Shown here: in pieces, positions 1 through 64,000 of the stretch
Layout: each line of letters starts with the position of its first letter
Numbering within the stretch: position 1 is the first letter of the stretch
NCBI RefSeq assembly: GCF_030068605.1
Contig: NZ_JASJOU010000014.1
Location: forward strand, 184,140-248,139
Reading direction: 5' to 3'
Length of the DNA: 64,000 bases
From: Xanthocytophaga agilis
Lineage (GTDB): Bacteria > Bacteroidota > Bacteroidia > Cytophagales > 172606-1
Made by a program: the position numbers and the translations under genes
Notes under the pieces: model-generated
What the model saw: the letters and a program-made list of their open reading frames with translations, nothing else
What the model was told of the DNA's origin: nothing
Database searches by the model: none

Positions 1-312
1 TTAGATTTGTTGCAAACATACAATGTTTGTGTGATTATACTGTGGATAGATAGTTAGTCAGTATTACTTCTGTATTTTAGGATGACAATATATAAGAGAA
101 GGATACCTATAGAAAGCAGATAAGAGATTATCTGCTATACCACTTATAAGTATAGGACAGAGCATATAATTAAACCTTGTATTGACAAGGTCGCTACTAC
201 AAAAAATAAGATTCGGAAAAATAAATACAGCAGAGGATAATAGCCAAGTGTGGGAGATCTAAGCTTAGGGTAACGCTTTTGCTACTACAGATTTATAGAA
301 AGTCTGTCATAA
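1..312. other. non-coding stretch, nothing recognised
   Basis: No open frame with coding character, RNA gene or clear promoter was seen here. It lies beyond the 3' end of the small acidic-protein gene and its terminator. Confidence 0.5.
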
Positions 313-350
313 CAAGAAGGCAAACATGTACATACAGGTTTGCCTTCTTG
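313..350. terminator. intrinsic terminator of the acidic-protein gene
   Basis: A perfect 13-bp inverted repeat (CAAGAAGGCAAAC / GTTTGCCTTCTTG) with a 13-nt loop. It is 24 bp past the stop codon of the minus-strand acidic-protein gene and can act in both directions. Confidence 0.7.
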
Positions 351-374
351 ATTTTGAAGCATTAAAGAGCGATT

Positions 375-644
375 TTACTCTTCTTCGTCATCATCATCCT
401 CGTCGTCAAAGCTAAAATCTTCATCTTCTTCGATGTCAACTTCATCAAAGTCCATCTTTTCGAAGTCATCATCATCTAAATCGAATTCCTCTAAGTCATC
501 GAAGTCTTCTTCATCCTCCTCTTCATCAAAATCATCCCATGAATTTTGGATTTTCTTTAATGGAAGAGTCGCAATGTCTTCTGATAAAAATTGGGTGTTG
601 AGCATACCTGTATGGAATGAATTTTCTGATAAAGGAAAGTTCAT
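375..644 (-). CDS. small, extremely acidic protein of unknown function
   Basis: An 89-residue protein. The first 35 residues are ordinary in composition; from residue 36 to the end almost every residue is Asp or Glu, with scattered Phe and Met. No domain is recognised. The tail should be disordered and strongly negative, as in proteins that mimic nucleic acid or bind basic partners, but that role is a guess. A perfect hairpin follows the stop codon, which supports a real transcription unit. The Ser/Lys-rich frame on the opposite strand is its antisense shadow. Confidence 0.65.
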   Translation of the reverse strand: MNFPLSENSFHTGMLNTQFLSEDIATLPLKKIQNSWDDFDEEEDEEDFDDLEEFDLDDDDFEKMDFDEVDIEEDEDFSFDDEDDDDEEE

Positions 645-1149
645 GCAAGTCTATTGTTTTTTGTTAAAATTCCCAAGAGGCGAAATAAGTAAAAACAAAC
701 ATAATCGCAAAAAGTTTTTAAGTGAATGTCAAGTTTTTTCTTGAGTTGGCCGAATGGTTTAGAAAATAATGTGGCTGAGCAAGACTATTTTAAGATCTGG
801 TTTTACATTTTTGTAAATTAATATTTTTATAAAATGTCGAAGGGTTTTTTTTATATTTGATGTTTCAAAAGAAAATATTACTCATGACAGAAAAGTAGCA
901 CAGAACTTTTCTAAGATTTAATAGTAAATAGTTGATTTTAAAAGCTTTACTTAGTAATCTTTAGGATATATGCTGAATCAGTAGTTCCATAATAGATATG
1001 ATCAACACGTAATAAAACCATTGCGTTTGTGTTTACGTATGAATTACAGTCCGTATTAATAGCATATTAGTCTATGTCATTTTTGAGTTCAATTCATCAA
1101 AATCTAGAATAATTCCAACAAATCACTTAAAAAATTAAAGCCCTTTTTC
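645..1149. other. intergenic region between divergent genes
   Basis: About 500 bp of very AT-rich DNA between the start of the acidic-protein gene and the start of the exopolysaccharide operon. Promoters for both must lie here. I could not pick out a convincing TTG / TAnnTTTG pair and saw no RNA gene. Confidence 0.4.
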
Positions 1150-1929
1150 ATGAAAAGAATTTATTCTGTTCTTTTACTTTCCTTAGTTATCCTATCATCG
1201 TGTATTACTCATAAGGATGCTGTTAATTTTCAAGGAGAGAACTTTCCTCCATCAAATGCGAGAGTTTTTCCAAATAAAAGGACACCCTATAAGATTCAGC
1301 CTAATGATGTTTTGGCTATTCGGGTAAAAGGGCTGGAGCAAACAGATACAGATTTTCTGAATTTAGAAACATCTGGTGGTTTTAATGCTTTTAACCCTGC
1401 TGCAGTTTTTGTCAATGGCTATTCTGTCAATGATTCAGGATATGTTGTACTACCTGTATTAGGGTCAATAAAAGTTGCTAACCTAACCATAAACGAAGCA
1501 CGGAATGTTCTCCAGAAAGCGGTGGATAGACAGTTAAAAAACAGTACTATCTTTCTGGCTATGGTTAGTTTTAAAGTTTCTGTGATTGGAGAGGTTAAAA
1601 ATCCGGGACAATACTATAATTACAATAATCAGCTTACTCTAATAGATGCATTAGCTATGGCAGGAGATATTACTGATTTTGGGAATCGTAAAAAAATAAT
1701 GCTCATGCGTCAAACAGATACAGGAAATGAAGTGATAAATCTTAATCTGACAGATCCGAATATTATCGTCTCAAAATATTATTACCTTTTACCTAATGAT
1801 GTTATTTATGTGCAGCCTTTGAAAGGAAAGTATGGAAGACAAAATGCTACAAATGTAACCATTATTGCTGCTGTAGTAACTGCTATTGCAGGTACAGTCA
1901 GTGTGATTCTTAATCTTAATAACAACTAA
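1150..1929 (+). CDS. wza: outer-membrane polysaccharide export lipoprotein (Wza-like)
   Basis: A 259-residue periplasm-facing lipoprotein expected to form the outer-membrane exit channel for a capsule or exopolysaccharide. It has a lipoprotein signal with lipobox Cys18 (LVILSSC), a poly-export domain at about residues 50-140 (IQPNDVLAIRVKG) and an SLBB-type beta-grasp domain at about 140-215 (VIGEVKNPGQYY, LTLIDALAMAG). A hydrophobic C-terminal helix (about 235-255) could cross the outer membrane, as in Wza, although the protein is shorter than E. coli Wza. It is the first gene of the operon, 62 bp before the Wzc-like kinase. The gene symbol is given by analogy. Confidence 0.85.
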   Translation: MKRIYSVLLLSLVILSSCITHKDAVNFQGENFPPSNARVFPNKRTPYKIQPNDVLAIRVKGLEQTDTDFLNLETSGGFNAFNPAAVFVNGYSVNDSGYVVLPVLGSIKVANLTINEARNVLQKAVDRQLKNSTIFLAMVSFKVSVIGEVKNPGQYYNYNNQLTLIDALAMAGDITDFGNRKKIMLMRQTDTGNEVINLNLTDPNIIVSKYYYLLPNDVIYVQPLKGKYGRQNATNVTIIAAVVTAIAGTVSVILNLNNN

Positions 1930-1991
1930 TTATTTAGGTTTTCAAGAATTGGAAACCTAATAATACTTACTTTTTAAATTATTTCATCCCA

Positions 1992-4334
1992 ATGAAACAG
2001 CAAGCTCAAAACGATACTGTTAATCTTAAATTTCTCTTCAATAAGATCGCAAGCCGCTGGTATTTATTTGTGGTTTTTGTACCACTGGCATTGGGTGGTG
2101 CTTACTTGTATCTGAGATTCACACCCAAAATTTTTGAAGTAAAAGCGTCAATCTTAATTGATGATAAAAGCAAGGATACCCCTGAGCAGGATCGATTTAT
2201 ACGTGGTATGGGTGCATTTGTTCCTAGAACACAGTTGAAGGATGAGGTACAACTGCTTACCTCATACCGTTATATGAAGCAGGTAATGGACCGATTGAAT
2301 ATGCGGGTATCTTACTTTAGTGTAGAGGATTATAAAACAGTTGAAGAGTATAATGATTTTCCATTTCGTGTAAAATTAGATACTACAAAAGCTCAAATGA
2401 TCAATGTACCTATATACATTGAGAAAGTAGGGAAAGATTTATACAAAGTTCAGATTACTGGTAAAAAAGTAACGGTACAGGATATCCAAGCTGATCGGTC
2501 ATTGGACGAAATTCCTGAAGTAAAGATTCAAAAGGTCTTGAAAGTAGGGCAGTCATACACTGATAAATATCTGAATTTTTCGATTGAGTTTTCGAGAACG
2601 CCATCCTTATATGATAAAGATGAATATTTCTTTGTGATCAATAGTTTAGGCCAGTTGGCTGCTTATTATCAATCCAATATAAAGGTGAGTCCTATTGATG
2701 ATAAAAATTCCAGTGTAATAGAAATTTCTTCTCGTGGTCCTGTAATAGAAAAAGAGGAGAAAGTAATAAATACTTTACTGGATGTGTACCTGGATAACGA
2801 GATCAGAAAGAAAGATACGGAAGGAAAACGGACTATTGCCTTTATTGATAACGAACTTGGTACTGTTAAGGATTCTATTAAGAAGACAGATTATAATATT
2901 ACTAATGAACGGAATCGTACAAATACTGCTGGTACAACCTCGGAAGAAGTAAATGCTTTAAATAATCAATTACAAGGATTTAGTGCTCAACTTCAGGAAG
3001 CACAAATTAAGGCAGATGGGTATGAGGCTTTATTAAGAGATCTTCGAAACAACAGAGAGGTAGTTGGAGGTGTAAGCGGAGTTGATGATGGTGCTGTAAG
3101 CAATTTGCTTACGCAATACTCAACATTAATGCAAGAAAGAGCCCGATTAGCTACCGTTGTAACTGAAGGAAGTGTAAGAATGCAACAATTGGATGCTAAA
3201 ATACAGAGCGTTAGAGATGCGTTGGTTGATGGACTCTCTAATGCCCGAAACGTAGCTAGGATCAGAGTAAGTTCATTAATGCAGAGAGTTGGAAGTATTC
3301 AAGCTAGGTTAGGTACTATTCCACAAACAGAGATTAAACTTCTTAGTATAAACAGAGGCAAAGAAGTACAGGATGAACTATATAAATACCTTCTACAGAA
3401 GAAAGCAGATGCTGGTATGGCATTAGCCACCAATATTGCAAATAAAGAAGTCATTGATCGTGCAAGAGGTGATATCAATGGTCCGGTTGCACCTAAAGGT
3501 TCTGTGATCTATTTGTTGGCAGGAATTATTGGTATGGCAATTCCTCTTGGTTTTATCTTTGTTAAGGATGCCTTCTCTGATCGTATTTCAGGACAGACAG
3601 ATATTCAGCTTAATACCAATATACCAACATTAGGAGTTATTGGATACAACAACAAAGCCAATACCTACCTGGTAGCTAATAGTTCAAAATCGGCTATTGC
3701 AGAATCATTCCGATCTGTACGGGTAAACCTTCAATATCTGTTCTTGGATACATCAAAGAAAATTATTGGTGTTACCTCTTCACAACAGGCTGAAGGCAAA
3801 ACATTCTGCGCTACTAACCTTGCTGTTGTAATTGCACAATCTGGAAAGAAAACGTTATTGATCGACTGCGACTTACGGAAGCCTCGTGTACACACTCGTT
3901 TTAATGTAGACAATGAGAAAGGGCTGGCAACATACCTGACTGGTATGCATGATTGGGAAGAGGTGGTTTCTTCAACAGATACCGATAATCTATCTCTGGT
4001 AACATCCGGTCCGATTCCTGTTAGTCCACTTAATCTGATTGGAAGCCCACGAATGAAGGCATTGATTGATCGTCTTAAAAAAGGAGATGAGTATGATTAT
4101 GTCATTATTGATACTGCTCCATTAGGATTGGTGTCAGACTTTCTGATCTTGATGAATTATACTGATTTCAATGTGTATATCGTTCGTCATAAAGTTACAG
4201 AACGTGAAGCCTTGAATAAAATCAATGAATTGTATGATACTGAAAAGGTAAAAGATATTGCAATTATTATCAATGGAGTAAAATCAATGTCTGCTTACGG
4301 TTATAGTGATAAAGCGTATAAATACAGTGATTAA
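1992..4334 (+). CDS. wzc: polysaccharide co-polymerase with cytoplasmic tyrosine kinase (Wzc-like)
   Basis: A 780-residue inner-membrane protein controlling chain length and export. An N-terminal Wzz domain begins with a membrane helix at about residues 22-42. A long periplasmic coiled-coil segment spans about 270-450, and a second membrane helix lies at about 503-525. The cytoplasmic BY-kinase domain follows: Walker A near 596 (SSQQAEGKTF, where the usual PGEGKS is altered), Walker A' near 621 (LLIDCDLRKPR) and Walker B near 703 (YVIIDTAPLG). The last dozen residues hold four tyrosines (SAYGYSDKAYKYSD), the expected autophosphorylation cluster. It lies directly downstream of the Wza-like gene. 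Confidence 0.9.
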   Translation: MKQQAQNDTVNLKFLFNKIASRWYLFVVFVPLALGGAYLYLRFTPKIFEVKASILIDDKSKDTPEQDRFIRGMGAFVPRTQLKDEVQLLTSYRYMKQVMDRLNMRVSYFSVEDYKTVEEYNDFPFRVKLDTTKAQMINVPIYIEKVGKDLYKVQITGKKVTVQDIQADRSLDEIPEVKIQKVLKVGQSYTDKYLNFSIEFSRTPSLYDKDEYFFVINSLGQLAAYYQSNIKVSPIDDKNSSVIEISSRGPVIEKEEKVINTLLDVYLDNEIRKKDTEGKRTIAFIDNELGTVKDSIKKTDYNITNERNRTNTAGTTSEEVNALNNQLQGFSAQLQEAQIKADGYEALLRDLRNNREVVGGVSGVDDGAVSNLLTQYSTLMQERARLATVVTEGSVRMQQLDAKIQSVRDALVDGLSNARNVARIRVSSLMQRVGSIQARLGTIPQTEIKLLSINRGKEVQDELYKYLLQKKADAGMALATNIANKEVIDRARGDINGPVAPKGSVIYLLAGIIGMAIPLGFIFVKDAFSDRISGQTDIQLNTNIPTLGVIGYNNKANTYLVANSSKSAIAESFRSVRVNLQYLFLDTSKKIIGVTSSQQAEGKTFCATNLAVVIAQSGKKTLLIDCDLRKPRVHTRFNVDNEKGLATYLTGMHDWEEVVSSTDTDNLSLVTSGPIPVSPLNLIGSPRMKALIDRLKKGDEYDYVIIDTAPLGLVSDFLILMNYTDFNVYIVRHKVTEREALNKINELYDTEKVKDIAIIINGVKSMSAYGYSDKAYKYSD

Positions 4335-4364
4335 AATCGGTTGGCATAATTATTTGTATTAGAG

Positions 4365-4407
4365 ATAGTCTGCCTTGTGTAAAATTAAATTTTAACAAGG
4401 CAGACTA
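4365..4407. repeat. 43-bp perfect palindrome between wzc and flippase genes
   Basis: The outer arms ATAGTCTGCCTTGT / ACAAGGCAGACTAT are perfect, and the centre (TAAAATTAAATTTTA) continues the symmetry. There is no U-tract after it, so it is more likely an mRNA processing or stability hairpin, or a weak terminator, than a classical terminator. Confidence 0.6.
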
Positions 4408-4462
4408 TCCTATTCTGAACACCATCTAAAGTGCATAGATTTCATCTCTAACAATTCTTATT

Positions 4463-5848
4463 TTGAAAGTACAAGATTCTCTACAATCAGAAAAAGTACA
4501 AGATCCTCCACAATCTGAAGGTTTTCGCAAATATTTTTCCAGTGTATCCTGGCTATTGGTAGAAAGGGTATTTAGTATGGGTGTTGCCTTTGTTATAAGT
4601 ATTTACACTGCTAACCAACTAGGTGCTGAAAACTTTGGTAAATTTAACTTTGCACGTAGTTTTGCTACAATCATCACAGTATTTGCTCCTCTTGGGATGG
4701 GTGCTGTGATGATGCGTAATTTGATTAACTATCCAGAAAAGAAAAATCTGACTCTGGGGACCGTATTTGCTACCAGAGCAACTGCCTCTCTTATTTGTAT
4801 TATTGTTGTAGGGTTAGTCTCCATTGTTTTTAATGCCTTAATGTGGCATGATGACTTGAAGTTTCTACTAGTCATGATTGCTGCTATACCCGTTATTTTT
4901 GAAAGTTTTAACGTTCTGGCAGACTTCTATAATTCACGTGCGCTTGCAAAGTATCATGTATATGGCGAATTGTCCAAAACAATCGTTTCTGCTGGGGTAA
5001 AGCTTTTGCTACTCTTTGTTTTTAAGGCTGATGTTGTATGGTTTGCTGTTGTTCTTGTGCTGGATGCTATTATTTATGATATTGTTGTTGTTAGCATTTA
5101 TCGTTTTGTATTTAAAGAAAGTCCGTTACAGTGGAAAGTTGACTGGAGTTATTCATGGGAGATGATAAAACAATCTCTGCCATTAGTATTATCTGGATTC
5201 GTAATTACTGTATATATGCGACTGGACCAGATTATGATAGGTGAGTTGCTGAATGATAAAGAAGTTGGACGTTTTGCCGCAGCGCTTCGCTTCTCTGAAG
5301 CCACCTTCTTTGTTCCTACAGTTATTAGTAATGCCTTATTACCTGCCATTATTGCTTCCAAAAAAGAAAGCGAGGAACGCTTTACTATACAAACTCAAAA
5401 ACTTTGCGATTTCCTGACTTTAACAGGACTGGCAATAGCTGTTGGTGTCAATATTTGTAGTTACTGGATATTTAAATACTTATATGAACCTGAATATGCA
5501 GATGCTCAAAATGTATTGATCATCCACGTGTGGTCTGGCGTAATGGTGGGTATGGGGATGCTGGCAAATGCATGGTTGATTGCTAACAACCTGCAAAAGT
5601 ACTCTTTGAACCGTACTATCTGGGGGGCTATTGTCAATGCAGGTTTGAATGCTGTCTTAATTCCAAAATTTGGAATCGAAGGAGCTGCTATTGCCACATT
5701 ATTCTCTCAGGCTGTTGCTTCCTATTTAAGTAATGCTATCACTGCAGATACTCGTCCTTTATTCTGGATGCAAACCCGATCATTGATTGGGCTTGGTTTC
5801 CTATCTCCTATTAAAGATGTATTAAGTGGAAAGTTCTCTCTAAAGTAA
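4463..5848 (+). CDS. wzx: polysaccharide flippase (Wzx, MATE/MOP superfamily)
   Basis: A 461-residue polytopic membrane protein, mostly hydrophobic from residue 27 onward with about 12 predicted helices. It has the usual flippase layout: an N-terminal FGKFNFARSF-type motif, a central VLSGFVITVYMRLDQIMIGELLND segment, and a late GIEGAAIATLFSQ motif. It should flip lipid-linked repeat units across the inner membrane for a Wzy-dependent pathway. The start used is TTG at 4463; no ATG lies nearby in frame before the conserved region, so the first 20 residues are uncertain. It overlaps the next gene's leader closely (7 bp gap). Confidence 0.85.
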   Translation: MKVQDSLQSEKVQDPPQSEGFRKYFSSVSWLLVERVFSMGVAFVISIYTANQLGAENFGKFNFARSFATIITVFAPLGMGAVMMRNLINYPEKKNLTLGTVFATRATASLICIIVVGLVSIVFNALMWHDDLKFLLVMIAAIPVIFESFNVLADFYNSRALAKYHVYGELSKTIVSAGVKLLLLFVFKADVVWFAVVLVLDAIIYDIVVVSIYRFVFKESPLQWKVDWSYSWEMIKQSLPLVLSGFVITVYMRLDQIMIGELLNDKEVGRFAAALRFSEATFFVPTVISNALLPAIIASKKESEERFTIQTQKLCDFLTLTGLAIAVGVNICSYWIFKYLYEPEYADAQNVLIIHVWSGVMVGMGMLANAWLIANNLQKYSLNRTIWGAIVNAGLNAVLIPKFGIEGAAIATLFSQAVASYLSNAITADTRPLFWMQTRSLIGLGFLSPIKDVLSGKFSLK

Positions 5849-5855
5849 AAATAAT

Positions 5856-6803
5856 ATGAACTCTTTTGTACCTCCGAAACCTCTGAAGACAGCTGTTTTG
5901 TTTGTTGTATTTAATCGTCCAGACACAACAGAAGTGGTATTTGAAGCAATTCGGAAAGCTAAACCTCCGCGTTTGTATGTAGCAGCGGATGGCCCTCGTC
6001 CTCATAAAGAGGGAGAAGCTGAAAAATCCCGTATAACCCGCGAAATTGCTACCCGTGTAGATTGGGATTGTGAATTGAAAACACGATTTCTGGATGATAA
6101 TGTAGGATGTGGAATTGGTCCTTCTTCAGCTTTTGACTGGTTCTTCTCCCATGAGGAAGAAGGAATTATTCTTGAAGATGACTGTTTGCCAGATCAGAGT
6201 TTCTTCTGGTATTGTGAAGAATTGCTGGAAAAGTACCGTCATGATACACGCATTATGCATATAACAGGTAGTAACTTTCAGAACGGATGGAAACGTGATT
6301 CTGACTACTCTTATTATTTCTCAACCTATCCTCACGAATGGGGATGGGCTAGCTGGCGTAGAGCGTGGAAATTATTTGATTATGGAGTGAGTAAATATCC
6401 TGAAATTGTAGAGAAAGGATATCTGGATGGATACTATACTTCAAAACTGGAACAAAAATACCGTTTGAGCAAGATTGCTAATACCTATGGTAAGGATAAT
6501 GTTAACTGGTGGGACTACCAGTGGAATTTTACAGTGCATATAAACTCTGGGCTAGCCATTGTACCTAATGTAAATCTGATTGAAAACATTGGTTTTGGAG
6601 AAGGTGCTACTCATACGCTGAGCACTAAAGATAAACGTGCTGAAAACAAATCCGGGACAATTGAAGTACCACTGAAACATCCTCCTTTTGTTATACGTGA
6701 TGTGAAGTCGGATGAAAGATACTTCAAGAATTTGATGAATCGGATGGTGACACGTAAGATCTATGGTCTGATTGGTATAGATGGTTTTGATGCTAGGGGG
6801 TAA
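5856..6803 (+). CDS. HlpA-like nucleotide-diphospho-sugar transferase
   Basis: A 315-residue soluble glycosyltransferase of the type often annotated hemolytic protein HlpA-like. Visible signatures are an N-terminal strand with the donor-site start (AVLFVVFNRPDTTEVVFEAI), the conserved block LYVAADGPRP, a DxD-like acidic site near residues 106-110 (EDDCLP), and the aromatic WGWASWRRAWKLFDY segment. It is paralogous to the gene at 9363-10307, with the same blocks in the same order. The acceptor sugar cannot be predicted. Confidence 0.75.
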   Translation: MNSFVPPKPLKTAVLFVVFNRPDTTEVVFEAIRKAKPPRLYVAADGPRPHKEGEAEKSRITREIATRVDWDCELKTRFLDDNVGCGIGPSSAFDWFFSHEEEGIILEDDCLPDQSFFWYCEELLEKYRHDTRIMHITGSNFQNGWKRDSDYSYYFSTYPHEWGWASWRRAWKLFDYGVSKYPEIVEKGYLDGYYTSKLEQKYRLSKIANTYGKDNVNWWDYQWNFTVHINSGLAIVPNVNLIENIGFGEGATHTLSTKDKRAENKSGTIEVPLKHPPFVIRDVKSDERYFKNLMNRMVTRKIYGLIGIDGFDARG

Positions 6804-6846
6804 ACGAAATATTTTCAGAGTGATTAAAAATTAACGGTAAAAGAAA

Positions 6847-8181
6847 TTGTATTACTTTCCTATTGTATTTTTAGCATTATCCATTGATTTGGAAGCGTTC
6901 TTAGGTGAGAATGCATTAACTAATCTATTGCCTTTAGCTGTGCTTGGATTAGGAGTAGGACATTTTGCTTTTATAGAGAAGCAGCAATTGTATATAGGAA
7001 CTCATTGGAATAAGAAAAACCTTGCAGTTTATTTCTTATCCTTTCTAACTTTTGTTATTGCTGTTGCCAGAATCAACTCTGAGGCTATAACGGGAGGGCT
7101 GGGTATTATAACAATGCTTCTTAAGTATACTCTTTTTCCTGTATTTGTCTATTTATTTATTAGTTATCAGTTTAGAAATAATGACGGATTTGAAAAGAAT
7201 GTACAACGAGTCTTGTACGTTCTTTTTCTAACTATTGCTTTAGAGGCAGCTTTCTACTTTATCTTGTTTGTAATGTTTTTCAATCAGGCTGCTGTAAACT
7301 CAGAGGAAGGCGCTGAATCTCACCTGATGTTAAGCTTGATAGGAATTCATACAGAAAAACGCCTATTGCCTATTATTAATGTACACCCAAACACAATGGG
7401 TATTTATACAGGAGGAGTATTAGTAATGGCTTTTTTACTGGTAAAGCAGAAAGGCATCGGAGCTAAGCTAAAGAAACTCCTATATATATTTATTGGGATA
7501 GGCATACTCTTCCTGTTAATGGTGGATTCCCGTGGTACTATTATTAATACATTAATGGCCACTTTGGGAGTATTTCTGCTATCAAGAACCCGTTTCTTAG
7601 GGTTGCTGAGAATTATGCCTGTTTTATCTCCCTTGTTGCCTTTCATAATGCTTTCTGTTCTAGCTTTTATTTCGGAAACAGGGCTAGGTAGTCAGGTGTC
7701 TAGGCAGGAAGGAGATCTTGCTACAGGAAATAATCGTTCTGCTATCTGGGAAGAATGTATGAAGGAACTCTCTGATCCCAAATTTCAGCATTTTATAGGG
7801 TATGGAGAGATGGGCCAGGCTGCTTCCGGAGTTTCTAAAAGATATGCATGGATTTTTGGAAGTGGCGAGGTTGCAGAAAGCATGGTAACACATAATTACT
7901 TTTTCCAGATGGTATTTGATATGGGGTATATAGGTACTTTTATTTTCTTTGTATTTATGTTCGTTATTTTGGGGAATGCTATATCTGCTTTCAGACAAGG
8001 CTTTTCTCGTGCTCTGGCAGTCATAGGCTTTTTAACCTATTTTATGTTATCAGGGACTTCTGAATCTATTTATGGAATATATAATAAAAACTATTTTATG
8101 GTGTTTACTGTGGTTGTGCTTTTTATGGCCATCTCTTATAACGAGTTTATGCGTTATAAACGTGAAAAAGTTACAGCATAA
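6847..8181 (+). CDS. O-antigen ligase/polymerase-like membrane protein (Wzy-like)
   Basis: A 444-residue polytopic membrane protein with about 11 hydrophobic helices and one long extracytoplasmic loop between about residues 275 and 350. This is the layout of Wzy polymerases and WaaL ligases. Within the loop lie GNNRSAIWEECM and a VTHNYFFQMVFDMGYIG block, resembling the H-N/S region of that superfamily. The TTG start at 6847 is the furthest upstream plausible start. The exporter, co-polymerase and flippase upstream make a polymerase role likely. Confidence 0.75.
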   Translation: MYYFPIVFLALSIDLEAFLGENALTNLLPLAVLGLGVGHFAFIEKQQLYIGTHWNKKNLAVYFLSFLTFVIAVARINSEAITGGLGIITMLLKYTLFPVFVYLFISYQFRNNDGFEKNVQRVLYVLFLTIALEAAFYFILFVMFFNQAAVNSEEGAESHLMLSLIGIHTEKRLLPIINVHPNTMGIYTGGVLVMAFLLVKQKGIGAKLKKLLYIFIGIGILFLLMVDSRGTIINTLMATLGVFLLSRTRFLGLLRIMPVLSPLLPFIMLSVLAFISETGLGSQVSRQEGDLATGNNRSAIWEECMKELSDPKFQHFIGYGEMGQAASGVSKRYAWIFGSGEVAESMVTHNYFFQMVFDMGYIGTFIFFVFMFVILGNAISAFRQGFSRALAVIGFLTYFMLSGTSESIYGIYNKNYFMVFTVVVLFMAISYNEFMRYKREKVTA

Positions 8182-8450
8182 AAGTTTCTGATAAAGTCAA
8201 ATAAATTTTATAGCATAATATATCCTTGTCTCTGATTCTAAGTTTACTTTTCATAAGCAAAGCGTATAAATTGTTGAGAAACTTGCTTAGAATCAGAGAG
8301 ATCACTAATAAGTTGCAGTTACATCGGTTGCTTATTTAACCACGATTCTGTTGTATGTATTCTGATTTTGTACAGAATATATATTGTTATACTTCTGTTT
8401 TTCAATAAATCTTTCTATTTCCTGACTGTAAAACACTTACCAGCAAAATT
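8182..8450. repeat. inverted repeat in gap inside the polysaccharide operon
   Basis: A 14-bp perfect inverted repeat, TCTCTGATTCTAAG (8229-8242) and CTTAGAATCAGAGA (8286-8299), encloses a 43-nt loop in a 269-bp gap. There is no U-tract. It may be a processing hairpin or a weak terminator dividing the operon in two. Confidence 0.45.
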
Positions 8451-9290
8451 ATGATATGGATTGTTATTCCTGTTTTTAATCGGAAAAACTTTACACGCGA
8501 ATGCTTGCTTTCACTACGAAAGCAGACTGTACAAGATTTCAAGGTTGTCATTGTTGATGATGGCTCTACTGATGGTACAGATGAAATGGTTAAAACAGAA
8601 TTTCCGGAAGTAATACTAATTGATGGAGGTGGTGATTTATTTTGGACTGCTGCTGTAAATATGGGTATTCAATATGCATTGGATCATGGTGCAGAAGCGG
8701 TAATGACACTCAATAATGATACCTTACCAACTGAAGACTTTATTGAAAAAACAATTGAAGCCAGTAAGAAAGATCCTAAGGGGGTCATTGGTGCATTAGA
8801 AATAGATGTTGCTACCAAAAATGTTATTTATGGAGGTGAGAAGATTGATTGGGTATTAGCAACTACTAAAAACATAATAGATGGTATACCTGCTCCAAAA
8901 CAGACAGGACTACATCCTGTATCCTGGCTTCCAGGGCGTGGCCTGTTAATCCCTCGAGCTGTATTTGAAAAAGTAGGTTTATTTGATGCTGCAAGATTTC
9001 CACATTATTATGGAGATGTAGATTTTACACATACTGCCCTACGAAATGGCTTTCCCAATTACATTAATTATGATGCAAAGCTGATGACTTATCCCGAAGA
9101 GTCTGGGGATCGGAAAAATAAAGTAAAGAAAAACCTCAAGAACTATTACAACCATTTGTTTAGCATTAAGGGTGGCGGAAATCTGAAAGACTTTACTCGA
9201 TTTACATTTAAGAATTGTCCATTTTATTTTGTTCCATCCTATTTATTGATAGGATATTTGCGCAGAATGGGTGGCTATTTTGTTCATTAA
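8451..9290 (+). CDS. family 2 glycosyltransferase
   Basis: A 279-residue GT-A fold protein. The N-terminus carries the classic IPVFNRKNFTRECLLSL start, the nucleotide-binding VDDGSTDGT near residues 36-44, and an NND metal-binding motif (LNNDTLP) near residue 90. The WLPGRGLLIPRAVFEKVGLFD segment and FPHYYGDVDFTHTALRNGF are typical of the rhamnosyltransferase-like branch. The likely role is adding one sugar of the repeat unit. No signal peptide or membrane helix is seen. Confidence 0.85.
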   Translation: MIWIVIPVFNRKNFTRECLLSLRKQTVQDFKVVIVDDGSTDGTDEMVKTEFPEVILIDGGGDLFWTAAVNMGIQYALDHGAEAVMTLNNDTLPTEDFIEKTIEASKKDPKGVIGALEIDVATKNVIYGGEKIDWVLATTKNIIDGIPAPKQTGLHPVSWLPGRGLLIPRAVFEKVGLFDAARFPHYYGDVDFTHTALRNGFPNYINYDAKLMTYPEESGDRKNKVKKNLKNYYNHLFSIKGGGNLKDFTRFTFKNCPFYFVPSYLLIGYLRRMGGYFVH

Positions 9291-9362
9291 ATAGAAAGGA
9301 AAAGATTAGTACAGCAATGTACATGCTGATAAGTTTGAAGCCATTTTCTAGAAATTAAAAGT

Positions 9363-10307
9363 ATGTCTGATCATAAATCACTGACAGGCCGTGCACTGCA
9401 AACACCTGTTTTATTGATTATATTTAAACGGCTTGATACAACTGAAAAAGTATTTGAAGCAATCCGAAAGGCTAAACCTGCAAAATTATATGTAGCAGCA
9501 GACGGTCCTCGGGCTAACAAAGAAGGAGAAGCAGAACAGGCTCAGGCTACACGAGATATTATAAAAAGAGTAGATTGGGATTGTGAGGTAAAAACATTAT
9601 TTCAGGATCATAATCTTGGATGTGGAGTAGGGCCGTCAACAGCTATTAGCTGGTTATTTGAAAATGAAGAAACCGGAATTATTCTGGAAGATGATTGCTT
9701 GCCTAGCGAAAGCTTCTTCTGGTATTGCGAAGAACTATTGGAAAAATACCGTAATGATACACGGATCATGCAGATATCAGGAGTGAATCCATTACTAGGA
9801 TGGCGCAAAGATCCGGATTATGATTATTACTTTTCAGAAGCAGGGATAACCTGGGGATGGGCGACATGGAGACGTGCTTGGGAGCTATATAATTATACAA
9901 TTCCTCATTTTCAGGAGATAAAAGACAAGGGATACATAGAATCTTTCCATTTCTATAAGGAGAAGGTTGAGTGGATGATTAATTGTCTGGATGAAGCATA
10001 TCGCCGCTTACCTTCTGTGAGCTGGTGGGACTTTCAGTGGGAGTTTACCAAATTCAGTAATTCGGGACTATCTATTGTACCTAATGTTAGTTTAGTAAAA
10101 AATATAGGTTTTGGAGAAGGGGCTACCCACACATTTGAAACTGTAGGCTTTGCAGTTGCAGAAACCAAAGATATAACACTCCCTCTGAGACACCCCTCTT
10201 TTGTTATTCGGGATATCGAATCTGATAATTTATATTATACTCAGCATCTACGAACTACACTTTTTAAGAAAGTTAAGAAAAAACTCAAAAGGTTACTAGC
10301 CCGGTAA
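9363..10307 (+). CDS. HlpA-like nucleotide-diphospho-sugar transferase (second copy)
   Basis: A 314-residue paralogue of the transferase at 5856-6803. It shares LYVAADGPR, the EDDCLP acidic site near residue 109, FFWYCEELLEKYR and GITWGWATWRRAW. Divergence is strongest in the middle, which would fit a different acceptor. The pair probably arose by local duplication followed by insertion of the polymerase and GT2 genes. Confidence 0.75.
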   Translation: MSDHKSLTGRALQTPVLLIIFKRLDTTEKVFEAIRKAKPAKLYVAADGPRANKEGEAEQAQATRDIIKRVDWDCEVKTLFQDHNLGCGVGPSTAISWLFENEETGIILEDDCLPSESFFWYCEELLEKYRNDTRIMQISGVNPLLGWRKDPDYDYYFSEAGITWGWATWRRAWELYNYTIPHFQEIKDKGYIESFHFYKEKVEWMINCLDEAYRRLPSVSWWDFQWEFTKFSNSGLSIVPNVSLVKNIGFGEGATHTFETVGFAVAETKDITLPLRHPSFVIRDIESDNLYYTQHLRTTLFKKVKKKLKRLLAR

Positions 10308-10339
10308 GAAAGGAAGATTTTAATCTAACTTACTTACCT

Positions 10340-11140
10340 ATGAAAAAAGATACAAAACAGCGTATTGCGATTGTTATCCCCATTTATGAAGCTCAGCCTC
10401 ATGTGGATGAGGTTGTAGTATTAAAGCATTTTTTTAAGCTGTTTCATAAATATCCTATTGTATTTATGAAACAGGAAGGGTTGGATATTGCAGTATATGA
10501 AAAAGCAATATATGAGACAAAACATCCCCATATCAGCTTTGAAGAATTTAGGTGGAATGGGTATCTGGGATATAATCAATTAATGGTAGAGAAAACATTT
10601 TATAAGCGATTTCTCCACTATGAATATATTCTGATTGCTCATCTGGATGCTTTTGCTTTTAATGATGATCTTGAATATTGGTGTAATAAAGGATATGATT
10701 ATATCGGATCTGTCATACACAATATTCCATTTGTAGAAGATTATATTAAAACCTCAAGATTATTACGCTGGCTTCAGAAAAAAAACTATCTAAAAGTATC
10801 TGATTTTCAGAATGGAGGTTTTTCACTTCGTAAGGTAAGTGCTTTTTATCGTAGTTGCAGCTTTTATGGACCGTTGATCAAACGATCTAACTTAGTGTAT
10901 AGTGAGGATTTCTTTTGGAGTGTGCGTCTGCCACAGATGAATCCTTTTTTTCGGGTAGCTCCTGAATCGACGGCACGATCTTTTTCTATTGAATTACCAA
11001 AAGAAGATGGGGAAAACTTTGCAAGTGTCAGAGATTCCGTTCAATCATTGCCTTTTGGCTGCCATGGATGGAAGAAACATGGATATTCTTTCTGGAAGCC
11101 CATACTGGAGAAGAGTATGAAAACAAAATTAAGTGATTAA
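10340..11140 (+). CDS. DUF5672 family protein, probable glycosyltransferase
   Basis: A 266-residue soluble protein. IVIPIYEAQPHVDEVV at the start, a LIAHLDAFAFND acidic segment near residue 100 and the NGGFSLRKVSAFYRS block followed by SEDFFWSVRLP match the DUF5672 family, which has a GT-A-like fold and is usual in capsule and O-antigen clusters. Substrate and activity are unknown. Confidence 0.7.
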   Translation: MKKDTKQRIAIVIPIYEAQPHVDEVVVLKHFFKLFHKYPIVFMKQEGLDIAVYEKAIYETKHPHISFEEFRWNGYLGYNQLMVEKTFYKRFLHYEYILIAHLDAFAFNDDLEYWCNKGYDYIGSVIHNIPFVEDYIKTSRLLRWLQKKNYLKVSDFQNGGFSLRKVSAFYRSCSFYGPLIKRSNLVYSEDFFWSVRLPQMNPFFRVAPESTARSFSIELPKEDGENFASVRDSVQSLPFGCHGWKKHGYSFWKPILEKSMKTKLSD

Positions 11141-11241
11141 ATATGAATTATTTCATTGAAATATATAACTTTACTACAGAAACAAACCTCGGAGGGATGA
11201 TATAAAGTTTAACTGGCTAAAAATCAGAAAGTGATAGAAAA

Positions 11242-12255
11242 ATGAAATTACAAAATGAGCCATTAGTAAGTATTACACTGCCAACATATAATCGGCCGGA
11301 TTATTTAAAACTGGCGATTGCAAGTGCAATAAATCAGACTTATAAAAACATCGAGATCATTGTTTCTGATAATGGAAGCCCTGAATCTGCTCAGCCAATT
11401 GTTGACTCATTTCAGGATTCCAGAATACGGTTTCATCGATATGATCCGGCCGTAAGCATGTTTGACAATCACATCAATGGTTTTAAAATGGCTACAGGAA
11501 AATATGTGGCCAGTTTACATGATGATGATTTGTGGGAGAAAGATTTTCTTGAGAAAATGGTACCTCCATTGGAAGAGAACCCTAATCTGATTTTGACCTT
11601 CTGTAATCAATGGGTGATAGATGAACATGGAAAGATCAATGAAGAACGCACCTTTGAATATAATCACGATATTGGCAGACATAAATTAAAGCAACAGGTG
11701 TATCAGCCTTTTATGGAAGTTGCACTCAAAGATCTTGCTATACAACCTGCCTCATCAGCAGTAATTCGCAGAGAAGCTATCGATTGGAATAAGATACCAG
11801 TGAAAGTAGGACCTATGTGGGATGTTTATTTACCTTATATGCTGGCTAAGACTGGAATGGGAGCTTATTTCATTGAAGAAAAACTAACGTTGTATCGTAT
11901 TCATAGTGAGAGTGAGACCGGTAAATATGAGACATTAGCTCATAAGATGAAACGAGCCTCCAGTCAAATGGATTGTTATAGTATTATTTTAGCAGAAGAG
12001 ATGGATGAGCCTTCTTTATCTCCTGAAATGCTTAGCTATATAGAGTATCGCTGGCAACATGCGTCTACAAGTATGGGAATTGCCTTGTTGAAAGATAGTA
12101 AGGTTCGTGAGGCAAGAAGCTACTTATTTAAGTCTCTTACCAAACGCAAACCGGATATACGTACCTTGGCTGCATTTAGCATTAGCTTAATGCCACACCC
12201 TTCTCATCATATTCGCGAATTTATTCTGGAGCATATTGTAAAGGCTCATGATTGA
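11242..12255 (+). CDS. family 2 glycosyltransferase
   Basis: A 337-residue protein with a GT-A domain in the first 220 residues: VSITLPTYNRPDYLKLAI, SDNGSPE near 38 and the metal-binding LHDDDLWE near 93. The C-terminal third is helical and of unknown role. It is the last gene of the polysaccharide operon; a strong palindromic terminator begins 15 bp after the stop. Confidence 0.85.
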   Translation: MKLQNEPLVSITLPTYNRPDYLKLAIASAINQTYKNIEIIVSDNGSPESAQPIVDSFQDSRIRFHRYDPAVSMFDNHINGFKMATGKYVASLHDDDLWEKDFLEKMVPPLEENPNLILTFCNQWVIDEHGKINEERTFEYNHDIGRHKLKQQVYQPFMEVALKDLAIQPASSAVIRREAIDWNKIPVKVGPMWDVYLPYMLAKTGMGAYFIEEKLTLYRIHSESETGKYETLAHKMKRASSQMDCYSIILAEEMDEPSLSPEMLSYIEYRWQHASTSMGIALLKDSKVREARSYLFKSLTKRKPDIRTLAAFSISLMPHPSHHIREFILEHIVKAHD

Positions 12256-12269
12256 TATTTTACTCTTCT

Positions 12270-12311
12270 AAACTGAAAAAGCACCTTTTATAAAAGGTGC
12301 TTTTTCAGTTT
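12270..12311. terminator. palindromic bidirectional terminator ending the polysaccharide operon
   Basis: A perfect 42-bp palindrome: arm AAACTGAAAAAGCACCTTTT and its complement meet at a central TATA. The T-rich outer strand gives a U-tract in both directions. Confidence 0.85.
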
Positions 12312-12435
12312 AGGCCTTTTCTTCAAGGGTTTATCTAAATTGTCTTTGACTTTCAGTCAGATTCACTCTACCTTTAACAATCTGTATTAGATTGTTATCC
12401 TCCTCATATATAGAATATAAGCTGCACAGACCACC

Positions 12436-13299
12436 ATGTCCTGGACAAACTATCATAGTCATACAAACTTTTGTGACGGAAAATACCCTCCTAATTATTA
12501 CGCTACAGAAGCGTTTCGTCAAAAATTTGTTGCTTATGGATTTTCTTCTCATGCTCCGGTACCATTTGAATGCAAATGGTGTATGAAAGAAGATTCAATA
12601 GACAAATATTTTACAGAGATTCAGAAATTAAAAGATAGGTGGGAAGGGAAATTGCAATTGTATTATGGATTGGAGGTAGATTATATCCCTGGTATAATGG
12701 GAGTGAAAAATCCATTTATTCAGGACCTGAATCTGGATTATAGTATAGGATCTGTACATTTTGTGGAGGCAATGGCTGATGGAACGAGATGGGAGATTGA
12801 TGGGGCTCACTCTACTTTTTTACAAGGACTCAAAGAGATATTTGGAAACAATATTCAGCGAGCAGTTACACAATACTATGAGCAAATCCGGCAGATGGTT
12901 GTAGAAGATAAACCAAGCGTAATAGGGCATCTGGATAAAATAAAGATGCAGAATCAGTTTACTCCTTTATTTAATGAGAATGCAGATTGGTATCAGGAAG
13001 AAGTGTTCAAAACGTTGCAAACAATAGCTAGTTCGGGACTCATTATGGAGGTAAATACGCGAGGGTTATACAAGAAAAGAGCTGTTGAAACTTATCCTGG
13101 AAAATGGGTATTAGAACAAGCATTCAAATTGGGGATTCCTGTTACTGTAAGTTCGGATGCGCATCATCCCAAAGAGATTGCGGGCTTCTTTACTGAAGCA
13201 TTGAGCTTACTAGGTGATATTGGATACCAACATATACATGTGTTACTGGATGGTGTTTGGAAGCCTGTATCTTTCAATGAAAATGGAATAGTTTCTTAG
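12436..13299 (+). CDS. PHP-domain histidinol-phosphatase-like protein (HisJ-like)
   Basis: A 287-residue PHP metallo-phosphoesterase. Metal-ligand motifs are visible: HSHTNFCDG near residues 7-15, HAPVPF near 40, GLEVDYI near 80, IGHLDKIK near 165 and SSDAHHPKEIAGF near 238. The family dephosphorylates histidinol phosphate in histidine biosynthesis, but many members have other phosphate ester substrates. It is monocistronic, between two terminators and not near other his genes; hisA lies 38 kb away. Confidence 0.75.
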   Translation: MSWTNYHSHTNFCDGKYPPNYYATEAFRQKFVAYGFSSHAPVPFECKWCMKEDSIDKYFTEIQKLKDRWEGKLQLYYGLEVDYIPGIMGVKNPFIQDLNLDYSIGSVHFVEAMADGTRWEIDGAHSTFLQGLKEIFGNNIQRAVTQYYEQIRQMVVEDKPSVIGHLDKIKMQNQFTPLFNENADWYQEEVFKTLQTIASSGLIMEVNTRGLYKKRAVETYPGKWVLEQAFKLGIPVTVSSDAHHPKEIAGFFTEALSLLGDIGYQHIHVLLDGVWKPVSFNENGIVS

Positions 13300-13338
13300 A
13301 ATCTGATATCCATTCCTAATAAATAGGATTAGATAAGT

Positions 13339-13362
13339 AGGCTTTCCTGAAGCCTTATTTTT
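13339..13362 (+). terminator. intrinsic terminator after the PHP gene
   Basis: Stem AGGCTT / AAGCCT with loop TCCTG, followed by TATTTTTT, 40 bp after the stop codon. Confidence 0.7.
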
Positions 13363-13619
13363 TACTTATACACCTCTCTGCATTGTCTTTATGCTCATTA
13401 GAAAGCTATATCCTGCAATAGAGATCTTTATACAGGCATATCTTTTGAGGCAAACGTATATTATAAAGTTTTGATAGATAGCTGGTTTGTACATCCTGTC
13501 AGAGTATAATCACTAGCTTAAAATGCTATTTTAGGACAATATCGGTCAACAGATATTGACTTTTCGTTATATTTCAGCTCAAAATACTAAGGTTATTGTG
13601 AAATAATTTAATAATCAGA
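13363..13619. other. upstream region of the two-component cluster
   Basis: AT-rich spacer expected to hold the promoter of the histidine kinase gene. No confident promoter or RNA was identified. Confidence 0.3.
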
Positions 13620-14852
13620 ATGATGAAACACGAGGGGGAAAATGATAAAGATCATTTGAAGAGTTCCAAATTAAGGGGAAAATTGAATAGAATGGAAGAG
13701 CTATCACATTTGGAAACAACATCGCAATTACGGGCTATTTTCGATCATGCTATTGATGGTATTATTACTATTGACAGCACCGGTTTGATCGAGATGGTAA
13801 ACCCTGCTGCCTCAAAACTGTTTGGTTATGTTCCTGAAGAGTTGATAGGTGAAAACATCTCGATACTAATGCCTAATCCGGATAGACGTAATCATGATCA
13901 ATACATCCATAACTATCATCAGACCGGAATTGGACGTATTATCGGAATTGGACGGGAGGTTACTGGTTTGCGAAAAGATGGGACCCGATTTCCTTTTCAC
14001 TTAAGTGTCAGTGAGGTCAATCTGTCCAGTGGGAAGATATTTACAGGTATTATACATGATATTTCTGACTTAAAGCTAGCACAGGAAAAACTGCGTCGTT
14101 ATGCTGCTGAGTTAGAACGTAGCAATATTGAGTTACAGGACTTTGCTTATGTGTCCTCACATGATTTGCAGGAACCACTCCGCAAAATTCAGGCATTTGG
14201 AGATCGGTTGATGATGAAAGAAGGAGAGAATCTAAGTGAGCAGGGCAAAGATTACCTAGAACGGATGTTAAGTGCTTCTGCACGTATGCAAAAGTTAATT
14301 AACGATTTACTGGCCTTTTCAAGAGTGTCTAAGCAAATGGAGTTTGTGTCTGTTAGTTTGAATACGATTATTCAGGAAGTTCTAACAGACCTGGAAATAC
14401 TCATTGAGAAAAATAATGCAACTATAGTGGTAGACGAGCTGCCAACAATTGAAGCTCAGCCTACTCAAATGCGGCAGTTATTTCAAAATCTGATTTCCAA
14501 CGCGATTAAGTTTAGAAAGCCAGATGAAGCACCCCGAATACATATTTCTTCGGAAGTAAAACAAATAAAAGCACATCTTAGTGCAACGCCAGGTGACGAA
14601 ATGCTGGAAATCAGTGTGGCGGATAATGGGATTGGCTTTGATGAGAAATACCTTGATCGCATTTTTAATATATTTCAACGACTTGAAGGCCGGAAATACG
14701 AAGGATCTGGAATTGGATTAGCGGTTTGTCGCAAGATAGCTACACATCATGGAGGAACTATTACAGCTCATAGTCAGATAGGAAAAGGATCTACTTTTGT
14801 CGTAACTCTTTCTATAAAACATGCTATAAAATATGGCGAAGCTATCTTGTAA
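13620..14852 (+). CDS. PAS-domain sensor histidine kinase
   Basis: A 410-residue soluble kinase without membrane helices. A PAS domain spans about residues 35-160 (IFDHAIDGIITID, NPAASKLFGY, and the PAC-like GREVTGLRKDGTRFPFHLSV). Dimerisation/phosphoacceptor helix: SSHDLQEPLRKI near residue 180. The ATPase domain shows the N box (LISNAIKFRKP), G1 (VADNGIGFDE) and G2 (GSGIGLAVCRK). The arrangement resembles phytochrome-type kinases that pair with Rcp1-like regulators, and such a regulator is the next gene. Confidence 0.9.
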   Translation: MMKHEGENDKDHLKSSKLRGKLNRMEELSHLETTSQLRAIFDHAIDGIITIDSTGLIEMVNPAASKLFGYVPEELIGENISILMPNPDRRNHDQYIHNYHQTGIGRIIGIGREVTGLRKDGTRFPFHLSVSEVNLSSGKIFTGIIHDISDLKLAQEKLRRYAAELERSNIELQDFAYVSSHDLQEPLRKIQAFGDRLMMKEGENLSEQGKDYLERMLSASARMQKLINDLLAFSRVSKQMEFVSVSLNTIIQEVLTDLEILIEKNNATIVVDELPTIEAQPTQMRQLFQNLISNAIKFRKPDEAPRIHISSEVKQIKAHLSATPGDEMLEISVADNGIGFDEKYLDRIFNIFQRLEGRKYEGSGIGLAVCRKIATHHGGTITAHSQIGKGSTFVVTLSIKHAIKYGEAIL

Positions 14853-14925
14853 AAGTATCATTGCAGATCTGTAGGAGATAGAAATATATTTGGCTTCTGA
14901 ACAAATTAAAAATACTATAAGCTCT

Positions 14926-15393
14926 ATGTCTACCAAAAACAATAAGAGTGTTACTATTCTGATTGCTGATGATGACGAGGAAGATCGTATGTTATTAAAA
15001 GATGCTTTTGAAGAAAGTCATCTATTGAATGAGATCTATTTTGTAGACGATGGAGAAGAATTAACAGATTATCTTTACCGAAAAGGACAGTATACAAATC
15101 CTTTGTTATCTCCTCGTCCCGGAATGATTCTTCTGGATCTGAATATGCCTAAAAAAGATGGGAGAGAAGCCTTAAAGGAGATTAAGGCTAATCCTGAACT
15201 AAGAACTATTCCAATTATTGTGCTGACCACTTCCAGGGCTGAAGAAGATATTATTCGTAGTTACGATTTAGGCGTAAACTCATTTATTACCAAACCTGTA
15301 ACCTTTAAGTCTTTGATCGAAGTAGTCCAAATGCTGGGACGCTATTGGCTTGAAATTGTTGAACTGCCGGATATAAAACAGAATAAAGAATAA
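14926..15393 (+). CDS. single-domain response regulator (Rcp1-like)
   Basis: A 155-residue receiver with no output domain. The acidic pocket is ADDDEEDRM, the phosphoacceptor lies in LLDLNMPKKDG, and the conserved Lys in FITKPVTF. It belongs to the Rcp1/CheY-like subgroup that receives phosphate from bacteriophytochrome-like kinases. I chose ATG 14926; an in-frame TTG at 14890 would add 12 residues with no family similarity. It follows the PAS kinase by 73 bp and probably relays its signal. Confidence 0.85.
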   Translation: MSTKNNKSVTILIADDDEEDRMLLKDAFEESHLLNEIYFVDDGEELTDYLYRKGQYTNPLLSPRPGMILLDLNMPKKDGREALKEIKANPELRTIPIIVLTTSRAEEDIIRSYDLGVNSFITKPVTFKSLIEVVQMLGRYWLEIVELPDIKQNKE

Positions 15394-15422
15394 CGCCTAT
15401 ATATTTAAACGCTTAATCTCTA

Positions 15423-16682
15423 ATGACGAAGACAAACGTGAGTACTGAGATAAAAATACTACTGGTAGATGATGATGAGGATGATTTTGTTCTTACCCGT
15501 GATACATTAAGTGAAATTCCTAATAAAAAATACATTTTGGAGTGGGAGTCTAACTATGAGAAAGCACGGGAAATAATAAGCCGAAGCATTCATGATGTAT
15601 ATCTTGTTGACTTTCAGATAGGAGCCTTCAGTGGATTAGATCTGATTATGGAGGCTCAGCAGCATGGTATTACAGCACCCTTAATACTGCTGACAGGTAA
15701 GAGTGATCTGGAAATTGATGAACGGGCACTGCAGGTAGGAGCTTCTGATTATCTGGTTAAGGGCACTTTTGGTCTGTTTGATCTGGAAAGATCTATTCGG
15801 TATAGTCTAGAGCATGCAAAAAACCTAGCAGAAATTCGTAAGTTGAATACTACACTGGAAAAAAGAGTGGAACAACGTACTCGGGATCTGGCAATGGCAT
15901 TACAGGAATTGGAACAGACCAATGAAAACCTGCGTAAGGCTGAAAAGGAGATTCTGAAAACGTTGGAGAAGGAGAGAGAGCTCAATGCATTGAAATCCCG
16001 ATTTGTAACAATGGCTTCGCATGAGTTCCGTACACCATTAAGTACTATTTTATCTTCTGCATCACTAATTGCCAAATACAATAATCCAGGAGATGAGGAC
16101 AATCGTTTACGGCATATAGGACGTATCAAATCGGCTGTTAATAATCTTACTGCTATCTTGAATGACTTTTTATCTATCAGCAAGTTGGAAGAAGGGAAAG
16201 TAGAATGCAATCCTGTTCCATTTAATATAGAAGAGCTGACAAGTGAAGTAACAGAAGAGATGCAGGCTCTGGTGAAAGAAGGTCAAACAATCCACTATGA
16301 GCATAAAGGTAGCGCTGAAATTATGTTGGATAAAAATCTGACACGTAATATTCTTATTAATCTGATTTCGAATGCTATTAAATATTCCAAAGAGGGTAAA
16401 TCCATAGAAGTGCGTACTGATTTTCAAAATGCTAATCTGGAAATAGAGGTGGAAGATCACGGAATTGGAATTCCGGAATCAGAACAAGGACACTTGTTTA
16501 CTCGGTTTTTCCGGGCTCAGAATGCATCCAATATACAAGGAACCGGACTAGGCCTTACTATTGTGAAACGATACATAGACCTAATGCAGGGAAGTATAGC
16601 TTTTAAAAGTCAGGAAAATCATGGAACTATATTTAATGTAAAAATTCCTGCTCCTGCATTAAGTTTGCATAGTACACCTTAA
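15423..16682 (+). CDS. hybrid response regulator-histidine kinase
   Basis: A 419-residue soluble protein: receiver at about residues 10-125 (LLVDDDEDD, YLVDFQIGAFSG, YLVKGTF), a coiled coil at about 130-190, then a HisKA helix with MASHEFRTPLSTI near 199 and an ATPase domain (NLISNAIKYSKEG, VEDHGIGIPE, GTGLGLTIVKR). Having the receiver first suggests it takes phosphate from an upstream kinase and controls its own kinase domain. It is 29 bp from the preceding regulator. Confidence 0.9.
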   Translation: MTKTNVSTEIKILLVDDDEDDFVLTRDTLSEIPNKKYILEWESNYEKAREIISRSIHDVYLVDFQIGAFSGLDLIMEAQQHGITAPLILLTGKSDLEIDERALQVGASDYLVKGTFGLFDLERSIRYSLEHAKNLAEIRKLNTTLEKRVEQRTRDLAMALQELEQTNENLRKAEKEILKTLEKERELNALKSRFVTMASHEFRTPLSTILSSASLIAKYNNPGDEDNRLRHIGRIKSAVNNLTAILNDFLSISKLEEGKVECNPVPFNIEELTSEVTEEMQALVKEGQTIHYEHKGSAEIMLDKNLTRNILINLISNAIKYSKEGKSIEVRTDFQNANLEIEVEDHGIGIPESEQGHLFTRFFRAQNASNIQGTGLGLTIVKRYIDLMQGSIAFKSQENHGTIFNVKIPAPALSLHSTP

Positions 16683-16739
16683 TTGATCATTAGGGTTGCC
16701 TTAATGAAAATGATTATCTTTTTCTACTATCTATAAACC

Positions 16740-17801
16740 ATGAGATCCATTTTATTAATAGAAGACAATACGGAAGTAAGGGAAAATACAGCAGAGATTT
16801 TGCAACTTGCCAGCTATCGCGTCTTTACTGCGCCAAATGGAAAGGCAGGCGTAGAGATCGCCAAAGCAGAAAAACCTGATCTGATTATTTGCGATATTAT
16901 GATGCCTGAACTGGATGGATATGGGGTATTGCATTTGTTGAGCAGAGATCCTAATACAGCTGGGATACCTTTCATATTTCTGACTGCCAAGACAGAAAAA
17001 GAAGACTTTCGTAAAGGAATGAATCTAGGAGCAGATGACTATCTGACTAAACCTTTTGATGATCTTACTTTATTGGATGCCATCGAGATGCGTTTAAGAA
17101 AAACAGATACACTAAGAAAGACATTTCAGAAAGATGCAGAAGGACTCACCGAATTTATCAATGAAGCAAAAAGTACCGGTGATCTTAATCAATTATTGAA
17201 TGGTGATCGGAAAGTAATACGATTGAAGAAAAAGCAATTATTGTTCTCGGAAGGGGATTATCCGAGTGCATTATACTTTATTAGCAAGGGAAAAGTAAAA
17301 ACATATAAGACAAATGAAGAAGGAAGAGAGTATATAACGGCTCTTCATAGTGAAGGTGATTTTGTGGGGTATACAGATTTGCTAGAAGAATCACAATACA
17401 ATGAGTCGGCAGCGGCTCTGGATGATGCCGAAATTATAGTCGTTAACAGACAGGACTTCTTTACATTATTGTATCAAAACAGAGAAGTCGCCAATAAGTT
17501 TATCAAGATGTTATCCAATGATGTGATTGAGAAAGAGGAGAGGTTATTGAAACTTGCGTATAATTCTGTTCGAAAACGAGTTGCTGAATCATTATTAATG
17601 ATCTATGACAGGTATACAAAAGAAGGGCAAAACGCTCCTGAGATTCCTGTATCCCGTGAAGATCTGTCGAGTCTGGCAGGAGCCTCGAAGGAAACTGTCA
17701 TTCGTACATTATCAGACTTCAAAGATGAAAAGCTTATTGATATCAGTGGAAAGCATATACGACTGCTAAATTTGGCAAAGCTGAAAAATATGAGGAACTA
17801 A
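16740..17801 (+). CDS. receiver-CRP/FNR fusion transcription regulator
   Basis: A 353-residue fusion. The receiver occupies about residues 1-125 (LIEDNTEVRENT, LIICDIMMPELDGYGV, DDYLTKPFD). It is followed by a cyclic-nucleotide-binding-like domain at about 150-260 (LLFSEGDYPSALYFISKGKVKTYK) and a CRP-type winged helix at the end (VSREDLSSLAGASKETVIRTLSDFKDEKLI). This would be the DNA-binding output of the two-component cluster. A terminator overlaps its end. Confidence 0.9.
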   Translation: MRSILLIEDNTEVRENTAEILQLASYRVFTAPNGKAGVEIAKAEKPDLIICDIMMPELDGYGVLHLLSRDPNTAGIPFIFLTAKTEKEDFRKGMNLGADDYLTKPFDDLTLLDAIEMRLRKTDTLRKTFQKDAEGLTEFINEAKSTGDLNQLLNGDRKVIRLKKKQLLFSEGDYPSALYFISKGKVKTYKTNEEGREYITALHSEGDFVGYTDLLEESQYNESAAALDDAEIIVVNRQDFFTLLYQNREVANKFIKMLSNDVIEKEERLLKLAYNSVRKRVAESLLMIYDRYTKEGQNAPEIPVSREDLSSLAGASKETVIRTLSDFKDEKLIDISGKHIRLLNLAKLKNMRN

Positions 17802-17834
17802 ACAAAACGCCTGTACTACTACAGGCGTTTTGTT
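17801..17834. terminator. bidirectional terminator between convergent genes
   Basis: A 14-bp perfect stem (AACAAAACGCCTGT / ACAGGCGTTTTGTT) with a 6-nt loop. Its right arm lies within the last codons of the minus-strand acetyltransferase gene. Confidence 0.85.
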
Positions 17835-18349
17835 TTTGCATACATGATTACATCCATTGGTTTATTTTCTTTCATTACATAATTGTGAAGTGTTCCTTCA
17901 GCCACGAATCCATTTTTCTCAAGAACCTTGCCCGATGCTGGATTGTGTGGAAATATGGGTGCTTCAAGTCGCCAGAGTCCAAAACGTTGGAAGCCCCAGT
18001 TACTTACTACCTCTACGACTCTGGTCATAATGCCTTGCCCTCTATATGGAGCTGCCAGCCAGTAACCAAGCTCATCTTTATGTGAATACTTACCATATAT
18101 TCTGGAAAAGCCAACACAACCAATCATCTCTCCTGTATAGTTTCGGATTGCCCATTCTGTAGGTTGGGCATGCTCCTTACGCATTAATCGTACATAATGC
18201 AGAAAGTCACGTGCATGCTCTATTTTGTAAGGAAATGGGATACGAAGTGTATTTTGATAAATGACTTCATCATTCAGCCACTTTACCATGGCAGAATCAT
18301 CTCCTTTTGTGAGTTCAGAGATGTAAACCGAAGAATCTATGGCAATCAT
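17819..18349 (-). CDS. GNAT-family N-acetyltransferase (RimJ/RimL type)
   Basis: A 176-residue GNAT protein. The acetyl-CoA pyrophosphate-binding region is LGYWLAAPYRGQGIMTRVVEVV, and RLEAPIFPHNPASGKVLEKNGFVAEGTLHNYVMK is the typical C-terminal half of the RimJ/L subgroup, which acetylates protein N-termini or small amines. The substrate is unknown. It ends in a terminator shared with the convergent REC-CRP gene. Confidence 0.85.
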   Translation of the reverse strand: MIAIDSSVYISELTKGDDSAMVKWLNDEVIYQNTLRIPFPYKIEHARDFLHYVRLMRKEHAQPTEWAIRNYTGEMIGCVGFSRIYGKYSHKDELGYWLAAPYRGQGIMTRVVEVVSNWGFQRFGLWRLEAPIFPHNPASGKVLEKNGFVAEGTLHNYVMKENKPMDVIMYAKTKRL

Positions 18350-18790
18350 AAGTAGTTTTGTATTTGGAGGTTGCTAAGTATAATTACTAAAGATGCCTTT
18401 GGTACTTTTAATAGGTATCTCAACAACTTCTTGGCTAAAATATAAAAGAATAACACAGGTTTAGAAATTTATAGCAGTTATATTACACTATGAGTCTGAC
18501 ATCTTCTATTGGTTACAAGCCAATAGAAGGTTAATGGAGAATGGTCGGGTGAGGGATCAATGACAACGAGTGAGAAAAAATCCGAAGATTAAAAAACAGA
18601 GATGGGAATTTTATAAAATATATTATCTGGTAAAATATAAAAACAATGAGTGGAGACTGGAGAGATAGATGAACGGATGGTAAATCTAGCACTCCTTTTT
18701 TCGAAATGACATTGACAAAAAATAATCTATCAATGCTGTTACAGAACTTTGGGAAAGCGACAAAACAGCATAATAATTGTCAATACTCAT
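18350..18790. other. intergenic region with one hairpin
   Basis: A 440-bp non-coding gap between two minus-strand genes. One 10-bp perfect hairpin (CTTCTATTGG, 18503-18512; CCAATAGAAG, 18520-18529) may end the RNA-repair transcription unit, whose last gene stops at 18791. No gene was recognised. Confidence 0.4.
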
Positions 18791-19183
18791 TTATTGGTTA
18801 TGTGGTTTGTTATTTTTTCGTTTTCTGGATAAGGGGAGTTTAACAAAGGGCATATTCCTTTCCCAGCGTCGGGTATTATTGTCAACTGAAGTAAAAAGTA
18901 TTGTATCCTTGTCTATCAGTCCGGAAAAGTCAACAGTTTGTTTGCCTTCTCCCCAATGAGGCTTAGTTTTCAATCGGATACGTTTGCCTATTACTTCATA
19001 CGTTCCCTGAAACATACCTTCGACTTCTGCATCTCGTATCATCCACTCTGCCAGGTTGTCTGCCGTAGTTATTTTTTCATGAGGTTCCAGGTAAATAAGA
19101 GAGTCCAGAAATGTGCCATCTTTATAAAATCGGAATACCTGATGGCGGAAGTTATAGAAGCCAGATAACATATATGTTTTCAA
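18791..19183 (-). CDS. hypothetical protein, last gene of the RNA-repair run
   Basis: A 130-residue, probably beta-rich protein (RFYKDGTFLDSLIYLEP, EGMFQGTYEVIGKRIRLKT, DTILFTSVDNNTRRWERNMPFVKL) with a basic tail. No family is recognised. The pattern of short strands around a GTYE core resembles lipocalin-like small domains, but this is only an impression. It follows the AAA ATPase gene by 55 bp on the same strand. Confidence 0.55.
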   Translation of the reverse strand: MKTYMLSGFYNFRHQVFRFYKDGTFLDSLIYLEPHEKITTADNLAEWMIRDAEVEGMFQGTYEVIGKRIRLKTKPHWGEGKQTVDFSGLIDKDTILFTSVDNNTRRWERNMPFVKLPLSRKRKNNKPHNQ

Positions 19184-19238
19184 CTAGTATTTGACCAATA
19201 CAGATGGTAGTCAAATCATCTGTATTGGCTTATTAAAC

Positions 19239-20297
19239 TTAGACCGCTTCCCGCTGAAACCCAATTACACGGAAAGGTTCTTTAGATCTGAACTTCTTAG
19301 CCTGTGGATTGGTAATTTCGGCAATGGTCATTGGTTCTGAAATCAATCGATTATGACCCAGGTGTTCTGATAACGCACGTGATTTCTCTACTGACAATTT
19401 ATTGAACTCATATTTAGCGATCAAGCGTCCTTCCCGAAGAAGAGCATTATCAACTACTGAAAGTGCACTGTTAAATGTGCAGATAATCTGAACATTCAGG
19501 CAATCTGCCAATAATCCATCTGTCAGATTCAACAAATTAGATACGGCTGAATTGCTGTCTGCCTGACGATCCTTGATTACATTTTCTGCATCTTCAATGA
19601 TGAGTACACAATCCGGATTGTCAATCAACATATCAATAAGTTCCGGATTGACAATGTTTGTTGCTACGTCTGGTGAAACAAAGATTACTTTTTTCTTGAG
19701 TTTGCCAATCAGATAACGCAGATAGGTTGTTTTACCTGTTCCTGGTAAGCCATGCAATAATACAATTCCTTTGTCTTTCTGCTTGTTTAACCGTTTGCGA
19801 ATATGTTCATCTATTTCCTGAAAATCATCTTCATAATACAAACCCAGATTGAGGCGGGTCTTCTTTACTTCCATACTTTTCAGTTCAAGCCCATAGCTGC
19901 CCCGCACTATAATATTGATTTCAAACTCAGATTTCTTTTCAACCTCCTTGAATTTACTCAACTCCTGAACCAACTGATGTGCTACCTCCTGGTTTTCTGT
20001 TAAGTACAGTACCTTACAATAGTTATTATACAACTCAACAATGCATTTTGTTGAAAGTACAATAAACGTCTCACTATGCTCAACCTTCTTTTTTTGATGA
20101 TTAAAGCCACTGTATTGAAACGTATCCTGTATCAGGTCTTTGTATATTTCCTGAATATAGGCATAGGCCTTTTCAACATTGATCTGATTAAGCCAGATAA
20201 TGCAGGGAATCTTCTGGAAAGTATGTAAAAAAAATGTACGGCTTTCCAGGTAGCGATTTCCGAATACATTGTCTGTATCCTGTATCTTTACTTGCAT
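19239..20297 (-). CDS. AAA-family ATPase in RNA-repair island
   Basis: A 352-residue protein. The N-terminal 160 residues are unlike any domain I know. The C-terminal half is an AAA ATPase: Walker A GLPGTGKTT near residue 183, Walker B VLIIEDAE near 232, sensor-1-like ICTFNS, and an ALLREGRL segment with the arginine expected to act as a finger. Such proteins remodel proteins or RNPs; here the context suggests action on RNA-repair complexes or Ro60 particles. It starts 6 bp after the TIGR02452 gene ends, so the two are probably translated together. Confidence 0.75.
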   Translation of the reverse strand: MQVKIQDTDNVFGNRYLESRTFFLHTFQKIPCIIWLNQINVEKAYAYIQEIYKDLIQDTFQYSGFNHQKKKVEHSETFIVLSTKCIVELYNNYCKVLYLTENQEVAHQLVQELSKFKEVEKKSEFEINIIVRGSYGLELKSMEVKKTRLNLGLYYEDDFQEIDEHIRKRLNKQKDKGIVLLHGLPGTGKTTYLRYLIGKLKKKVIFVSPDVATNIVNPELIDMLIDNPDCVLIIEDAENVIKDRQADSNSAVSNLLNLTDGLLADCLNVQIICTFNSALSVVDNALLREGRLIAKYEFNKLSVEKSRALSEHLGHNRLISEPMTIAEITNPQAKKFRSKEPFRVIGFQREAV

Positions 20298-20303
20298 AGT
20301 GTG

Positions 20304-21167
20304 TTAGATTTTGGGTTGTAAGAATACTTTACGAAAAGATTCAATAGTTGTTTCCTTTTCTGAACGATCCCAGACTGCAAATAGTATTTTTTCAAAAACA
20401 TTCTGAAATACTGGATTGTCCATTAGATGATACCGAAAATATTCGGCTACATCTGCCGGGTTATTTCTAAATACTCCACAGCCCCATGCTCCCAATACAA
20501 GTGCCCGATAACCATGAACCATAGCTAATGAGAGCACCTTTTCTGTACGGGCTAACATCACAGATGGGATAGCTTCCTGGTCGTCTTTGTTGGAGCGCTG
20601 CATCACAACACCCGCATTGACTGCTGGTGCAGTAATAAATGAAACTGTATAAGGTGTATCCAGTAACTCATCTTCATCATCCCGAAAAACTGGAACATCG
20701 GGAGAGTAAATCATATGGTCGGTATACAGGCATGACTCCAGACCCCGATTTATCTCATACATATCCCAATGTGCTGTTTGTGTCAGATATAATCCTGATG
20801 CTCTTGCCAGACTTTCTTCCTGTGCCTGTGCACCATTCTGAAAACCTCCACCTGGATTTTTAGCTGATGCAAAATTCAGCGCCAGTACTTTTTCAAATCC
20901 CTCATTTTTGAGCGCTTGTGCTGCATACAGAGTAGCCTCATTGATTACTTCGATTGCTGTTTGTTTCTCTTCACGACGCACTATCTGATTCCGTTTGTTA
21001 AATACCTCAGCAAACATCTCTGGCTTGTAATGTAAAGAATCTTTGACCGCTTTCTGCTGTATGGCTGCTATGGATACTTTTTGACTTTTCTTATTTATAT
21101 AGAATCCCTGATCCAGAATACGTAGCGTATCTCTGGCAGTGGATGCGTTTTTACTTTTCTTGCTCAT
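20304..21167 (-). CDS. TIGR02452 / microbial PARG-like protein
   Basis: A 287-residue protein matching the TIGR02452 (DUF2263) family, related to bacterial poly(ADP-ribose) glycohydrolases with a macrodomain-like fold. Signatures are VLALNFASAKNPGGGFQNGAQAQEE (the GGG-X-QEE ADP-ribose site, residues about 93-117), YSPDVPVFRDD and LGAWGCGVFRNNP. It probably hydrolyses an ADP-ribose linkage. It is the third ADP-ribose-type hydrolase in this island, fitting removal of ADP-ribose products made by the Tpt1/KptA enzyme or ADP-ribosylated RNA. Confidence 0.85.
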   Translation of the reverse strand: MSKKSKNASTARDTLRILDQGFYINKKSQKVSIAAIQQKAVKDSLHYKPEMFAEVFNKRNQIVRREEKQTAIEVINEATLYAAQALKNEGFEKVLALNFASAKNPGGGFQNGAQAQEESLARASGLYLTQTAHWDMYEINRGLESCLYTDHMIYSPDVPVFRDDEDELLDTPYTVSFITAPAVNAGVVMQRSNKDDQEAIPSVMLARTEKVLSLAMVHGYRALVLGAWGCGVFRNNPADVAEYFRYHLMDNPVFQNVFEKILFAVWDRSEKETTIESFRKVFLQPKI

Positions 21168-21699
21168 ATAGTTTAAGGAGTGTTAAAAGCATACGGATCT
21201 TTTATATTGCATACCTTTATAGTGATGTATTTTTTCTCTTACTCTTCTTTCCAGATGGCCAGACATTTCTTTTCTTACCAGAATTGTTCGAGTGTCAGGG
21301 TAGGAGATAGGGTACATTGAATATGTAAAGGACTTAGACAAATACTGATGACATGTGAAGCATGAACCAATGTCTACAATTTCAGTGCCGGATAATTGCA
21401 AATGGTTTTATTTCAGATACTCCATAATAGCTGTCACCTAAAGATCTACGCCTGTAGTTGCTTCTACGTGTGGGTTACGAAGCTTTCTGCAAGGTCTTCC
21501 AGATGATTTTGAAAGTGTGCCGCATAACTCTGCTAGTATATTTTCTCAAAAGCTTCTTTTTGATTGATAAACTTTCCATCCAGGCTATAATCAGTGTCCC
21601 TGTTTCCTTCTCCATATTTTTTATCTCATTCACGTTGGTGGGCCAGTCGTTGTTTTACACTTCCGGCCCTACCAATTTTACGTTCAATAACTGTCCACA
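21168..21699 (-). other. gap with a hairpin and possible decayed coding remnant
   Basis: A 530-bp interval between kptA and the TIGR02452 gene. Just after the kptA stop (about 21635-21680) is a hairpin with 10-bp arms (TTGGTAGGGCC / GGCCCACCAA, one mismatch). Further on, one minus-strand frame reads YSLDGKFINQKEAFEKIY, a stop, then QSYAAHFQNHLEDLAESF, which looks like a broken small gene (weakly barstar-like). The 72-residue open frame at 21183-21401 has no coding character I trust. Confidence 0.3.
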
Positions 21700-22251
21700 T
21701 TATTGGGGCAAAATAATATAGTCAACGGGTACTTCATCGGTTAACCATACGCCATTTGCCGATTTATAGAATACCTTTCCATCCTGATGCATTTCCAATG
21801 CTTTAATAGGTAATACTACAGGAACACCATGTCGGGCACCTACATTTTTAGCCGTATCTACATCTGGTGATAAATGCACATGATGTCGACTACGTTTCGC
21901 CAGACCTGATTTTCGAATAGAGGGCAGATTAGAAGCTGCTGTGCCATGATACAGAAACTCAGGTGGTGTCTGTGCCTCATACCCCAGATCAACTTGTATC
22001 GAATGTCCCTGACTAGCCCGAATCATCGATCCATCTGTACTAAAGGCAAAACGTTGCTTGTCGTTGTTGGCTACTACTTGCTTTAGTTTTTCGAGCGTTA
22101 GTTTGATCTGACTGTAGGCATTGAACTGATGAATCAGTTCGTCTACTCCTACATAACCATTTTCGTCAAGAATGATACCTATCTCATCTGGACGGTGTCT
22201 CAGTACATAACTGAGTGTTTTACTTATTTTAAATTCTTCTTTAGATGACAT
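21700..22251 (-). CDS. kptA: RNA 2'-phosphotransferase (Tpt1/KptA)
   Basis: A 183-residue Tpt1-family enzyme of normal length. It transfers the 2'-phosphate left at an RNA splice or repair junction to NAD+, giving repaired RNA, nicotinamide and ADP-ribose cyclic phosphate. The family's conserved residues are visible: LSYVLRHRPDEIGI near 13-26, LYHGTAASNLPSI near 99-111 and RSRHHVHLSPD near 120-130. In this island it should act after a healing-sealing ligase leaves a 2'-phosphate; the macro-domain and ADP-ribosylglycohydrolase neighbours could then process its ADP-ribose product. Confidence 0.93.
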   Translation of the reverse strand: MSSKEEFKISKTLSYVLRHRPDEIGIILDENGYVGVDELIHQFNAYSQIKLTLEKLKQVVANNDKQRFAFSTDGSMIRASQGHSIQVDLGYEAQTPPEFLYHGTAASNLPSIRKSGLAKRSRHHVHLSPDVDTAKNVGARHGVPVVLPIKALEMHQDGKVFYKSANGVWLTDEVPVDYIILPQ

Positions 22252-22315
22252 AATTGTATAATGTTAGTATTACTTACCTCTTTATAAACCAGAGGCATTA
22301 TTTATTTGAGTCTGT

Positions 22316-23278
22316 TTATACCGGAATCTTTCGCATTTCCCTGACTTCTGACAATTGTTGCCGATAATCATACAGACCTTGATTAAGCTGCCCACGTGTT
22401 TGTGAGTTAGCTATATAAGTATAGTACTTAAGATTGTGTACTACATCTTGTACCTGATAGCACCAGTAAATAGACATCAGTGAATTAATCCAGAGTTCAC
22501 TACCGCTGGTACGGAGGGTGCGGTGGAAGTCTCCGAATTTTCCTTCTATGGCACTAACGATAGAGTTAGATACAATACTCTGACGTTCCATGTGCTGATT
22601 AACATAGTTAACAGCAGACATATACTTTTCAACTTCCGGCATAGTAGGTAGCAAATGAAAACTTCCCAGAAAACCTCCTTCCGCCAGTATCTTCGAGGTG
22701 TTTTCCAGAAAGCGGAAGTGTGAAACGCCATGAAACCGATCTACTCCAAAGCCCAGACAAACCAGTAGTTTATTTTTAACAGACGTTTTATTAACTGCTA
22801 CCAGTGAACAACTATCTTCCAGAGGTGTACCCAGTTCTTCTTCATCTCCAAACATCAAACTGTCGGTTCCTCCATCTATCAGAATCACTGTATCGATGGA
22901 ATGTCTTTCTATAATCTGATCATAGATTTTCTTGGTTGGTTGCACACCTGAAAGCTCAAATGCATAGATGTTAACCTGTTCTTGTTGTTCAGTTAAAAAC
23001 CAGTCTGCCAGGTATTTTTCAGGAAAGTAGTTGATCTGGTGGTTGTTCTTATCACCTGCCTTAACCAGATAACACTGATCAAATACTTTCTCAGAGTTGG
23101 TCATCGGTAAATATGTAAATGACAGGTTAGCCAGATGCACTTCCTTTCCCATTGCTTTCAAAGCAAAATAAAGTGGCAAACCACAGTATATATCATATCC
23201 GCCTCCAGCTCCGGCAAGTAAGATACTTTTGGAGTTTTCAAGCGTTTTAAAAAGAGGTATTTCTGAAAGTTTGAACAT
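22316..23278 (-). CDS. DUF1152 family protein
   Basis: A 320-residue soluble protein of the DUF1152 family. The N-terminal ILLAGAGGGYDIYCGLPLYFAL is a glycine-rich nucleotide-binding-like loop, and VILIDGGTDSLMFGDEEELGTPLEDS is the family's acidic signature. The biochemical function is unknown; members recur in neighbourhoods with ADP-ribosylglycohydrolases. It lies 21 bp after the ADP-ribosylglycohydrolase gene's upstream neighbour position and shares the island's ACAACTATG leader before its start codon. Confidence 0.8.
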   Translation of the reverse strand: MFKLSEIPLFKTLENSKSILLAGAGGGYDIYCGLPLYFALKAMGKEVHLANLSFTYLPMTNSEKVFDQCYLVKAGDKNNHQINYFPEKYLADWFLTEQQEQVNIYAFELSGVQPTKKIYDQIIERHSIDTVILIDGGTDSLMFGDEEELGTPLEDSCSLVAVNKTSVKNKLLVCLGFGVDRFHGVSHFRFLENTSKILAEGGFLGSFHLLPTMPEVEKYMSAVNYVNQHMERQSIVSNSIVSAIEGKFGDFHRTLRTSGSELWINSLMSIYWCYQVQDVVHNLKYYTYIANSQTRGQLNQGLYDYRQQLSEVREMRKIPV

Positions 23279-23299
23279 AGTTGTCGTATTTAAGAATAG

Positions 23300-24226
23300 T
23301 TACAAAAAATGAAGGAATATACTATCATAAATGGATTCCGTTGTCTGAATCCATTTGTCAGGAATGGCTTGCTTACCAGCTGATAATGACACAATACTCC
23401 CTACTATCGCACAAGTGGTATCTCGATCTCCCAATCCATTCACTGTAGTCCAGATAGCTTCTTCGTAATTATAAAGATGATGTGCTACCACCCAAAGTGT
23501 AAAGGGAACAGTACGTTGAGCTGTAATATCTGAACCGTTGCCAAGTACATCTACAATGGTTTGTATGTTTGTATTGGGCGATAGATGAATACCTCTTCTA
23601 CTTCTGGATAATGTTTCACCTTCTGGTATATACTCACATACTTTTTCGATAAACTCCTGAGGCGATAATTGTACCTGAAACAACGATATCTGACAGGCTA
23701 AGGCGGCTGCAATAGCTATTGCAATGGCACCTGCCTGCCCCTCTGGATGAAAATGTGTTACTTCTGCGGAGAGACATGCCTGTTCTGCTGCTTTGGGTAA
23801 ATCATCATAAAAGTAGGCACCAATTAAACCTGCACGCATTGCTGCTCCATTTCCCATTGAGCCCATTCCATCAAATACAGAGGAAGAAACAATTTGCCAG
23901 TCACTACCTGCACCTATTTGCCGTAATATACTATGGGCTGTTCCTCCATATCCTCGTCTATCATCTTTCTGGTAGTTATCTGCAAAAGTTTGGGCAAGGA
24001 CATCCTGATTAATCTCTCCATACTGTTGCAGACTGGCATATACTCCCATTGCCATAACGGTATCATCCGTAAAATGCCAGGGTGCGGAAGGCATCCACCG
24101 ATTAGTCAAATAAGTTTCAAGTTGACCAGGAGGTAGGAAAAACTTTTCTCCAAATGCATCTCCAACTGCCAGACCCAATAAGGATTGTTCTGCCAGTTGA
24201 AGTCGGTGGGTATGTGTTGTTCTCAT
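23300..24226 (-). CDS. ADP-ribosylglycohydrolase family protein
   Basis: A 308-residue DraG/ARH-type hydrolase. The dinuclear-metal ligands are visible: GLAVGDAFGEKF near residue 18, FTDDTVMAMGVYASL near 53-66 and the late GLGDRDTTCAIVGSIVSLSAG near 265 (D-x-D-T). The family removes ADP-ribose from arginine, serine or nucleic acids. With a KptA enzyme and a macro protein nearby, an RNA- or ADP-ribose-phosphate-linked substrate is plausible but unproven. Confidence 0.9.
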   Translation of the reverse strand: MRTTHTHRLQLAEQSLLGLAVGDAFGEKFFLPPGQLETYLTNRWMPSAPWHFTDDTVMAMGVYASLQQYGEINQDVLAQTFADNYQKDDRRGYGGTAHSILRQIGAGSDWQIVSSSVFDGMGSMGNGAAMRAGLIGAYFYDDLPKAAEQACLSAEVTHFHPEGQAGAIAIAIAAALACQISLFQVQLSPQEFIEKVCEYIPEGETLSRSRRGIHLSPNTNIQTIVDVLGNGSDITAQRTVPFTLWVVAHHLYNYEEAIWTTVNGLGDRDTTCAIVGSIVSLSAGKQAIPDKWIQTTESIYDSIFLHFL

Positions 24227-24290
24227 AGTTATAGCTGTAAATTACGAAAAATCCGATCATTCAGGTTATTGACCCGAATGACCGGATAGA

Positions 24291-25748
24291 TTATCCTTCC
24301 CAACCTTTGGTACGTTTATCCGGATCTGCCATACGTACGATCTTAGGTGTGAACCGAGCAAGTACTTCAACCAGATCATTTTGATAACTCATAACCTGAT
24401 TAATGTCCTTATACACCATAGGTGCTTCATCCAGATCTCCTCCAATCAATGTGACTCCTTTATCAGTCAGTACTTGTTTGAGTTCTGGTCTGGTAATCGT
24501 TTTTAAGGCTTTGGAACGGGATAACAGTCTGCCTGCACCATGTGAAGCAGAACAGATCGATGAAGAATCCCCCTTGCCACGTACTACAAAACCGGGTTGT
24601 GTCATCGAACCAGGTATAATACCCATTACACCTTTACCTGCTGGGGTAGCTCCTTTGCGATGTACCATTACTTCCCGGCCATCTGCCAGGGTCTCTTTCC
24701 ATGCAAAGTTGTGATGGTTCTCAACCATCGCTACAGGTTTACTGCCAATAGCCTGTGCTAGCCGGCGATGGATCTGATGATGACATGCAGAGGCATATTC
24801 ACCTGCCAGATTCATTCCAATCCAGTATTCCTGCCCTTCTTCGGTATTCAGATCTAGCCAGGCCAGATGTTGTGCTTCTCGGGGAAGTTTCGTCTTTTCT
24901 GTTGCAATCTTTGAGTAGTGAGTAGCAATATTAGCCCCAAATCCTCTTGATCCCGAATGACTTAGTAACGCCAGATACTTGCCCTTCGGTAACTTCAATT
25001 CTGGTGTTTGCTCTGTAATATCCAGAATACCCAATTCCACAAAGTGATTGCCAGTACCTGAGGTGCCTAATTGTTTTTCTGCCTTGTAACGCAACTGTCT
25101 GATCTGAGCAGTTGATTTCCATTCAGGTAAATCGAAAATGGTATCTGATAACTGGTCTCTATTTTCTCCATCCAGGCCAAAGTAGGTATGATCTAACAGA
25201 TGTTGTTTCAGTAGTTTTGTTTTCTGATCCAGAAAAATAGCATTGATGTCAAACACAGACAGACACATTCTACAGGCAATATCAACTCCTACTGCATAAG
25301 GAATGATGATATTAGGTTCTGTAGCTAGTACTCCTCCAATAGGCAGTCCATATCCTGAGTGCGCATCAGGCATTAGGGCTCCTGCTACTGCTACTGGTAG
25401 TTGCATAGCTGCATTCATCTGATGTTTGGCGTCATCTGATATGTGCTCAGTTCCATAAATTGGATAAGCCAAGGGATCAGTCCGTAACTCAAACGATTGG
25501 ACAATGGCCTGGGATTTTTTGAACAAAGATGCCCTGCTTTTTACTTCCTCTGCCAGTTCGGCAAACAATTCATTGGAGGTATAGCTATCCGGATTCTTTA
25601 ATAATTCTTTATAAAAAGCCAGTAAAGCTTCTTTTGTATAGGTTTTATTTTTAATCAGACTTTTGGCTAATCTGCCTGCCAGTTCCAGCAAGGCTTCATC
25701 TTTAATACCAATTGCCTTTAATTCGTTATTATTTAATTTATTGCTCAT
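24291..25748 (-). CDS. rtcB: RNA-splicing ligase RtcB
   Basis: A 485-residue GTP- and Mn-dependent ligase joining 2',3'-cyclic-phosphate (or 3'-phosphate) and 5'-OH RNA ends. Metal and guanylylation residues are visible: GVDIACRM near 155-162 with the metal Cys, LSHSGSRGFG near 264, HNFAWKE, HRKGATPAGKGVMG, and the guanylate-accepting His in SASHGAGR near 400. It is longer than E. coli RtcB (about 408) and nearer the archaeal/eukaryotic length. No RtcA or RtcR is present; here it sits between an ADP-ribosylglycohydrolase and an uncharacterised protein in the repair run. Confidence 0.95.
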   Translation of the reverse strand: MSNKLNNNELKAIGIKDEALLELAGRLAKSLIKNKTYTKEALLAFYKELLKNPDSYTSNELFAELAEEVKSRASLFKKSQAIVQSFELRTDPLAYPIYGTEHISDDAKHQMNAAMQLPVAVAGALMPDAHSGYGLPIGGVLATEPNIIIPYAVGVDIACRMCLSVFDINAIFLDQKTKLLKQHLLDHTYFGLDGENRDQLSDTIFDLPEWKSTAQIRQLRYKAEKQLGTSGTGNHFVELGILDITEQTPELKLPKGKYLALLSHSGSRGFGANIATHYSKIATEKTKLPREAQHLAWLDLNTEEGQEYWIGMNLAGEYASACHHQIHRRLAQAIGSKPVAMVENHHNFAWKETLADGREVMVHRKGATPAGKGVMGIIPGSMTQPGFVVRGKGDSSSICSASHGAGRLLSRSKALKTITRPELKQVLTDKGVTLIGGDLDEAPMVYKDINQVMSYQNDLVEVLARFTPKIVRMADPDKRTKGWEG

Positions 25749-25775
25749 AAGATTACATGAGCGAATCTGTTTTTT

Positions 25776-26219
25776 TTATTCGCTCAACGGTTTTATATCA
25801 GGCTCAACCCATTCCTTTCGGGCTTGTACTGAAAATACCTGCTCCCGACTGTAATAGTTAAGTGGGAGAGATGTTGGATATTTTTCTTCTACAAGTTGAT
25901 TGGCCAGAGCTTCGATAGAGGTTTCTAAAATATGTTTTTCCAGGAATTTTGCTACTACAGAAATCCAGAAAAGGGTTAGCGTTTCATGGTAGCCGGACGT
26001 ATCAGTATTCTGACCTCCGGATGCTATATTGTATTTCTGTATACCTTCACAAATTCTGGGAATCGCCTCGTTGCTGGAGTAAGACCACAGATACCACAAT
26101 GCCATCAGCAAGTGTGCTTCGTGTGTCCACTTTTCTTTCGGAAGCGTTCCACTCTCAAAGCCGTAAATCAACTCCCTGATATCTGCGGCGGTTATTTGTG
26201 CTATACCTTCTGTGGTCAT
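25776..26219 (-). CDS. uncharacterised conserved-type protein next to rtcB
   Basis: A 147-residue soluble helical protein. The pattern W-THEAHLLMALWYLW (about residues 31-45) followed by SGYHETLTLFWISVV (about 77-91) recalls a widespread small family whose members share a THREHL...YHETLT layout and whose function is unknown. It starts upstream of rtcB with a 27-bp gap and is probably co-transcribed with it. Confidence 0.6.
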   Translation of the reverse strand: MTTEGIAQITAADIRELIYGFESGTLPKEKWTHEAHLLMALWYLWSYSSNEAIPRICEGIQKYNIASGGQNTDTSGYHETLTLFWISVVAKFLEKHILETSIEALANQLVEEKYPTSLPLNYYSREQVFSVQARKEWVEPDIKPLSE

Positions 26220-26270
26220 TGTGAAATAAATGTTTTGCAGGTTTATGTATAATTAAATTGTGATGTACAT

Positions 26271-26345
26271 TGGTTACCCCGGAATGATTCGAACATTCAT
26301 TTGTCGGGTAGAAGCCGACCGTCCTATCCCTTGGACGACAGGGCA
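26271..26345 (-). tRNA. tRNA-Arg(TCT) inside the repair run
   Basis: A full cloverleaf on the minus strand: acceptor TGCCCTG / CGGGGTA, D-arm GTCC...GGAC, anticodon arm GTCGG-CTTCTAC-CCGAC (anticodon TCT), T-arm GAATG-TTCGAAT-CATTC, discriminator A and encoded CCA. It lies between the Thg1-like gene and the gene before rtcB. Confidence 0.9.
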
Positions 26346-26400
26346 ATGGTTTGAATTAGCTTAATGTAATCCCTGCTACACTAAGTAGCAGGGAATTTAA

Positions 26401-27120
26401 TTATTCTGTTGATACAGGCATTAATAAGTTTTGCAGAAAGGCCCGATCCTGAGTAAAAATTGGAACATCACTTACAGTCCATCGATTGCGTAAAGCACCT
26501 TGTTTTTCAAAGGATTCTTTGGAGATGATGCGTCCTCTTTTGTATCGGGGAGCATAGTTATTCCAGTTGATGCCTTTCTGAAAAATCAACTCCTGTTTTT
26601 GATCGCTGCTCTTATTGGTCAACTCTTTGTGGGTATACAATGACTGAGCTACATTAGAGATGGAGTTTCGGGTAGCATCCTGTTGTCTCCAGATAAAGTA
26701 GTTTTCAACTTCTATCTGAAATGGAATAGTAAATACCCGACTGTCAAAATATGCCAGTTTCCCTGGTCTCAATTCATTGAACTTCGCTGTCGCCAGACTA
26801 GCAGAGATGGAAACCATTTTCTGAATATTGCCATCAAACCAGGCAGCAGTAGTGAGTTTATCAAAATCAGTTAGAGCAATAGAAATCTCATCTGATTGCA
26901 CATACGCAAAGCGAGCTCCCTGAATATTGGCACATAAAAAGCTGGCAGTTGTATCCATATCCTGCATAAACTGATCATCAAAAGGGCGGACTAATCCACG
27001 GGTATAGGTGTGAAATGCCTTTCCATCTATTCTGATAATGGTATAGGTACGTCTGGGTAAGGCAAACCGGGTTCTGTCTTCATAGTACATTTTCATCCGG
27101 TCGCCTAAAGTATCTTTCAT
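26401..27120 (-). CDS. Thg1-like 3'-5' RNA polymerase (TLP)
   Basis: A 239-residue member of the tRNAHis guanylyltransferase superfamily. The palm-domain metal ligands lie in IIRIDGKAFHTYTR (about residues 27-40) and YVQSDEISIAL (about 73-83). ATRNSISNVAQSLY matches the family's R-N-S segment. Bacterial TLPs add nucleotides to 5'-truncated tRNAs in the 3'-5' direction using the 3' half as template, so here it should rebuild damaged 5' ends. The start is preceded by the shared CTACAACTATG motif. Confidence 0.92.
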   Translation of the reverse strand: MKDTLGDRMKMYYEDRTRFALPRRTYTIIRIDGKAFHTYTRGLVRPFDDQFMQDMDTTASFLCANIQGARFAYVQSDEISIALTDFDKLTTAAWFDGNIQKMVSISASLATAKFNELRPGKLAYFDSRVFTIPFQIEVENYFIWRQQDATRNSISNVAQSLYTHKELTNKSSDQKQELIFQKGINWNNYAPRYKRGRIISKESFEKQGALRNRWTVSDVPIFTQDRAFLQNLLMPVSTE

Positions 27121-27144
27121 AGTTGTAGTTATTAAAATTGATTG

Positions 27145-27741
27145 CTAATTCCAGAGCATTCCAGCCGGATTGAGTTCTATCTGGAATTTCTGAGCATCAC
27201 CAAAGTTGTCAAGCTTTCTTTTCTTCTGAAGGATAATATCTTCATAAGCATAAAACATCTGACGGGCAGCTATCCTATAAGGCATTTTACCCACTCCGGT
27301 ACAAAGTCCGGGAATGGCTACCGTTGCTATATCAGGATGAGATGTTGTGGCAACTAAGATTGCCTTCATTGCCAGATATGCATTCAAAGAAGCATGGATC
27401 ATGAAATCCATTGGTACTCGCATGGTAGGTGCCGAAATCAGATAAGGGATTTTTGAATCAAAGGTTGGGATCACCAACGCCTTGCCTATCAGCAATTCTC
27501 GTTCTGGCAATTCCGAGATCTCTTTTTGTACTCTGTCCTGCAAATCCCAGCCAAACCGCTCAGAAAGTAGATAATCTAAGCCTCCATCCATAAATCCAAA
27601 CGAGTTTGCCGGACTCACAATGGCATCACAACTAAGTTGTGTGATATCCGTGTTAAGGATTTGGACATCGGGCTGATCCCGGAAGTATTCTCTCCAGGCT
27701 TCGCCCAGTCCCTGTTCTTTATAAGCTAATAAAAGTTTCAT
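27145..27741 (-). CDS. macro-domain protein
   Basis: A 198-residue macro domain. Signatures are NTDITQLSCDAIVSPANSFGFMDGGLD (about residues 29-55, the ADP-ribose-binding start with N and the GG loop) and TVAIPGLCTGVGKMP (about 141-155, phosphate-binding loop). Macro domains of this kind hydrolyse ADP-ribose 1''-phosphate or ADP-ribose esters. In this island the natural candidate substrate is the ADP-ribose cyclic phosphate released by KptA, or ADP-ribosylated RNA ends. Its start is embedded in the shared CTACAACTATG leader. Confidence 0.85.
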   Translation of the reverse strand: MKLLLAYKEQGLGEAWREYFRDQPDVQILNTDITQLSCDAIVSPANSFGFMDGGLDYLLSERFGWDLQDRVQKEISELPERELLIGKALVIPTFDSKIPYLISAPTMRVPMDFMIHASLNAYLAMKAILVATTSHPDIATVAIPGLCTGVGKMPYRIAARQMFYAYEDIILQKKRKLDNFGDAQKFQIELNPAGMLWN

Positions 27742-27768
27742 AGTTGTAGTTGTTAAGGTTGGAAAACC

Positions 27769-28566
27769 TTATTGTTTTACCCACTGTATAGCGAAGTCAA
27801 TAAATGCTTCACGCACAAAAGGAAACACAGTGACATTGGGGATATGATTTACTTCCAGAAGATACTTCTTTCCATCAATACCTATCATATAGTCAATGCC
27901 TACTATCTGAAAATGGAAGTAGTTTGCTAAACGTTTTGCATCTTCTTCCAGGTCTGAATCAACAAGCATTTGAGCTGCATCCGGGTGATGAATAGACTTG
28001 AGCCAGTCTTCCCCTTTCAGGTGAATTTGCCAGACTTTATCACCAATAAGCATAATCCGAACAGCGTCGCCTTCTATAAAAGGTTCGTAAACTGTTATTT
28101 CATCCGGAGATGTCCATGTATCCTGAATACGTGCTTTGTTTTCTCCACAGTGCCAGTTACTCCATTTCGCTACAGTAGGTTGCTGAGCATGCCATTCACC
28201 TGAAGTAAGAGACATTCCTCTTGGAATATCTCCAAATTTCGTAACACGTAGTGCTCTTACCAGTCCAGAATGTCGAAGTCGGCAATCCATCATACCTCCG
28301 GCGTCTGGAAGGCAAGGCCCATTCCATAGAGCTAATAGTGTTAGAAAATCAAAATCATTTTCGAAGATACCATGGTAGATTACTTTGTCTACCTTTAGGA
28401 AAGTACCAGGATGTAAACGACTCTCCACATACAAGTTGCCATCAACCAGCTTACTCAGTGGCAGGTGTTCATAAACAACTGTCAGGCAGTCGAGTTGACT
28501 GGTAATTGCGGTAACTTCCGGCGGTTCAAGGCCAACCAGAAGTAATCGTGGTTTCGGACTAAGCAT
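27769..28566 (-). CDS. ATP-grasp domain protein
   Basis: A 265-residue protein with an ATP-grasp fold in its C-terminal half: VYEPFIEGDAVRIMLIGDKVWQIHLKG (about 160-186) and the metal-binding VGIDYMIGIDGKKYLLEVNHIPNVTVFP (about 224-251). The family forms amide or thioester bonds via acyl-phosphates; the substrate is unknown. An extra ATG, in another frame and 7 bp upstream, is the one preceded by CTACAACT, so the conserved leader is present but offset. Confidence 0.75.
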   Translation of the reverse strand: MLSPKPRLLLVGLEPPEVTAITSQLDCLTVVYEHLPLSKLVDGNLYVESRLHPGTFLKVDKVIYHGIFENDFDFLTLLALWNGPCLPDAGGMMDCRLRHSGLVRALRVTKFGDIPRGMSLTSGEWHAQQPTVAKWSNWHCGENKARIQDTWTSPDEITVYEPFIEGDAVRIMLIGDKVWQIHLKGEDWLKSIHHPDAAQMLVDSDLEEDAKRLANYFHFQIVGIDYMIGIDGKKYLLEVNHIPNVTVFPFVREAFIDFAIQWVKQ

Positions 28567-28591
28567 AATTTCATAGTTGTAGATTCATTTT

Positions 28592-29674
28592 TTACATTTT
28601 ATTCAGTACATCCAGTAAAGCCTGAGTTTTCATCTCATAAAGATAGGTTTTCACAGAATGCACTTTTTGATCCCGTAACTGAAAGAATACACCTGGAATT
28701 TTGGTGCTACTGGCACTAATACCAAAGGTTTTTCTATCCTCAATATCTTTGATCTGATTCCAATGAGTCTCCAATTCATAAATTAGGGCATCATATTTCA
28801 ATTTTAGTTTCTGATAAGGCTCTGTATATTCCTTCATATAAGAGAGAAACTCTGAACCTTCATTGGTTTTGATAATTTCCAGCAGATACCGATGAGTAGT
28901 TTTGTCTTCAATCCCTCTCAGGAATCCTATACTTATATATTGCAGAGATTTTATTTTAACCCGGTTAAAGTTTGCATCACATACTACAAAGCCTTCCTGT
29001 TTCATGGGATTCAGCTGCTTGCCAGCTTCCAATACTTCTTCAAGTTTGGTTAACGGAAAGGACGGGACGGCATCCCATTTGTATTTTACTGCTACTGTTT
29101 CCGGAAATTCTTCCTGCAGGGTTTTCGTATTTCTGGCACCTAACAGAGCCAGATTGTTTTCTGTATAAGGCACTACTATTTGTGTATAGGGAGAGGTAAG
29201 CTCGAACACATAACACCAATCTGTTTCAGTAGGTAGTTTATATCCCTTACTTTTCCATGTGTTCCAGAACAATTCACTCATGGTAAAAGTCTGGTCTCTG
29301 ATCAGCCCTGAGGCATCGGGTAAACTGGCAGAGGCTATATGCCAGGCTCCATTATAAAAATAGAGTGTCATAATAGACCCATCTATCTTTTCATATACCC
29401 GTGCCTGAGTCCAATCTATAGTGGATGCATAAAACTCATCGTAATTGAAAAACTTTTTGAAAGGAAAAGATACAATCTCCCAATTGTTTGACTCATCCAG
29501 AATAATCCCCCGACATTCCTGAACCACAGGTTCACGCATAGGGGACTCAAGCTGATCATATTTTAATTGTACCAGATGAGGATACTGCTTATGTCTGTTG
29601 ACCCGTATCCCATATTGTGTAGTCAGGTCATTCAGAGACTTGCTCCGTAAGAATGTTTGTACCTGTAATTCCAT
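28592..29674 (-). CDS. T4 Rnl1-like ATP-dependent RNA ligase
   Basis: A 360-residue nucleotidyltransferase ligase. Motif I EKIDGS (nucleotidyl Lys near residue 95), RGIILDE and SFPFKKFFNYDE upstream of it as in T4 Rnl1, motif IIIa/IV at YVFELTSPYTQIV and EGFVV, and motif V VKIKS. T4 Rnl1 seals tRNA nicked in the anticodon loop by host anticodon nuclease after end healing. The same role is likely here, but no T4 Pnkp-like end-healing kinase/phosphatase was seen in the window. It lies 32 bp downstream of the second ligase gene. Confidence 0.9.
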   Translation of the reverse strand: MELQVQTFLRSKSLNDLTTQYGIRVNRHKQYPHLVQLKYDQLESPMREPVVQECRGIILDESNNWEIVSFPFKKFFNYDEFYASTIDWTQARVYEKIDGSIMTLYFYNGAWHIASASLPDASGLIRDQTFTMSELFWNTWKSKGYKLPTETDWCYVFELTSPYTQIVVPYTENNLALLGARNTKTLQEEFPETVAVKYKWDAVPSFPLTKLEEVLEAGKQLNPMKQEGFVVCDANFNRVKIKSLQYISIGFLRGIEDKTTHRYLLEIIKTNEGSEFLSYMKEYTEPYQKLKLKYDALIYELETHWNQIKDIEDRKTFGISASSTKIPGVFFQLRDQKVHSVKTYLYEMKTQALLDVLNKM

Positions 29675-29706
29675 ATCTCTAAAGAGGGATTTTCGTTTGA
29701 ATCAAT

Positions 29707-30696
29707 TTATTCGTATTTCAATAAGAATTCCGGATTGATGGCTTTAAAAGATACTCTACCTAGTGTACCCACCTTTTCTGTCAGAGGCCTGATAACAATA
29801 CCTTCCCGCCAGACAGCTGGATTCAATACGGACTTTGCTTTTGATTTTTCAACCAGTGCCTGGATATCATTGCTAAGAGCAAAGTCAGTTTCCAGAACAG
29901 GTACGGGTGTCAGACCCAACTGAGTTATCGTTTTCTGAAAGCCTTCGAAATCGAGGTACTTATACTGATCAATGTCAAATACATTGAAGAATTGTACTGT
30001 CTGACCTTTTAATTTGTACAGGTTACCCTGAATGCCTTCCCCAATGATCTCACCTTGCAGCGCAAAGTTTCCATTCAGGCTTCTCAGTTTTTCTTCGATT
30101 TTTAATGTTCTGGCTACTTTCCATAAGGAGTTATCTGGTGTTTCGAACAATTCCAGGTTTCTGCTGCATACACCAAATTCTCCATTTCTGAGGTAGTACG
30201 TTACAGAAGATCCATCCAATTTTTCTGTGACGTAACATGTGTCACCCTGACAGGCATCCAATAGTTCCTGAAGTACCTGCACTCTGGTTTCATCTGTTTT
30301 TGGAATAAAACTGGGAAACAGGCCTTTGGCTATTCCTGCCAATTGAGCAGGTACAGGTGGTTCATATTTGATAATGCCCAAAATATCCGTTACATCCAGA
30401 TCCTCAGTGATAGGTGTATCTTTTGGCAGAATATGTAATGGAAAACAAATACCCTGAGAAACCTGACCTCTCAGCCGTACTGTACGTATTCTCATACCCC
30501 TGGCTTTAAGAAATTCAAACTCAGGTTTTTCAGGCAGCAGACTGTCGATTTCACAGTATACACAGAGGTCGCCAACGGCAAATTCGCCTTTTTTGACCAC
30601 CAGTTGCCAGCCAAGGACAGTTGCCTTTTCAATGGCGTCTGCTTCTGGAATAGGCTCCAGATTTTTGATTCGTTGAATCGATGCTAATTTTCTCAT
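29707..30696 (-). CDS. RNA ligase, DRB0094 family (Rnl5-like)
   Basis: A 329-residue ligase. The N-terminal 120 residues form the OB-like domain typical of Deinococcus RNA ligase (MRKLASIQRIKNLEPIPEADAIE at its start), followed by the adenylyltransferase domain: motif I EKLDGSS near 160, FALQGEIIGEGIQGN, FFNVFDID, EGIVIRP and motif V VSFKAIN near the C-terminus. The Deinococcus enzyme seals 3'-OH/5'-phosphate nicks in duplexes when the 3'-OH side is RNA. It is the first protein gene downstream of the tRNA/Y RNA array. Confidence 0.92.
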   Translation of the reverse strand: MRKLASIQRIKNLEPIPEADAIEKATVLGWQLVVKKGEFAVGDLCVYCEIDSLLPEKPEFEFLKARGMRIRTVRLRGQVSQGICFPLHILPKDTPITEDLDVTDILGIIKYEPPVPAQLAGIAKGLFPSFIPKTDETRVQVLQELLDACQGDTCYVTEKLDGSSVTYYLRNGEFGVCSRNLELFETPDNSLWKVARTLKIEEKLRSLNGNFALQGEIIGEGIQGNLYKLKGQTVQFFNVFDIDQYKYLDFEGFQKTITQLGLTPVPVLETDFALSNDIQALVEKSKAKSVLNPAVWREGIVIRPLTEKVGTLGRVSFKAINPEFLLKYE

Positions 30697-30745
30697 AGTC
30701 GTAGTGTAGTATTGATTGATACCATTAATTGAATAAAAACTAAAA

Positions 30746-30874
30746 GGGTAACTGGCAATCAGAGTCTTATTACGGGCTTTTACCGCATCTTCCTGTTTAC
30801 ACAGGACGCTTTGTCTCGATTAAGCTATAGCATACAAGGGTATGATAGAAGTACCTCTGATTTACGACACCTTT
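30746..30874 (-). ncRNA. Y-RNA-like RNA Y1 (two-hairpin type)
   Basis: Carries the family stem: 5' strand GTGTCGTA, helix AATCAGAG, G, TACTTC; 3' strand CTCTGATT then GCCAGTTACC. The 8-bp helix is perfect. The insert is not tRNA-like: a 9-bp hairpin with loop CCTT, then a 10-bp hairpin GCGTCCTGT...ACAGGAAGATGC with an AA bulge. Last member of the array, 50 bp before the DRB0094 ligase gene. Confidence 0.65.
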
Positions 30875-30901
30875 TATATAGGAATAAATTCAGAAAGTTG
30901 T

Positions 30902-31045
30902 TACTACATTGAGGAGTGACAGGCAAAAAGAGCACATTTCTCTACCATTGAGCTATCCTGCCTAAGCAGAAGCAGGAATCGAACCTGCAACCTTTCAATT
31001 TTGAATCGAACGAAGTATCTCTTTTTTACGACATCCCATGTAGTA
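30902..31045 (-). ncRNA. Y-RNA-like RNA Y2 with permuted tRNA module
   Basis: Family stem: ATGTCGTA-AAAAAGAG-A-TACTTC and CTCTTTTT-GCCTGTCAC, extended outward by an 8-bp helix TACTACAT / ATGTAGTA that fixes the ends. In between, in order: an anticodon-like hairpin TTCGA-TTCAAAA-TTGAA, T-arm GCAGG-TTCGATT-CCTGC, acceptor strands TTCTGCT and GGCAGGA joined by only TA, and D-arm GCTC-AATGGTA-GAGA. This is tRNA order with the acceptor ends joined and new ends opened at the anticodon stem. Confidence 0.75.
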
Positions 31046-31053
31046 CACTCCCT

Positions 31054-31128
31054 TGGTTGCTTCGAAACGAGTCGAACGTTTATCTGCTGGTTCGTAGCCA
31101 GCTGTCCTATCCTTTGAACGACGAAGCA
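31054..31128 (-). tRNA. tRNA-Arg(ACG)
   Basis: Complete cloverleaf: acceptor TGCTTCG / CGAAGCA, D-arm GTTC...GGAC, anticodon arm GCTGG-CTACGAA-CCAGC, T-arm AAACG-TTCGACT-CGTTT, discriminator A, CCA encoded. Confidence 0.9.
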
Positions 31129-31142
31129 ATAGTATTTTTAGG

Positions 31143-31215
31143 TTCGCCCGATGGGATTTGAACCCATGACTCCCTCATTAAAAGTGAGGTACTCTAGCCA
31201 CTGAGTTACGGGCGA
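31143..31215 (-). tRNA. tRNA-Lys(TTT)
   Basis: Complete cloverleaf: acceptor TCGCCCG / CGGGCGA, D-arm ACTC...GAGT, anticodon arm CCTCA-CTTTTAA-TGAGG, variable GAGTC, T-arm ATGGG-TTCAAAT-CCCAT, discriminator A; CCA not encoded. Confidence 0.93.
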
Positions 31216-31221
31216 ATAAAA

Positions 31222-31297
31222 AGAGGCGATAAGCGAAGAATCAAATAATCAATTTTAGATCCGTAGTCTAACGAAGTAACATTTTCCAACGGCACTC
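31222..31297 (-). ncRNA. mini Y-RNA-like RNA Y3 carrying an Arg(ACG)-type anticodon hairpin
   Basis: Family 5' strand AGTGCCGTT-GGAAAATG-T-TACTTCG and 3' strand GATTCTTC-GCTTATCGCC (helix imperfect), closed outside by AAAGAG / CTCTTT. The only insert is one stem-loop TTAGA-CTACGGA-TCTAA, with the size and layout of an anticodon arm showing ACG, the anticodon of the tRNA-Arg 100 bp away. About 76 nt in all. Confidence 0.6.
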
Positions 31298-31299
31298 TT

Positions 31300-31384
31300 T
31301 GGTTGCGGAAGCGGGACTCGAACCCGCGAGGCACAAGGCGGAGGCTTATGAGACCTCTCAGATACCAGCTACTGTCATTCCGCA
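31300..31384 (-). tRNA. class II tRNA-like gene with CAT anticodon
   Basis: Acceptor TGCGGAA / TTCCGCA, anticodon arm GAGGT-CTCATAA-GCCTC, a 13-nt variable region, T-arm GCGGG-TTCGAGT-CCCGC, discriminator A and encoded CCA. A CAT anticodon with a long variable arm is odd: tRNA-Met and tRNA-Ile2 are class I. The D-arm is weak (3 bp CAG/CTG), so this may be a divergent or non-canonical tRNA. Confidence 0.7.
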
Positions 31385-31414
31385 ATCATGTGTTTTCTGT
31401 TTGAGTCAAGAAGA

Positions 31415-31552
31415 ATTGGGGTAACTAACGAAAAGAGACTATTACATTGCTCTACCACTGAGCTACTCTATCATAAATAGTGATAAAGGCAGGATTCGAA
31501 CCTGCGACCCATGGCGTTAAAGGCGAAGTAACTCTTCTCTACGACACCCAAT
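31415..31552 (-). ncRNA. Y-RNA-like RNA Y4 with permuted tRNA module
   Basis: Family stem GTGTCGTA-GAGAAGAG-T-TACTTC / CTCTTTTC-GTTAGTTACC with outer helix ATTGGG / CCCAAT. The 3' half comes first: loop CTTTAAC with GC...GCCAT, variable GGGTC, T-arm GCAGG-TTCGAAT-CCTGC, acceptor CTTTATC. After a 9-nt linker comes the 5' half: acceptor GATAGAG, TA, D-arm GCTC-AGTGGTA-GAGC, A, ATG. Joining ATG to GC-CTTTAAC-GCCAT restores a perfect 5-bp anticodon stem; the anticodon would then read TTA, complementary to the stop codon UAA. Confidence 0.8.
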
Positions 31553-31563
31553 ATTTTAGAGGA

Positions 31564-31605
31564 GAGTGTTAGTTTACAATCGTACACTAACACTCCTTAC
31601 ACTCT
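31564..31605 (-). terminator. hairpin after the GTPase fragment
   Basis: A 9-bp stem AGTGTTAGT / ACTAACACT with a 12-nt loop directly after the stop codon of the GTPase fragment; no clear U-tract. Confidence 0.5.
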
Positions 31606-31836
31606 TTATTCTTTTACAGTCCAGTAGAACTTGACACAAGAGGACTTAATGGTAATGCCACGTTGTTGTTCTTCGGGCATACTATCTGTAACTGTATTGC
31701 CACCATCTACGCTACCACGCCGATGAATGGCTTCTGCTAAGAAGAGTATTTCTTCCGAGAGTGTGGTTTTACCAGAGTCGACATGGGCAATAAAGCCGAT
31801 ATTGCGGAGGTTTTGTAAATCTTTCATAGTTTTCAA
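31606..31836 (-). pseudogene. isolated N-terminal fragment of an EF-G-like translational GTPase
   Basis: Only 76 residues. NIGFIAHVDSGKTTLSEEIL contains the P-loop (AHVDSGKT), and TDSMPEEQQRGITIKSS is the switch I region of EF-G/RF3/TetM-type GTPases. The rest of the protein (about 600 residues) is missing; the frame stops at WTVKE and a hairpin follows. It has its own start context (ACTATGAAA) and a TACAACT motif slightly upstream, like the real genes of the island. It may be a remnant, or a kept small protein that mimics the GTPase N-terminus. Confidence 0.6.
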
Positions 31837-31957
31837 GTTGTAGTTTTCAATAATTGTAAAAATTTATAAGTGAAAAGAATCTTTTCCGATTACGACTCTA
31901 TACGATGAGGTACAGTCATCAGTCAAGTATTTCTTTTCTACAATACCTTTCTTGTAA

Positions 31958-32512
31958 TCAATTTTGTCTAAGCTTATTTTTTTCCTTCCGCCAGCGATAA
32001 AGTAGTTCTGCTTTTCTCTGTCTTTGTGTATCCACTTGAATTGAATTAATGTCTGCAATCCTATAACATGCCAGACCATTATCTTCTCCAAGTGTACCAA
32101 TAGAGTGAATAATCACACAATCATCGCCAGTTTCGCGTACAAAGCCTGTTTCAAGTGTATCGTTAACTTCAAGAGAAATCAGCTTTTCCAGAAATTGCTT
32201 AAGTACATTCATTGGCCATTCGTTGATAAGAGAGCTTTCCAGTTCCTGCACTGTCTGTGTCTCCAGTAGCTGGCTATTTTGAATCAAGTGGTCAAAGGAT
32301 CTTGTATAGTCATTTGTAAATTCTACTCTTTCAATGTTATAGGTCTTTATTACAATGATTCCATCCGGTTTCCCAAGAGTGCTAAAGTGTTGAAGGTCTA
32401 TGGTTTCTGAGGTATAGTTTAGGATATAGCCCAACCAGAATTTGCTATCTCCCCGTAAATAGATAGAGAGTAACTTTTTCTGTGTTTTCGAAATCTCAAA
32501 TAGTTTTTCCAT
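31958..32512 (-). CDS. uncharacterised protein between Ro60 gene and array, possibly frameshifted
   Basis: A 184-residue soluble protein, beta-rich in both halves (RGDSKFWLGYILNYTSETIDLQHFS; DDCVIIHSIGTLGEDNGLACYRIADINSIQVD). No family is recognised; the repeated strand-turn-strand pattern ending in an I-D-x-I-x-V motif recalls small Sm-like/SH3-like barrels, uncertainly. At its end a run of seven A follows CGGAAGG. Skipping one base there opens a frame reading ISLDKIDYKKGIVEKKYLTDD and on for 37 codons to 31864, which continues the style of the protein. The gene may therefore be longer and interrupted. Confidence 0.6.
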   Translation of the reverse strand: MEKLFEISKTQKKLLSIYLRGDSKFWLGYILNYTSETIDLQHFSTLGKPDGIIVIKTYNIERVEFTNDYTRSFDHLIQNSQLLETQTVQELESSLINEWPMNVLKQFLEKLISLEVNDTLETGFVRETGDDCVIIHSIGTLGEDNGLACYRIADINSIQVDTQRQRKAELLYRWRKEKNKLRQN

Positions 32513-32588
32513 TGGGAGTGAGAAGTCTGTTAAAACTCTATTTACAAGCAGGTTGAGTAATGCATCATCTCAACCTGCTATTCGAATA

Positions 32589-34106
32589 TTAAAGGATAAT
32601 CTTTTCAATCTCAGCTACTGCATTGCTGCCATTTTCAATGGCCTCCAGTATATCAAATACTTTGTCTGACCAACCTGCAATCATGAATACATCATTACTT
32701 TCAGTCCGTAGTGGCATTTGTCCGTAGCCTGCCAGATCAAAAAGGTAGATTTTAGCATTGGGAGCAATCTGTTTGTATTTGCCCCATAGTTTGGCAATGT
32801 TGTTGCCATCACCTTTGCTATTCCATAGCTGACAATCTGTGAAGAACATGACTTTGTCCACTACTTGGCCTTTGTCAATCAGATCCTGTATCACCAGATG
32901 ACCATTCGTTGCGTATCCTACTTCACCTTCCCGTCTGCGTAATTCAGTGGTGTTAGCCAGAATATGGTTGCTTGCCAGATTGACTACTTTCCACCGATCA
33001 CCGAAGAAACCTGAAATTACTGATTTGCTACGGGATTGTAGAAGCATAGCCAGGATCAGACCGATATCATAGTTTTGTATTCGGCTACGTGGTGAGATAA
33101 AGGTTTGCATAGAACCTGAAACATCACACGCAAGCAATACTTTTGTATTAATATCAAATCCTTTGATATTAGCTGCACTAACTTTTACCGCATCTTCCAG
33201 TGCATTTAGTATCAGTGAAGTGTATACTGTGTTCACTTCTTTCAGTTCCCGGTATGCTGCCAGAAATCGGAATGGAAGCTGTTTTGAATTTTTAACTTCT
33301 CTCTCATTGGCCAGTCGGTCTGCAACCCGATTTATATGTTGTTCACTAACTGTTGCCTGTAGGATATTTCGCAGGTTTCGTAGCAATGCCATATAACCCA
33401 GTTTACCAGAATCAATCAGTTCTTCCCATTTTGCTTTAACTGCTGCCTGACGAGTTGCTTCATTTTCAAAGGATTGCTGACCTAGTGCAGATAGTTCAAC
33501 CTCCCATGTGTAAGGTACTGTCAGTCCATCATTCACGATTTTATCGAAGAGCAGTTGTTGGGTTTCATCTTTTGCTTTTGGGTGTACCAGAAACAATGCA
33601 TCTCGTAGTTTCACTTCTGCCTCACGGTTGTATTTTGCAAACTGGTATTCGTCAAATTTATTGAAGGCCAGTGCAATACCTCTCTGTAGTTGTTTAGAAA
33701 GTTTTCCCAGTTTTTTGATTCCATCCCTACGGTTAGCTGCCTGGTAATAAGCTAGCAGTTCGGTAATTTCATCTGCACGTTGGATAATCCGGCTTACCAT
33801 TTTGGATACCAGTTGGTCTCCTGAGTGTACCCGGACTAGCTCAACTGCCAATACCAGAGGTATAGAACGCAGATGCATTCGTTCCCTAGCATATACAGCA
33901 AGTTGTGCCACAAATACCGGATCAACCTTCTGGATCAGGATTCGGATGCGATCTATTTTCTGATCTGCCTTTTCATAGAACTGATCAGAAAGTGAAGAGG
34001 TTACTACTGCTGAATATAGTTCCAGTTCTGAAGTGATTGTATAGGCAGGTGCACCTTCATGGTTTACAATCTGGTTTTTGTTTTTAGTAAGAATATTAAA
34101 TTTCAT
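32589..34106 (-). CDS. rsr: Ro60/TROVE-domain RNA-binding protein (Rsr-like)
   Basis: A 505-residue Ro60 orthologue, close to the usual length. The HEAT-repeat TROVE ring covers about residues 15-320 (AVYARERMHLRSIPLVLAVELV is typical). The C-terminal von Willebrand A-like domain has an intact MIDAS start LACDVSGSMQT near residue 330. Bacterial Ro60 binds Y RNAs on its outer surface and misfolded or damaged RNA in its cavity, often tethering an exoribonuclease. The gene is flanked on both sides by Y-RNA-like genes. Its start lies in the shared CTACAACTATG leader. Confidence 0.93.
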   Translation of the reverse strand: MKFNILTKNKNQIVNHEGAPAYTITSELELYSAVVTSSLSDQFYEKADQKIDRIRILIQKVDPVFVAQLAVYARERMHLRSIPLVLAVELVRVHSGDQLVSKMVSRIIQRADEITELLAYYQAANRRDGIKKLGKLSKQLQRGIALAFNKFDEYQFAKYNREAEVKLRDALFLVHPKAKDETQQLLFDKIVNDGLTVPYTWEVELSALGQQSFENEATRQAAVKAKWEELIDSGKLGYMALLRNLRNILQATVSEQHINRVADRLANEREVKNSKQLPFRFLAAYRELKEVNTVYTSLILNALEDAVKVSAANIKGFDINTKVLLACDVSGSMQTFISPRSRIQNYDIGLILAMLLQSRSKSVISGFFGDRWKVVNLASNHILANTTELRRREGEVGYATNGHLVIQDLIDKGQVVDKVMFFTDCQLWNSKGDGNNIAKLWGKYKQIAPNAKIYLFDLAGYGQMPLRTESNDVFMIAGWSDKVFDILEAIENGSNAVAEIEKIIL

Positions 34107-34170
34107 AGTTGTAGTAATTGGTTAAAGGTGATTAACGACACTTTTTAATGGTAATGCATAGTTTATAGAT

Positions 34171-34297
34171 TGAGGCAACAGACGAAAAGTGACTTTTAAA
34201 ATTGCACCATCACACCAACGTGTGAGCAGGATTTACACCTGCAAGCTCCGACTTCCAAAGTCAGCGTGTCGAAGTAACACTTTTCTACGGCACTCAT
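34171..34297 (-). ncRNA. Y-RNA-like RNA Y5 with permuted tRNA module (TGG)
   Basis: Family stem AGTGCCGTA-GAAAAGTG-T-TACTTC / CACTTTTC-GTCTGTTGCC, with perfect 8-bp helix. The insert has an intact anticodon arm CTGAC-TTTGGAA-GTCGG (TGG, as in the array's tRNA-Pro), variable AGCTT, T-arm GCAGG-TGTAAAT-CCTGC and an acceptor stem TCACAC / GTGTGA sealed by tetraloop GTTG. The D-arm region is degenerate. It is the first RNA upstream of the Ro60 start. Confidence 0.75.
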
Positions 34298-34299
34298 AG

Positions 34300-34383
34300 T
34301 GGAAGCAGTAGGATTCGAACCTACTCAGCCCGAAGGCAACTGATTTACAGTCAGCTCCAACTCTCCATCTTTGGCGTACTTCC
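34300..34383 (-). tRNA. tRNA-Tyr(GTA)
   Basis: Complete class II cloverleaf: acceptor GGAAGTA / TGCTTCC, anticodon arm GCTGA-CTGTAAA-TCAGT, long variable arm, T-arm GTAGG-TTCGAAT-CCTAC, discriminator A; CCA not encoded. Confidence 0.93.
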
Positions 34384-34394
34384 AGATTACATAC

Positions 34395-34538
34395 AAGAGG
34401 CAACAAGCAAAAAGTCTTCTATGGGCTCTATCGAGTTACCTGTGTTCTGAAATATTAAACTATCCTGATCATTCAGGAACAGGGGTTACACCTGTACAAC
34501 AGATTGGAACGAAGTATGACTTTTTTACGACACTCTTT
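34395..34538 (-). ncRNA. Y-RNA-like RNA Y6 with tRNA-like module
   Basis: Family stem AGTGTCGTA-AAAAAGTC-A-TACTTC / GACTTTTT-GCTTGTTGCC, outer AAGAG / CTCTT. Insert: T-like arm ACAGG-TGTAACC-CCTGT, acceptor stem TCCTGA / TCAGGA sealed by tetraloop ATGA, TA, D-arm GTTT...GAAC, then a further stem-loop around CTCGATA in the anticodon-arm position. Here the anticodon-like hairpin lies in the 5' half, unlike Y2 and Y5. Confidence 0.7.
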
Positions 34539-34540
34539 TG

Positions 34541-34615
34541 TCGGGGTGGCAGGATTCGAACCTGCGGCCTCCACATCCCAAATGTGGCGCGCTAACCTGA
34601 CTACGCTACACCCCG
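34541..34615 (-). tRNA. tRNA-Pro(TGG)
   Basis: Complete cloverleaf: acceptor CGGGGTG / CACCCCG, D-arm GCGT...GCGC, anticodon arm CCACA-TTTGGGA-TGTGG, T-arm GCAGG-TTCGAAT-CCTGC, discriminator A. Confidence 0.93.
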
Positions 34616-34621
34616 AGACCT

Positions 34622-34712
34622 TGGTGGAGAAGGTGGGACTCGAACCCACAATACGCTTTGACACGTACGACAGTTTAGCAAACTGCTCCGTTAACCATTC
34701 TGGCACCTCTCC
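34622..34712 (-). tRNA. tRNA-Ser(GCT)
   Basis: Class II cloverleaf: acceptor GGAGAGG / CTTCTCC, anticodon arm GCAGT-TTGCTAA-ACTGT, long variable arm, T-arm GTGGG-TTCGAGT-CCCAC and encoded CCA. Discriminator is A where bacterial tRNA-Ser usually has G. Confidence 0.88.
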
Positions 34713-34725
34713 ATTTTTTACTTAA

Positions 34726-34923
34726 AAAAAGGCTACAAGCGGGAAGAGATCTGGCTTTTCGCCGTCGTCCTTATCCTGCGTATAGGACAGTGGACACGCC
34801 TTCGACATCCCAACGGGTGGGACTTGCACCTTTACAGGCATTGGCTTCGCTCTATCGGTTACCCGATATACGCTACCTTAGGACCATTATAGTATGAAGT
34901 AACTCTTCCCTACGGCACTTTTT
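34726..34923 (-). ncRNA. Y-RNA-like RNA Y7 carrying a 23S rRNA mimic
   Basis: Family stem AGTGCCGTA-GGGAAGAG-T-TACTTC / CTCTTCCC-GCTTGTAGCC, with outer helix AAAAAG / CTTTTT. Directly after the stem comes ACTATAATGGTCCTAAGG and then TAGCG, matching the universally conserved 23S rRNA segment of helices 69-71 (E. coli about 1912-1935) at 22 of 23 positions. TCGGGTAACCGA follows, a shortened version of the next 23S hairpin. The remaining 110 nt fold into several short hairpins I cannot name. Confidence 0.75.
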
Positions 34924-34939
34924 GTTTCATTGATATTTT

Positions 34940-35050
34940 TTTTGCTTTCAGTGTGTCCTTTTTGAACGCTCCCGTTTGCAAACAGGAGTGGTTGGATTAA
35001 CCACATCTCACTTCTGCGAATGAGGCCCACTAAGAAGGCAGGCACTACTT
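34940..35050 (-). ncRNA. divergent Y-like RNA Y8 with permuted tRNA elements
   Basis: It starts AGTGCC like the family, but the next block differs, and the closing helix (CTTCTTAGTG with CACTGAAAG) is imperfect. Inside: hairpin CTCAT...GTGAG, T-arm-like GTGGT-TAATCCA-ACCAC, acceptor strands TCCTGTT / AACGGGA sealed by TGCA, and D-arm GTTC-AAAAA-GGAC. The order is that of a permuted tRNA. Probably a degenerate family member. Confidence 0.45.
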
Positions 35051-35070
35051 TGGGGGTTTATAACCCTGGA

Positions 35071-35139
35071 GATTTATCAGGGAATTGAACCCTTGCCATC
35101 TGCCAATAGCAGATATAATCAGCCATGATTTGATAAACC
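35071..35139 (-). tRNA. divergent tRNA-like gene, anticodon ATT
   Basis: Acceptor GGTTTAT / ATAAATC, D-arm AATC...GATT, anticodon arm ATCTG-CTATTGG-CAGAT (ATT), T-arm around TTCAATT with 4 pairs. All four arms can be drawn, but the D-loop is short and ATT is not a usual bacterial anticodon (Asn uses GTT). Possibly non-functional or specialised. Confidence 0.5.
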
Positions 35140-35145
35140 AAAAAG

Positions 35146-35220
35146 AAGGCAATCGGCATTATACAAATTAGCTTTACTGAAAAGAACGTCTTGCCAATTG
35201 CCTTTTGCTAATCTGTATGC
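35146..35220 (-). ncRNA. structured element with interlocking helices
   Basis: Two long pairings interlock: a 12-bp helix (ATACAGATTAGC with GCTAATTTGTAT, one G-U) and a helix GGCAAT / ATTGCC extended by AAAA / TTTT. Because they alternate in order, they form a pseudoknot or two mutually exclusive folds. It lacks the Y stem. Confidence 0.4.
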
Positions 35221-35351
35221 TGAGGTTATATGCTGCAAGAGTCTTTCTCTCAGAATGTACTTCTGGAGTATCCGGATCTATCTGTTTTGCAGACAGTCCG
35301 GTTTTGGAATCGAACCAATATAACCGAAGTAACTCTTGCATACGACACTCA
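35221..35351 (-). ncRNA. Y-RNA-like RNA Y9, partly tRNA-like
   Basis: Family stem AGTGTCGTA-TGCAAGAG-T-TACTTCG / CTCTTGCA-GCATATAACC, closed by TGAG / CTCA. Insert: T-arm TTGG-TTCGATT-CCAA, then a long sealed stem CCGGA-CTGTCTG / CAGATAG-A-TCCGG in the acceptor position, then hairpin CAGAA-GTACA-TTCTG. No anticodon arm is visible. Confidence 0.65.
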
Positions 35352-35371
35352 TTTTGTGGCAGCCTGCCTTG

Positions 35372-35443
35372 GACTCCTTACAGGAATTAAACCTGTATCT
35401 CCGCATAGAAAATGCAGTGACTTTTTCCTTAGTCCAAAGGAGT
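35372..35443 (-). tRNA. divergent tRNA-Glu(TTC)
   Basis: Full cloverleaf: acceptor ACTCCTT / AAGGAGT, D-arm GACT...AGTC, anticodon arm CTGCA-TTTTCTA-TGCGG (TTC), T-arm ACAGG-TTTAATT-CCTGT. Discriminator C and T-loop TTTAATT are unusual; CCA not encoded. Confidence 0.7.
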
Positions 35444-35444
35444 A

Positions 35445-35571
35445 GGGGTGATAAACGAAAAATGTACATTTTGCTGCTCTAACCACTGAGCTACCATACC
35501 TGAGTATGAGAAGGATTCGAACCTCCAACCTGCCGATTATCATTCGAAGTAACATTTTTCTACGACACCCA
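35445..35571 (-). ncRNA. Y-RNA-like RNA Y10, near-perfect permuted tRNA-Ile-like module (GAT)
   Basis: Family stem GTGTCGTA-GAAAAATG-T-TACTT / CATTTTTC-GTTTATCACC, outer GGGTG / CACCC. The 3' half comes first: CGA-ATGATAA-TCGGC, variable AGGTT, T-arm GGAGG-TTCGAAT-CCTTC, acceptor TCATACT. Linker CA, then the 5' half: acceptor GGTATGG, TA, D-arm GCTC-AGTGGTTA-GAGC, A, GC. Joining GC to CGA gives a perfect 5-bp anticodon stem with anticodon GAT. Acceptor, D, T and anticodon arms are all complete, so this is the clearest permuted tRNA of the array. Confidence 0.85.
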
Positions 35572-35607
35572 ATATCCTTATCTGAAGTGTGTCTTCAGAC
35601 TTGTTTG

Positions 35608-35680
35608 TTGCTCCGGGACGATTCGAACGTCCATCTTCCAGTTCAAAGCCGGAAATCTTCAGCCCTTAGACGACAGAGCA
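35608..35680 (-). tRNA. tRNA-Gln(TTG)
   Basis: Complete cloverleaf: acceptor TGCTCTG / CGGAGCA, D-arm GTCT...AGAT, anticodon arm TCCGG-CTTTGAA-CTGGA, T-arm GGACG-TTCGAAT-CGTCC, discriminator A. First gene of the array in the direction of transcription. Confidence 0.93.
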
Positions 35681-35728
35681 GAGTGCGCCATGATTTCAAA
35701 GAACATTTCCCGATCATTATCGAGACGA

Positions 35729-35754
35729 ATTCAGAACTTTCGAATGTTCTGAAT
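35729..35754. repeat. hairpin upstream of the tRNA/Y array
   Basis: A 9-bp inverted repeat ATTCAGAAC / GTTCTGAAT with an 8-nt loop, 50 bp upstream of the tRNA-Gln gene. It may be a leader hairpin of the array transcript. Confidence 0.4.
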
Positions 35755-35842
35755 AAATTGAAATTTGTTAACTATAAGCTTTCGCTTGTTTTCTAGCCGT
35801 TTTTCCGCTTTAGAAGCTGAAATCGTGAATTGAAAAGGGATA

Positions 35843-36072
35843 GAAAATAAAAAACCCGAACTTTTTGGGTTCGGGCTGTATATCTGTGTGTTGATTACTA
35901 AAGAAACCTATGGTTGGTTATTTAGAGGGTCACACTTACATACGCCCGAATATACCTCGCCTACACGGCTGTCATTACTTCTTCCGAAGTTTATCAGCAT
36001 AGCCGGCTTGGTTGAACGATATGTAATGTGCTGTAACATTTCTTTGTAGTTATTTACTGGTTAATACCAAAT
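35843..36072 (-). ncRNA. rod-shaped non-coding RNA with own promoter and terminator (6S-like?)
   Basis: About 230 nt between a strong promoter and an intrinsic terminator (stem CCCGAAC / GTTCGGG, 35855-35875, then a U-run). The RNA folds into one long interrupted rod: ACAAAGAAA with TTTCTTTAGT, then ACATTACATA with TATGTAAGTGT, then CGGCT / AGCCG and a GGAA-capped ACTTC / GAAGT tip. A long rod with internal loops is the shape of 6S RNA, but I cannot confirm the family from sequence alone. It contains no SRP-type AGCAGCC motif. Confidence 0.5.
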
Positions 36073-36078
36073 GTGATA

Positions 36079-36110
36079 CAAAGGTAAGCGAGATGAAATC
36101 ACATTTGCAA
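36079..36110 (-). promoter_or_regulatory. Bacteroidota housekeeping promoter of the rod ncRNA
   Basis: On the minus strand, TTG (36108-36110), 21 nt, then TACCTTTG (36079-36086), matching the -33/-7 consensus TTG / TAnnTTTG. Confidence 0.7.
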
Positions 36111-36289
36111 ATTTTCAATTGGAATATTTTTTTAGGAAATTACCTTATTGGGATGTTTCTTTTCAGGAAAAGAATAAAAAATACAAACTGGAAAAGCTAT
36201 TATATACTTAATATACTGCGATGGGTTAAAGAGAGGAGATTTCTAGGAAAAGTGCAAGAAAAAATATTTTTAAATTTTTTCTTAAAGAG

Positions 36290-36362
36290 AGCGGGAGACG
36301 GGGTTCGAACCCGCGACCTCGACCTTGGCAAGGTCGCGCTCTACCAGCTGAGCTACTCCCGC
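36290..36362 (-). tRNA. tRNA-Gly(GCC)
   Basis: Textbook cloverleaf: acceptor GCGGGAG / CTCCCGC, D-arm GCTC...GAGC, anticodon arm CGACC-TTGCCAA-GGTCG, T-arm with TTCGAAC. A housekeeping-type gene outside the array. Confidence 0.96.
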
Positions 36363-36391
36363 TTTTGTGCCACAAATATATAAACAAAAAG

Positions 36392-36949
36392 TTAATTGTC
36401 AATAACTGTAGCTATACGTAACAAATCATTAGTCGCTTTTAAGCGATGTTGTTCCAACGAAAGTTTGTGTAATTCCAGTCGTAACTTATTATTTGTGTCT
36501 TTACTAAAGCATAATGTACTTCCTTTACAGGAGTTGTCGGATTTCTCGCCAATAAGTAATACCGGAAGCTTAGTTGCATTAGTGATAATTGGCTGCATCG
36601 CCTGGGTTTCTTTCGTTGAAAAGTATAGTATGTGATAATTTTCGATTACACCTACAGCATGACTGGCTGCTATCTTCTTTACTATAGTTGTTCTGCCGTT
36701 AGTGGCAGTAGTATTGGATATCATCTTATCCAGTTCACCTGCAATAGAATTGTCTCCTACAATACCTATCACAAAATCACCTTTAGGGGCACTTTCCGGC
36801 CAGTTGATATTCTTGGCAATGTTATAAATAAATATTGCTCGCATTTTGCTTTCGATATCTTGAGCAAAAAGTTGACAGTGGCTTAAGAAAATAAAAATAA
36901 TTGCCAGATGACAGGTTTTTACAGAATAGAGAGACATATGTCTTTTCAT
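36392..36949 (-). CDS. YfiR/DUF4154 family periplasmic protein
   Basis: A 185-residue secreted protein. I chose ATG 36949 (MKRHMSLYSVKTCHLAIIF), which gives a proper signal peptide ending near CQLFAQ; an ATG 36 bp upstream would put polar residues ahead of it. The mature part matches DUF4154/YfiR: RAIFIYNIAKNINWPES, FVIGIVGDN and the late KGSTLCFSKDTNNKLRLELH. YfiR-like proteins control diguanylate cyclases or accompany TonB receptors. It lies 57 bp after its paralogue. Confidence 0.8.
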   Translation of the reverse strand: MKRHMSLYSVKTCHLAIIFIFLSHCQLFAQDIESKMRAIFIYNIAKNINWPESAPKGDFVIGIVGDNSIAGELDKMISNTTATNGRTTIVKKIAASHAVGVIENYHILYFSTKETQAMQPIITNATKLPVLLIGEKSDNSCKGSTLCFSKDTNNKLRLELHKLSLEQHRLKATNDLLRIATVIDN

Positions 36950-37005
36950 GCTTGTGATTGAGTTTAGAGGCACATATAGTGGCACACAATAATATTCTGC
37001 ATACG

Positions 37006-37545
37006 CTAGATTACTACTGCTAATGCCAAAAGCTCAGAAGATGCTTTAAGTTTATGGCTTTCCAGCATCTTTTTGTTGAGTTCCAGTTTGATCTGATCCG
37101 TTTCTTCGTCTATATATATACTTATGGTACTGCCTTTGTTGGCCATACCCATACCTTCACTAACTAGTAGAGTAGATGAGCTGCTTAGTGTATTGCTCAA
37201 CTCTTTAAGTGTTTTGCTTTCTTTTTTAGATATATACAAAATATGGCAAGTTTGTAAAGTACTTGCGTTGGCATCTGAGCTAAATTTTTTGACGGCAATG
37301 TTTCGTACGCCATTAACTTTTAGTTTGGACGTTAATTTTTGTAGTTCAGCCTCTACTGGACTATCACCCAAAACTCCAATCACAAAGTCACCACTTTCTG
37401 TGTTGGGAGGCCATTTAATGTACTTGGTAAAGTTGTAAATGAAAATGCAGGTTAGTTTGCTGTCTACCTGTTGAGCTGAAGCTTGTAATACAGGTAGTAC
37501 GAGACTGAATACTACTATATAAATCAGGGAATAATATTGTTTCAT
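37006..37545 (-). CDS. YfiR/DUF4154 family periplasmic protein (second copy)
   Basis: A 179-residue paralogue of the downstream protein: signal peptide to about residue 24 (LPVLQASAQ), CIFIYNFTKYIKWPPN, FVIGVLGDS, KGSTISIYIDEETDQIKLELN. It starts 18 bp after the TonB receptor gene ends, so receptor and both YfiR proteins probably form one operon. Confidence 0.8.
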   Translation of the reverse strand: MKQYYSLIYIVVFSLVLPVLQASAQQVDSKLTCIFIYNFTKYIKWPPNTESGDFVIGVLGDSPVEAELQKLTSKLKVNGVRNIAVKKFSSDANASTLQTCHILYISKKESKTLKELSNTLSSSSTLLVSEGMGMANKGSTISIYIDEETDQIKLELNKKMLESHKLKASSELLALAVVI

Positions 37546-37562
37546 ATTCTACAAAATAGAGA

Positions 37563-39710
37563 TTAATTAGTTTGTTTCAACGTATAGGAAACACGAATCA
37601 GAAACTCTCGTGATGGACCTGGTAGGGGAGCATGACCGCCATTATAAGGTTGAATAAATGCAAACTTTTGGTTTAGTATATCATAGATGCCTAATCCGAC
37701 TTCAAGACCTGAAGTTAGAAGGTTTTGTTTGCGAATAAACGTATTCAATAAGGCGGCAGGGGTAAATTTTCCAACTGTTTCCGGTGCAATATAGCCGTAC
37801 CTGTTACTTAGTAAAGTACCAGAAAGACTCGCAGACCAGTCTGAGCCCAGGTGTACATTGCTGTTTATGCCTATCTGATGAGCAGGATTTCCAAGCGTGA
37901 CATTATTTTTACCTGGTACACTATAAAGAGAAATAGTTTCTTTCTTCCATGAAGTAGTATAAAAAGCATAACTTACTGTCAGGAATCCCCAGCGCTCTTT
38001 TAGTTTGTATTCCATTTCCAAACCGCTACTGCCACTTCTGGGAAAGTTTTGATAGGAATCACCCTCTTCAAAATTGTAGACAATAGGATCTTTAGTGGTT
38101 ATATCAAAAAGGTTTATTGTCAGGAAAGAATTTTTACCAATCTGGTAGCCAGCTTCCATTTCCAGGACACTGCTTTTTTCGGGGTTAATATGATTGTCAA
38201 TACTAAAATTGATATTTTCAATTCCAGGGGCACGGAATGAATTGGAATATAATACTTTAAGATGAAGTTTATCAAACTTACGGGTAATACCTAAACGAGG
38301 AACAAACGCAGATCCAAAGGCATCATTGTGATCATAGCGCATTCCTATTGTAATATGTGCTAAAGAGAATTTAAGTAAAGTTTGAGCAAACAGAGCTTTA
38401 TTATTGAAACTAACATGTCTGCTTCCATTATAAAACAATGTATCACCTTCCTTAGAGAAGTTATATCCTCTGTCATTAAAAAATTCTCCACCACCTATAA
38501 TGTTGACACGGCGTGATAGATCATAGGTAATGGTGATGCTTCCCCGACTACGATCTGCCTGTTTGTTATAAGAAGAGTATTCATCTGCATTACCTATATA
38601 TTGCCAGGGAAGTTGGCGTTTGAAACTCAGACGTGGAGTTATAGTAAGTTTGCTGTTAATTTCCCATTTGTATTTGATTTCCCCCAGCCATGACTTGAAA
38701 TTATTGGGATATGCCCGACTCAAACTGACATCATACCCATCTCGAATAGTGGCTTGGTAGTCATCATAAATTCCCCGGAATGTCCAGTTTTTGTATGTTA
38801 TACCAAGATTTACATTGGTTGGATTCAGTGCCGAATTATTTTTCATGGAATACGTCTGTGGCACATAGGAAGTATCAATACGCTGGATTTCCTGCCCATT
38901 ATATACTGTATCTATGCGACTTATTCCCTGATAAAATGAAGTGAAAGGTTGATCACTACGCTGGCCTTGTCCTGCAAATACTGCAAGAGAAAGTCCCCAG
39001 TTTCCTATTTTCTGACCAGCAGAAATACTGATATTGCGTCGGGCATAGGCATGCTCCATAGTTCCATAGGTACCTGTAATCTGTAGTCCTTTCAGGTCGT
39101 CATAGCTTTTGGTGATGATACTGATTACTGCATATTCTGCATAGCCACCATAAATAGCAGAACCGGGCCCTCGGATTATTTCAATCCGTTTTATCTGACT
39201 TACATCGAAGTGGTTGCCAAATTGTAAGGTACTGTACATTGTTTCATTCATCTCTTGTCCATCCAGCAGTAATAGTACTTTCCCTTCATGTGCCCAGTTT
39301 CCTCTTATACTAAGGCCTGTAACGCCTTGGGTATCCATACCAAATTGAAAGCCAGGCACCATACGTAAGACATCTATCAGGTCTCGGGCTCCTGAAGATT
39401 TGATGTCTTCTTCTGTAATGAGTGAAACAATACTTGGTGATTTTCGGGAAGACTGGGCTTTTTGTGAGGCAACCCCAATCAAGGAATTTATTAACTTCTC
39501 AAGTTCACTTGACATAGTCACTCCGGAAGCTTTTAACTTCAGCAGTTCTTCCAGTGACATAGAATAATAGTCATATGTAGTAGTTGTATCAATCTCGGCT
39601 TGGGCTGTTTGCTGGGCGCTTACTGAAATGAATGTACCAAGGATTAGGAATCCTGTTAAAATAGAATAGTGACCTATTTGTTTTAACAAAATAGTGAATG
39701 ATTTATACAT
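37563..39710 (-). CDS. TonB-dependent outer-membrane receptor
   Basis: A 715-residue receptor: signal peptide to about residue 33, a short N-terminal segment, plug domain at about 80-200 (SIVSLITEEDIKSSGARDLIDVLRMVPGF, LSIRGN, LLLLDGQEMNE, IEIIRGPGSAIYG) and a 22-strand barrel ending in the aromatic-rich FLIRVSYTLKQTN. There is no carboxypeptidase-like N-terminal domain. YSMSLEELLKLK near residue 50 is typical of receptors paired with DUF4154 proteins. The ligand is unknown. Confidence 0.88.
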   Translation of the reverse strand: MYKSFTILLKQIGHYSILTGFLILGTFISVSAQQTAQAEIDTTTTYDYYSMSLEELLKLKASGVTMSSELEKLINSLIGVASQKAQSSRKSPSIVSLITEEDIKSSGARDLIDVLRMVPGFQFGMDTQGVTGLSIRGNWAHEGKVLLLLDGQEMNETMYSTLQFGNHFDVSQIKRIEIIRGPGSAIYGGYAEYAVISIITKSYDDLKGLQITGTYGTMEHAYARRNISISAGQKIGNWGLSLAVFAGQGQRSDQPFTSFYQGISRIDTVYNGQEIQRIDTSYVPQTYSMKNNSALNPTNVNLGITYKNWTFRGIYDDYQATIRDGYDVSLSRAYPNNFKSWLGEIKYKWEINSKLTITPRLSFKRQLPWQYIGNADEYSSYNKQADRSRGSITITYDLSRRVNIIGGGEFFNDRGYNFSKEGDTLFYNGSRHVSFNNKALFAQTLLKFSLAHITIGMRYDHNDAFGSAFVPRLGITRKFDKLHLKVLYSNSFRAPGIENINFSIDNHINPEKSSVLEMEAGYQIGKNSFLTINLFDITTKDPIVYNFEEGDSYQNFPRSGSSGLEMEYKLKERWGFLTVSYAFYTTSWKKETISLYSVPGKNNVTLGNPAHQIGINSNVHLGSDWSASLSGTLLSNRYGYIAPETVGKFTPAALLNTFIRKQNLLTSGLEVGLGIYDILNQKFAFIQPYNGGHAPLPGPSREFLIRVSYTLKQTN

Positions 39711-40264
39711 GGATATCCCGACAATAAAGTAAGTATGTTGTAGTATAAGAGAATGGTTGTATTGTAACTGTTATACTTTTTAGTGAAATGTTGCTTGATT
39801 ATCAAATAGATAAAGCAAAACTCGTATAAGATATGCGTAGGAAAAACACAATTATACACTACTGCTTTTTGTGTAATATATTTGCAGAAATGAATGTTTT
39901 AGAATACTTCTATCAGGTTGAAAAGAGCTATGGATAGTTTATGCTATGCATTGAGAGTTATTTTTTGTTGTTCCCATACTATTTTTTTACTGTATTTATA
40001 GTGTCCAGATATATTGATTTTTAGTAACTTGAGAATAATTCTGAGGCATTTAAGAAAGATTATTACATGATAGGTTCTAAGTTACCGAGGAAATTCCTGT
40101 AAACTCGAATAAAAAGGATATTTCACAGAATATTGTGGTATTGAATCAAGATAGGTAGCAAATAAAATATTGTTATAGATCTCAAAGGAAAAATATAGTA
40201 AGTTTTATTTGGAGAAAAAGAAAATACTCCAGAAATTAGCAGCGTTTTTACAGTACTTTACTAA
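39711..40264. other. divergent promoter region (receptor operon and ilv leader)
   Basis: A 550-bp AT-rich stretch between divergent transcription units. It must hold both promoters; I saw no pair close enough to consensus to call. No gene recognised. Confidence 0.35.
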
Positions 40265-40327
40265 GTGAAAATACTCATTCAACATATTATTTTGGTGGTG
40301 GTGCTACTCTCTCTTATTAGTGGGTGA
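40265..40327 (+). CDS. ilv leader peptide (branched-chain amino-acid attenuation)
   Basis: A 20-codon frame starting at GTG, directly behind an in-frame TAA. It reads MKILIQHIILVVVLLSLISG and stops at TGA. Thirteen of 20 residues are Ile, Leu or Val, including the run IILVVVLL. The stop is followed within a few bases by competing RNA hairpins and a U-tract. This is the arrangement of classical ilv attenuators, where ribosome stalling at Ile/Leu/Val codons prevents termination. It was found by reading the leader and is too short for ordinary gene finders. Confidence 0.8.
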   Translation: MKILIQHIILVVVLLSLISG

Positions 40328-40384
40328 GAAAGGCATTGCATATCTGAAAAAGACCTTTCTCACCGTAGGAAGGTCTTTTTTTTA
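40323..40384 (+). promoter_or_regulatory. ilv attenuator: competing antiterminator and terminator
   Basis: GGTGAGAAAGG (40323-40333) is perfectly complementary to CCTTTCTCACC (40354-40364). The latter overlaps the terminator stem AAAGACCTT (40349-40357) / AAGGTCTTT (40370-40378), which is followed by eight T. The two structures exclude each other. The first arm overlaps the leader peptide's stop codon, so ribosome position would decide which forms. Confidence 0.75.
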
Positions 40385-40403
40385 TCACTACAACCCAAAA
40401 AAT

Positions 40404-40469
40404 ATGAAAAGCGCAACAATAAAATCGTATCAATCTCAGGATGCTGCCAAATGCAGCAATCGGACATAA
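40404..40469 (+). other. second short open frame in the ilv leader
   Basis: An ATG-started 21-codon frame ending at TAA (begins MKSATIKSYQSQ). It has no branched-chain bias. It lies between the two hairpins and may be chance, or a second translated leader. GCTGC-CAAAT-GCAGC forms a small stem inside it. Confidence 0.3.
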
Positions 40470-40480
40470 ACATATGCCTG

Positions 40481-40522
40481 ACAGCCTTTCATGCTCTTAT
40501 GTGTGAAAGGCTGTTTTGTTTG
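40481..40522 (+). terminator. second terminator-like hairpin before ilvD
   Basis: An 11-bp perfect stem ACAGCCTTTCA (40481-40491) / TGAAAGGCTGT (40504-40514) followed by TTTTGTTTG, only 52 bp before the ilvD start. It implies that transcription reaching ilvD must pass two termination points. Confidence 0.6.
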
Positions 40523-40573
40523 TTAGAATCTAGCTTTTGAAAAACCTATTTATTACTATTTCGATTAAAAAGA

Positions 40574-42256
40574 ATGAACGAGCCACTGAATAAATATTCG
40601 CGCACATTAACACAAGAAGTGACAAATCCTGCTGCTCAGGCTATGTTGTATGGTATCGGTTTAACAGAAACTGATATGAGTAAAGCTCAAATTGGTATTG
40701 CCAGCACAGGATATGAAGGTAATCCATGTAATATGCACCTGAATGGGCTATCTGTATATGTAAAGAAAGGCATTCAGGAAAATGGAATGGTAGGATTGAT
40801 ATTCAATACTATTGGTGTTTCAGATGGTATGACCAATGGAAATGATGGTATGTCCTATTCATTGCCTAGCCGGGATATTATTGCTGATTCAATTGAAACA
40901 GTTGTAAGTGCTCAGTGGTATGATGGAGTTATTGCTGTAGTAGGTTGTGATAAAAATATGCCAGGTGCTATGATGGCTATGGGGAGGTTGAATCGTCCGG
41001 CAATTATGGTATATGGTGGAACTATCCGTTCTGGTAATTACAATGGAAAGAAGCTGGATATTGTTTCTGCCTTTGAAGCACTGGGTCGCAAGTTTGCTAA
41101 TAATATATCCGACGAAGAGTATAAAGGTGTTATTCAGAACTCTATTCCTGGACAAGGAGCGTGTGGAGGGATGTACACTGCCAATACAATGGCTTCCAGT
41201 CTGGAAGCTATGGGTATGAGTTTACCTAATAGCTCTACCTATCCGGCTACACACGAAGGCAAGCTGCAGGAATGTGTACACATTGGGGCTGCTATGAAAA
41301 ATCTCCTTGAAAAACAGATCCTGCCAAGAGATATTATGACACGTAAAGCGTTTGAGAATGCTTTGACTGTAGTAATGGCTACAGGTGGATCTACCAATGC
41401 TGTGTTGCACTATCTGGCTATTGCACATGCCGTAGGAATTACCTTTACTCTGCAGGATGTACAGGCTATCAGTGATCGTACACCGTATCTGGCAGATCTG
41501 AAACCTAGTGGAAAGTACTTTATGGAAGATGTATTATCTATTGGGGGTGTACCTGCTATCATGAAATATTTGTATCAGCAAGGATTGCTTCATGGAGACT
41601 GTATAACTGTAACAGGAAAAACGGTTGCTGAGAATCTGGCAGACGTACCTGACCTGGATTTTGAAACGCAATCTATTATTCGTCCCATTTCTAATCCGAT
41701 CAAGAAAAGCGGACATATTCAGATATTGTTTGGTAACCTGGCTCCGGAAGGTGCAGTGGCAAAGATTACAGGTAAAGAAGGGGAGTTTTTTGAAGGTATA
41801 GCGAAAGTATGTGAAAACGAGGAAGCATTGATTGAGTTTGCTTCTAAAGGTGAAATTAAACCTGGACATGTAGTTGTAATTCGCAATGAAGGACCAAAAG
41901 GAGGACCTGGTATGCCTGAAATGCTAAAACCTACTTCTGCTATTATGGGTGCTGGATTAGGAGATAAAGTTGCTATGATCACAGATGGACGTTTCTCCGG
42001 AGGTACACATGGTTTTGTGGTAGGACATGTTACACCTGAAGCACAGGAAGGTGGCCCTATTGCATTAATTAAAGATGGAGATACTATACGTATTGATGCA
42101 ATAAATAATACAATTGACGTTCTTATTTCAGATGAAGAAATGGCATCCCGTAGAGCTGCATGGGTACAACCTGCTTATAAAGCCACTCAGGGTATCCTGA
42201 AAAAATACATTAAAAGTGTATCTTCTGCATCACAGGGATGTGTGACAGATTTATAA
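40574..42256 (+). CDS. ilvD: dihydroxy-acid dehydratase
   Basis: A 560-residue Fe-S dehydratase converting dihydroxy-acids to the 2-keto acids of valine and isoleucine. Family motifs are visible: [13 protein letters not shown] near residue 124 (cluster Cys), [12 protein letters not shown] near 195 (cluster Cys), [14 protein letters not shown], and the C-terminal [16 protein letters not shown] with the catalytic Ser. First structural gene of the ilv operon, behind the attenuator. Confidence 0.97.
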
Positions 42257-42343
42257 GACATCAGGATGAGAAGGTACAATAGATAGGTTGTGGAGAGCTC
42301 AGACTGAAAGACTAATAGCGTACATTTTTATATTTATACAACT

Positions 42344-42700
42344 ATGCTTACAAAAGAAATCGCAACTGAATTCGCCCATGATTGGGTAGATTCCTGGAAC
42401 AAACACGATCTGGATCGGGTGTTAGATCATTACACAGATGACTTTGAAATGACTACACCTTTGATTGTGAGTCTGATGAACGAACCTTCTGGTACTTTAA
42501 GTGGAAAGGATCGAGTCAGAAACTATTGGGAAAAAGGATTAGAGAAGTATCCGGATCTGCATTTTCAGATTATTGATGTTCTCAGCAGCGTTTCTTCTGT
42601 AACCATTTATTATACGTCAGTACTGAATAAAAAAGCAGTGGAATTTTTTCTGTTTAATGAACAGGGAAAAGTGTACAAAGCAATTGCTCACTATGACTAG
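42344..42700 (+). CDS. SnoaL/NTF2-like small protein inside the ilv operon
   Basis: A 118-residue alpha+beta cone-fold protein: FAHDWVDSWNKHDLDRVLDHYTDDFEMTTP is the typical SnoaL/NTF2-like start, and SGKDRVRNYWEKGLEKYPDLHFQIIDVL the middle. Function unknown; such proteins may be enzymes or binding domains. It sits 87 bp after ilvD and 102 bp before ilvB in the same direction. Confidence 0.75.
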   Translation: MLTKEIATEFAHDWVDSWNKHDLDRVLDHYTDDFEMTTPLIVSLMNEPSGTLSGKDRVRNYWEKGLEKYPDLHFQIIDVLSSVSSVTIYYTSVLNKKAVEFFLFNEQGKVYKAIAHYD

Positions 42701-42802
42701 TGATTGAATATATCTATTTATCTTACCATTTAATTTATTTGAGAATTTCTGCAAGCAGTTAACTCTCATTAACGAATAAATTGATCATCAACTGATAAAC
42801 AT

Positions 42803-44536
42803 ATGCAGACATTACAAGCAAAGAGTGATAAAGAAACCAGTGTAAAACAAGATCCTATTTCCGGGTCAGAAGCTGTATTACGTTGTCTGATTGAAGAAGG
42901 CGTTGAAACGATTTTTGGCTATCCGGGAGGTGCTATCATGCCTATTTATGACGCTTTATATGGATATGCAGATAAGCTGACTCACATACTGGTTCGCCAT
43001 GAGCAGGGAGCTATTCATGCTGCTCAGGGGTATTCCCGTGTAACAGGTCGTGTAGGAGTTTGTTTTGCCACATCAGGGCCTGGTGCTACCAACCTGATTA
43101 CTGGTATTGCTGATGCACAAATTGATTCTACACCTTTGGTATGTGTAACAGGTCAGGTTGCCTCTCCTTTACTGGGAACAGATGCTTTCCAGGAAACAGA
43201 TGTGATTGGTATCTCTATGCCTGTAACGAAATGGAATTATCAGATCACGAATGTAGACGAAATTCCTGCTGTATTTGCCAAAGCATTCTTTATTGCTAAA
43301 TCCGGACGTCCGGGACCTGTTCTGATTGATATTACGAAAGATGTTCAGAATGCTATGATGCAGTTCTCTTACAAAAAATGTGAGAAGATTCGTAGCTATG
43401 CGCCTTATCCAAAGCCTACTCAACAGAGCTTACAGGATGCAGCTGAATTAATTAATACTGCTAAGAAGCCTTATATTCTGGTAGGGCACGGCATATTGCT
43501 TTCAGGTGCCCAGAAAGAGATTGTGGAATTTGCTGAGAAAGCCGATATCCCTGTTGCTTCTACCTTGATGGGCCTATCTGCATTTCCTACTGACCATCCA
43601 TTGTATGTAGGCTATCTGGGAATGCACGGAAACTATGGTCCTAATATCAAGACGAATGAGTGTGATGTGTTGATTGCGATTGGAATGCGTTTTGACGACC
43701 GGGTGACTGGTAATCTGAAGACGTATGCCCGTCAGGCAAAAGTAATTCACATCGAAATCGACCCGGCTGAGATTGATAAGAATGTAAAGACGGCGGTAGC
43801 TATTAATTCAGATGCAAAAGAGGCTTTACATGAACTAACTCCATTGATCAAAAAACAGAGTCATACAGAGTGGATACAGGAGTTCAGAGATTGTGATAAG
43901 ATAGAACATGATAAAGTTATCCAACATGCACTATATCCTGAGACTGGTAAGTTGAAGATGTCTGAAGTAGTGAATGTAATTTCTGAAATGACAAATGGAG
44001 AAGCTATTGTGGTAACCGATGTAGGTCAGCATCAGATGGCAACTTCCCGTTATTACAAATTTAAAGTAACAGATAGTAATGTGACTTCTGGTGGTTTGGG
44101 GACTATGGGCTTTGCTCTGCCAGCTTCTATGGGTGCCAAATTAGGTAAACCAGACCGTCAGGTAATTGCTGTGATTGGAGATGGTGGGTATCAGATGACA
44201 GTACAGGAGTTGGGAACTATCATGCAGTATAACATCGGGGTGAAGATTGTGGTATTGAATAACAGCTTCCTGGGTATGGTACGCCAGTGGCAACAACTGT
44301 TCCATGAAAAACGGTATTCTTTCACAGAAATGACCAATCCCAACTTTATCAAGCTGGCTGAGGCCTATTCAATTCCTGCAGAGAAAGTTGAGCAGCGTGA
44401 AAACCTGAAAGCAGCTGTTCAGAAGATGCTGGATGCCAAAGGTCCTTATTTTATGGAAGTAATTGTAGAGACAGAAGAGAACGTATTCCCAATGGTACCT
44501 GCCGGAGCATCCGTAACGGATATTCGTTTAGAGTGA
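42803..44536 (+). CDS. ilvB: acetolactate synthase large subunit
   Basis: A 577-residue ThDP-dependent enzyme making acetolactate or acetohydroxybutyrate. FGYPGGAIMPIYDAL and the catalytic Glu in VRHEQGAIHAAQGYSRVTGRVG are near residues 40-75. The ThDP-binding GDGGYQMTVQELGTIMQYNIGVKIVVLNN (GDG...NN) lies near 463-490. Its small subunit is encoded downstream after one intervening gene. Confidence 0.96.
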   Translation: MQTLQAKSDKETSVKQDPISGSEAVLRCLIEEGVETIFGYPGGAIMPIYDALYGYADKLTHILVRHEQGAIHAAQGYSRVTGRVGVCFATSGPGATNLITGIADAQIDSTPLVCVTGQVASPLLGTDAFQETDVIGISMPVTKWNYQITNVDEIPAVFAKAFFIAKSGRPGPVLIDITKDVQNAMMQFSYKKCEKIRSYAPYPKPTQQSLQDAAELINTAKKPYILVGHGILLSGAQKEIVEFAEKADIPVASTLMGLSAFPTDHPLYVGYLGMHGNYGPNIKTNECDVLIAIGMRFDDRVTGNLKTYARQAKVIHIEIDPAEIDKNVKTAVAINSDAKEALHELTPLIKKQSHTEWIQEFRDCDKIEHDKVIQHALYPETGKLKMSEVVNVISEMTNGEAIVVTDVGQHQMATSRYYKFKVTDSNVTSGGLGTMGFALPASMGAKLGKPDRQVIAVIGDGGYQMTVQELGTIMQYNIGVKIVVLNNSFLGMVRQWQQLFHEKRYSFTEMTNPNFIKLAEAYSIPAEKVEQRENLKAAVQKMLDAKGPYFMEVIVETEENVFPMVPAGASVTDIRLE

Positions 44537-44625
44537 TTTAGTGAAAGTATCCGTAAAGTTTTAGCCTGCTATGGGAAAACTTTACGGATCGTTATCGAAT
44601 TTTACATAAAAATAAAAGATGCCCT

Positions 44626-45399
44626 ATGCCTAATCCTCAGAATGAGACTCAGCAGTGGAATGCACAGTTTTATGATACAAAACATGCCTTTGTGTTTCAG
44701 TATGGTGAAGATGTGATTAACCTATTGAATCCACAAGCAGGTGAGCGTATTCTGGACTTAGGTGCAGGAACAGGACATCTGGCTAAGAAAATTGCCGGTT
44801 ATGGTTGTGAAGTGATAGGTATTGACAATTCGCCGGAAATGGTTGCGAAGGCTCAGAATGCTTATCCGGAAATTGCTTTTTTTCAGAAGAGTGGTGCTGA
44901 CTTCTGGTTTGCTGAACCATTTGATGCTGTGTTTTCCAACGCTACATTGCATTGGATACACACTCCTGAAAAAGTAATCGAGTGTGTATACAAAGCGCTA
45001 AAACCAGGAGGTAGATTTGTGGCTGAATTTGGTGGAAAAGGAAATGTGCAGCGTATCTTGGTTGCTTTAGCTGAAGCTTTACGAGCTAAAGGAATGAACA
45101 CAGATGTGCATACGAATTATTTTCCAAGTATCGGAGAGTATACACCGTTGCTCGAAAGAAGTGGCTTCCGTGTGACATTTGCTGCTCATTTTGATCGTGA
45201 CACCGAACTGGATGATCCTGAAAATGGCGTTATTGACTGGATTCAGATGTTTAGAGGATTTGCATTGAAGGAATTATCAGAAACAGCTAAGACTGAAGTC
45301 TTTGCCCAGATTAAAGAGTCTTTGAGATCAACCAACTTTCATGATGGAAAGTGGTTTGCAGACTACAAACGTTTACGTTTTGTGGCCATCAAAGAGTAG
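44626..45399 (+). CDS. class I SAM-dependent methyltransferase inside the ilv operon
   Basis: A 257-residue methyltransferase. Motif I is ILDLGAGTGHLAKKIA near residue 44, motif II VIGIDNSPEMV, followed by FDAVFSNATLHWIHTPEKVIE. It resembles trans-aconitate 2-methyltransferase (Tam), which methylates spontaneously formed trans-aconitate. An isopropylmalate-type substrate is conceivable given leuC nearby, but this is inference. It lies between ilvB and ilvN. Confidence 0.8.
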   Translation: MPNPQNETQQWNAQFYDTKHAFVFQYGEDVINLLNPQAGERILDLGAGTGHLAKKIAGYGCEVIGIDNSPEMVAKAQNAYPEIAFFQKSGADFWFAEPFDAVFSNATLHWIHTPEKVIECVYKALKPGGRFVAEFGGKGNVQRILVALAEALRAKGMNTDVHTNYFPSIGEYTPLLERSGFRVTFAAHFDRDTELDDPENGVIDWIQMFRGFALKELSETAKTEVFAQIKESLRSTNFHDGKWFADYKRLRFVAIKE

Positions 45400-45451
45400 T
45401 ATAACTAAATAAATTTTGACACTAAGGTTTAGTCCATAATCAGACGTATTT

Positions 45452-46039
45452 ATGAATACTCCACAACCGGATAATGAACGGACGTTTATCATCTCCGTTC
45501 TGACTGAAAACAAAAGCGGGTTGCTTAATGCAATTACCATTATCTTTACGCGCCGGAAGATAAACATTGAGAGTATCAATGTCTCAGAATCAGAAGTGGC
45601 AGGTGTGAGCCGTTATACGATTGTTGTGAAGCTTACTCGTGAAAGAGCTGAAAAGCTGGTAAAACAGATTCGTAAACTGATTGAAGTATTAGGTGCCTTT
45701 CTGTATGAAGAGGAAGATACTCATTACCAGGAGCTTGCATTGTATAAAGTTCCTCTGGAACCCTTCCTGAATGATAGTCAGAATACTATTGAAAATCTGA
45801 TACGTCAGCATTTTGCACGTATTCTGATGGTAGAACGTGAATATATTATTATTGAAAAAACTGGTAGAAAGAGCGAAACCCAACAGTTGTTCGAAGAACT
45901 AAAAGCATTTGGTGTTTCTGAATTTGTTCGTTCTGCCCGAATCTCAATATCTAAGTCCAAGCGTCGTACAGAGCGATTCCTGGAAGAGCTGGAAGAACTT
46001 AGTGCCAGAACATCTAAAAAAGTTGAGTATCAGGATTAA
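45452..46039 (+). CDS. ilvN: acetolactate synthase small (regulatory) subunit
   Basis: A 195-residue protein with an N-terminal ACT domain (FIISVLTENKSGLLNAITIIFTRRKINIESINVSESE) and a C-terminal ACT-like domain (VEREYIIIEKTGRKSETQQLFEELKAFGVSEFVRSARISI). It binds valine for feedback control and activates the large subunit. 111 bp before ilvC. Confidence 0.93.
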   Translation: MNTPQPDNERTFIISVLTENKSGLLNAITIIFTRRKINIESINVSESEVAGVSRYTIVVKLTRERAEKLVKQIRKLIEVLGAFLYEEEDTHYQELALYKVPLEPFLNDSQNTIENLIRQHFARILMVEREYIIIEKTGRKSETQQLFEELKAFGVSEFVRSARISISKSKRRTERFLEELEELSARTSKKVEYQD

Positions 46040-46150
46040 TTCTATAGTTCTGAAACATATGTTCTGATTTTAACCTGTAGAACAAACTAAAAGTCTGTCA
46101 TTATAAAGTAAATTAACCTTAACCTTTATTTAATTAACAATTCAAGTATC

Positions 46151-47197
46151 ATGGCAAAAATTAACTTTGGCGGAACCGTAGAAGATGTGGTAACCCGTGA
46201 AGAGTTCCCAATGGAAAAAGCAAGAGAAGTTCTGAAAAGCGAAACCATTGCAATCATTGGGTATGGCGTACAAGGCCCAGGACAAGCGTTGAATCTTCGT
46301 GATAATGGCTTTAACGTAATCATTGGACAACGTAAAAACTCTAAAACATGGGATAAAGCAGTTGCTGACGGTTGGGTGCCAGGACAAACTTTGTTTGAGA
46401 TCGAAGAAGCTGCTGAAAAAGGAACTATCATTCAATTCTTGCTTTCTGATGCAGGACAAATCACTCTTTGGCCAACTATTCAGAAATATTTATCTCCAGG
46501 CAAAGCGCTGTATTTTTCACATGGTTTTGGTATTACTTTCAATGAGCAAACGGGTATTATCCCTCCAAAAGATGTAGATGTAATCCTGGTTGCTCCTAAA
46601 GGTTCTGGTACTTCATTACGTCGCTTATTCCTGGCTGGTAAAGGCTTGAACTCGAGCTTCGCTATCTATCAGGATGCTACAGGTCGTGCGAAAGACCGTG
46701 TAGTAGCTTTAGGTATTGGAGTAGGATCTGGTTATTTATTTGAAACAGATTTCAAAAAAGAAGTTTACTCTGACTTAACGGGTGAGCGTGGTACATTGAT
46801 GGGTGCTATCCAGGGTATATTTGCCGCTCAGTATGAGATCCTGCGTAAAAACGGACACTCTCCATCTGAAGCCTTCAACGAAACAGTAGAAGAATTAACT
46901 CAGTCTCTGATGCCATTGGTTGCAGAAAATGGTATGGACTGGATGTATGCCAACTGCTCTACAACTGCACAACGTGGTGCATTGGATTGGTGGAAAAAAT
47001 TCAAAGAAGCTACTTTACCTGTTTTTGATGAGTTGTATAACTCCGTAAAAGATGGCAAAGAATCTCAGCGTTCTATTGATAGCAATAGTCAGTCTGACTA
47101 CCGTGTGAAACTGGAAGCTGAATTGAAAGAATTGCGTGAGTCTGAAATGTGGCAGGCAGGTGCTGCTGTACGTCAGTTGCGTCCTGAGAATAAATAA
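46151..47197 (+). CDS. ilvC: ketol-acid reductoisomerase
   Basis: A 348-residue class I enzyme. The NADPH-binding IAIIGYGVQGPGQALNLRDNGFNVIIGQRKNSKTW is near residues 35-68. The Mg-binding acidic residues lie in FKKEVYSDLTGERGTLMGAIQGIFAAQYE and ETVEELTQSLMPLVAENGMDWM. Preceded by ilvN and followed by a strong terminator. Confidence 0.96.
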   Translation: MAKINFGGTVEDVVTREEFPMEKAREVLKSETIAIIGYGVQGPGQALNLRDNGFNVIIGQRKNSKTWDKAVADGWVPGQTLFEIEEAAEKGTIIQFLLSDAGQITLWPTIQKYLSPGKALYFSHGFGITFNEQTGIIPPKDVDVILVAPKGSGTSLRRLFLAGKGLNSSFAIYQDATGRAKDRVVALGIGVGSGYLFETDFKKEVYSDLTGERGTLMGAIQGIFAAQYEILRKNGHSPSEAFNETVEELTQSLMPLVAENGMDWMYANCSTTAQRGALDWWKKFKEATLPVFDELYNSVKDGKESQRSIDSNSQSDYRVKLEAELKELRESEMWQAGAAVRQLRPENK

Positions 47198-47211
47198 GGA
47201 GTTTACTCTGT

Positions 47212-47264
47212 TTGCAGGGTTGTCAGGGTATTATTATCCTGATAACCCTGCAATTTTGTTTTTA
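47212..47264 (+). terminator. intrinsic terminator after ilvC
   Basis: A 16-bp stem TTGCAGGGTTGTCAGG / CCTGATAACCCTGCAA with one mismatch, then TTTTGTTTTT. Genes beyond need their own promoter or read-through. Confidence 0.85.
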
Positions 47265-47355
47265 AGACAGGTATTCAATATTTTTATATTCCAGATAAAT
47301 CAAGTATTCTACAAGATTTATACTCAGTGAAGTAAGAATTACATATTTTTTGCTC

Positions 47356-47892
47356 ATGCGTTTCTGTGTCATACTTACACTATTGCTTGTCATGTCTTGT
47401 AAAGGCAGTACAGAACATTATGACTGGAAAGTATCAAAATATAAATATGTTAAGGCTTATGTGATCCCGGATCATTTAGCATGTCTGTGTTTTGTAGATG
47501 AAATGCGAAAAAAAGAGTTCATTGCCAGACTGGATAGCACACAGAATAAACTATTGCCAGATAAAATATTATCTGAAAAACAGATACGAGAGATAGAAAC
47601 TTTGTTTACAAAAACAAGTGAAGATGATATGTATGGGATGGGAGCAGATTGTTTTAATCCCAGACATGCTATTGTTTACTATGATGACCAACATCGTCCT
47701 ACAAATGCATTATTAGTCTGTTTTGAATGTGGCAGAATAGAAGCCTTTCCTAACACACAGGAAAATTTGAATTTTTACACTGATAATTTTCGTTCTTTCT
47801 TTGAGAAACTAGGATTGCCTGTATTTGATAATCCAATTGAATATGAGGCTTATATTGATTCGTTGAAAACATTGAAGAAAACCAAAAAGTAA
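47356..47892 (+). CDS. hypothetical lipoprotein preceding leuC
   Basis: A 178-residue protein from ATG 47356; an upstream in-frame TTG adds only two residues. Lipobox: [18 protein letters not shown], Cys about residue 15. The mature part shows [21 protein letters not shown] and a Cys-rich middle ([25 protein letters not shown]). Family unknown. Its stop codon is 1 bp before the leuC start, so the two are probably translationally linked. Confidence 0.65.
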
Positions 47893-47893
47893 T

Positions 47894-49303
47894 ATGTCAC
47901 AGAAACCCCAAACCTTGTTTGATAAAATCTGGGATAGCCATGTCGTAAAGCGGCAGGAAGGACACCCAGATGTAGTGTTTATTGATCGTCATTTTATCCA
48001 TGAGGTTACCAGTCCACAAGCCTTTAATGGCCTGCGTCAACGTGGTATTCCTGTTTTCAACCCACAGAGAACTACGGCGGTACCTGATCACAATGTACCT
48101 ACCAAAGATCAGTTGCTTCCTATCAAAGATGCCTTGTCTCGTCATCAGGTAGATACACTACGTAAAAACTGTGCAGATTTCGGAATTGAATTGTATGACT
48201 TAGGCCATCCTTATCAGGGCATTGTACACATTATAGGACCAGAGTTAGGATTAACCTTACCTGGAATGACTATCGTGTGTGGTGATTCTCATACAAGTAC
48301 TCACGGGGCTTTTGGAAACATTTCTTTCGGTATTGGTACCAGTGAAGTGGAAATGGTATTGTCTGCTCAGTGTATTATGCAGTATAAGCCTAAAAAGATG
48401 CTGATTGAAATCAATGGCCAATTAGGAAAAGGAGTGCTTTCTAAAGATATTATCCTGTACATTATTGCTAAGATTTCCGCAGGTGGTGCTACCGGATACT
48501 TTGTGGAATATGCAGGTGATACCATCCGCAATCTGAGTATGGAAGCCCGTATGACCATCTGCAACATGAGTATTGAAATGGGAGCACGGGGTGGTATGAT
48601 TGCTCCGGATGAAACAACCTTTAACTACATCAAAGGCAGAAAATTTGCTCCTCAGGGAGAAGAATGGGAAAAGCAACTGGCTTACTGGAAAACATTGAAA
48701 ACAGATGAGGGTGCTGAATATGATACTGTATTAAGATTCAATGCAGAAGACATTGAGCCTATGATTACCTATGGAACCAATCCTGGTATGGGTATCAAAG
48801 TAACAGATCGTATTCCTACACTGGCTGAACTGAAGGATATTGCTGAACAGACTTCTTTCAAAAAATCGCTGGAGTATATGGGACTTGAAGCAGGTGCTCA
48901 ACTTCTTGGTAAGCCTGTAGACTATGTATTTATCGGAAGCTGTACCAATGCCCGTATCGAAGATCTGCGCCTGGTTGCAGACTTTGTGAAAGGCAAGAGA
49001 AAGGCAGATAACGTAGAAGTATGGATTATTCCAGGTAGTAACCAGGTGGCAACGCAAGCTAAAGCAGAAGGACTTGATAAGATCTTTGCAGAAGCGGGTT
49101 TTGAGTTGCGTGATCCAGGGTGTTCTGCTTGTCTGGGTATGAACGAAGACAAAGTGCCTGCTGGTAAATACTGTGTTTCTACCTCTAACCGTAACTTTGA
49201 AGGACGTCAGGGGCCTCAGAGCCGTACCTTCCTGGCAAGTCCGCTTACAGCTGCTGTAGCTGCTGTGACAGGTAAAGTAACAGATATCCGGGAGTTTGTA
49301 TAA
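47894..49303 (+). CDS. leuC: 3-isopropylmalate dehydratase large subunit
   Basis: A 469-residue aconitase-family protein that, with LeuD, isomerises 2- to 3-isopropylmalate in leucine synthesis. [27 protein letters not shown] is near residue 128. The Fe-S cysteines are in [13 protein letters not shown] near 350 and [14 protein letters not shown] near 411; [16 protein letters not shown] closes it. No leuD, leuB or leuA follows in this window, which is unusual since leuC and leuD are normally adjacent. Confidence 0.96.
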
Positions 49304-49331
49304 CGAATCATTCCAATAGATTTTATTACAT

Positions 49332-49416
49332 AAAGGATTGACAATCTTTATAGGCGCAACAAAGTCTGGTATGGCATTGTTGGAAGTCTGTGGAGGATGT
49401 CAATCCTTTCTTTTTT
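49332..49416 (+). terminator. long-loop terminator or small structured RNA after leuC
   Basis: A 12-bp perfect stem AAAGGATTGACA / TGTCAATCCTTT enclosing 54 nt, followed by CTTTTTT, 28 bp after the leuC stop. It acts as a terminator; the unusually large loop could carry a second function. Confidence 0.6.
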
Positions 49417-49642
49417 AACAGGTTAGTGGTAGGGTATATTTTTTCTACATGCCATACACGTAAATAGGGACTATCTTCTGATTGGTGAAAAATGGGCTGA
49501 AATAGCTCTGCATATTGCTTATTGTGTCAGTAGCACCTGTGTTACAAAATTCTTTGCCAGAGTATAAAATCAGACTAGCAGTTACTGTTTTGCCTCCATT
49601 GCAAGAAACTAGGAAATCGTTTACCATATAATTTTTCTGTAT

Positions 49643-49987
49643 ATGTTCCGCGTTGCTTTTATCATACTTGTGTTTTTTACTTGTGCAGGATTCACGAGAG
49701 CACAAATTTCTGCAAATCAACTGGTTGGAAAATATTGGTTGTATTTAAAAGAAGCCAATCAGAAGACAGATGAGTTTTTTGAGATTAAGCCAGGAGAAGG
49801 ACAGAACTATGTATTTATCTGGCCTGATCAGTCTTCTTGCAAACTGATTCCTGAATCCGCTTCTTCGTATCGTCTGGATTGTAAGGATGAAAAGTTGCAG
49901 GTTACATTTGAAACAGATGGTAGTAAAATAAAAGGATTTACGCTACATTCAGCAAGTAGCCCTATGTACGGTCTTAAAAGCGAATAA
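49643..49987 (+). CDS. small secreted protein of unknown function
   Basis: A 114-residue protein with a clear signal peptide (MFRVAFIILVFFTCAGFTRAQ). The mature part is beta-rich: LVGKYWLYLKEANQKTDEFFEIKPGEGQNYVFIWPDQSSCKL. No family recognised. Confidence 0.6.
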   Translation: MFRVAFIILVFFTCAGFTRAQISANQLVGKYWLYLKEANQKTDEFFEIKPGEGQNYVFIWPDQSSCKLIPESASSYRLDCKDEKLQVTFETDGSKIKGFTLHSASSPMYGLKSE

Positions 49988-50099
49988 AGCTTTTACTATA
50001 GAAAAAGGCTGTAGTCAGCGTTATAGAAGTGTATTGGAAACTTCAGGTAAATAAGTACCTTGCTTTCCACTTGTCTATATCATAAACTGACTGCAACCT

Positions 50100-50906
50100 A
50101 TGTCTGATTCCTCTTTAACAAAAGATCGTGCTTCCATGCCTTCCGGTACAGCACCTGTACTGGATCGTCGTACTCTCAAAAATAGCAATCGCAATCTGTT
50201 ATCTTTAGTGAAGCCAGGACTTACTGTGCTTGATGTAGGTTGTGGTACAGGAGCAATCACCAAAGATATTGCCGGATTAGTTGGTACGAATGGAAGCGTT
50301 GTAGGGATTGATCTGAGTGAAGAGTTGATTAACGCTGCAAAAACAAATCATACCTCTGTCAGTAATCTCTCCTTTCAGGTACAGGATATTTTTACCTATG
50401 AATCAGATTTGCGTTTCGATCTGATCACAACTGCCCGCACCCTCCAATGGATGAATCGTCCTAAAGAAGCTCTTCTGAAGATGAAAAGTCTGCTTGTGAA
50501 TGGAGGATGTATTTCGGTATTGGATTACAATCATACTAAGATTGAATGGTTGCCGGCTCCTCCTGCCAGTATGCAACAATTCTATGAATCCTTTCTTCGG
50601 TGGCGTGCTGATGCTGGCATGGATAACAAGATCGCCGATAATTTACAGGCTATATTTTCGGAAATTGGATTAAAAAACACTACTATTACCAACGAATCGG
50701 AATTCTATCATAATAAAGAATCTGATTTTTATGATACAGCTGGCATCTGGAACAAAGTAGCTGAAACCAGAGGAAATCAACTGGTAAAAGATGGTTACAT
50801 TACAGAGTCTCAGCGCATCAGCGCGATACAAGATTATGATAAATGGTTAAAAAATGACGCAATTTCTATAAAGCTGTATCTACTGGGAGTTACCGGATAT
50901 TTGTAA
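50100..50906 (+). CDS. class I SAM-dependent methyltransferase
   Basis: A 268-residue methyltransferase with SAM motif I VLDVGCGTGAITKDIA near residue 39, motif II VVGIDLSEELINAA and FDLITTARTLQWMNRPKEALLKM. It is of the small-molecule type; substrate unknown. It precedes the hisA gene by about 140 bp. Confidence 0.82.
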   Translation: MSDSSLTKDRASMPSGTAPVLDRRTLKNSNRNLLSLVKPGLTVLDVGCGTGAITKDIAGLVGTNGSVVGIDLSEELINAAKTNHTSVSNLSFQVQDIFTYESDLRFDLITTARTLQWMNRPKEALLKMKSLLVNGGCISVLDYNHTKIEWLPAPPASMQQFYESFLRWRADAGMDNKIADNLQAIFSEIGLKNTTITNESEFYHNKESDFYDTAGIWNKVAETRGNQLVKDGYITESQRISAIQDYDKWLKNDAISIKLYLLGVTGYL

Positions 50907-51044
50907 AATTATTGAGGGCCTTACAGAATTAAAAGCCCTTTGTGTCCGTTACAGTGGATATCTTCTATAGACTTTAGGCATGCATACAATAGTAGGTATT
51001 CTATTTGTATGTTATTGCAGTTATACATTTATCTTCGGTTTTGC

Positions 51045-51767
51045 ATGATTCAGATTATTCCGGCTATTTCTATTTACCAGGGGAAATGTGTGAAAGTTCC
51101 ACCTGGTGATTTTGAGAATCCTATTATATATGGCGACAGTCCTGTAGAAGTCGCACAACTATTTGAAGAACATGGCATTCGTCGTGTTCATTTGGTAGAT
51201 CTGGATGGTGCAAAAAAGGGCACGGTAGTGAACTTTAGCGTGCTGCGTATGATTTCTGGTTATACCAGTTTGTCCATTGACTTTAGTGGGGGTATTCATA
51301 CCAGTGAAGATGTACAACTTTCTTTACAGAATGGCGCCACCTATGTAGCTGCGGCCAGTATTGCCGTTACCAATCGGAAAGAGTTTAGTTCATGGATAGA
51401 TACCTATGGAAAAGATCGTATCATTCTGACTGCCGACTCCCGAAATGGCAAGATTATTACAGATGGATGGCGACAAAGTACACAAATAGATCTGTTTGAG
51501 CTGATTGGCTACTATCATAGCCTGGGAATAAAATACGTGAAATGTACAGATGTAGGGAGAGATGGTACTATGGAAGGACCTGCTATCGATCTGTACAAGC
51601 AACTGTTAAAAGAGTTTCCGGATTTGTGTTTATTAGCAAGTGGAGGGGTGAGGTCTGTTGCGGATATTGATAAGCTGGCTGTAGCAGGAGTGTATGGGGT
51701 GATTTTTGGGAAGGCCTATTACGAAGGAAAAATAAAACTCTCAGATCTGAGGCATTATCTTGGGTAA
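51045..51767 (+). CDS. hisA: HisA-like ProFAR isomerase (1-(5-phosphoribosyl)-5-[(5-phosphoribosylamino)methylideneamino]imidazole-4-carboxamide isomerase)
   Basis: A 240-residue TIM barrel from ATG 51045 (MIQIIPAISIYQGKCVKV); an open frame reaches further upstream but adds an unlikely hydrophobic segment. HisA signatures are PAISIYQGKCVKV, VHLVDLDGAKKG (catalytic Asp region), FSGGIHTSEDV, CTDVGRDGTMEGPAIDLYKQL and ASGGVRSVADID. The usual first-strand Asp (PAIDI) is Ser here (PAISI). That is unusual for a catalytic residue, so a changed or weakened activity is possible. No other his gene is near. Confidence 0.8.
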   Translation: MIQIIPAISIYQGKCVKVPPGDFENPIIYGDSPVEVAQLFEEHGIRRVHLVDLDGAKKGTVVNFSVLRMISGYTSLSIDFSGGIHTSEDVQLSLQNGATYVAAASIAVTNRKEFSSWIDTYGKDRIILTADSRNGKIITDGWRQSTQIDLFELIGYYHSLGIKYVKCTDVGRDGTMEGPAIDLYKQLLKEFPDLCLLASGGVRSVADIDKLAVAGVYGVIFGKAYYEGKIKLSDLRHYLG

Positions 51768-51813
51768 GAGGTTTCTATAGTATACCACTTCATAGCAACT
51801 TTTATCTCGCTAT

Positions 51814-52152
51814 ATGGAATTCTTGCAAACTTTGTTCATGTCTTTTTTCAATGTAGTACCCACACTTTTTCAAATAGGAATCTGTATTTACTACTATTCA
51901 AAGAATCGTTCTACGGATGGCATTCTTCTTATAATAGGGTCAGGCATTCATTTACTGACATCTTTTATGTATGTTGCTATTCCATTTATTATGCAAAGCA
52001 ATAACCTGCCTGTTTCCAACGTTTCTTCTATCTATCAGATAGTTGGTGGATTTAATTTTATTGGTACTATAGCCTTCCTGGCTGGTTTATTTATGCTTAT
52101 TCAAAAGATGGTAGCTCATAAAGAATCTACTGATAATGCACCAAAATGGTAG
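51814..52152 (+). CDS. small integral membrane protein
   Basis: A 112-residue protein with three or four hydrophobic helices (FMSFFNVVPTLFQIGICIYYY, GILLIIGSGIHLLTSFMYVAIPFI, GGFNFIGTIAFLAGLFMLIQ). No family recognised. 46 bp after hisA. Confidence 0.6.
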   Translation: MEFLQTLFMSFFNVVPTLFQIGICIYYYSKNRSTDGILLIIGSGIHLLTSFMYVAIPFIMQSNNLPVSNVSSIYQIVGGFNFIGTIAFLAGLFMLIQKMVAHKESTDNAPKW

Positions 52153-52193
52153 CGCAGAACATAAATCTGCGTTACCATTTCAGAATCTATCTA

Positions 52194-52553
52194 TTAATGA
52201 TGATCTGAATTTCCATCTGAATGTGCTGTTTTCTTGCAACAATCTTCCAACTGATTATATGCTTTCTCTTCAGCAGGAACATTATCCGCATCATATCCTG
52301 TTTTAGCTACTGCTTTACGAATTTGATCAGGATTAGTCTTCTTTGGATTATAGGCTACAGTCAATACTTTACTATCTACATCCAGGTTTGATGACTGAAC
52401 ACCTTTTTCATAAGAAAGAGATGTTTCAAGCGTCTTTTTACACATTTTGCACACGGCAGACGTTTTGATCTTAACTTCTGCATTTTTTGATTGTGCCATT
52501 GCAGATCCTGCTATAAACACACTCACGAAAAGGAATAAAAGCACATTTTTCAT
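52194..52553 (-). CDS. secreted heavy-metal-associated (HMA) domain protein
   Basis: A 119-residue protein from ATG 52553 (MKNVLLFLFVSVFIAGSAMAQ, signal peptide); an upstream ATG would add nine polar residues. HMA fold: VKIKTSAVCKMCKKTLETSLSYEKGVQSSNLDVDSKVLTVAYNPKKTNPDQIRKAVAKTGYDADNVPA, with the metal-binding CKMC. A His-rich C-terminus (CCKKTAHSDGNSDHH) adds possible metal ligands. Probably binds copper or zinc in the periplasm. It follows the receptor gene on the same strand. Confidence 0.82.
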   Translation of the reverse strand: MKNVLLFLFVSVFIAGSAMAQSKNAEVKIKTSAVCKMCKKTLETSLSYEKGVQSSNLDVDSKVLTVAYNPKKTNPDQIRKAVAKTGYDADNVPAEEKAYNQLEDCCKKTAHSDGNSDHH

Positions 52554-52614
52554 GGTACTAAGAGATTTTGGGTAAAACAAAATAAACTGATATAATGAGT
52601 AAATAGATTTGTAT

Positions 52615-54996
52615 TTATTTGATTCTGAATCGGAAACCGGTGTAGATCATTCGTCCTACGATTGGTCCCCATACTAAGGATGCATCAAAATATTGACCAA
52701 AAGGGTCGTTAGCTGCAATGATTGGGTTTGACTGACGGAAGTTTCCGAGATTTTCGCCACCTATATACCAATCCAGATTTTTGAATGACCGGGTAACCTG
52801 TGCATTGAAAATCAGATAAGAAGGGGAATTTTTCTCCTGTTGATACTCAGATGGACTTACCTGAGTGTCCGGAATTCGTTTGCTTCCTATCCATTGAGTA
52901 GTAAAGTCAAATTTCCATTTGTCCTTCTTGGTTGCATAGGCCACATTAAACAGCGCTCTGTCTCTACTTACCAATGGTCGGCGACGTAGTTGCTGATTAA
53001 TAGTGGTACGAACATCATACAACTTATACGCTAACTTAACATCCAGTCGTTTGATGGGCTGATAGTTGAGTTCAACCTGAGCGGTGTTTGCAAAGGAACG
53101 TCCCTCTAGGTTATAGAATCGGATTTGTTGCGGATTTGCATCCAGATCTGTTACTACCTGATTGCTAAACTCTGTGCGGTACAGATCTATCAATAAGGAA
53201 CCGTATCTGCCAAATAGCCGAAAGTCATGCGACAGATTGATACCATAATTCCAGGCTTTCTCTGGGTTTAGCCGTTGTGTAACTACTAGTTGCCGTGAGC
53301 TTACCAGTACAGCCGTATTTTCTGCAATAGGATTGGCAACCCGGAAGCCTCTACCTGCTGAAGCCCGCAGAGATGTATGTCGTCCTACATCATACTTCAG
53401 GTGCAGACGTGGTGTTACAATGGTGCCAAACAGATTGTGGAAATCTGTCCTCAACCCTGCCACAGCTGTAAATTTATTGGGGATTGTATACGTATACTCC
53501 CCAAAAATGCCTGGAACCGATTCGGTTCGGGCAAATGAAGAGTCTCTGTATCTCTCATTGTATTTATCCATCATATAGCTCATACCCATACGTATTGCAT
53601 GATTGGTATTGCCAATAATGGTCTGATAAATCAGATTGGCATATAATGTCTGTTCCTGGCCTTTGTAGGTATTAGTGCCAAAGAAGGCATTGGTTTCATG
53701 ATCAACGCCAGAGACAATGATACCTAATCCCCTGTAAGGCGCTTCCGGGAAAATAATCCCTAGCTTTCCAAATACTTCATTACGGCGTGTGGTAGTACCT
53801 GTACCATAAGGAGTTTTATGCTGATAATTTGGATCAGGCATAGAATGACCCATATCCGGATCATAAATCATGGGTATTTCCTCATGGGAGGGATCGTAAT
53901 AGGAAAGTTGTCCTCCTCTGCGATTATCGTAGAGAGTTTTGATACCAAATTGACCTTTTACTCTTTCCCCGTCATATTTCCATCTGTTCAAGGCATTAAA
54001 TTGTTTGAACATCGGCAGATCCAGAAATCCGTCTTTGTTACGATCCATCTGGTCCATAAAGGATTCTCCCAGTGCGCTACCGTGTAGTAAAAGCCCTGTA
54101 CTCCATTTTTTACCTACCTTCTGAGCTGATTGTATGTTTAATTCTCCTCGTCCCATCTGATTCAGGTAGCCATTCACAAATAGTCGTTCACTCGCTTCTG
54201 GTTTTTGTAACTCTACATTAATCTGACCTGTAATGGATTCATAGCCGTTCACTACCGAACCTGCTCCCTTACCAACATCTATAGAGCTTACCCAGGTACC
54301 CGGAGTATGATTAAGACCATATATAGCATTCAATCCACGTATAGATGGAATGTTCTCTGTCTGCATTTGGACATAGACACCATCCAGCCCCAGCATTTGT
54401 ATTTGTTTGGTTCCTGAGATAGCATCACTGAATGACACATCTACAGATGCATTGGTCTCAAAACTTTCAGATAAGTTACAGCAGGCAGCTTTCTGCAGCT
54501 CTTTGGTCGTGATCTTTTCTGTCCGTATCGGATTTAAGGGGTCAATAAACGAACTGGCTCGACTATCTTCTATGACAACTTCTTTGAGGGTTTGTCCAGG
54601 CTTTAGTGTTACAAGGATTTCCTGCTCTGAAGAATGGACATGAATCGTATCATTCGTATATCCCACAAAGCTGATAATAAGCGCATGCGCATTGGTTGGT
54701 TGGTTAATGACAAACTTTCCATTGGCATCTGTAGTGGTACCTATAGTAGTTCCCTGCCAGAATATACTGGCTCCTACGAGAGGAGATGCTTGCTGCATAC
54801 TTCCATCCTGTATAGTTCCGCGTACAGTTTGTGACTGAGCAGCTACAGAATGTATAATTAGATAAACTGCTAAAAGCAGAAAAGCTTTTTCTGAAAAAAG
54901 ACTGAAAGAACGAATGTGTAGCTGAAAAGCATCTATAGGTATGGATACTATAGCTTCATGCCTATTCATCCTGTCAGGTCTGACAAAGATGTTCAT
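52615..54996 (-). CDS. TonB-dependent receptor with carboxypeptidase-like N-domain, probably metal-related
   Basis: A 793-residue receptor. An N-terminal hydrophobic segment (about 36-53) ends in AAQSQ. A carboxypeptidase-regulatory-like beta domain follows (VRGTIQDGSMQQASPLVGASIFWQGTTIGTTTDANGKFVI). The plug includes IRTEKITTKELQKAACCNLSESFETNASVDVSFSDAISGTKQIQMLGLDG with a CC pair, then the barrel ending in MIYTGFRFRIK. Plugs with AACCNLSESFETN are common in receptors next to HMA-domain proteins, supporting copper or another metal complex as ligand. The start is uncertain; ATG at 54969 is an alternative. Confidence 0.85.
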   Translation of the reverse strand: MNIFVRPDRMNRHEAIVSIPIDAFQLHIRSFSLFSEKAFLLLAVYLIIHSVAAQSQTVRGTIQDGSMQQASPLVGASIFWQGTTIGTTTDANGKFVINQPTNAHALIISFVGYTNDTIHVHSSEQEILVTLKPGQTLKEVVIEDSRASSFIDPLNPIRTEKITTKELQKAACCNLSESFETNASVDVSFSDAISGTKQIQMLGLDGVYVQMQTENIPSIRGLNAIYGLNHTPGTWVSSIDVGKGAGSVVNGYESITGQINVELQKPEASERLFVNGYLNQMGRGELNIQSAQKVGKKWSTGLLLHGSALGESFMDQMDRNKDGFLDLPMFKQFNALNRWKYDGERVKGQFGIKTLYDNRRGGQLSYYDPSHEEIPMIYDPDMGHSMPDPNYQHKTPYGTGTTTRRNEVFGKLGIIFPEAPYRGLGIIVSGVDHETNAFFGTNTYKGQEQTLYANLIYQTIIGNTNHAIRMGMSYMMDKYNERYRDSSFARTESVPGIFGEYTYTIPNKFTAVAGLRTDFHNLFGTIVTPRLHLKYDVGRHTSLRASAGRGFRVANPIAENTAVLVSSRQLVVTQRLNPEKAWNYGINLSHDFRLFGRYGSLLIDLYRTEFSNQVVTDLDANPQQIRFYNLEGRSFANTAQVELNYQPIKRLDVKLAYKLYDVRTTINQQLRRRPLVSRDRALFNVAYATKKDKWKFDFTTQWIGSKRIPDTQVSPSEYQQEKNSPSYLIFNAQVTRSFKNLDWYIGGENLGNFRQSNPIIAANDPFGQYFDASLVWGPIVGRMIYTGFRFRIK

Positions 54997-55077
54997 TGTA
55001 GAGTAGAGTGAATATGAAATAAACAGATAATACCCATCCTGAACTATCAGGATGTGAGAGCCTATTACTTCATTCTA

Positions 55078-55506
55078 CTAAATCTGGAGAGTTCTCTTTT
55101 TGGTCAGGGTATCCCTGCCAGTTTGTGGGGGTGAGGTATTGGTATATCCACAAGCTTCTTCTTCACTGATTACAAGCTTGTGTACAAGGGTAAAGAAGTT
55201 CTGAACAACAGCCGTAAAAGCCAGACTGATAAATTTAGTCAGCTTTTGGGAGTATCCAGCTAGATCAATATGCAGGTAAACTGTTTTGTCTTCACAGCAG
55301 GCCGGCTTTTTAAAAGTTGTCTGTGATTGAGAGGTTGGTTGCTCACAGCTTGTTTTAGCAGAACAACAGCTTTTCTTCTTGGATAAAACAATAACTTTCT
55401 CTTCTTTCATCTGGCAGGAGTGCTCAATAAAGCCCATGCCAGTGCTGACAGTGAAAATCACTCCCAGCATAAAGAAAGCCACTATTTTATGGATAAGAAG
55501 ACGCAT
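55078..55506 (-). CDS. Cys-rich HYC_CC_PP-type membrane-anchored protein
   Basis: A 142-residue protein: N-terminal hydrophobic segment (VAFFMLGVIFTVSTGMGF), then EHSCQ, KKSCCSAKTSC, KPACCEDK and a late TNTSPPQTGRDTLTKK. This spacing of a single Cys, two CC pairs and PP matches the family NCBI names HYC_CC_PP, found in Bacteroidota beside metal-related TonB receptors. Function unknown; the cysteines suggest metal binding. It lies 81 bp upstream of the receptor in transcription order. Confidence 0.65.
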   Translation of the reverse strand: MRLLIHKIVAFFMLGVIFTVSTGMGFIEHSCQMKEEKVIVLSKKKSCCSAKTSCEQPTSQSQTTFKKPACCEDKTVYLHIDLAGYSQKLTKFISLAFTAVVQNFFTLVHKLVISEEEACGYTNTSPPQTGRDTLTKKRTLQI

Positions 55507-55675
55507 ACTTACAAATATAAGCCTATAGATAGTTAAAAAACAAATTTTTATTGTTTTTTAACATTTGTTTAGTATGAATGTCTTCCCATCCAGACAAAAT
55601 AGAGAAATATGATGCTGTTGATGCAGGAGAGATATGTATAGATAGTTTCTACAACCACAAATACTACTCACCTGT

Positions 55676-56509
55676 TTATAGGTAGTTGATTTTATGTTTG
55701 CAATATGTTTGCACCCATAATACAAGCTTTAGTGGGTCTGGAATACGAATACGTTCCTGCATAATCTGAGAAGCAGGCAATCGTTTGATCTTTTTAAAGA
55801 GAGCCTTATAATAAATGTAAGCAAGGTAGACACCCCATTTTGCACCGCTGGGCAACTGCTTAATGCCTTCGTAAGCAGCATCAAAATCAGCCTGTATATC
55901 TGCTTCTATGGTATCTTTGGCTTTGCCATTAAATATAGTAAAGTCAATTCCGGGGAAATAAACCCGTCCGCGGTCGATATAATCACTCTTCAGATCTCTC
56001 AAAAAGTTTACTTTCTGGAAGGCTGCTCCCAGTCGTTGCGCGGAGGATTTCAATTGTTGGTATTTTTCTTTGTCGTTTTTGCAAAAGATATGAAGACACA
56101 TTAATCCTACTACTTCTGCCGAACCATAAATATACTCTTCATAGCCTTGCCGTGTGTAAGAGGTTTCGTACAGATCCATTTCCATACTTTTAAGAAAGGC
56201 ATCAATCAGGTTATATTCTATACCGTATTCATGTACCACTGTCTGAAAAGAGTGTAATACAGGATTCAGACTGATTTTTTCTTCTAGTGCTCTATAGGTG
56301 TCCGCTTTGAACCGTTCAAGTAAGGATTTCTTATCAAAGCCATGAAAGGTATCTACGATTTCATCCGCATACCGGACAAAACCATAAATAGCATAGATAG
56401 GAAGATGAAATTCCTTATCCAGGGTTTTTATACCTAAAGTGAAGGAAGTGCTGTAACACTTAGTGATTAGCTTACTGCACTCAAAAGTTGTTTGATCGTA
56501 AAGTTGCAT
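55676..56509 (-). CDS. crtB: phytoene synthase
   Basis: A 277-residue squalene/phytoene synthase. Both Asp-rich substrate-Mg motifs are present: YADEIVDTF near residues 47-55 and NFLRDLKSDYIDRGRVYFP near 168-186; YIYGSAEVVGLMC is also typical. It condenses two geranylgeranyl diphosphates to phytoene, the first committed carotenoid step. It follows crtI by 58 bp. Confidence 0.93.
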   Translation of the reverse strand: MQLYDQTTFECSKLITKCYSTSFTLGIKTLDKEFHLPIYAIYGFVRYADEIVDTFHGFDKKSLLERFKADTYRALEEKISLNPVLHSFQTVVHEYGIEYNLIDAFLKSMEMDLYETSYTRQGYEEYIYGSAEVVGLMCLHIFCKNDKEKYQQLKSSAQRLGAAFQKVNFLRDLKSDYIDRGRVYFPGIDFTIFNGKAKDTIEADIQADFDAAYEGIKQLPSGAKWGVYLAYIYYKALFKKIKRLPASQIMQERIRIPDPLKLVLWVQTYCKHKINYL

Positions 56510-56567
56510 AAATTCAAGTAAGTGTTTGATAGGGAAGTAGTGGAATCAGGATTTTTCAATGGATGAA

Positions 56568-58043
56568 TTAGCCAAATTCTCTGACGACCTCCGAAGCGAC
56601 TACCTGACCTGATATCAACGAAGGTGGTACCCCTGGACCTGGCACTGTAAGCTGACCTGTATAATACCAGTTCTGGATGTTTTTATTTTTAAGGACAGGT
56701 TTCAAAAACGCAGTTTGCATAAGTGTATTCGCTAGTCCATATGCATTGCCCCGAAAGGCATGGTAATCATTTTTGAAGTCGCTATGGGCATAGCTTCTTT
56801 TGAAAATAACTGATTCACGTATGGCACAGCCTGTATACTTTTCCAGTCTATCCATGACCATATGATAATATTTTTCACGGATATCTTCAGTATCAGCCAA
56901 ATCAGGCGCTACAGGAATGAGAACGAAAAGATTTTCGTATCCTTCCGGAGCTACTGTAGGATCAGTTTTGCTGGGTGCCGAAACATAAAATAAAGGTTTA
57001 CTTGGCCATTGGGGTTCTGTATAAATCTCGTGCGCATGAACTGTAAAATCCTCATCAAAAAACAGATTATGATGCTGTAATCGTGGAATGCGTTTATTGA
57101 TTCCCAGATAAAACAACAAAGAAGAGGGAGCCATAACACGTTGCTTCCAGTAACTCTCGTCGTAATTACGCATACCTGGTCCCAACACATCTGCGTCTAT
57201 ATGATGGTAATCTGCTCCTGCCACTACCACATCTGCTTCATGTGTATTGGATTGAGTAATTACCCGACTTACATTTTTGTTTTCTACTACAACCTGCTGT
57301 ACGTTCTCATTAAAAAGGAATTTAACCCCTTTCTCCTCTGCCAGTTTGACCATGCCTTTGACGATTTCATGCATGCCTCCCATAGGATACCAGGTACCCA
57401 TACTGATTTCTGCGTAGTTCATCAGACTATACATAGCCGGCGTGTTCTGTGGAATAGCTCCCAGAAAAAGAATCGGAAACTCCATCAGCTTCAGTATTTT
57501 CTCATTTTGAAAATACTTCCGGATATGCGTATGAAACGATTGAAGCACATCCAGCTTAATTACATCAATGAGTAATTTCATACTGAGAAACTCACTAATG
57601 CTTTTACTGGGTTTCCAGACAAACTGATTCATTCCTACCTGATACTTATAGGCCGCCTGTTCCAGAAATTCTTTGAGCCGCTTCCCACTACCCGGTTCCA
57701 TCATCTCAAATAGCTGAGCTATTTTGTCAGTGCCAGCAGGTAGGTTAATAACATCATTCTCAGAAAAAATAACAGAATATGATGGATCAAGGCGTATTAA
57801 TTGATAATAATCAGATGTTTTTTTCCCAAAGCGCTGGAAGTATCCTTCAAATACATCTGGCATCCAGTACCAGCTGGGACCCATATCAAATGTAAAGCCT
57901 TCTGCCTGAAAAATACGTGCTCTGCCACCAGGAGTGCTGTTTTTTTCAAGCACAGTCACTTCAAAACCGTCGTTTGCAAGACATGTCGCAGCCGAAATAC
58001 CTGCAAAGCCAGCCCCGATGACAATTACTTTCTTCATACTCAA
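56568..58043 (-). CDS. crtI: phytoene desaturase
   Basis: A 491-residue FAD-dependent desaturase. FAD-binding VIGAGFAGISAATCLANDGFEVTVLEKNSTPGGRARIFQAEGFTFDMGPSWYWMP at residues about 6-60, and the C-terminal NWYYTGQLTVPGPGVPPSLISGQVVASEV is the CrtI signature. It converts phytoene stepwise to coloured carotenoid (probably lycopene). Located between the sigma factor gene and crtB on one strand. Confidence 0.95.
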   Translation of the reverse strand: MSMKKVIVIGAGFAGISAATCLANDGFEVTVLEKNSTPGGRARIFQAEGFTFDMGPSWYWMPDVFEGYFQRFGKKTSDYYQLIRLDPSYSVIFSENDVINLPAGTDKIAQLFEMMEPGSGKRLKEFLEQAAYKYQVGMNQFVWKPSKSISEFLSMKLLIDVIKLDVLQSFHTHIRKYFQNEKILKLMEFPILFLGAIPQNTPAMYSLMNYAEISMGTWYPMGGMHEIVKGMVKLAEEKGVKFLFNENVQQVVVENKNVSRVITQSNTHEADVVVAGADYHHIDADVLGPGMRNYDESYWKQRVMAPSSLLFYLGINKRIPRLQHHNLFFDEDFTVHAHEIYTEPQWPSKPLFYVSAPSKTDPTVAPEGYENLFVLIPVAPDLADTEDIREKYYHMVMDRLEKYTGCAIRESVIFKRSYAHSDFKNDYHAFRGNAYGLANTLMQTAFLKPVLKNKNIQNWYYTGQLTVPGPGVPPSLISGQVVASEVVREFG

Positions 58044-58189
58044 TGAAAAATGATTGGAATATTGAACAGGTAAACCAATGTAATGCTAAAACTCAAATTA
58101 CACCAGAAAGTTTAAAAAAAGATATTTCTCTAACTATATAAAGCTTACACAAAGTAAACCCAGGTTTCTACCCTGGGTTTATCAGTTTA

Positions 58190-58699
58190 CTATTGGTAAG
58201 CGTATACTTTCAGGTGGTCCTTGAGTTCCTTGCGTGCAATATGTATACGATTCTTTACTGTACCTATTGGAATCTGCAGTTTTTCTGCAATCTCATGATA
58301 CTTGAACCCTTTAAAATACATAATGAACGGCGTTCGATAGGTTTCATCCACTAGTTGTAATGCCCGATTGATGTCTTCTAGTGCAAATGAAGAGTAGGCT
58401 AGATTGTAAGTGGTTGCGTTTGTTGAATTAATGTAATGAAGATTGTTTGTATTGTCGATGAATGTATTCCTCTTTACAATACGCTGATAGTTTGTAATAA
58501 AGGTATTTTTCATAATCGTGAATAGCCAGGCTTTCAGGTTTGTACCCTCTGCAAACTTCTCACGATTGATATATGCTTTTAGCAAAGTTTCCTGCAAAAG
58601 GTCATTTGCATCTTCAACATCTTTGGTTAATCGTACAGCAAAAGGCTTAAGTGATTTAGCCATTTTACCAATGGAACAGGAAAACTCTAAGGCAGTCAT
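58190..58699 (-). CDS. ECF-family RNA polymerase sigma factor
   Basis: A 169-residue sigma factor from ATG 58699 (MTALEFSCSIGKMAKSL); the longer frame upstream lacks similarity. Region 2: FAVRLTKDVEDANDLLQETLLKAYINREKFAEGTNLKAWLFTIMKNTFITNYQR. Region 4: LQLVDETYRTPFIMYFKGFKYHEIAEKLQIPIGTVKNRIHIARKELKDHL. The position directly upstream of crtI suggests control of carotenoid genes, possibly with light or stress. No MerR or anti-sigma gene is adjacent. Confidence 0.9.
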   Translation of the reverse strand: MTALEFSCSIGKMAKSLKPFAVRLTKDVEDANDLLQETLLKAYINREKFAEGTNLKAWLFTIMKNTFITNYQRIVKRNTFIDNTNNLHYINSTNATTYNLAYSSFALEDINRALQLVDETYRTPFIMYFKGFKYHEIAEKLQIPIGTVKNRIHIARKELKDHLKVYAYQ

Positions 58700-58968
58700 A
58701 GGGCTTCGAGTTAAAGGTGAGAAAAAAGTTTTGTTTAACAAATATAAATCAACATTAAACAAAATAACAAGATAATGTGATATTTTTTTATTATAAGACC
58801 TTATTTGCTTTCTATTTTGTTTAACTATATTCTTATTTTACTTTAACAAAAATCGTTCCCTGTACGCCAATAAGATAGATACGTAAGGTGGTATATATCG
58901 GATTTGGAAAAATAGGATAAAGAAAGTACTGAATTACAGCGCTATCAGATAGATAGGGTAGAGGATTC

Positions 58969-59222
58969 GTTACACTTGGTTACACAGGGTTACAGTTATA
59001 GGCACACTACTAAATGATTGTAAGTGAAGAGGGTTACACGAGTTACATTGATTTCTTCTATACACGTGTTTTAGTATAGTATAATACTATATATAAAGGG
59101 GGTATAGCTATTGCTCTATTCTTCTTAGGGACTTCTGCGAAAAATGGCAAAACTGTGTATCCGGTGTTACTTTTTTCATTATCAGTTTGTTATACTGTAA
59201 CCACAAGTGTAGCCAGGTGTAG
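58969..59222. repeat. imperfect fold-back repeat
   Basis: Left arm 58969-59000 (copies of GGTTACAC/GGGTTACAG) and right arm 59191-59222 are imperfect inverted copies. The AT-rich centre has CTATACACGTGTTTTAGTAT, similar to the centre of the larger fold-back 500 bp away. Confidence 0.45.
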
Positions 59223-59577
59223 AAAGAGTAACAGGTCTTTAACTGTAGTAGTTTTTAAGGGATTGAGGAATCCAGTACTAGTAAAGTAAGAAAGTTCTTC
59301 TCTTCTATTTGTATTCATTTTTGCTCCTTTGGAAAGAATTATTTTCTTCTTTCTGTGCTCTAGGAAGGATCTTCCTGCTACAGCGAGACAGGTATAATAA
59401 AAATGAGATCTTTCTTTTGGAAGGTATTTTTTCTCTCAAAAACCAAACATAATTCTATTTGTCACAAGATTCTTTCAGAAGGACAGAGAGGGTAAGATCC
59501 TTATAGGAGAACAGTAAGGAGTCTTTATTTACAGAGCTCTTTCCAGAAAAGTTATAAGAATGCCATTCTATCAAATG

Positions 59578-59849
59578 CGGGTCAGAAGGGCCAGAAGCGG
59601 GTAGGTTGCGGGTTAGATCTAAGTAGTTGATAATCAGTTAGGGTAAGAAGGGGTAAGAATATTTTCTATACTACGTGTGTTATATATATAATATAAAAAG
59701 AAAATAATAAATATAGAATATACTAACCCTTTCTGCTCCCATTCTTCTGCTACCGTTTAGCCCTAAACATCTTACCCTTCTTACCCTAGCTGATTATCAA
59801 CTACTTAGATCTAACCCGCAACTAACCCGCTTCTTACCCTTCTGACCCC
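59578..59849. repeat. large fold-back repeat with about 80-bp arms
   Basis: Arms 59578-59658 and 59771-59849 are inverted copies with few mismatches. Each contains GGGTTAGATCTAAGTAGTT, GATAATCAG and GGGTAAGAAG units. The 112-bp centre is AT-rich with TACTACGTGTGTTATATATA. As RNA or single-stranded DNA it forms a very long hairpin. No transposase or target-site duplication was recognised; a MITE-like element is one reading. Confidence 0.7.
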
Positions 59850-60025
59850 TTATAAATAGGCTATGCGATTGCCCTTGAACCCAGAAAGGAAATATTAGTA
59901 AGTAAAACAGATCCTAAAAACTTTTGTCTCCCTAAAAGGATTTTCTACCATGTCGAAATAGGGATGACAAGGCTGGCAACTTCTGGAATTGGATCTTTTG
60001 AGCATAACTAACTTCAGGTTTTTAG

Positions 60026-60219
60026 TTTGCGCATAGTTCATGGCAAAATCTCTTTTGATAAAAGCAAGATTGTGCCATTGCTTAGTGAACAAATTGTGTG
60101 TAGTTCCAATCACTTTTTCGTTTGCGCATAACTCACGGCAAATTATTTTTTGATCGGAATTCTGATCATTTTTTCTGTTGCGCATAGTTCACCGCAAAAA
60201 CAAAATCTGATCGGAATTC
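60026..60219. repeat. three direct copies of a palindromic 22-mer
   Basis: TTTGCGCATARYTCAYSGCAAA occurs at 60026-60048, 60121-60142 and 60178-60199. Each copy is itself framed by TTTGC / GCAAA. Copies 2 and 3 are each followed by TGATCGGAATTC (60151-60162, 60208-60219). They lie 170-360 bp downstream of the end of the AsmA gene. Confidence 0.6.
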
Positions 60220-60332
60220 AACGCAAAACTGTTTTTGTATAGAACTATGTACAACAAAATTTTTGCCCTGCTTTGCCATACATGCATTTCTATATATTAA
60301 AAGGTTAAATCTATCGGGATTTCCCTTATAAG

Positions 60333-60366
60333 AATAAAAAATGCCCGACTTTGTTGCCGGGCATTT
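60333..60366 (-). terminator. intrinsic terminator of the AsmA gene
   Basis: Minus-strand stem AAATGCCCG / CGGGCATTT with a 10-nt loop followed by a T-run, 24 bp after the stop codon. Confidence 0.85.
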
Positions 60367-60389
60367 AAGTTTATGTGCTTGATGATATA

Positions 60390-63300
60390 TTATCTTTTCG
60401 TTGTATCCTTTGTAGAAGTCCCTTTGTTAAATAATGACTTCAGTTTATTTTTAGCTTCCTCTTCTGCTTTTTTCTTTGCAGCCGCCGCTTTTTCTTCCAG
60501 TTCCTTTTTCTGCTTGGCTATCTCTGCATTAATCTTATCCTGTTCAGCTTTCAGTTTCGCTTCAGCTTCAGCCTTGGCTTTTTGTTCCAGTTCTGCCTTT
60601 TTCTTCTCCAGTTCGGCTTGAGCTTGCGCTTTTGCTTTGTCTACTTCTGCATTGGCTTTATCTGTCAACGCACTTTTTAGTTGCCCTGTAGCACTGCTAC
60701 CCAAAATTTTAATCTGAGGTTTGTTGAATGTTCCACCTACACCCAGATCCAACTGAATCTTTTCAGGATTAGTAACAGGTGTCTTTAATTGAGAACTTAA
60801 GAATGATGTAACCTGAGCTCCTACCTTTCCTGTAGGAACATCCACTTTCACTTTATAATCCAGTGAACCATCTAATCCGTTACTTCCTGAAACATTGGCT
60901 GCATAGTCTTTCAATTTTACATCAAAAGGCTGATAGGAAACACGGCCATTTTCAATCTTTGCAGATAAAATTACATCCTTCAGTTCTGCAGGTGTGATAT
61001 TACTCAATTTAGTTACTGCTGCAAAACCTTGTGTTACCGGAGATTCTTTCAGTGTAGCTTGTACCAGTTTCAGGATACCTCCACCTGTTACGGTTGCCAT
61101 ATCAGGCATCATATCCTGTTTCAGTAAACCTTTGATTGAGAACTCCGGTACATTTACAGATCCACCTATGTATTGTGCCATCGGCATCATCGTTTTTACT
61201 GTATTGAATGTCTGATATGCTTCGGCTATAGCTAAGTTGTTGATCTTTAAGTTGAAATCGTAAGCAGGTTTCTTAATATCCCGTGAGTCATACCCACCAG
61301 TAGCGATAAAGCTGCCTCCCAATGTATTAAATGCCAGATTTTCCATCCGAACTGTTCCATCTTTCACAATGATAGTTCCTACCATATCTTTCAGGTTCAT
61401 GTTGTCATATAATACTTCTTTAAGAGATGACACCAGTCGGAAATCAATGTTTTTAGGAATTTCAACTACAGTCAATGGTGTATCTTCTGTAGCAGGTTTG
61501 TTAGGATCATCTACCATCCACTCATTCACATCAAATTTAGTAGATGAAAAAGACATGTTTCCTTTTATAACCGCATTCTCATGCAATACATAGTTGATAT
61601 AGTTGGAGATAGAACCTGTAGCAGCTACATCACTTTTACCCAGGAACCCATTAAATGTTGTAAGATTAATTTCCTGAGGAGTAAAGCTCATTTCTGCTTT
61701 GGTGATTTTAACAGTCGGCATATCCTTTGTCGAGTAGGTAAAGTTTGTCAACTGAGCAGAACCACTGGTAGGCAGTTTATCATAACGTTGTGCATCTACA
61801 TCCGACATCTTTCCTTTGGTTTCAATGTCTGCATATACTCTACCTGTAAGAGTCATTCCTTCTATAGGATAAATTTTTGTCATTTTGGTCAGATCAGCTC
61901 CACCTTTAACCTTGATATCCCATGTATAATCATCCAGATTTTCTACATATGCCTTTGCTTCCAATGGTTCGCCCTCCAGAATCATCCGGAAGTTACTTAC
62001 GTTAATCTTGGTGTCTCTCATCTGACCTGTACTATTATTAATAGTAGCATTGACATTCATTTGTTCAAGAGGAGCAGGAAACTGGCTGGTTTTTACATAC
62101 CCGTTGGTCAGGCTCATAGCAGCTGTAACAGCAGGCATACGTTTAGCTAATGTATCATATACCCCTTTAGCTTTTACATCTATTGCATACAACCCTTTCA
62201 GTGTCATGCCATCAATAGGAAACATCTGAATCAGTTCCGCCAGATTTAATTGAGCCTTGATCTGCGTATCAATATCATATTTAGACAACCCTTTCAGTTT
62301 AAAGCGTCCATCAACCGGATTTTTACCCAGATCCAGGTGGAATTTTTGAATGTCTACCAGAATATCCTCCAGGTTACCACTGGCATCATCTACTTTCATG
62401 TCTACATTAATATTATTGACAGTAGTAGGAAGTGCTGAATATTTCATACTACCATTGGATATTTTAGTGTTCAAGCCAAAGCCAGGCATCTGTACCCCAT
62501 TAAAGGTTCCTTTTACATATCCATCGAATGCTATATCTCCTTTTGCTTCCAGATCTTTAAAGCTTTCAGTATATACACCTGGCACCATGGAAAGCAGACT
62601 TTTAAATGTATTGTCTTTGCTTTTGAAGGTGATATCCATTGTGTAGTTAGTGTCTGGCATGGCAAACCATCCATCAAAACCTAACGCAAAATCATTGAGT
62701 TTAACATTATTCTCTTTGAATGTATATTTAGAGTTTTTCAGATCCATGCTTAATGTAATGTCAGCATCTACCTTTTTCTTTGACAAATATTCCACTCCAT
62801 CAAAATTTATTGTCAGAGAGTCAATAGAAGTCTGACTATTCATATCAAATACTTCCTTCTCAAAGTCTCCACTACCTGTATGGTTCAGATTTACCACTTT
62901 GGTATATACAGGAATACTGCGGTCATCATATATAATATGTCCATTGGTGACAGACCAGCTATCAATACCAACTGCCACATTAGATTGACTTGTATCTACT
63001 TCTTCTGTTTGAGTCGTATCCGCTATATAGATGTCCCAGTTGGCCTTACCATCTTTCAATACTTTGGCTAAAATGCGGGGAGATTCCAGGTCTACCGCCT
63101 TTACTTTGATCTTATCGCCACTGATGACAGACATAATATCAACAGTCACCTGAAATTTAGGAACTGCCAATAAAGTGTCACTACGAAATACATCCTTACC
63201 GACTACTCCAAAATCTTCCAGAGAGGCTGTAATATTGGGAAAATGCTTGAAAAGGCTCACGCTAAAGCCTTCTGCATCGAAATATACTTTGGCATTCACT

Positions 63301-63422
63301 TTCTTTGCAATCTCTTGCTCAAGCTTAGCCTTAATTTCATCTTTATAAATAATAGGTAGAATAAAGGCTGCTCCCAATAGCAGTACAATTACGCCTAAAA
63401 AAATAAGGACAACTTTTTTCAT
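60390..63422 (-). CDS. AsmA-family envelope protein
   Basis: A 1010-residue protein from ATG 63422 (MKKVVLIFLGVIVLLLGAAFILPIIY, N-terminal membrane anchor); an upstream frame adds 33 residues with a second hydrophobic stretch and is less likely. The long periplasmic part is repetitive beta-strand (AsmA/bridge-like lipid-transfer fold), with repeated IEGMTLTGRVYADIETKG-type units. AsmA-type proteins are thought to carry phospholipids between membranes. The last 90 residues are an Ala/Lys/Glu-rich coiled coil (AELEKKKAELEQKAKAEAEA region). Confidence 0.85.
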   Translation of the reverse strand: MKKVVLIFLGVIVLLLGAAFILPIIYKDEIKAKLEQEIAKKVNAKVYFDAEGFSVSLFKHFPNITASLEDFGVVGKDVFRSDTLLAVPKFQVTVDIMSVISGDKIKVKAVDLESPRILAKVLKDGKANWDIYIADTTQTEEVDTSQSNVAVGIDSWSVTNGHIIYDDRSIPVYTKVVNLNHTGSGDFEKEVFDMNSQTSIDSLTINFDGVEYLSKKKVDADITLSMDLKNSKYTFKENNVKLNDFALGFDGWFAMPDTNYTMDITFKSKDNTFKSLLSMVPGVYTESFKDLEAKGDIAFDGYVKGTFNGVQMPGFGLNTKISNGSMKYSALPTTVNNINVDMKVDDASGNLEDILVDIQKFHLDLGKNPVDGRFKLKGLSKYDIDTQIKAQLNLAELIQMFPIDGMTLKGLYAIDVKAKGVYDTLAKRMPAVTAAMSLTNGYVKTSQFPAPLEQMNVNATINNSTGQMRDTKINVSNFRMILEGEPLEAKAYVENLDDYTWDIKVKGGADLTKMTKIYPIEGMTLTGRVYADIETKGKMSDVDAQRYDKLPTSGSAQLTNFTYSTKDMPTVKITKAEMSFTPQEINLTTFNGFLGKSDVAATGSISNYINYVLHENAVIKGNMSFSSTKFDVNEWMVDDPNKPATEDTPLTVVEIPKNIDFRLVSSLKEVLYDNMNLKDMVGTIIVKDGTVRMENLAFNTLGGSFIATGGYDSRDIKKPAYDFNLKINNLAIAEAYQTFNTVKTMMPMAQYIGGSVNVPEFSIKGLLKQDMMPDMATVTGGGILKLVQATLKESPVTQGFAAVTKLSNITPAELKDVILSAKIENGRVSYQPFDVKLKDYAANVSGSNGLDGSLDYKVKVDVPTGKVGAQVTSFLSSQLKTPVTNPEKIQLDLGVGGTFNKPQIKILGSSATGQLKSALTDKANAEVDKAKAQAQAELEKKKAELEQKAKAEAEAKLKAEQDKINAEIAKQKKELEEKAAAAKKKAEEEAKNKLKSLFNKGTSTKDTTKR

Positions 63423-63599
63423 GATATAGATTATGGTATGATATGGTTCAGCGAATGTAATGGAAAATAGTATGGCGAAAAAAATCAAACTAATTGAAAA
63501 TCTGACATTTTCCTTACACACGATATTTTACATAATATAATGTAGCTTAGTGCCATAACGAAAGAAATAAAGAAAAGTAGATAAAAAAGTTGAAATTAT

Positions 63600-63630
63600 T
63601 TGGAGAAAAGGATTGGGGTATATACTTTTG
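63600..63630 (+). promoter_or_regulatory. tandem promoter P1 (rRNA-operon type)
   Basis: TTG at 63600-63602, 20 nt, TACTTTTG at 63623-63630: matches the Bacteroidota TTG / TAnnTTTG consensus. Confidence 0.65.
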
Positions 63631-63705
63631 TAACCCTGCTCGCAAACAAAGAGTCAAAGACGAGCAGAACAAGAAAAAAAGAAGAAAATAAATTTTAGTT
63701 TTTTC

Positions 63706-63736
63706 TTGCAGTAATCAAAAACAACTTCTACTTTTG
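63706..63736 (+). promoter_or_regulatory. tandem promoter P2 (rRNA-operon type)
   Basis: TTG at 63706-63708, 20 nt, TACTTTTG at 63729-63736, followed by CATCCCGATTC, the same downstream sequence as P3. Confidence 0.75.
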
Positions 63737-63861
63737 CATCCCGATTCGCTGACAAGGCGAAGAAAGAAATAAAAAACAGAAGAAGTAGAATAAAGTAAAG
63801 GATAGAGGCGATAAGGAAGTCAAGTAGTGAAAAGTAAAAAAAATAAATTTTCACAAAACAC

Positions 63862-63892
63862 TTGACAAAGAATAAAAAGAAACGTACCTTTG
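63862..63892 (+). promoter_or_regulatory. tandem promoter P3 (rRNA-operon type)
   Basis: TTGACA at 63862-63867, with TACCTTTG at 63885-63892 (20 nt between TTG and TA), then CATCCCGATTC. It points out of the window, where a 16S rRNA gene is expected. Confidence 0.8.
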
Positions 63893-64000
63893 CATCCCGA
63901 TTCTGAAAGAAGAAAAGACAAGAGTGGTAAAGTAAAAGTAAGAGTCCAAAATAAGAAAACCAAATTTTATACAGGTTTTTTTGAGAGTGAACAAGAAGTA

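What the first reader, a model, noticed from the sequence alone, without database searches (positions are those of the whole stretch)
30746..35571. Array of Y-RNA-like genes with an exactly spaced, covarying terminal stem around a Ro60 gene
Nine minus-strand RNAs share, with no spacing variation, a 5' strand GTGYCGTA-N8-N-TACTTC and a 3' strand N8'-GNYWRTNRCC. The N8 sequences differ (AATCAGAG, TGCAAGAG, GAAAAGTG, GGGAAGAG, AAAAAGTC and others), yet the partner strand changes with them, so the helix is under selection. Inserts range from two hairpins to nearly whole tRNAs. Ro60 proteins bind Y RNAs through a conserved lower stem, and bacterial Y RNAs (YrlA) are known tRNA mimics. An array of nine or ten different Y RNAs interleaved one-for-one with tRNA genes on both sides of one Ro60 gene is, as far as I know, not a described arrangement.
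Basis: partly seen in the sequence, partly recalled or inferred. Interest (0 to 1): 0.95.

Follow-up and report, generated by a model that had tools for sequence, protein, structure and literature searches.

The report
Inside-out tRNA decoy array on Ro60
Around its gene for the RNA-binding protein Ro60, this bacterium carries nine predicted small-RNA genes with one shared, covarying end stem; at least two spell out complete tRNA folds with the two halves swapped, and the RNAs are predicted to be held by Ro60 and likely act as decoys for enzymes that cut tRNA and rRNA.

Summary
Nine minus-strand elements with one fixed terminal stem flank a TROVE/Ro60 gene; eight have a fully paired N8 helix (one G-U), the ninth is degenerate. 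Scans of 154 Ro60 loci gave 615 such elements (563 unique), all on the Ro60 strand. In 247 phylum genomes all 19 with TROVE have a model match beside it; at E<=1e-8 none of 228 without TROVE matches. The RNAs also stand beside TROVE in phages.

The commonest insert (239 elements by strict parsing) is a complete tRNA, circularly permuted: T-arm, acceptor closed by a loop, D-arm, with the terminal stem grafted into the anticodon stem near 28/29. Re-rotated, 199 of 239 are called tRNA by ARAGORN; unmoved, none. The Rfam YrlA model has no anticodon arm. And one window insert belongs to a class that copies 23S rRNA helices 69-70.

Best guess: Ro60-held decoys against ribonucleases that attack tRNA or rRNA. 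The anatomy is shown, the function inferred. New variant of the YrlA kind.

The parts
32589..34106 (-). Ro60 (TROVE + vWA_Ro60) gene, 505 aa
   Evidence: Pfam PF05731 E 2.8e-33; PF25045 E 2.8e-5 but below its curated cut-off
35445..35571 (-). Y-RNA-like element, class I: permuted tRNA; re-rotated = Ile(gat)-like, with anticodon stem GCCGA/TCGGC
   Evidence: E 1.5e-27; YrlA RF02553 E 2.8e-6
35222..35351 (-). Y-RNA-like element with a diverged insert (by eye a T-arm-like hairpin and a long hairpin); no rotation called tRNA
   Evidence: R1 E 2.1e-9
34729..34921 (-). Y-RNA-like element, class III: insert copies 23S rRNA H69-H70 (ACTATAATGGTCCTAAGGTAGCG, 22 of 23 identical; helix names recalled)
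   Evidence: R1 E 4.3e-7
34397..34536 (-). Y-RNA-like element; by eye a degenerate permuted tRNA (T-arm variant and acceptor hairpin)
   Evidence: R1 E 1.9e-13; no rotation called tRNA
34172..34296 (-). Y-RNA-like element; by eye a T-arm variant and acceptor hairpin, D-arm degenerate
   Evidence: R1 E 1.2e-12; no rotation called tRNA
31858..31949 (-). possible tenth element, short; N8 GAAAAGAA/TTCTTTTC paired 8 of 8, flanking motifs degenerate
   Evidence: not found by R1
31418..31550 (-). Y-RNA-like element, class I: permuted tRNA; re-rotated anticodon call tta (unnatural)
   Evidence: E 7.2e-28; YrlA E 3.9e-6
31223..31298 (-). short, degenerate element (CGTT variant, N8 pairing 5.75 of 8)
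   Evidence: R1 E 8.1e-6
30913..31037 (-). Y-RNA-like element, class I-like: T-arm, acceptor hairpin, D-arm; anticodon region irregular; some rotations are called tRNA (Leu caa, Thr cgt)
   Evidence: R1 E 1.7e-19; YrlA E 2.3e-4
30745..30873 (-). Y-RNA-like element, insert of hairpins without a clear T-arm; no rotation called tRNA
   Evidence: R1 E 3.1e-8
31054..31215 (-). two tRNA genes in the array, Arg(acg) 31054-31128 and Lys(ttt) 31141-31215, diverged from the genome's other copies (alignment score per base 0.61 and 0.68)
31300..31384 (-). tRNA-like gene called Met(cat)
   Evidence: 0.59 to its best relative in the genome
34299..34383 (-). tRNA gene Tyr(gta)
   Evidence: 0.66
34540..34712 (-). 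tRNA genes Pro(tgg) 34540-34615 and Ser(gct) 34622-34712
   Evidence: 0.87 and 0.77
35067..35139 (-). tRNA-like gene called Asn(att); no copy with this anticodon among the other tRNAs fetched from the genome
   Evidence: 0.52
35371..35443 (-). tRNA gene Glu(ttc), diverged
   Evidence: 0.58
35607..35680 (-). tRNA gene Gln(ttg), diverged
   Evidence: 0.58
28592..30696 (-). two RNA-ligase genes (RNA_lig_T4_1 28592-29674; RNA_ligase + PHA02142 29707-30696)
24291..25748 (-). RtcB RNA ligase gene
   Evidence: an RtcB homologue lies in 69 of 154 fetched Ro60 loci
26401..27120 (-). Thg1-like gene
21700..22251 (-). KptA/Tpt1 RNA 2'-phosphotransferase gene

Best explanation
The locus is an array of nine predicted Ro60-partner (Y) RNA genes that share one covarying terminal stem, at least two of them whole tRNA folds circularly permuted so that the predicted Ro60-binding stem enters at the anticodon stem while the acceptor end is closed by a loop, and they likely act as Ro60-held decoys that draw tRNA- and rRNA-attacking ribonucleases away from the real RNAs. 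Shown by sequence: the shared stem and its covariation; the tie to Ro60; the permutation; the composite anticodon stem (27-28 pair with 43-42 across the insert, while the linker after the terminal stem supplies the partner of 39-41); the closed acceptor; the 23S H69-H70 copy in one insert. Inferred: that the RNAs are made, that Ro60 binds the stem, that they cannot be charged or translated because the acceptor is closed, and that enzymes which recognise a tRNA by its anticodon arm, or the ribosome by H69, bind them. Separate confidences: anatomy and Ro60 tie about 0.93; Ro60 binding about 0.85; decoy function about 0.35.
For: Stem and Ro60 tie: 352 elements, 70 of 74 loci, 0 in reversed sequences; 77 of 80 named loci; control 1; 615 of 615 on the Ro60 strand. 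Whole-tRNA anatomy (239 elements from 119 loci, chosen for a T-arm and a D-arm, not for acceptor or anticodon arm): 27-43 pair in 83.5% and 28-42 in 83.1% (shuffled about 40%, maximum about 50%); linker strand with 39, 40, 41 in 72, 71 and 64% (shuffled 40-43%, maxima 48-52%); U33 71%, pyrimidine-32 80%, purine-37 81%. Levitt pair 15-48 is G-C or A-U in 215 of 235 (shuffled mean 133, maximum 155). Re-rotation gives 199 of 239 ARAGORN tRNAs; as is 0; chimeras of two elements 36; shuffled 0. Alignment A2: 25 of 30 pairs change on both sides, covariation 0.80 against 0.24 shuffled and at most 0.18 slid (rows had been chosen for good pairing). For decoys: anticodons vary inside clusters of similar bodies; no two callable elements of one locus share an anticodon, 0 of 88 pairs, 3.1 expected, p about 0.04; the arrays also occur in phages, whose own tRNAs are proposed to escape host anticodon nucleases (PMC10264068, abstract); the repair ligase RtcB lies in 69 of 154 loci; the authors of the Salmonella work name a competitive inhibitor of an anticodon nuclease as one possible role of YrlA (PMC7790460, passage).
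Against: No transcript, binding or cleavage data. The bacterial Y RNA function reported in what I read is tethering Ro60/Rsr to PNPase (PMC8394870 passage), which would not need decoys. In Salmonella, YrlA was not cut by the tRNA-cleaving nuclease (PMC7790460 passage), which fits a competitor but not a bait that is consumed. The D-side strand also pairs above shuffles at 29-41 (49% against 32%, maximum 40%) and marginally at 30-40 (46%, maximum 45.5%), so the graft point is not always exactly 28/29. The class III copy stops short of the TTCCTT that follows in 23S (A1), and no 23S likeness beyond H69-H71 exceeds shuffles. In 73 of 154 loci none of the neighbour-gene queries hit. Anticodon and body agree in isotype in only 38 of 180, and 20 of these are Lys, so decoys aimed at single tRNA species are not supported except perhaps for Lys. 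Six of the nine window elements have no clear permuted tRNA (two of them look degenerate).
Confidence: 0.35

Rival explanations
1. YrlA-type adaptors: the tRNA-like inserts tether Ro60 to PNPase or other tRNA-handling enzymes (repair ligases, modification enzymes), each RNA bringing a client or partner; variety of anticodons is then drift or partner choice.
For: Class I has the T-arm / acceptor hairpin / D-arm order of the Rfam YrlA model; YrlA binds PNPase through this domain and is modified by DusA and TruB (PMC8394870 passage); Ro60 loci often hold RtcB (69 of 154).
Against: A single adaptor would not explain nine exact motif copies at one locus (G037 and G052), the covarying anticodon arm that the YrlA model lacks, or the 23S H69 copy.
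Confidence: 0.33
2. Permuted tRNA precursors: the transcript is cut at both sides of the terminal stem and joined by RtcB or another ligase into a circle, then RNase P and tRNase Z open the acceptor loop, giving working spare tRNAs, as in algae and some archaea.
For: Re-rotated inserts are canonical tRNAs, 199 of 239, with an anticodon stem that is completed across the graft; ligases and KptA lie beside the window array; intervening sequences as short as 1 nt are known in archaeal permuted tRNA genes (PMC3978253 passages); in 36 elements with acceptor loops of 16 nt or more, C74 stands in 28.
Against: 36 of 187 callable anticodons have A34 (other than acg) or read stop codons; 23 Ser/Leu anticodons were called, and the phage Ser and Leu examples sit on bodies with short variable loops; body and anticodon isotypes mostly disagree; 59 of 187 acceptor stems are closed by loops of 5 nt or fewer, and NCCA stands in 5 of 106 loops of 8 nt or more (shuffled mean 1.2, maximum 5).
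Confidence: 0.12
3. Relics: decaying tRNA genes caught by a mobile stem, with no present role.
For: Several window inserts are degenerate and no rotation is called tRNA; the tRNA genes in the array are diverged.
Against: Compensatory changes across the phylum, strict Ro60 strand linkage and 19 of 19 co-occurrence point to present selection.
Confidence: 0.04

Closest known systems
YrlA bacterial Y RNAs (Rfam RF02553)
   Same: Gene beside Ro60/Rsr; terminal stem joining the ends; T-arm, closed acceptor and D-arm in permuted order (PMC8394870 passage).
   Different: Here an anticodon arm is present and covaries, many different RNAs stand in one array, one class copies 23S H69-H70, a GGGG...CCCC class is found once each in 42 loci, and scores stay below Rfam's gathering cut-off (39.5 against 69).
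Salmonella rsr-yrlBA-rtcBA RNA repair operon
   Same: Ro60, Y RNAs and RtcB together (PMC7790460 passages).
   Different: Two Y RNAs there (by the operon's name), nine here; this window adds two other RNA ligases, Thg1-like and KptA genes and tRNA genes within the array.
Circularly permuted tRNA genes of red/green algae and Crenarchaeota
   Same: 3' half lies before 5' half, an intervening sequence joins the acceptor strands (PMC3978253 passages).
   Different: There junctions are reported at 37/38 and 59/60 in loops, at various places in C. merolae, and are processed at a BHB motif to working tRNAs; here the break is in the anticodon stem near 28/29, a Ro60-linked stem fills it, and 36 of 187 callable anticodons are unnatural.
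Phage tRNA arrays that evade anticodon nucleases
   Same: tRNA sets in phages (PMC10264068, abstract); TROVE described as an RNA-repair platform with a tRNA-like partner (PMC7824862 passage on jumbo phages).
   Different: Those tRNAs are ordinary genes; the RNAs described here are permuted and closed at the acceptor.

Membership tests
YrlA / bacterial Y RNA | encoded beside a Ro60/Rsr gene | tested here: met
YrlA / bacterial Y RNA | long helix pairing the 5' and 3' ends | tested here: met
YrlA / bacterial Y RNA | tRNA-like domain with T-arm, acceptor and D-arm | tested here: met
   class I elements only (239 of 563 unique elements parsed strictly; two, arguably three, of nine in the window):
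YrlA / bacterial Y RNA | Rfam RF02553 gathering score 69 bits | tested here: not met
   39.5, 39.0 and 32.9 bits
YrlA / bacterial Y RNA | binds Ro60/Rsr | not testable with these tools
   needs pull-down
YrlA / bacterial Y RNA | binds PNPase | not testable with these tools
   needs biochemistry
Circularly permuted tRNA genes | 3' half before 5' half, forming a canonical tRNA when re-joined | tested here: met
   199 of 239 re-rotated inserts; 30 of 38 parsed, of 43 taken, phage and viral hits
Circularly permuted tRNA genes | BHB splice motif at the junction | not tested
   no systematic scan was made
Circularly permuted tRNA genes | matures into a decoding tRNA | not testable with these tools
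   anticodon statistics argue against it

The most novel reading that the evidence does not exclude
Bacteria and phages keep a bait library: permuted, sealed copies of the RNAs that ribonuclease weapons attack (tRNAs with many different anticodon loops, and 23S helix 69) are cloned onto one Ro60-binding handle and displayed on the Ro60 ring as a general shield for the translation machinery, beside spare tRNA genes and repair ligases.
Probability: 0.28. Interest if true: 0.93.

Novelty: new variant of a known kind. Interest (0 to 1): 0.82.

Why it matters
What Ro60 and its Y RNAs are for is a long-standing open question. Whole tRNA shapes with anticodon arms, and a copy of 23S helix 69, on one common handle make it directly testable which enzymes the RNAs are built to meet. 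H69 is a real ribonuclease target, so far shown for eukaryotic ribosomes (Ribocin, PMC13189344, abstract and passages). If decoys, this is an RNA-based shield shared by Bacteroidota and phages. Some of the loci come from Bacteroides, Tannerella and Dysgonomonas, and it was reported that commensal bacteria with Ro60/Rsr particles may sustain lupus autoimmunity (PMC8394870 passage), so knowing which RNAs such proteins carry has medical interest.

Tried and rejected
Viral motif scan GTGYCGTA-N9-TACTTCG: 101 stretches; the 80 rows shown have one match each. I first read this as 'no phage arrays'; it was wrong, because the phage stem reads GTGGCGTA; the covariance model found them.

Class III as a miniature of the peptidyl-transferase centre: the remainder after H69-H70 aligns to an rrn operon no better than shuffles in the six tested. 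Six other inserts match other places of the 23S stretches at E 0.002-0.008, which is chance for 563 queries. Other rRNA sites: sarcin-ricin loop, decoding site, P-loop and GTPase centre no excess over reversed controls in the bacterial loci; A-loop none there and one viral match; GTPase centre 3 against 1 in viral loci; 16S 1400 region 6 against 2 and 530 loop 21 against 5 in bacterial loci, on both strands at three or four mismatches, not followed up.

Isotype-specific mimics: body and anticodon agree in 38 of 180 (10.9 expected), mostly Lys; rejected as a general rule. Strict anticodon hairpin test on elements with a T-arm: 100 of 389 against 25 expected, so a perfect 3-pair arm with a consensus loop is not universal; the anchored test replaced it.

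Non-class-I inserts rotated through every second position: 26 of 244 called tRNA, shuffled 0; the GGGG...CCCC class gave none of 42, so what it resembles is unknown.

Plasmid TROVE loci: no model match at E<=0.01 in Meiothermus, Rhizobium or Streptomyces, weak ones in Halosimplex beside ordinary tRNA genes; none in one uncultured huge phage, L365. Own 23S not found in the assembly, so another genome's was used. Papers by Chen 2014, Burroughs 2016 and Wang 2018 are not held; what I say of Chen 2014 is recalled or from reference lists. Paper searches for permuted tRNA with Y RNA gave 0; Y RNA with helix 69 and related terms gave nothing to the point in the 8 of 63 titles listed. rRNA helix names and tRNA position numbers are from recall.

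Full report
What is there. The window (G000:C14:184140-248139 of a 9.77 Mb genome; nearest named relative Xanthocytophaga flavus, Ro60 98% identical) holds a minus-strand cluster: a TROVE/Ro60 gene with four Y-RNA-like elements on one side and five on the other, nine tRNA calls among them, then two RNA ligases, a macro-domain gene, Thg1-like, RtcB, ADP-ribosylglycohydrolase, DUF1152, KptA and PARG-type genes. The nine elements and their ends are confirmed.

The stem is real and belongs to Ro60. A second Ro60 paralogue in the same genome (contig C22) has three more elements and three tRNA calls. In 291 genomes of the order, 57 have three or more exact motif matches and 53 of these carry TROVE; TROVE is in 70 (hand tally; the four exceptions are G045, G115, G135, G165). 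At 74 Ro60 loci I found 352 elements in 70 loci and none in reversed sequence (45 mis-paired with a neighbour, mended). At 80 named loci, the best 80 of 256 relatives, 77 have elements (control 1). Together 154 loci, some of them the same record fetched twice, gave 615 elements, 563 unique; all 615 lie on the Ro60 strand, 550 downstream. With the 3' end placed without using pairing, all eight N8 pairs form in 181 of 379 elements against 10 shuffled. A covariance model searched over 247 genomes of the phylum has matches at E<=1e-8 in 18 genomes, all with TROVE; the nineteenth TROVE genome matches at 2.7e-7 beside its Ro60. None of 228 genomes without TROVE reaches 1e-8, although two reach about 2e-8 and 30 reach 1e-5, many with the tRNA-like middle part alone. 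Some genomes searched also supplied model rows.

What the inserts are. The commonest type begins with a T-arm, goes through an acceptor hairpin and ends with a D-arm: a tRNA whose 3' half precedes its 5' half. This is the order of the Rfam YrlA model, to which three window elements are weakly related. Unlike that model, an anticodon arm is present. In 239 parsed elements positions 27-28 pair with 43-42 across the insert, while 39-41 pair with the linker that follows the terminal stem; pairing of 29 with 41 on the D side is also somewhat above shuffles, so the graft point varies a little. The terminal stem is thus inserted in the anticodon stem at or near 28/29. The loop keeps U33 and purine-37, and the tertiary pair 15-48 covaries. 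Moving the halves back gives ARAGORN tRNAs in 199 of 239; unmoved inserts give none and chimeras 36. Of 187 elements with at least six acceptor pairs, 59 have acceptor loops of five bases or fewer and 36 of 16 or more. In the window 35445-35571 becomes an Ile(gat)-like and 31418-31550 a tRNA with anticodon tta; 30913-31037 has the three arms but an irregular anticodon region, with some rotations called tRNA.

Anticodons. Among 187 callable triplets Lys, Pro, Met, Arg and Ile are frequent, and 36 are unnatural in bacteria (A34 other than acg, or stop-reading). Loops vary within clusters of similar bodies. No two callable elements of one locus share a triplet (0 of 88 pairs, 3.1 expected).

Other inserts. 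A cluster of 13 elements from 12 loci has long inserts; ten of them match 23S at H69-H70 in BLAST (best 33 bases at 97%, E 5e-9; window 34729-34921 22 of 23 bases, E 2e-4). With up to five mismatches the segment is found at 13 of 154 loci, 10 after removing duplicates, control 2; with three mismatches 11, control 0. Another type, with an outer GGGG...CCCC stem, occurs once each in 42 loci, with 24 of 31 predicted pairs varying on both sides in the 40 aligned.

Phages. The model finds the same RNAs beside TROVE in Caulobacter phage CcrColossus (seven hits, one overlapping an annotated tRNA-Gln), Brevundimonas phage Kabachok (three) and gut phage csAssE-Sib (one strong hit), and in 25 of 39 viral contigs with TROVE (full-length matches at E<=1e-3, hand count; all 70 listed matches on the TROVE strand). 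The 39 include CcrColossus itself and one pair of like contigs, and IMG/VR contigs are predicted viral, so some host DNA cannot be excluded. Of 43 longer hits taken from these tables, 38 could be parsed and 30 re-rotate to tRNAs, none as is.

tRNA genes. Of 135 loci with two or more elements 24 have at least one tRNA gene among them and 18 have three or more; all 99 are on the same strand. Most window array tRNAs resemble the genome's other fetched tRNAs only distantly (alignment score per base 0.52-0.68; Pro 0.87, Ser 0.77), the Gly gene outside the array perfectly.

Mechanism. A class I RNA keeps features by which enzymes recognise a tRNA, including an anticodon loop, and lacks a free CCA end, so it should be bound but not used (inference). 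Ro60 would hold it by the terminal stem (inference from Y RNAs). Variety without repetition in a locus, presence in phages, repair ligases nearby and a copy of helix 69, a ribonuclease target site in eukaryotic ribosomes (Ribocin, PMC13189344, abstract and passages), fit a set of decoys best. Tethering to PNPase, the function reported for YrlA (PMC8394870, passage), remains nearly as likely, and maturation to tRNA is not excluded.

Known or new. Bacterial Y RNAs beside Ro60, their tRNA mimicry and their company with RtcB are known (PMC7790460 and PMC8394870, passages; Chen 2014 recalled, not read). I did not find in print, in the listings, a permuted tRNA with an anticodon arm on a Ro60 stem, multi-anticodon arrays of them, or a 23S H69 copy in a Y RNA. 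The library holds only open-licence papers and the key Y-RNA papers were not readable, so this is weak evidence of novelty.

Noticed in passing
L005 (G000:C22:1-20000), 8061-8190, 10951 onward, 11094-11216: Second Ro60 paralogue of the same genome with its own three elements, three tRNA calls, a WYL-domain regulator and an unassigned 461-aa gene without a Pfam hit.
   Followed up: partly
L359 2161-2228 (JX100810.1 109217-109284): Annotated phage tRNA-Gln in CcrColossus lies inside a Y-RNA-like element and is likely a mis-annotation of a permuted insert.
   Followed up: partly
42 loci, e.g. L183 12879-13006, L167 7591-7718, L005 8061-8190: Class with outer GGGG...CCCC stem, an inner hairpin and a TTCGACT T-arm-like loop, one per locus; the L183 copy matches no Rfam family at E<=2; role unknown.
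   Followed up: partly
window 35067-35139, 35371-35443, 31300-31384: tRNA calls in the array that are strongly diverged or odd (Asn att, Glu ttc, Met cat); perhaps non-permuted mimics or nuclease-resistant spares.
   Followed up: partly
L390 6172-6302: A viral element whose insert seems, by eye, to be a tRNA in the normal, unpermuted order on the same terminal stem.
   Followed up: no
G045, G115, G135, G165: Three or more motif matches but no TROVE match; not examined (diverged Ro60, assembly gap, free-standing arrays or chance).
   Followed up: no
window 19239-30696: Dense RNA-repair and ADP-ribose cluster (two RNA ligases, RtcB, Thg1-like, KptA, macro, PARG-type, ADP-ribosylglycohydrolase, DUF1152) rarely conserved with Ro60: Thg1 and DUF1152 in 3, KptA in 1 of 154 loci.
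   Followed up: partly
acceptor loops of 16 nt or more, e.g. L165 11737, L205 14564: C74 in 28 of 36 long loops, but full NCCA in only 3 of these 36; possible trace of origin from tRNA 3' ends.
   Followed up: partly
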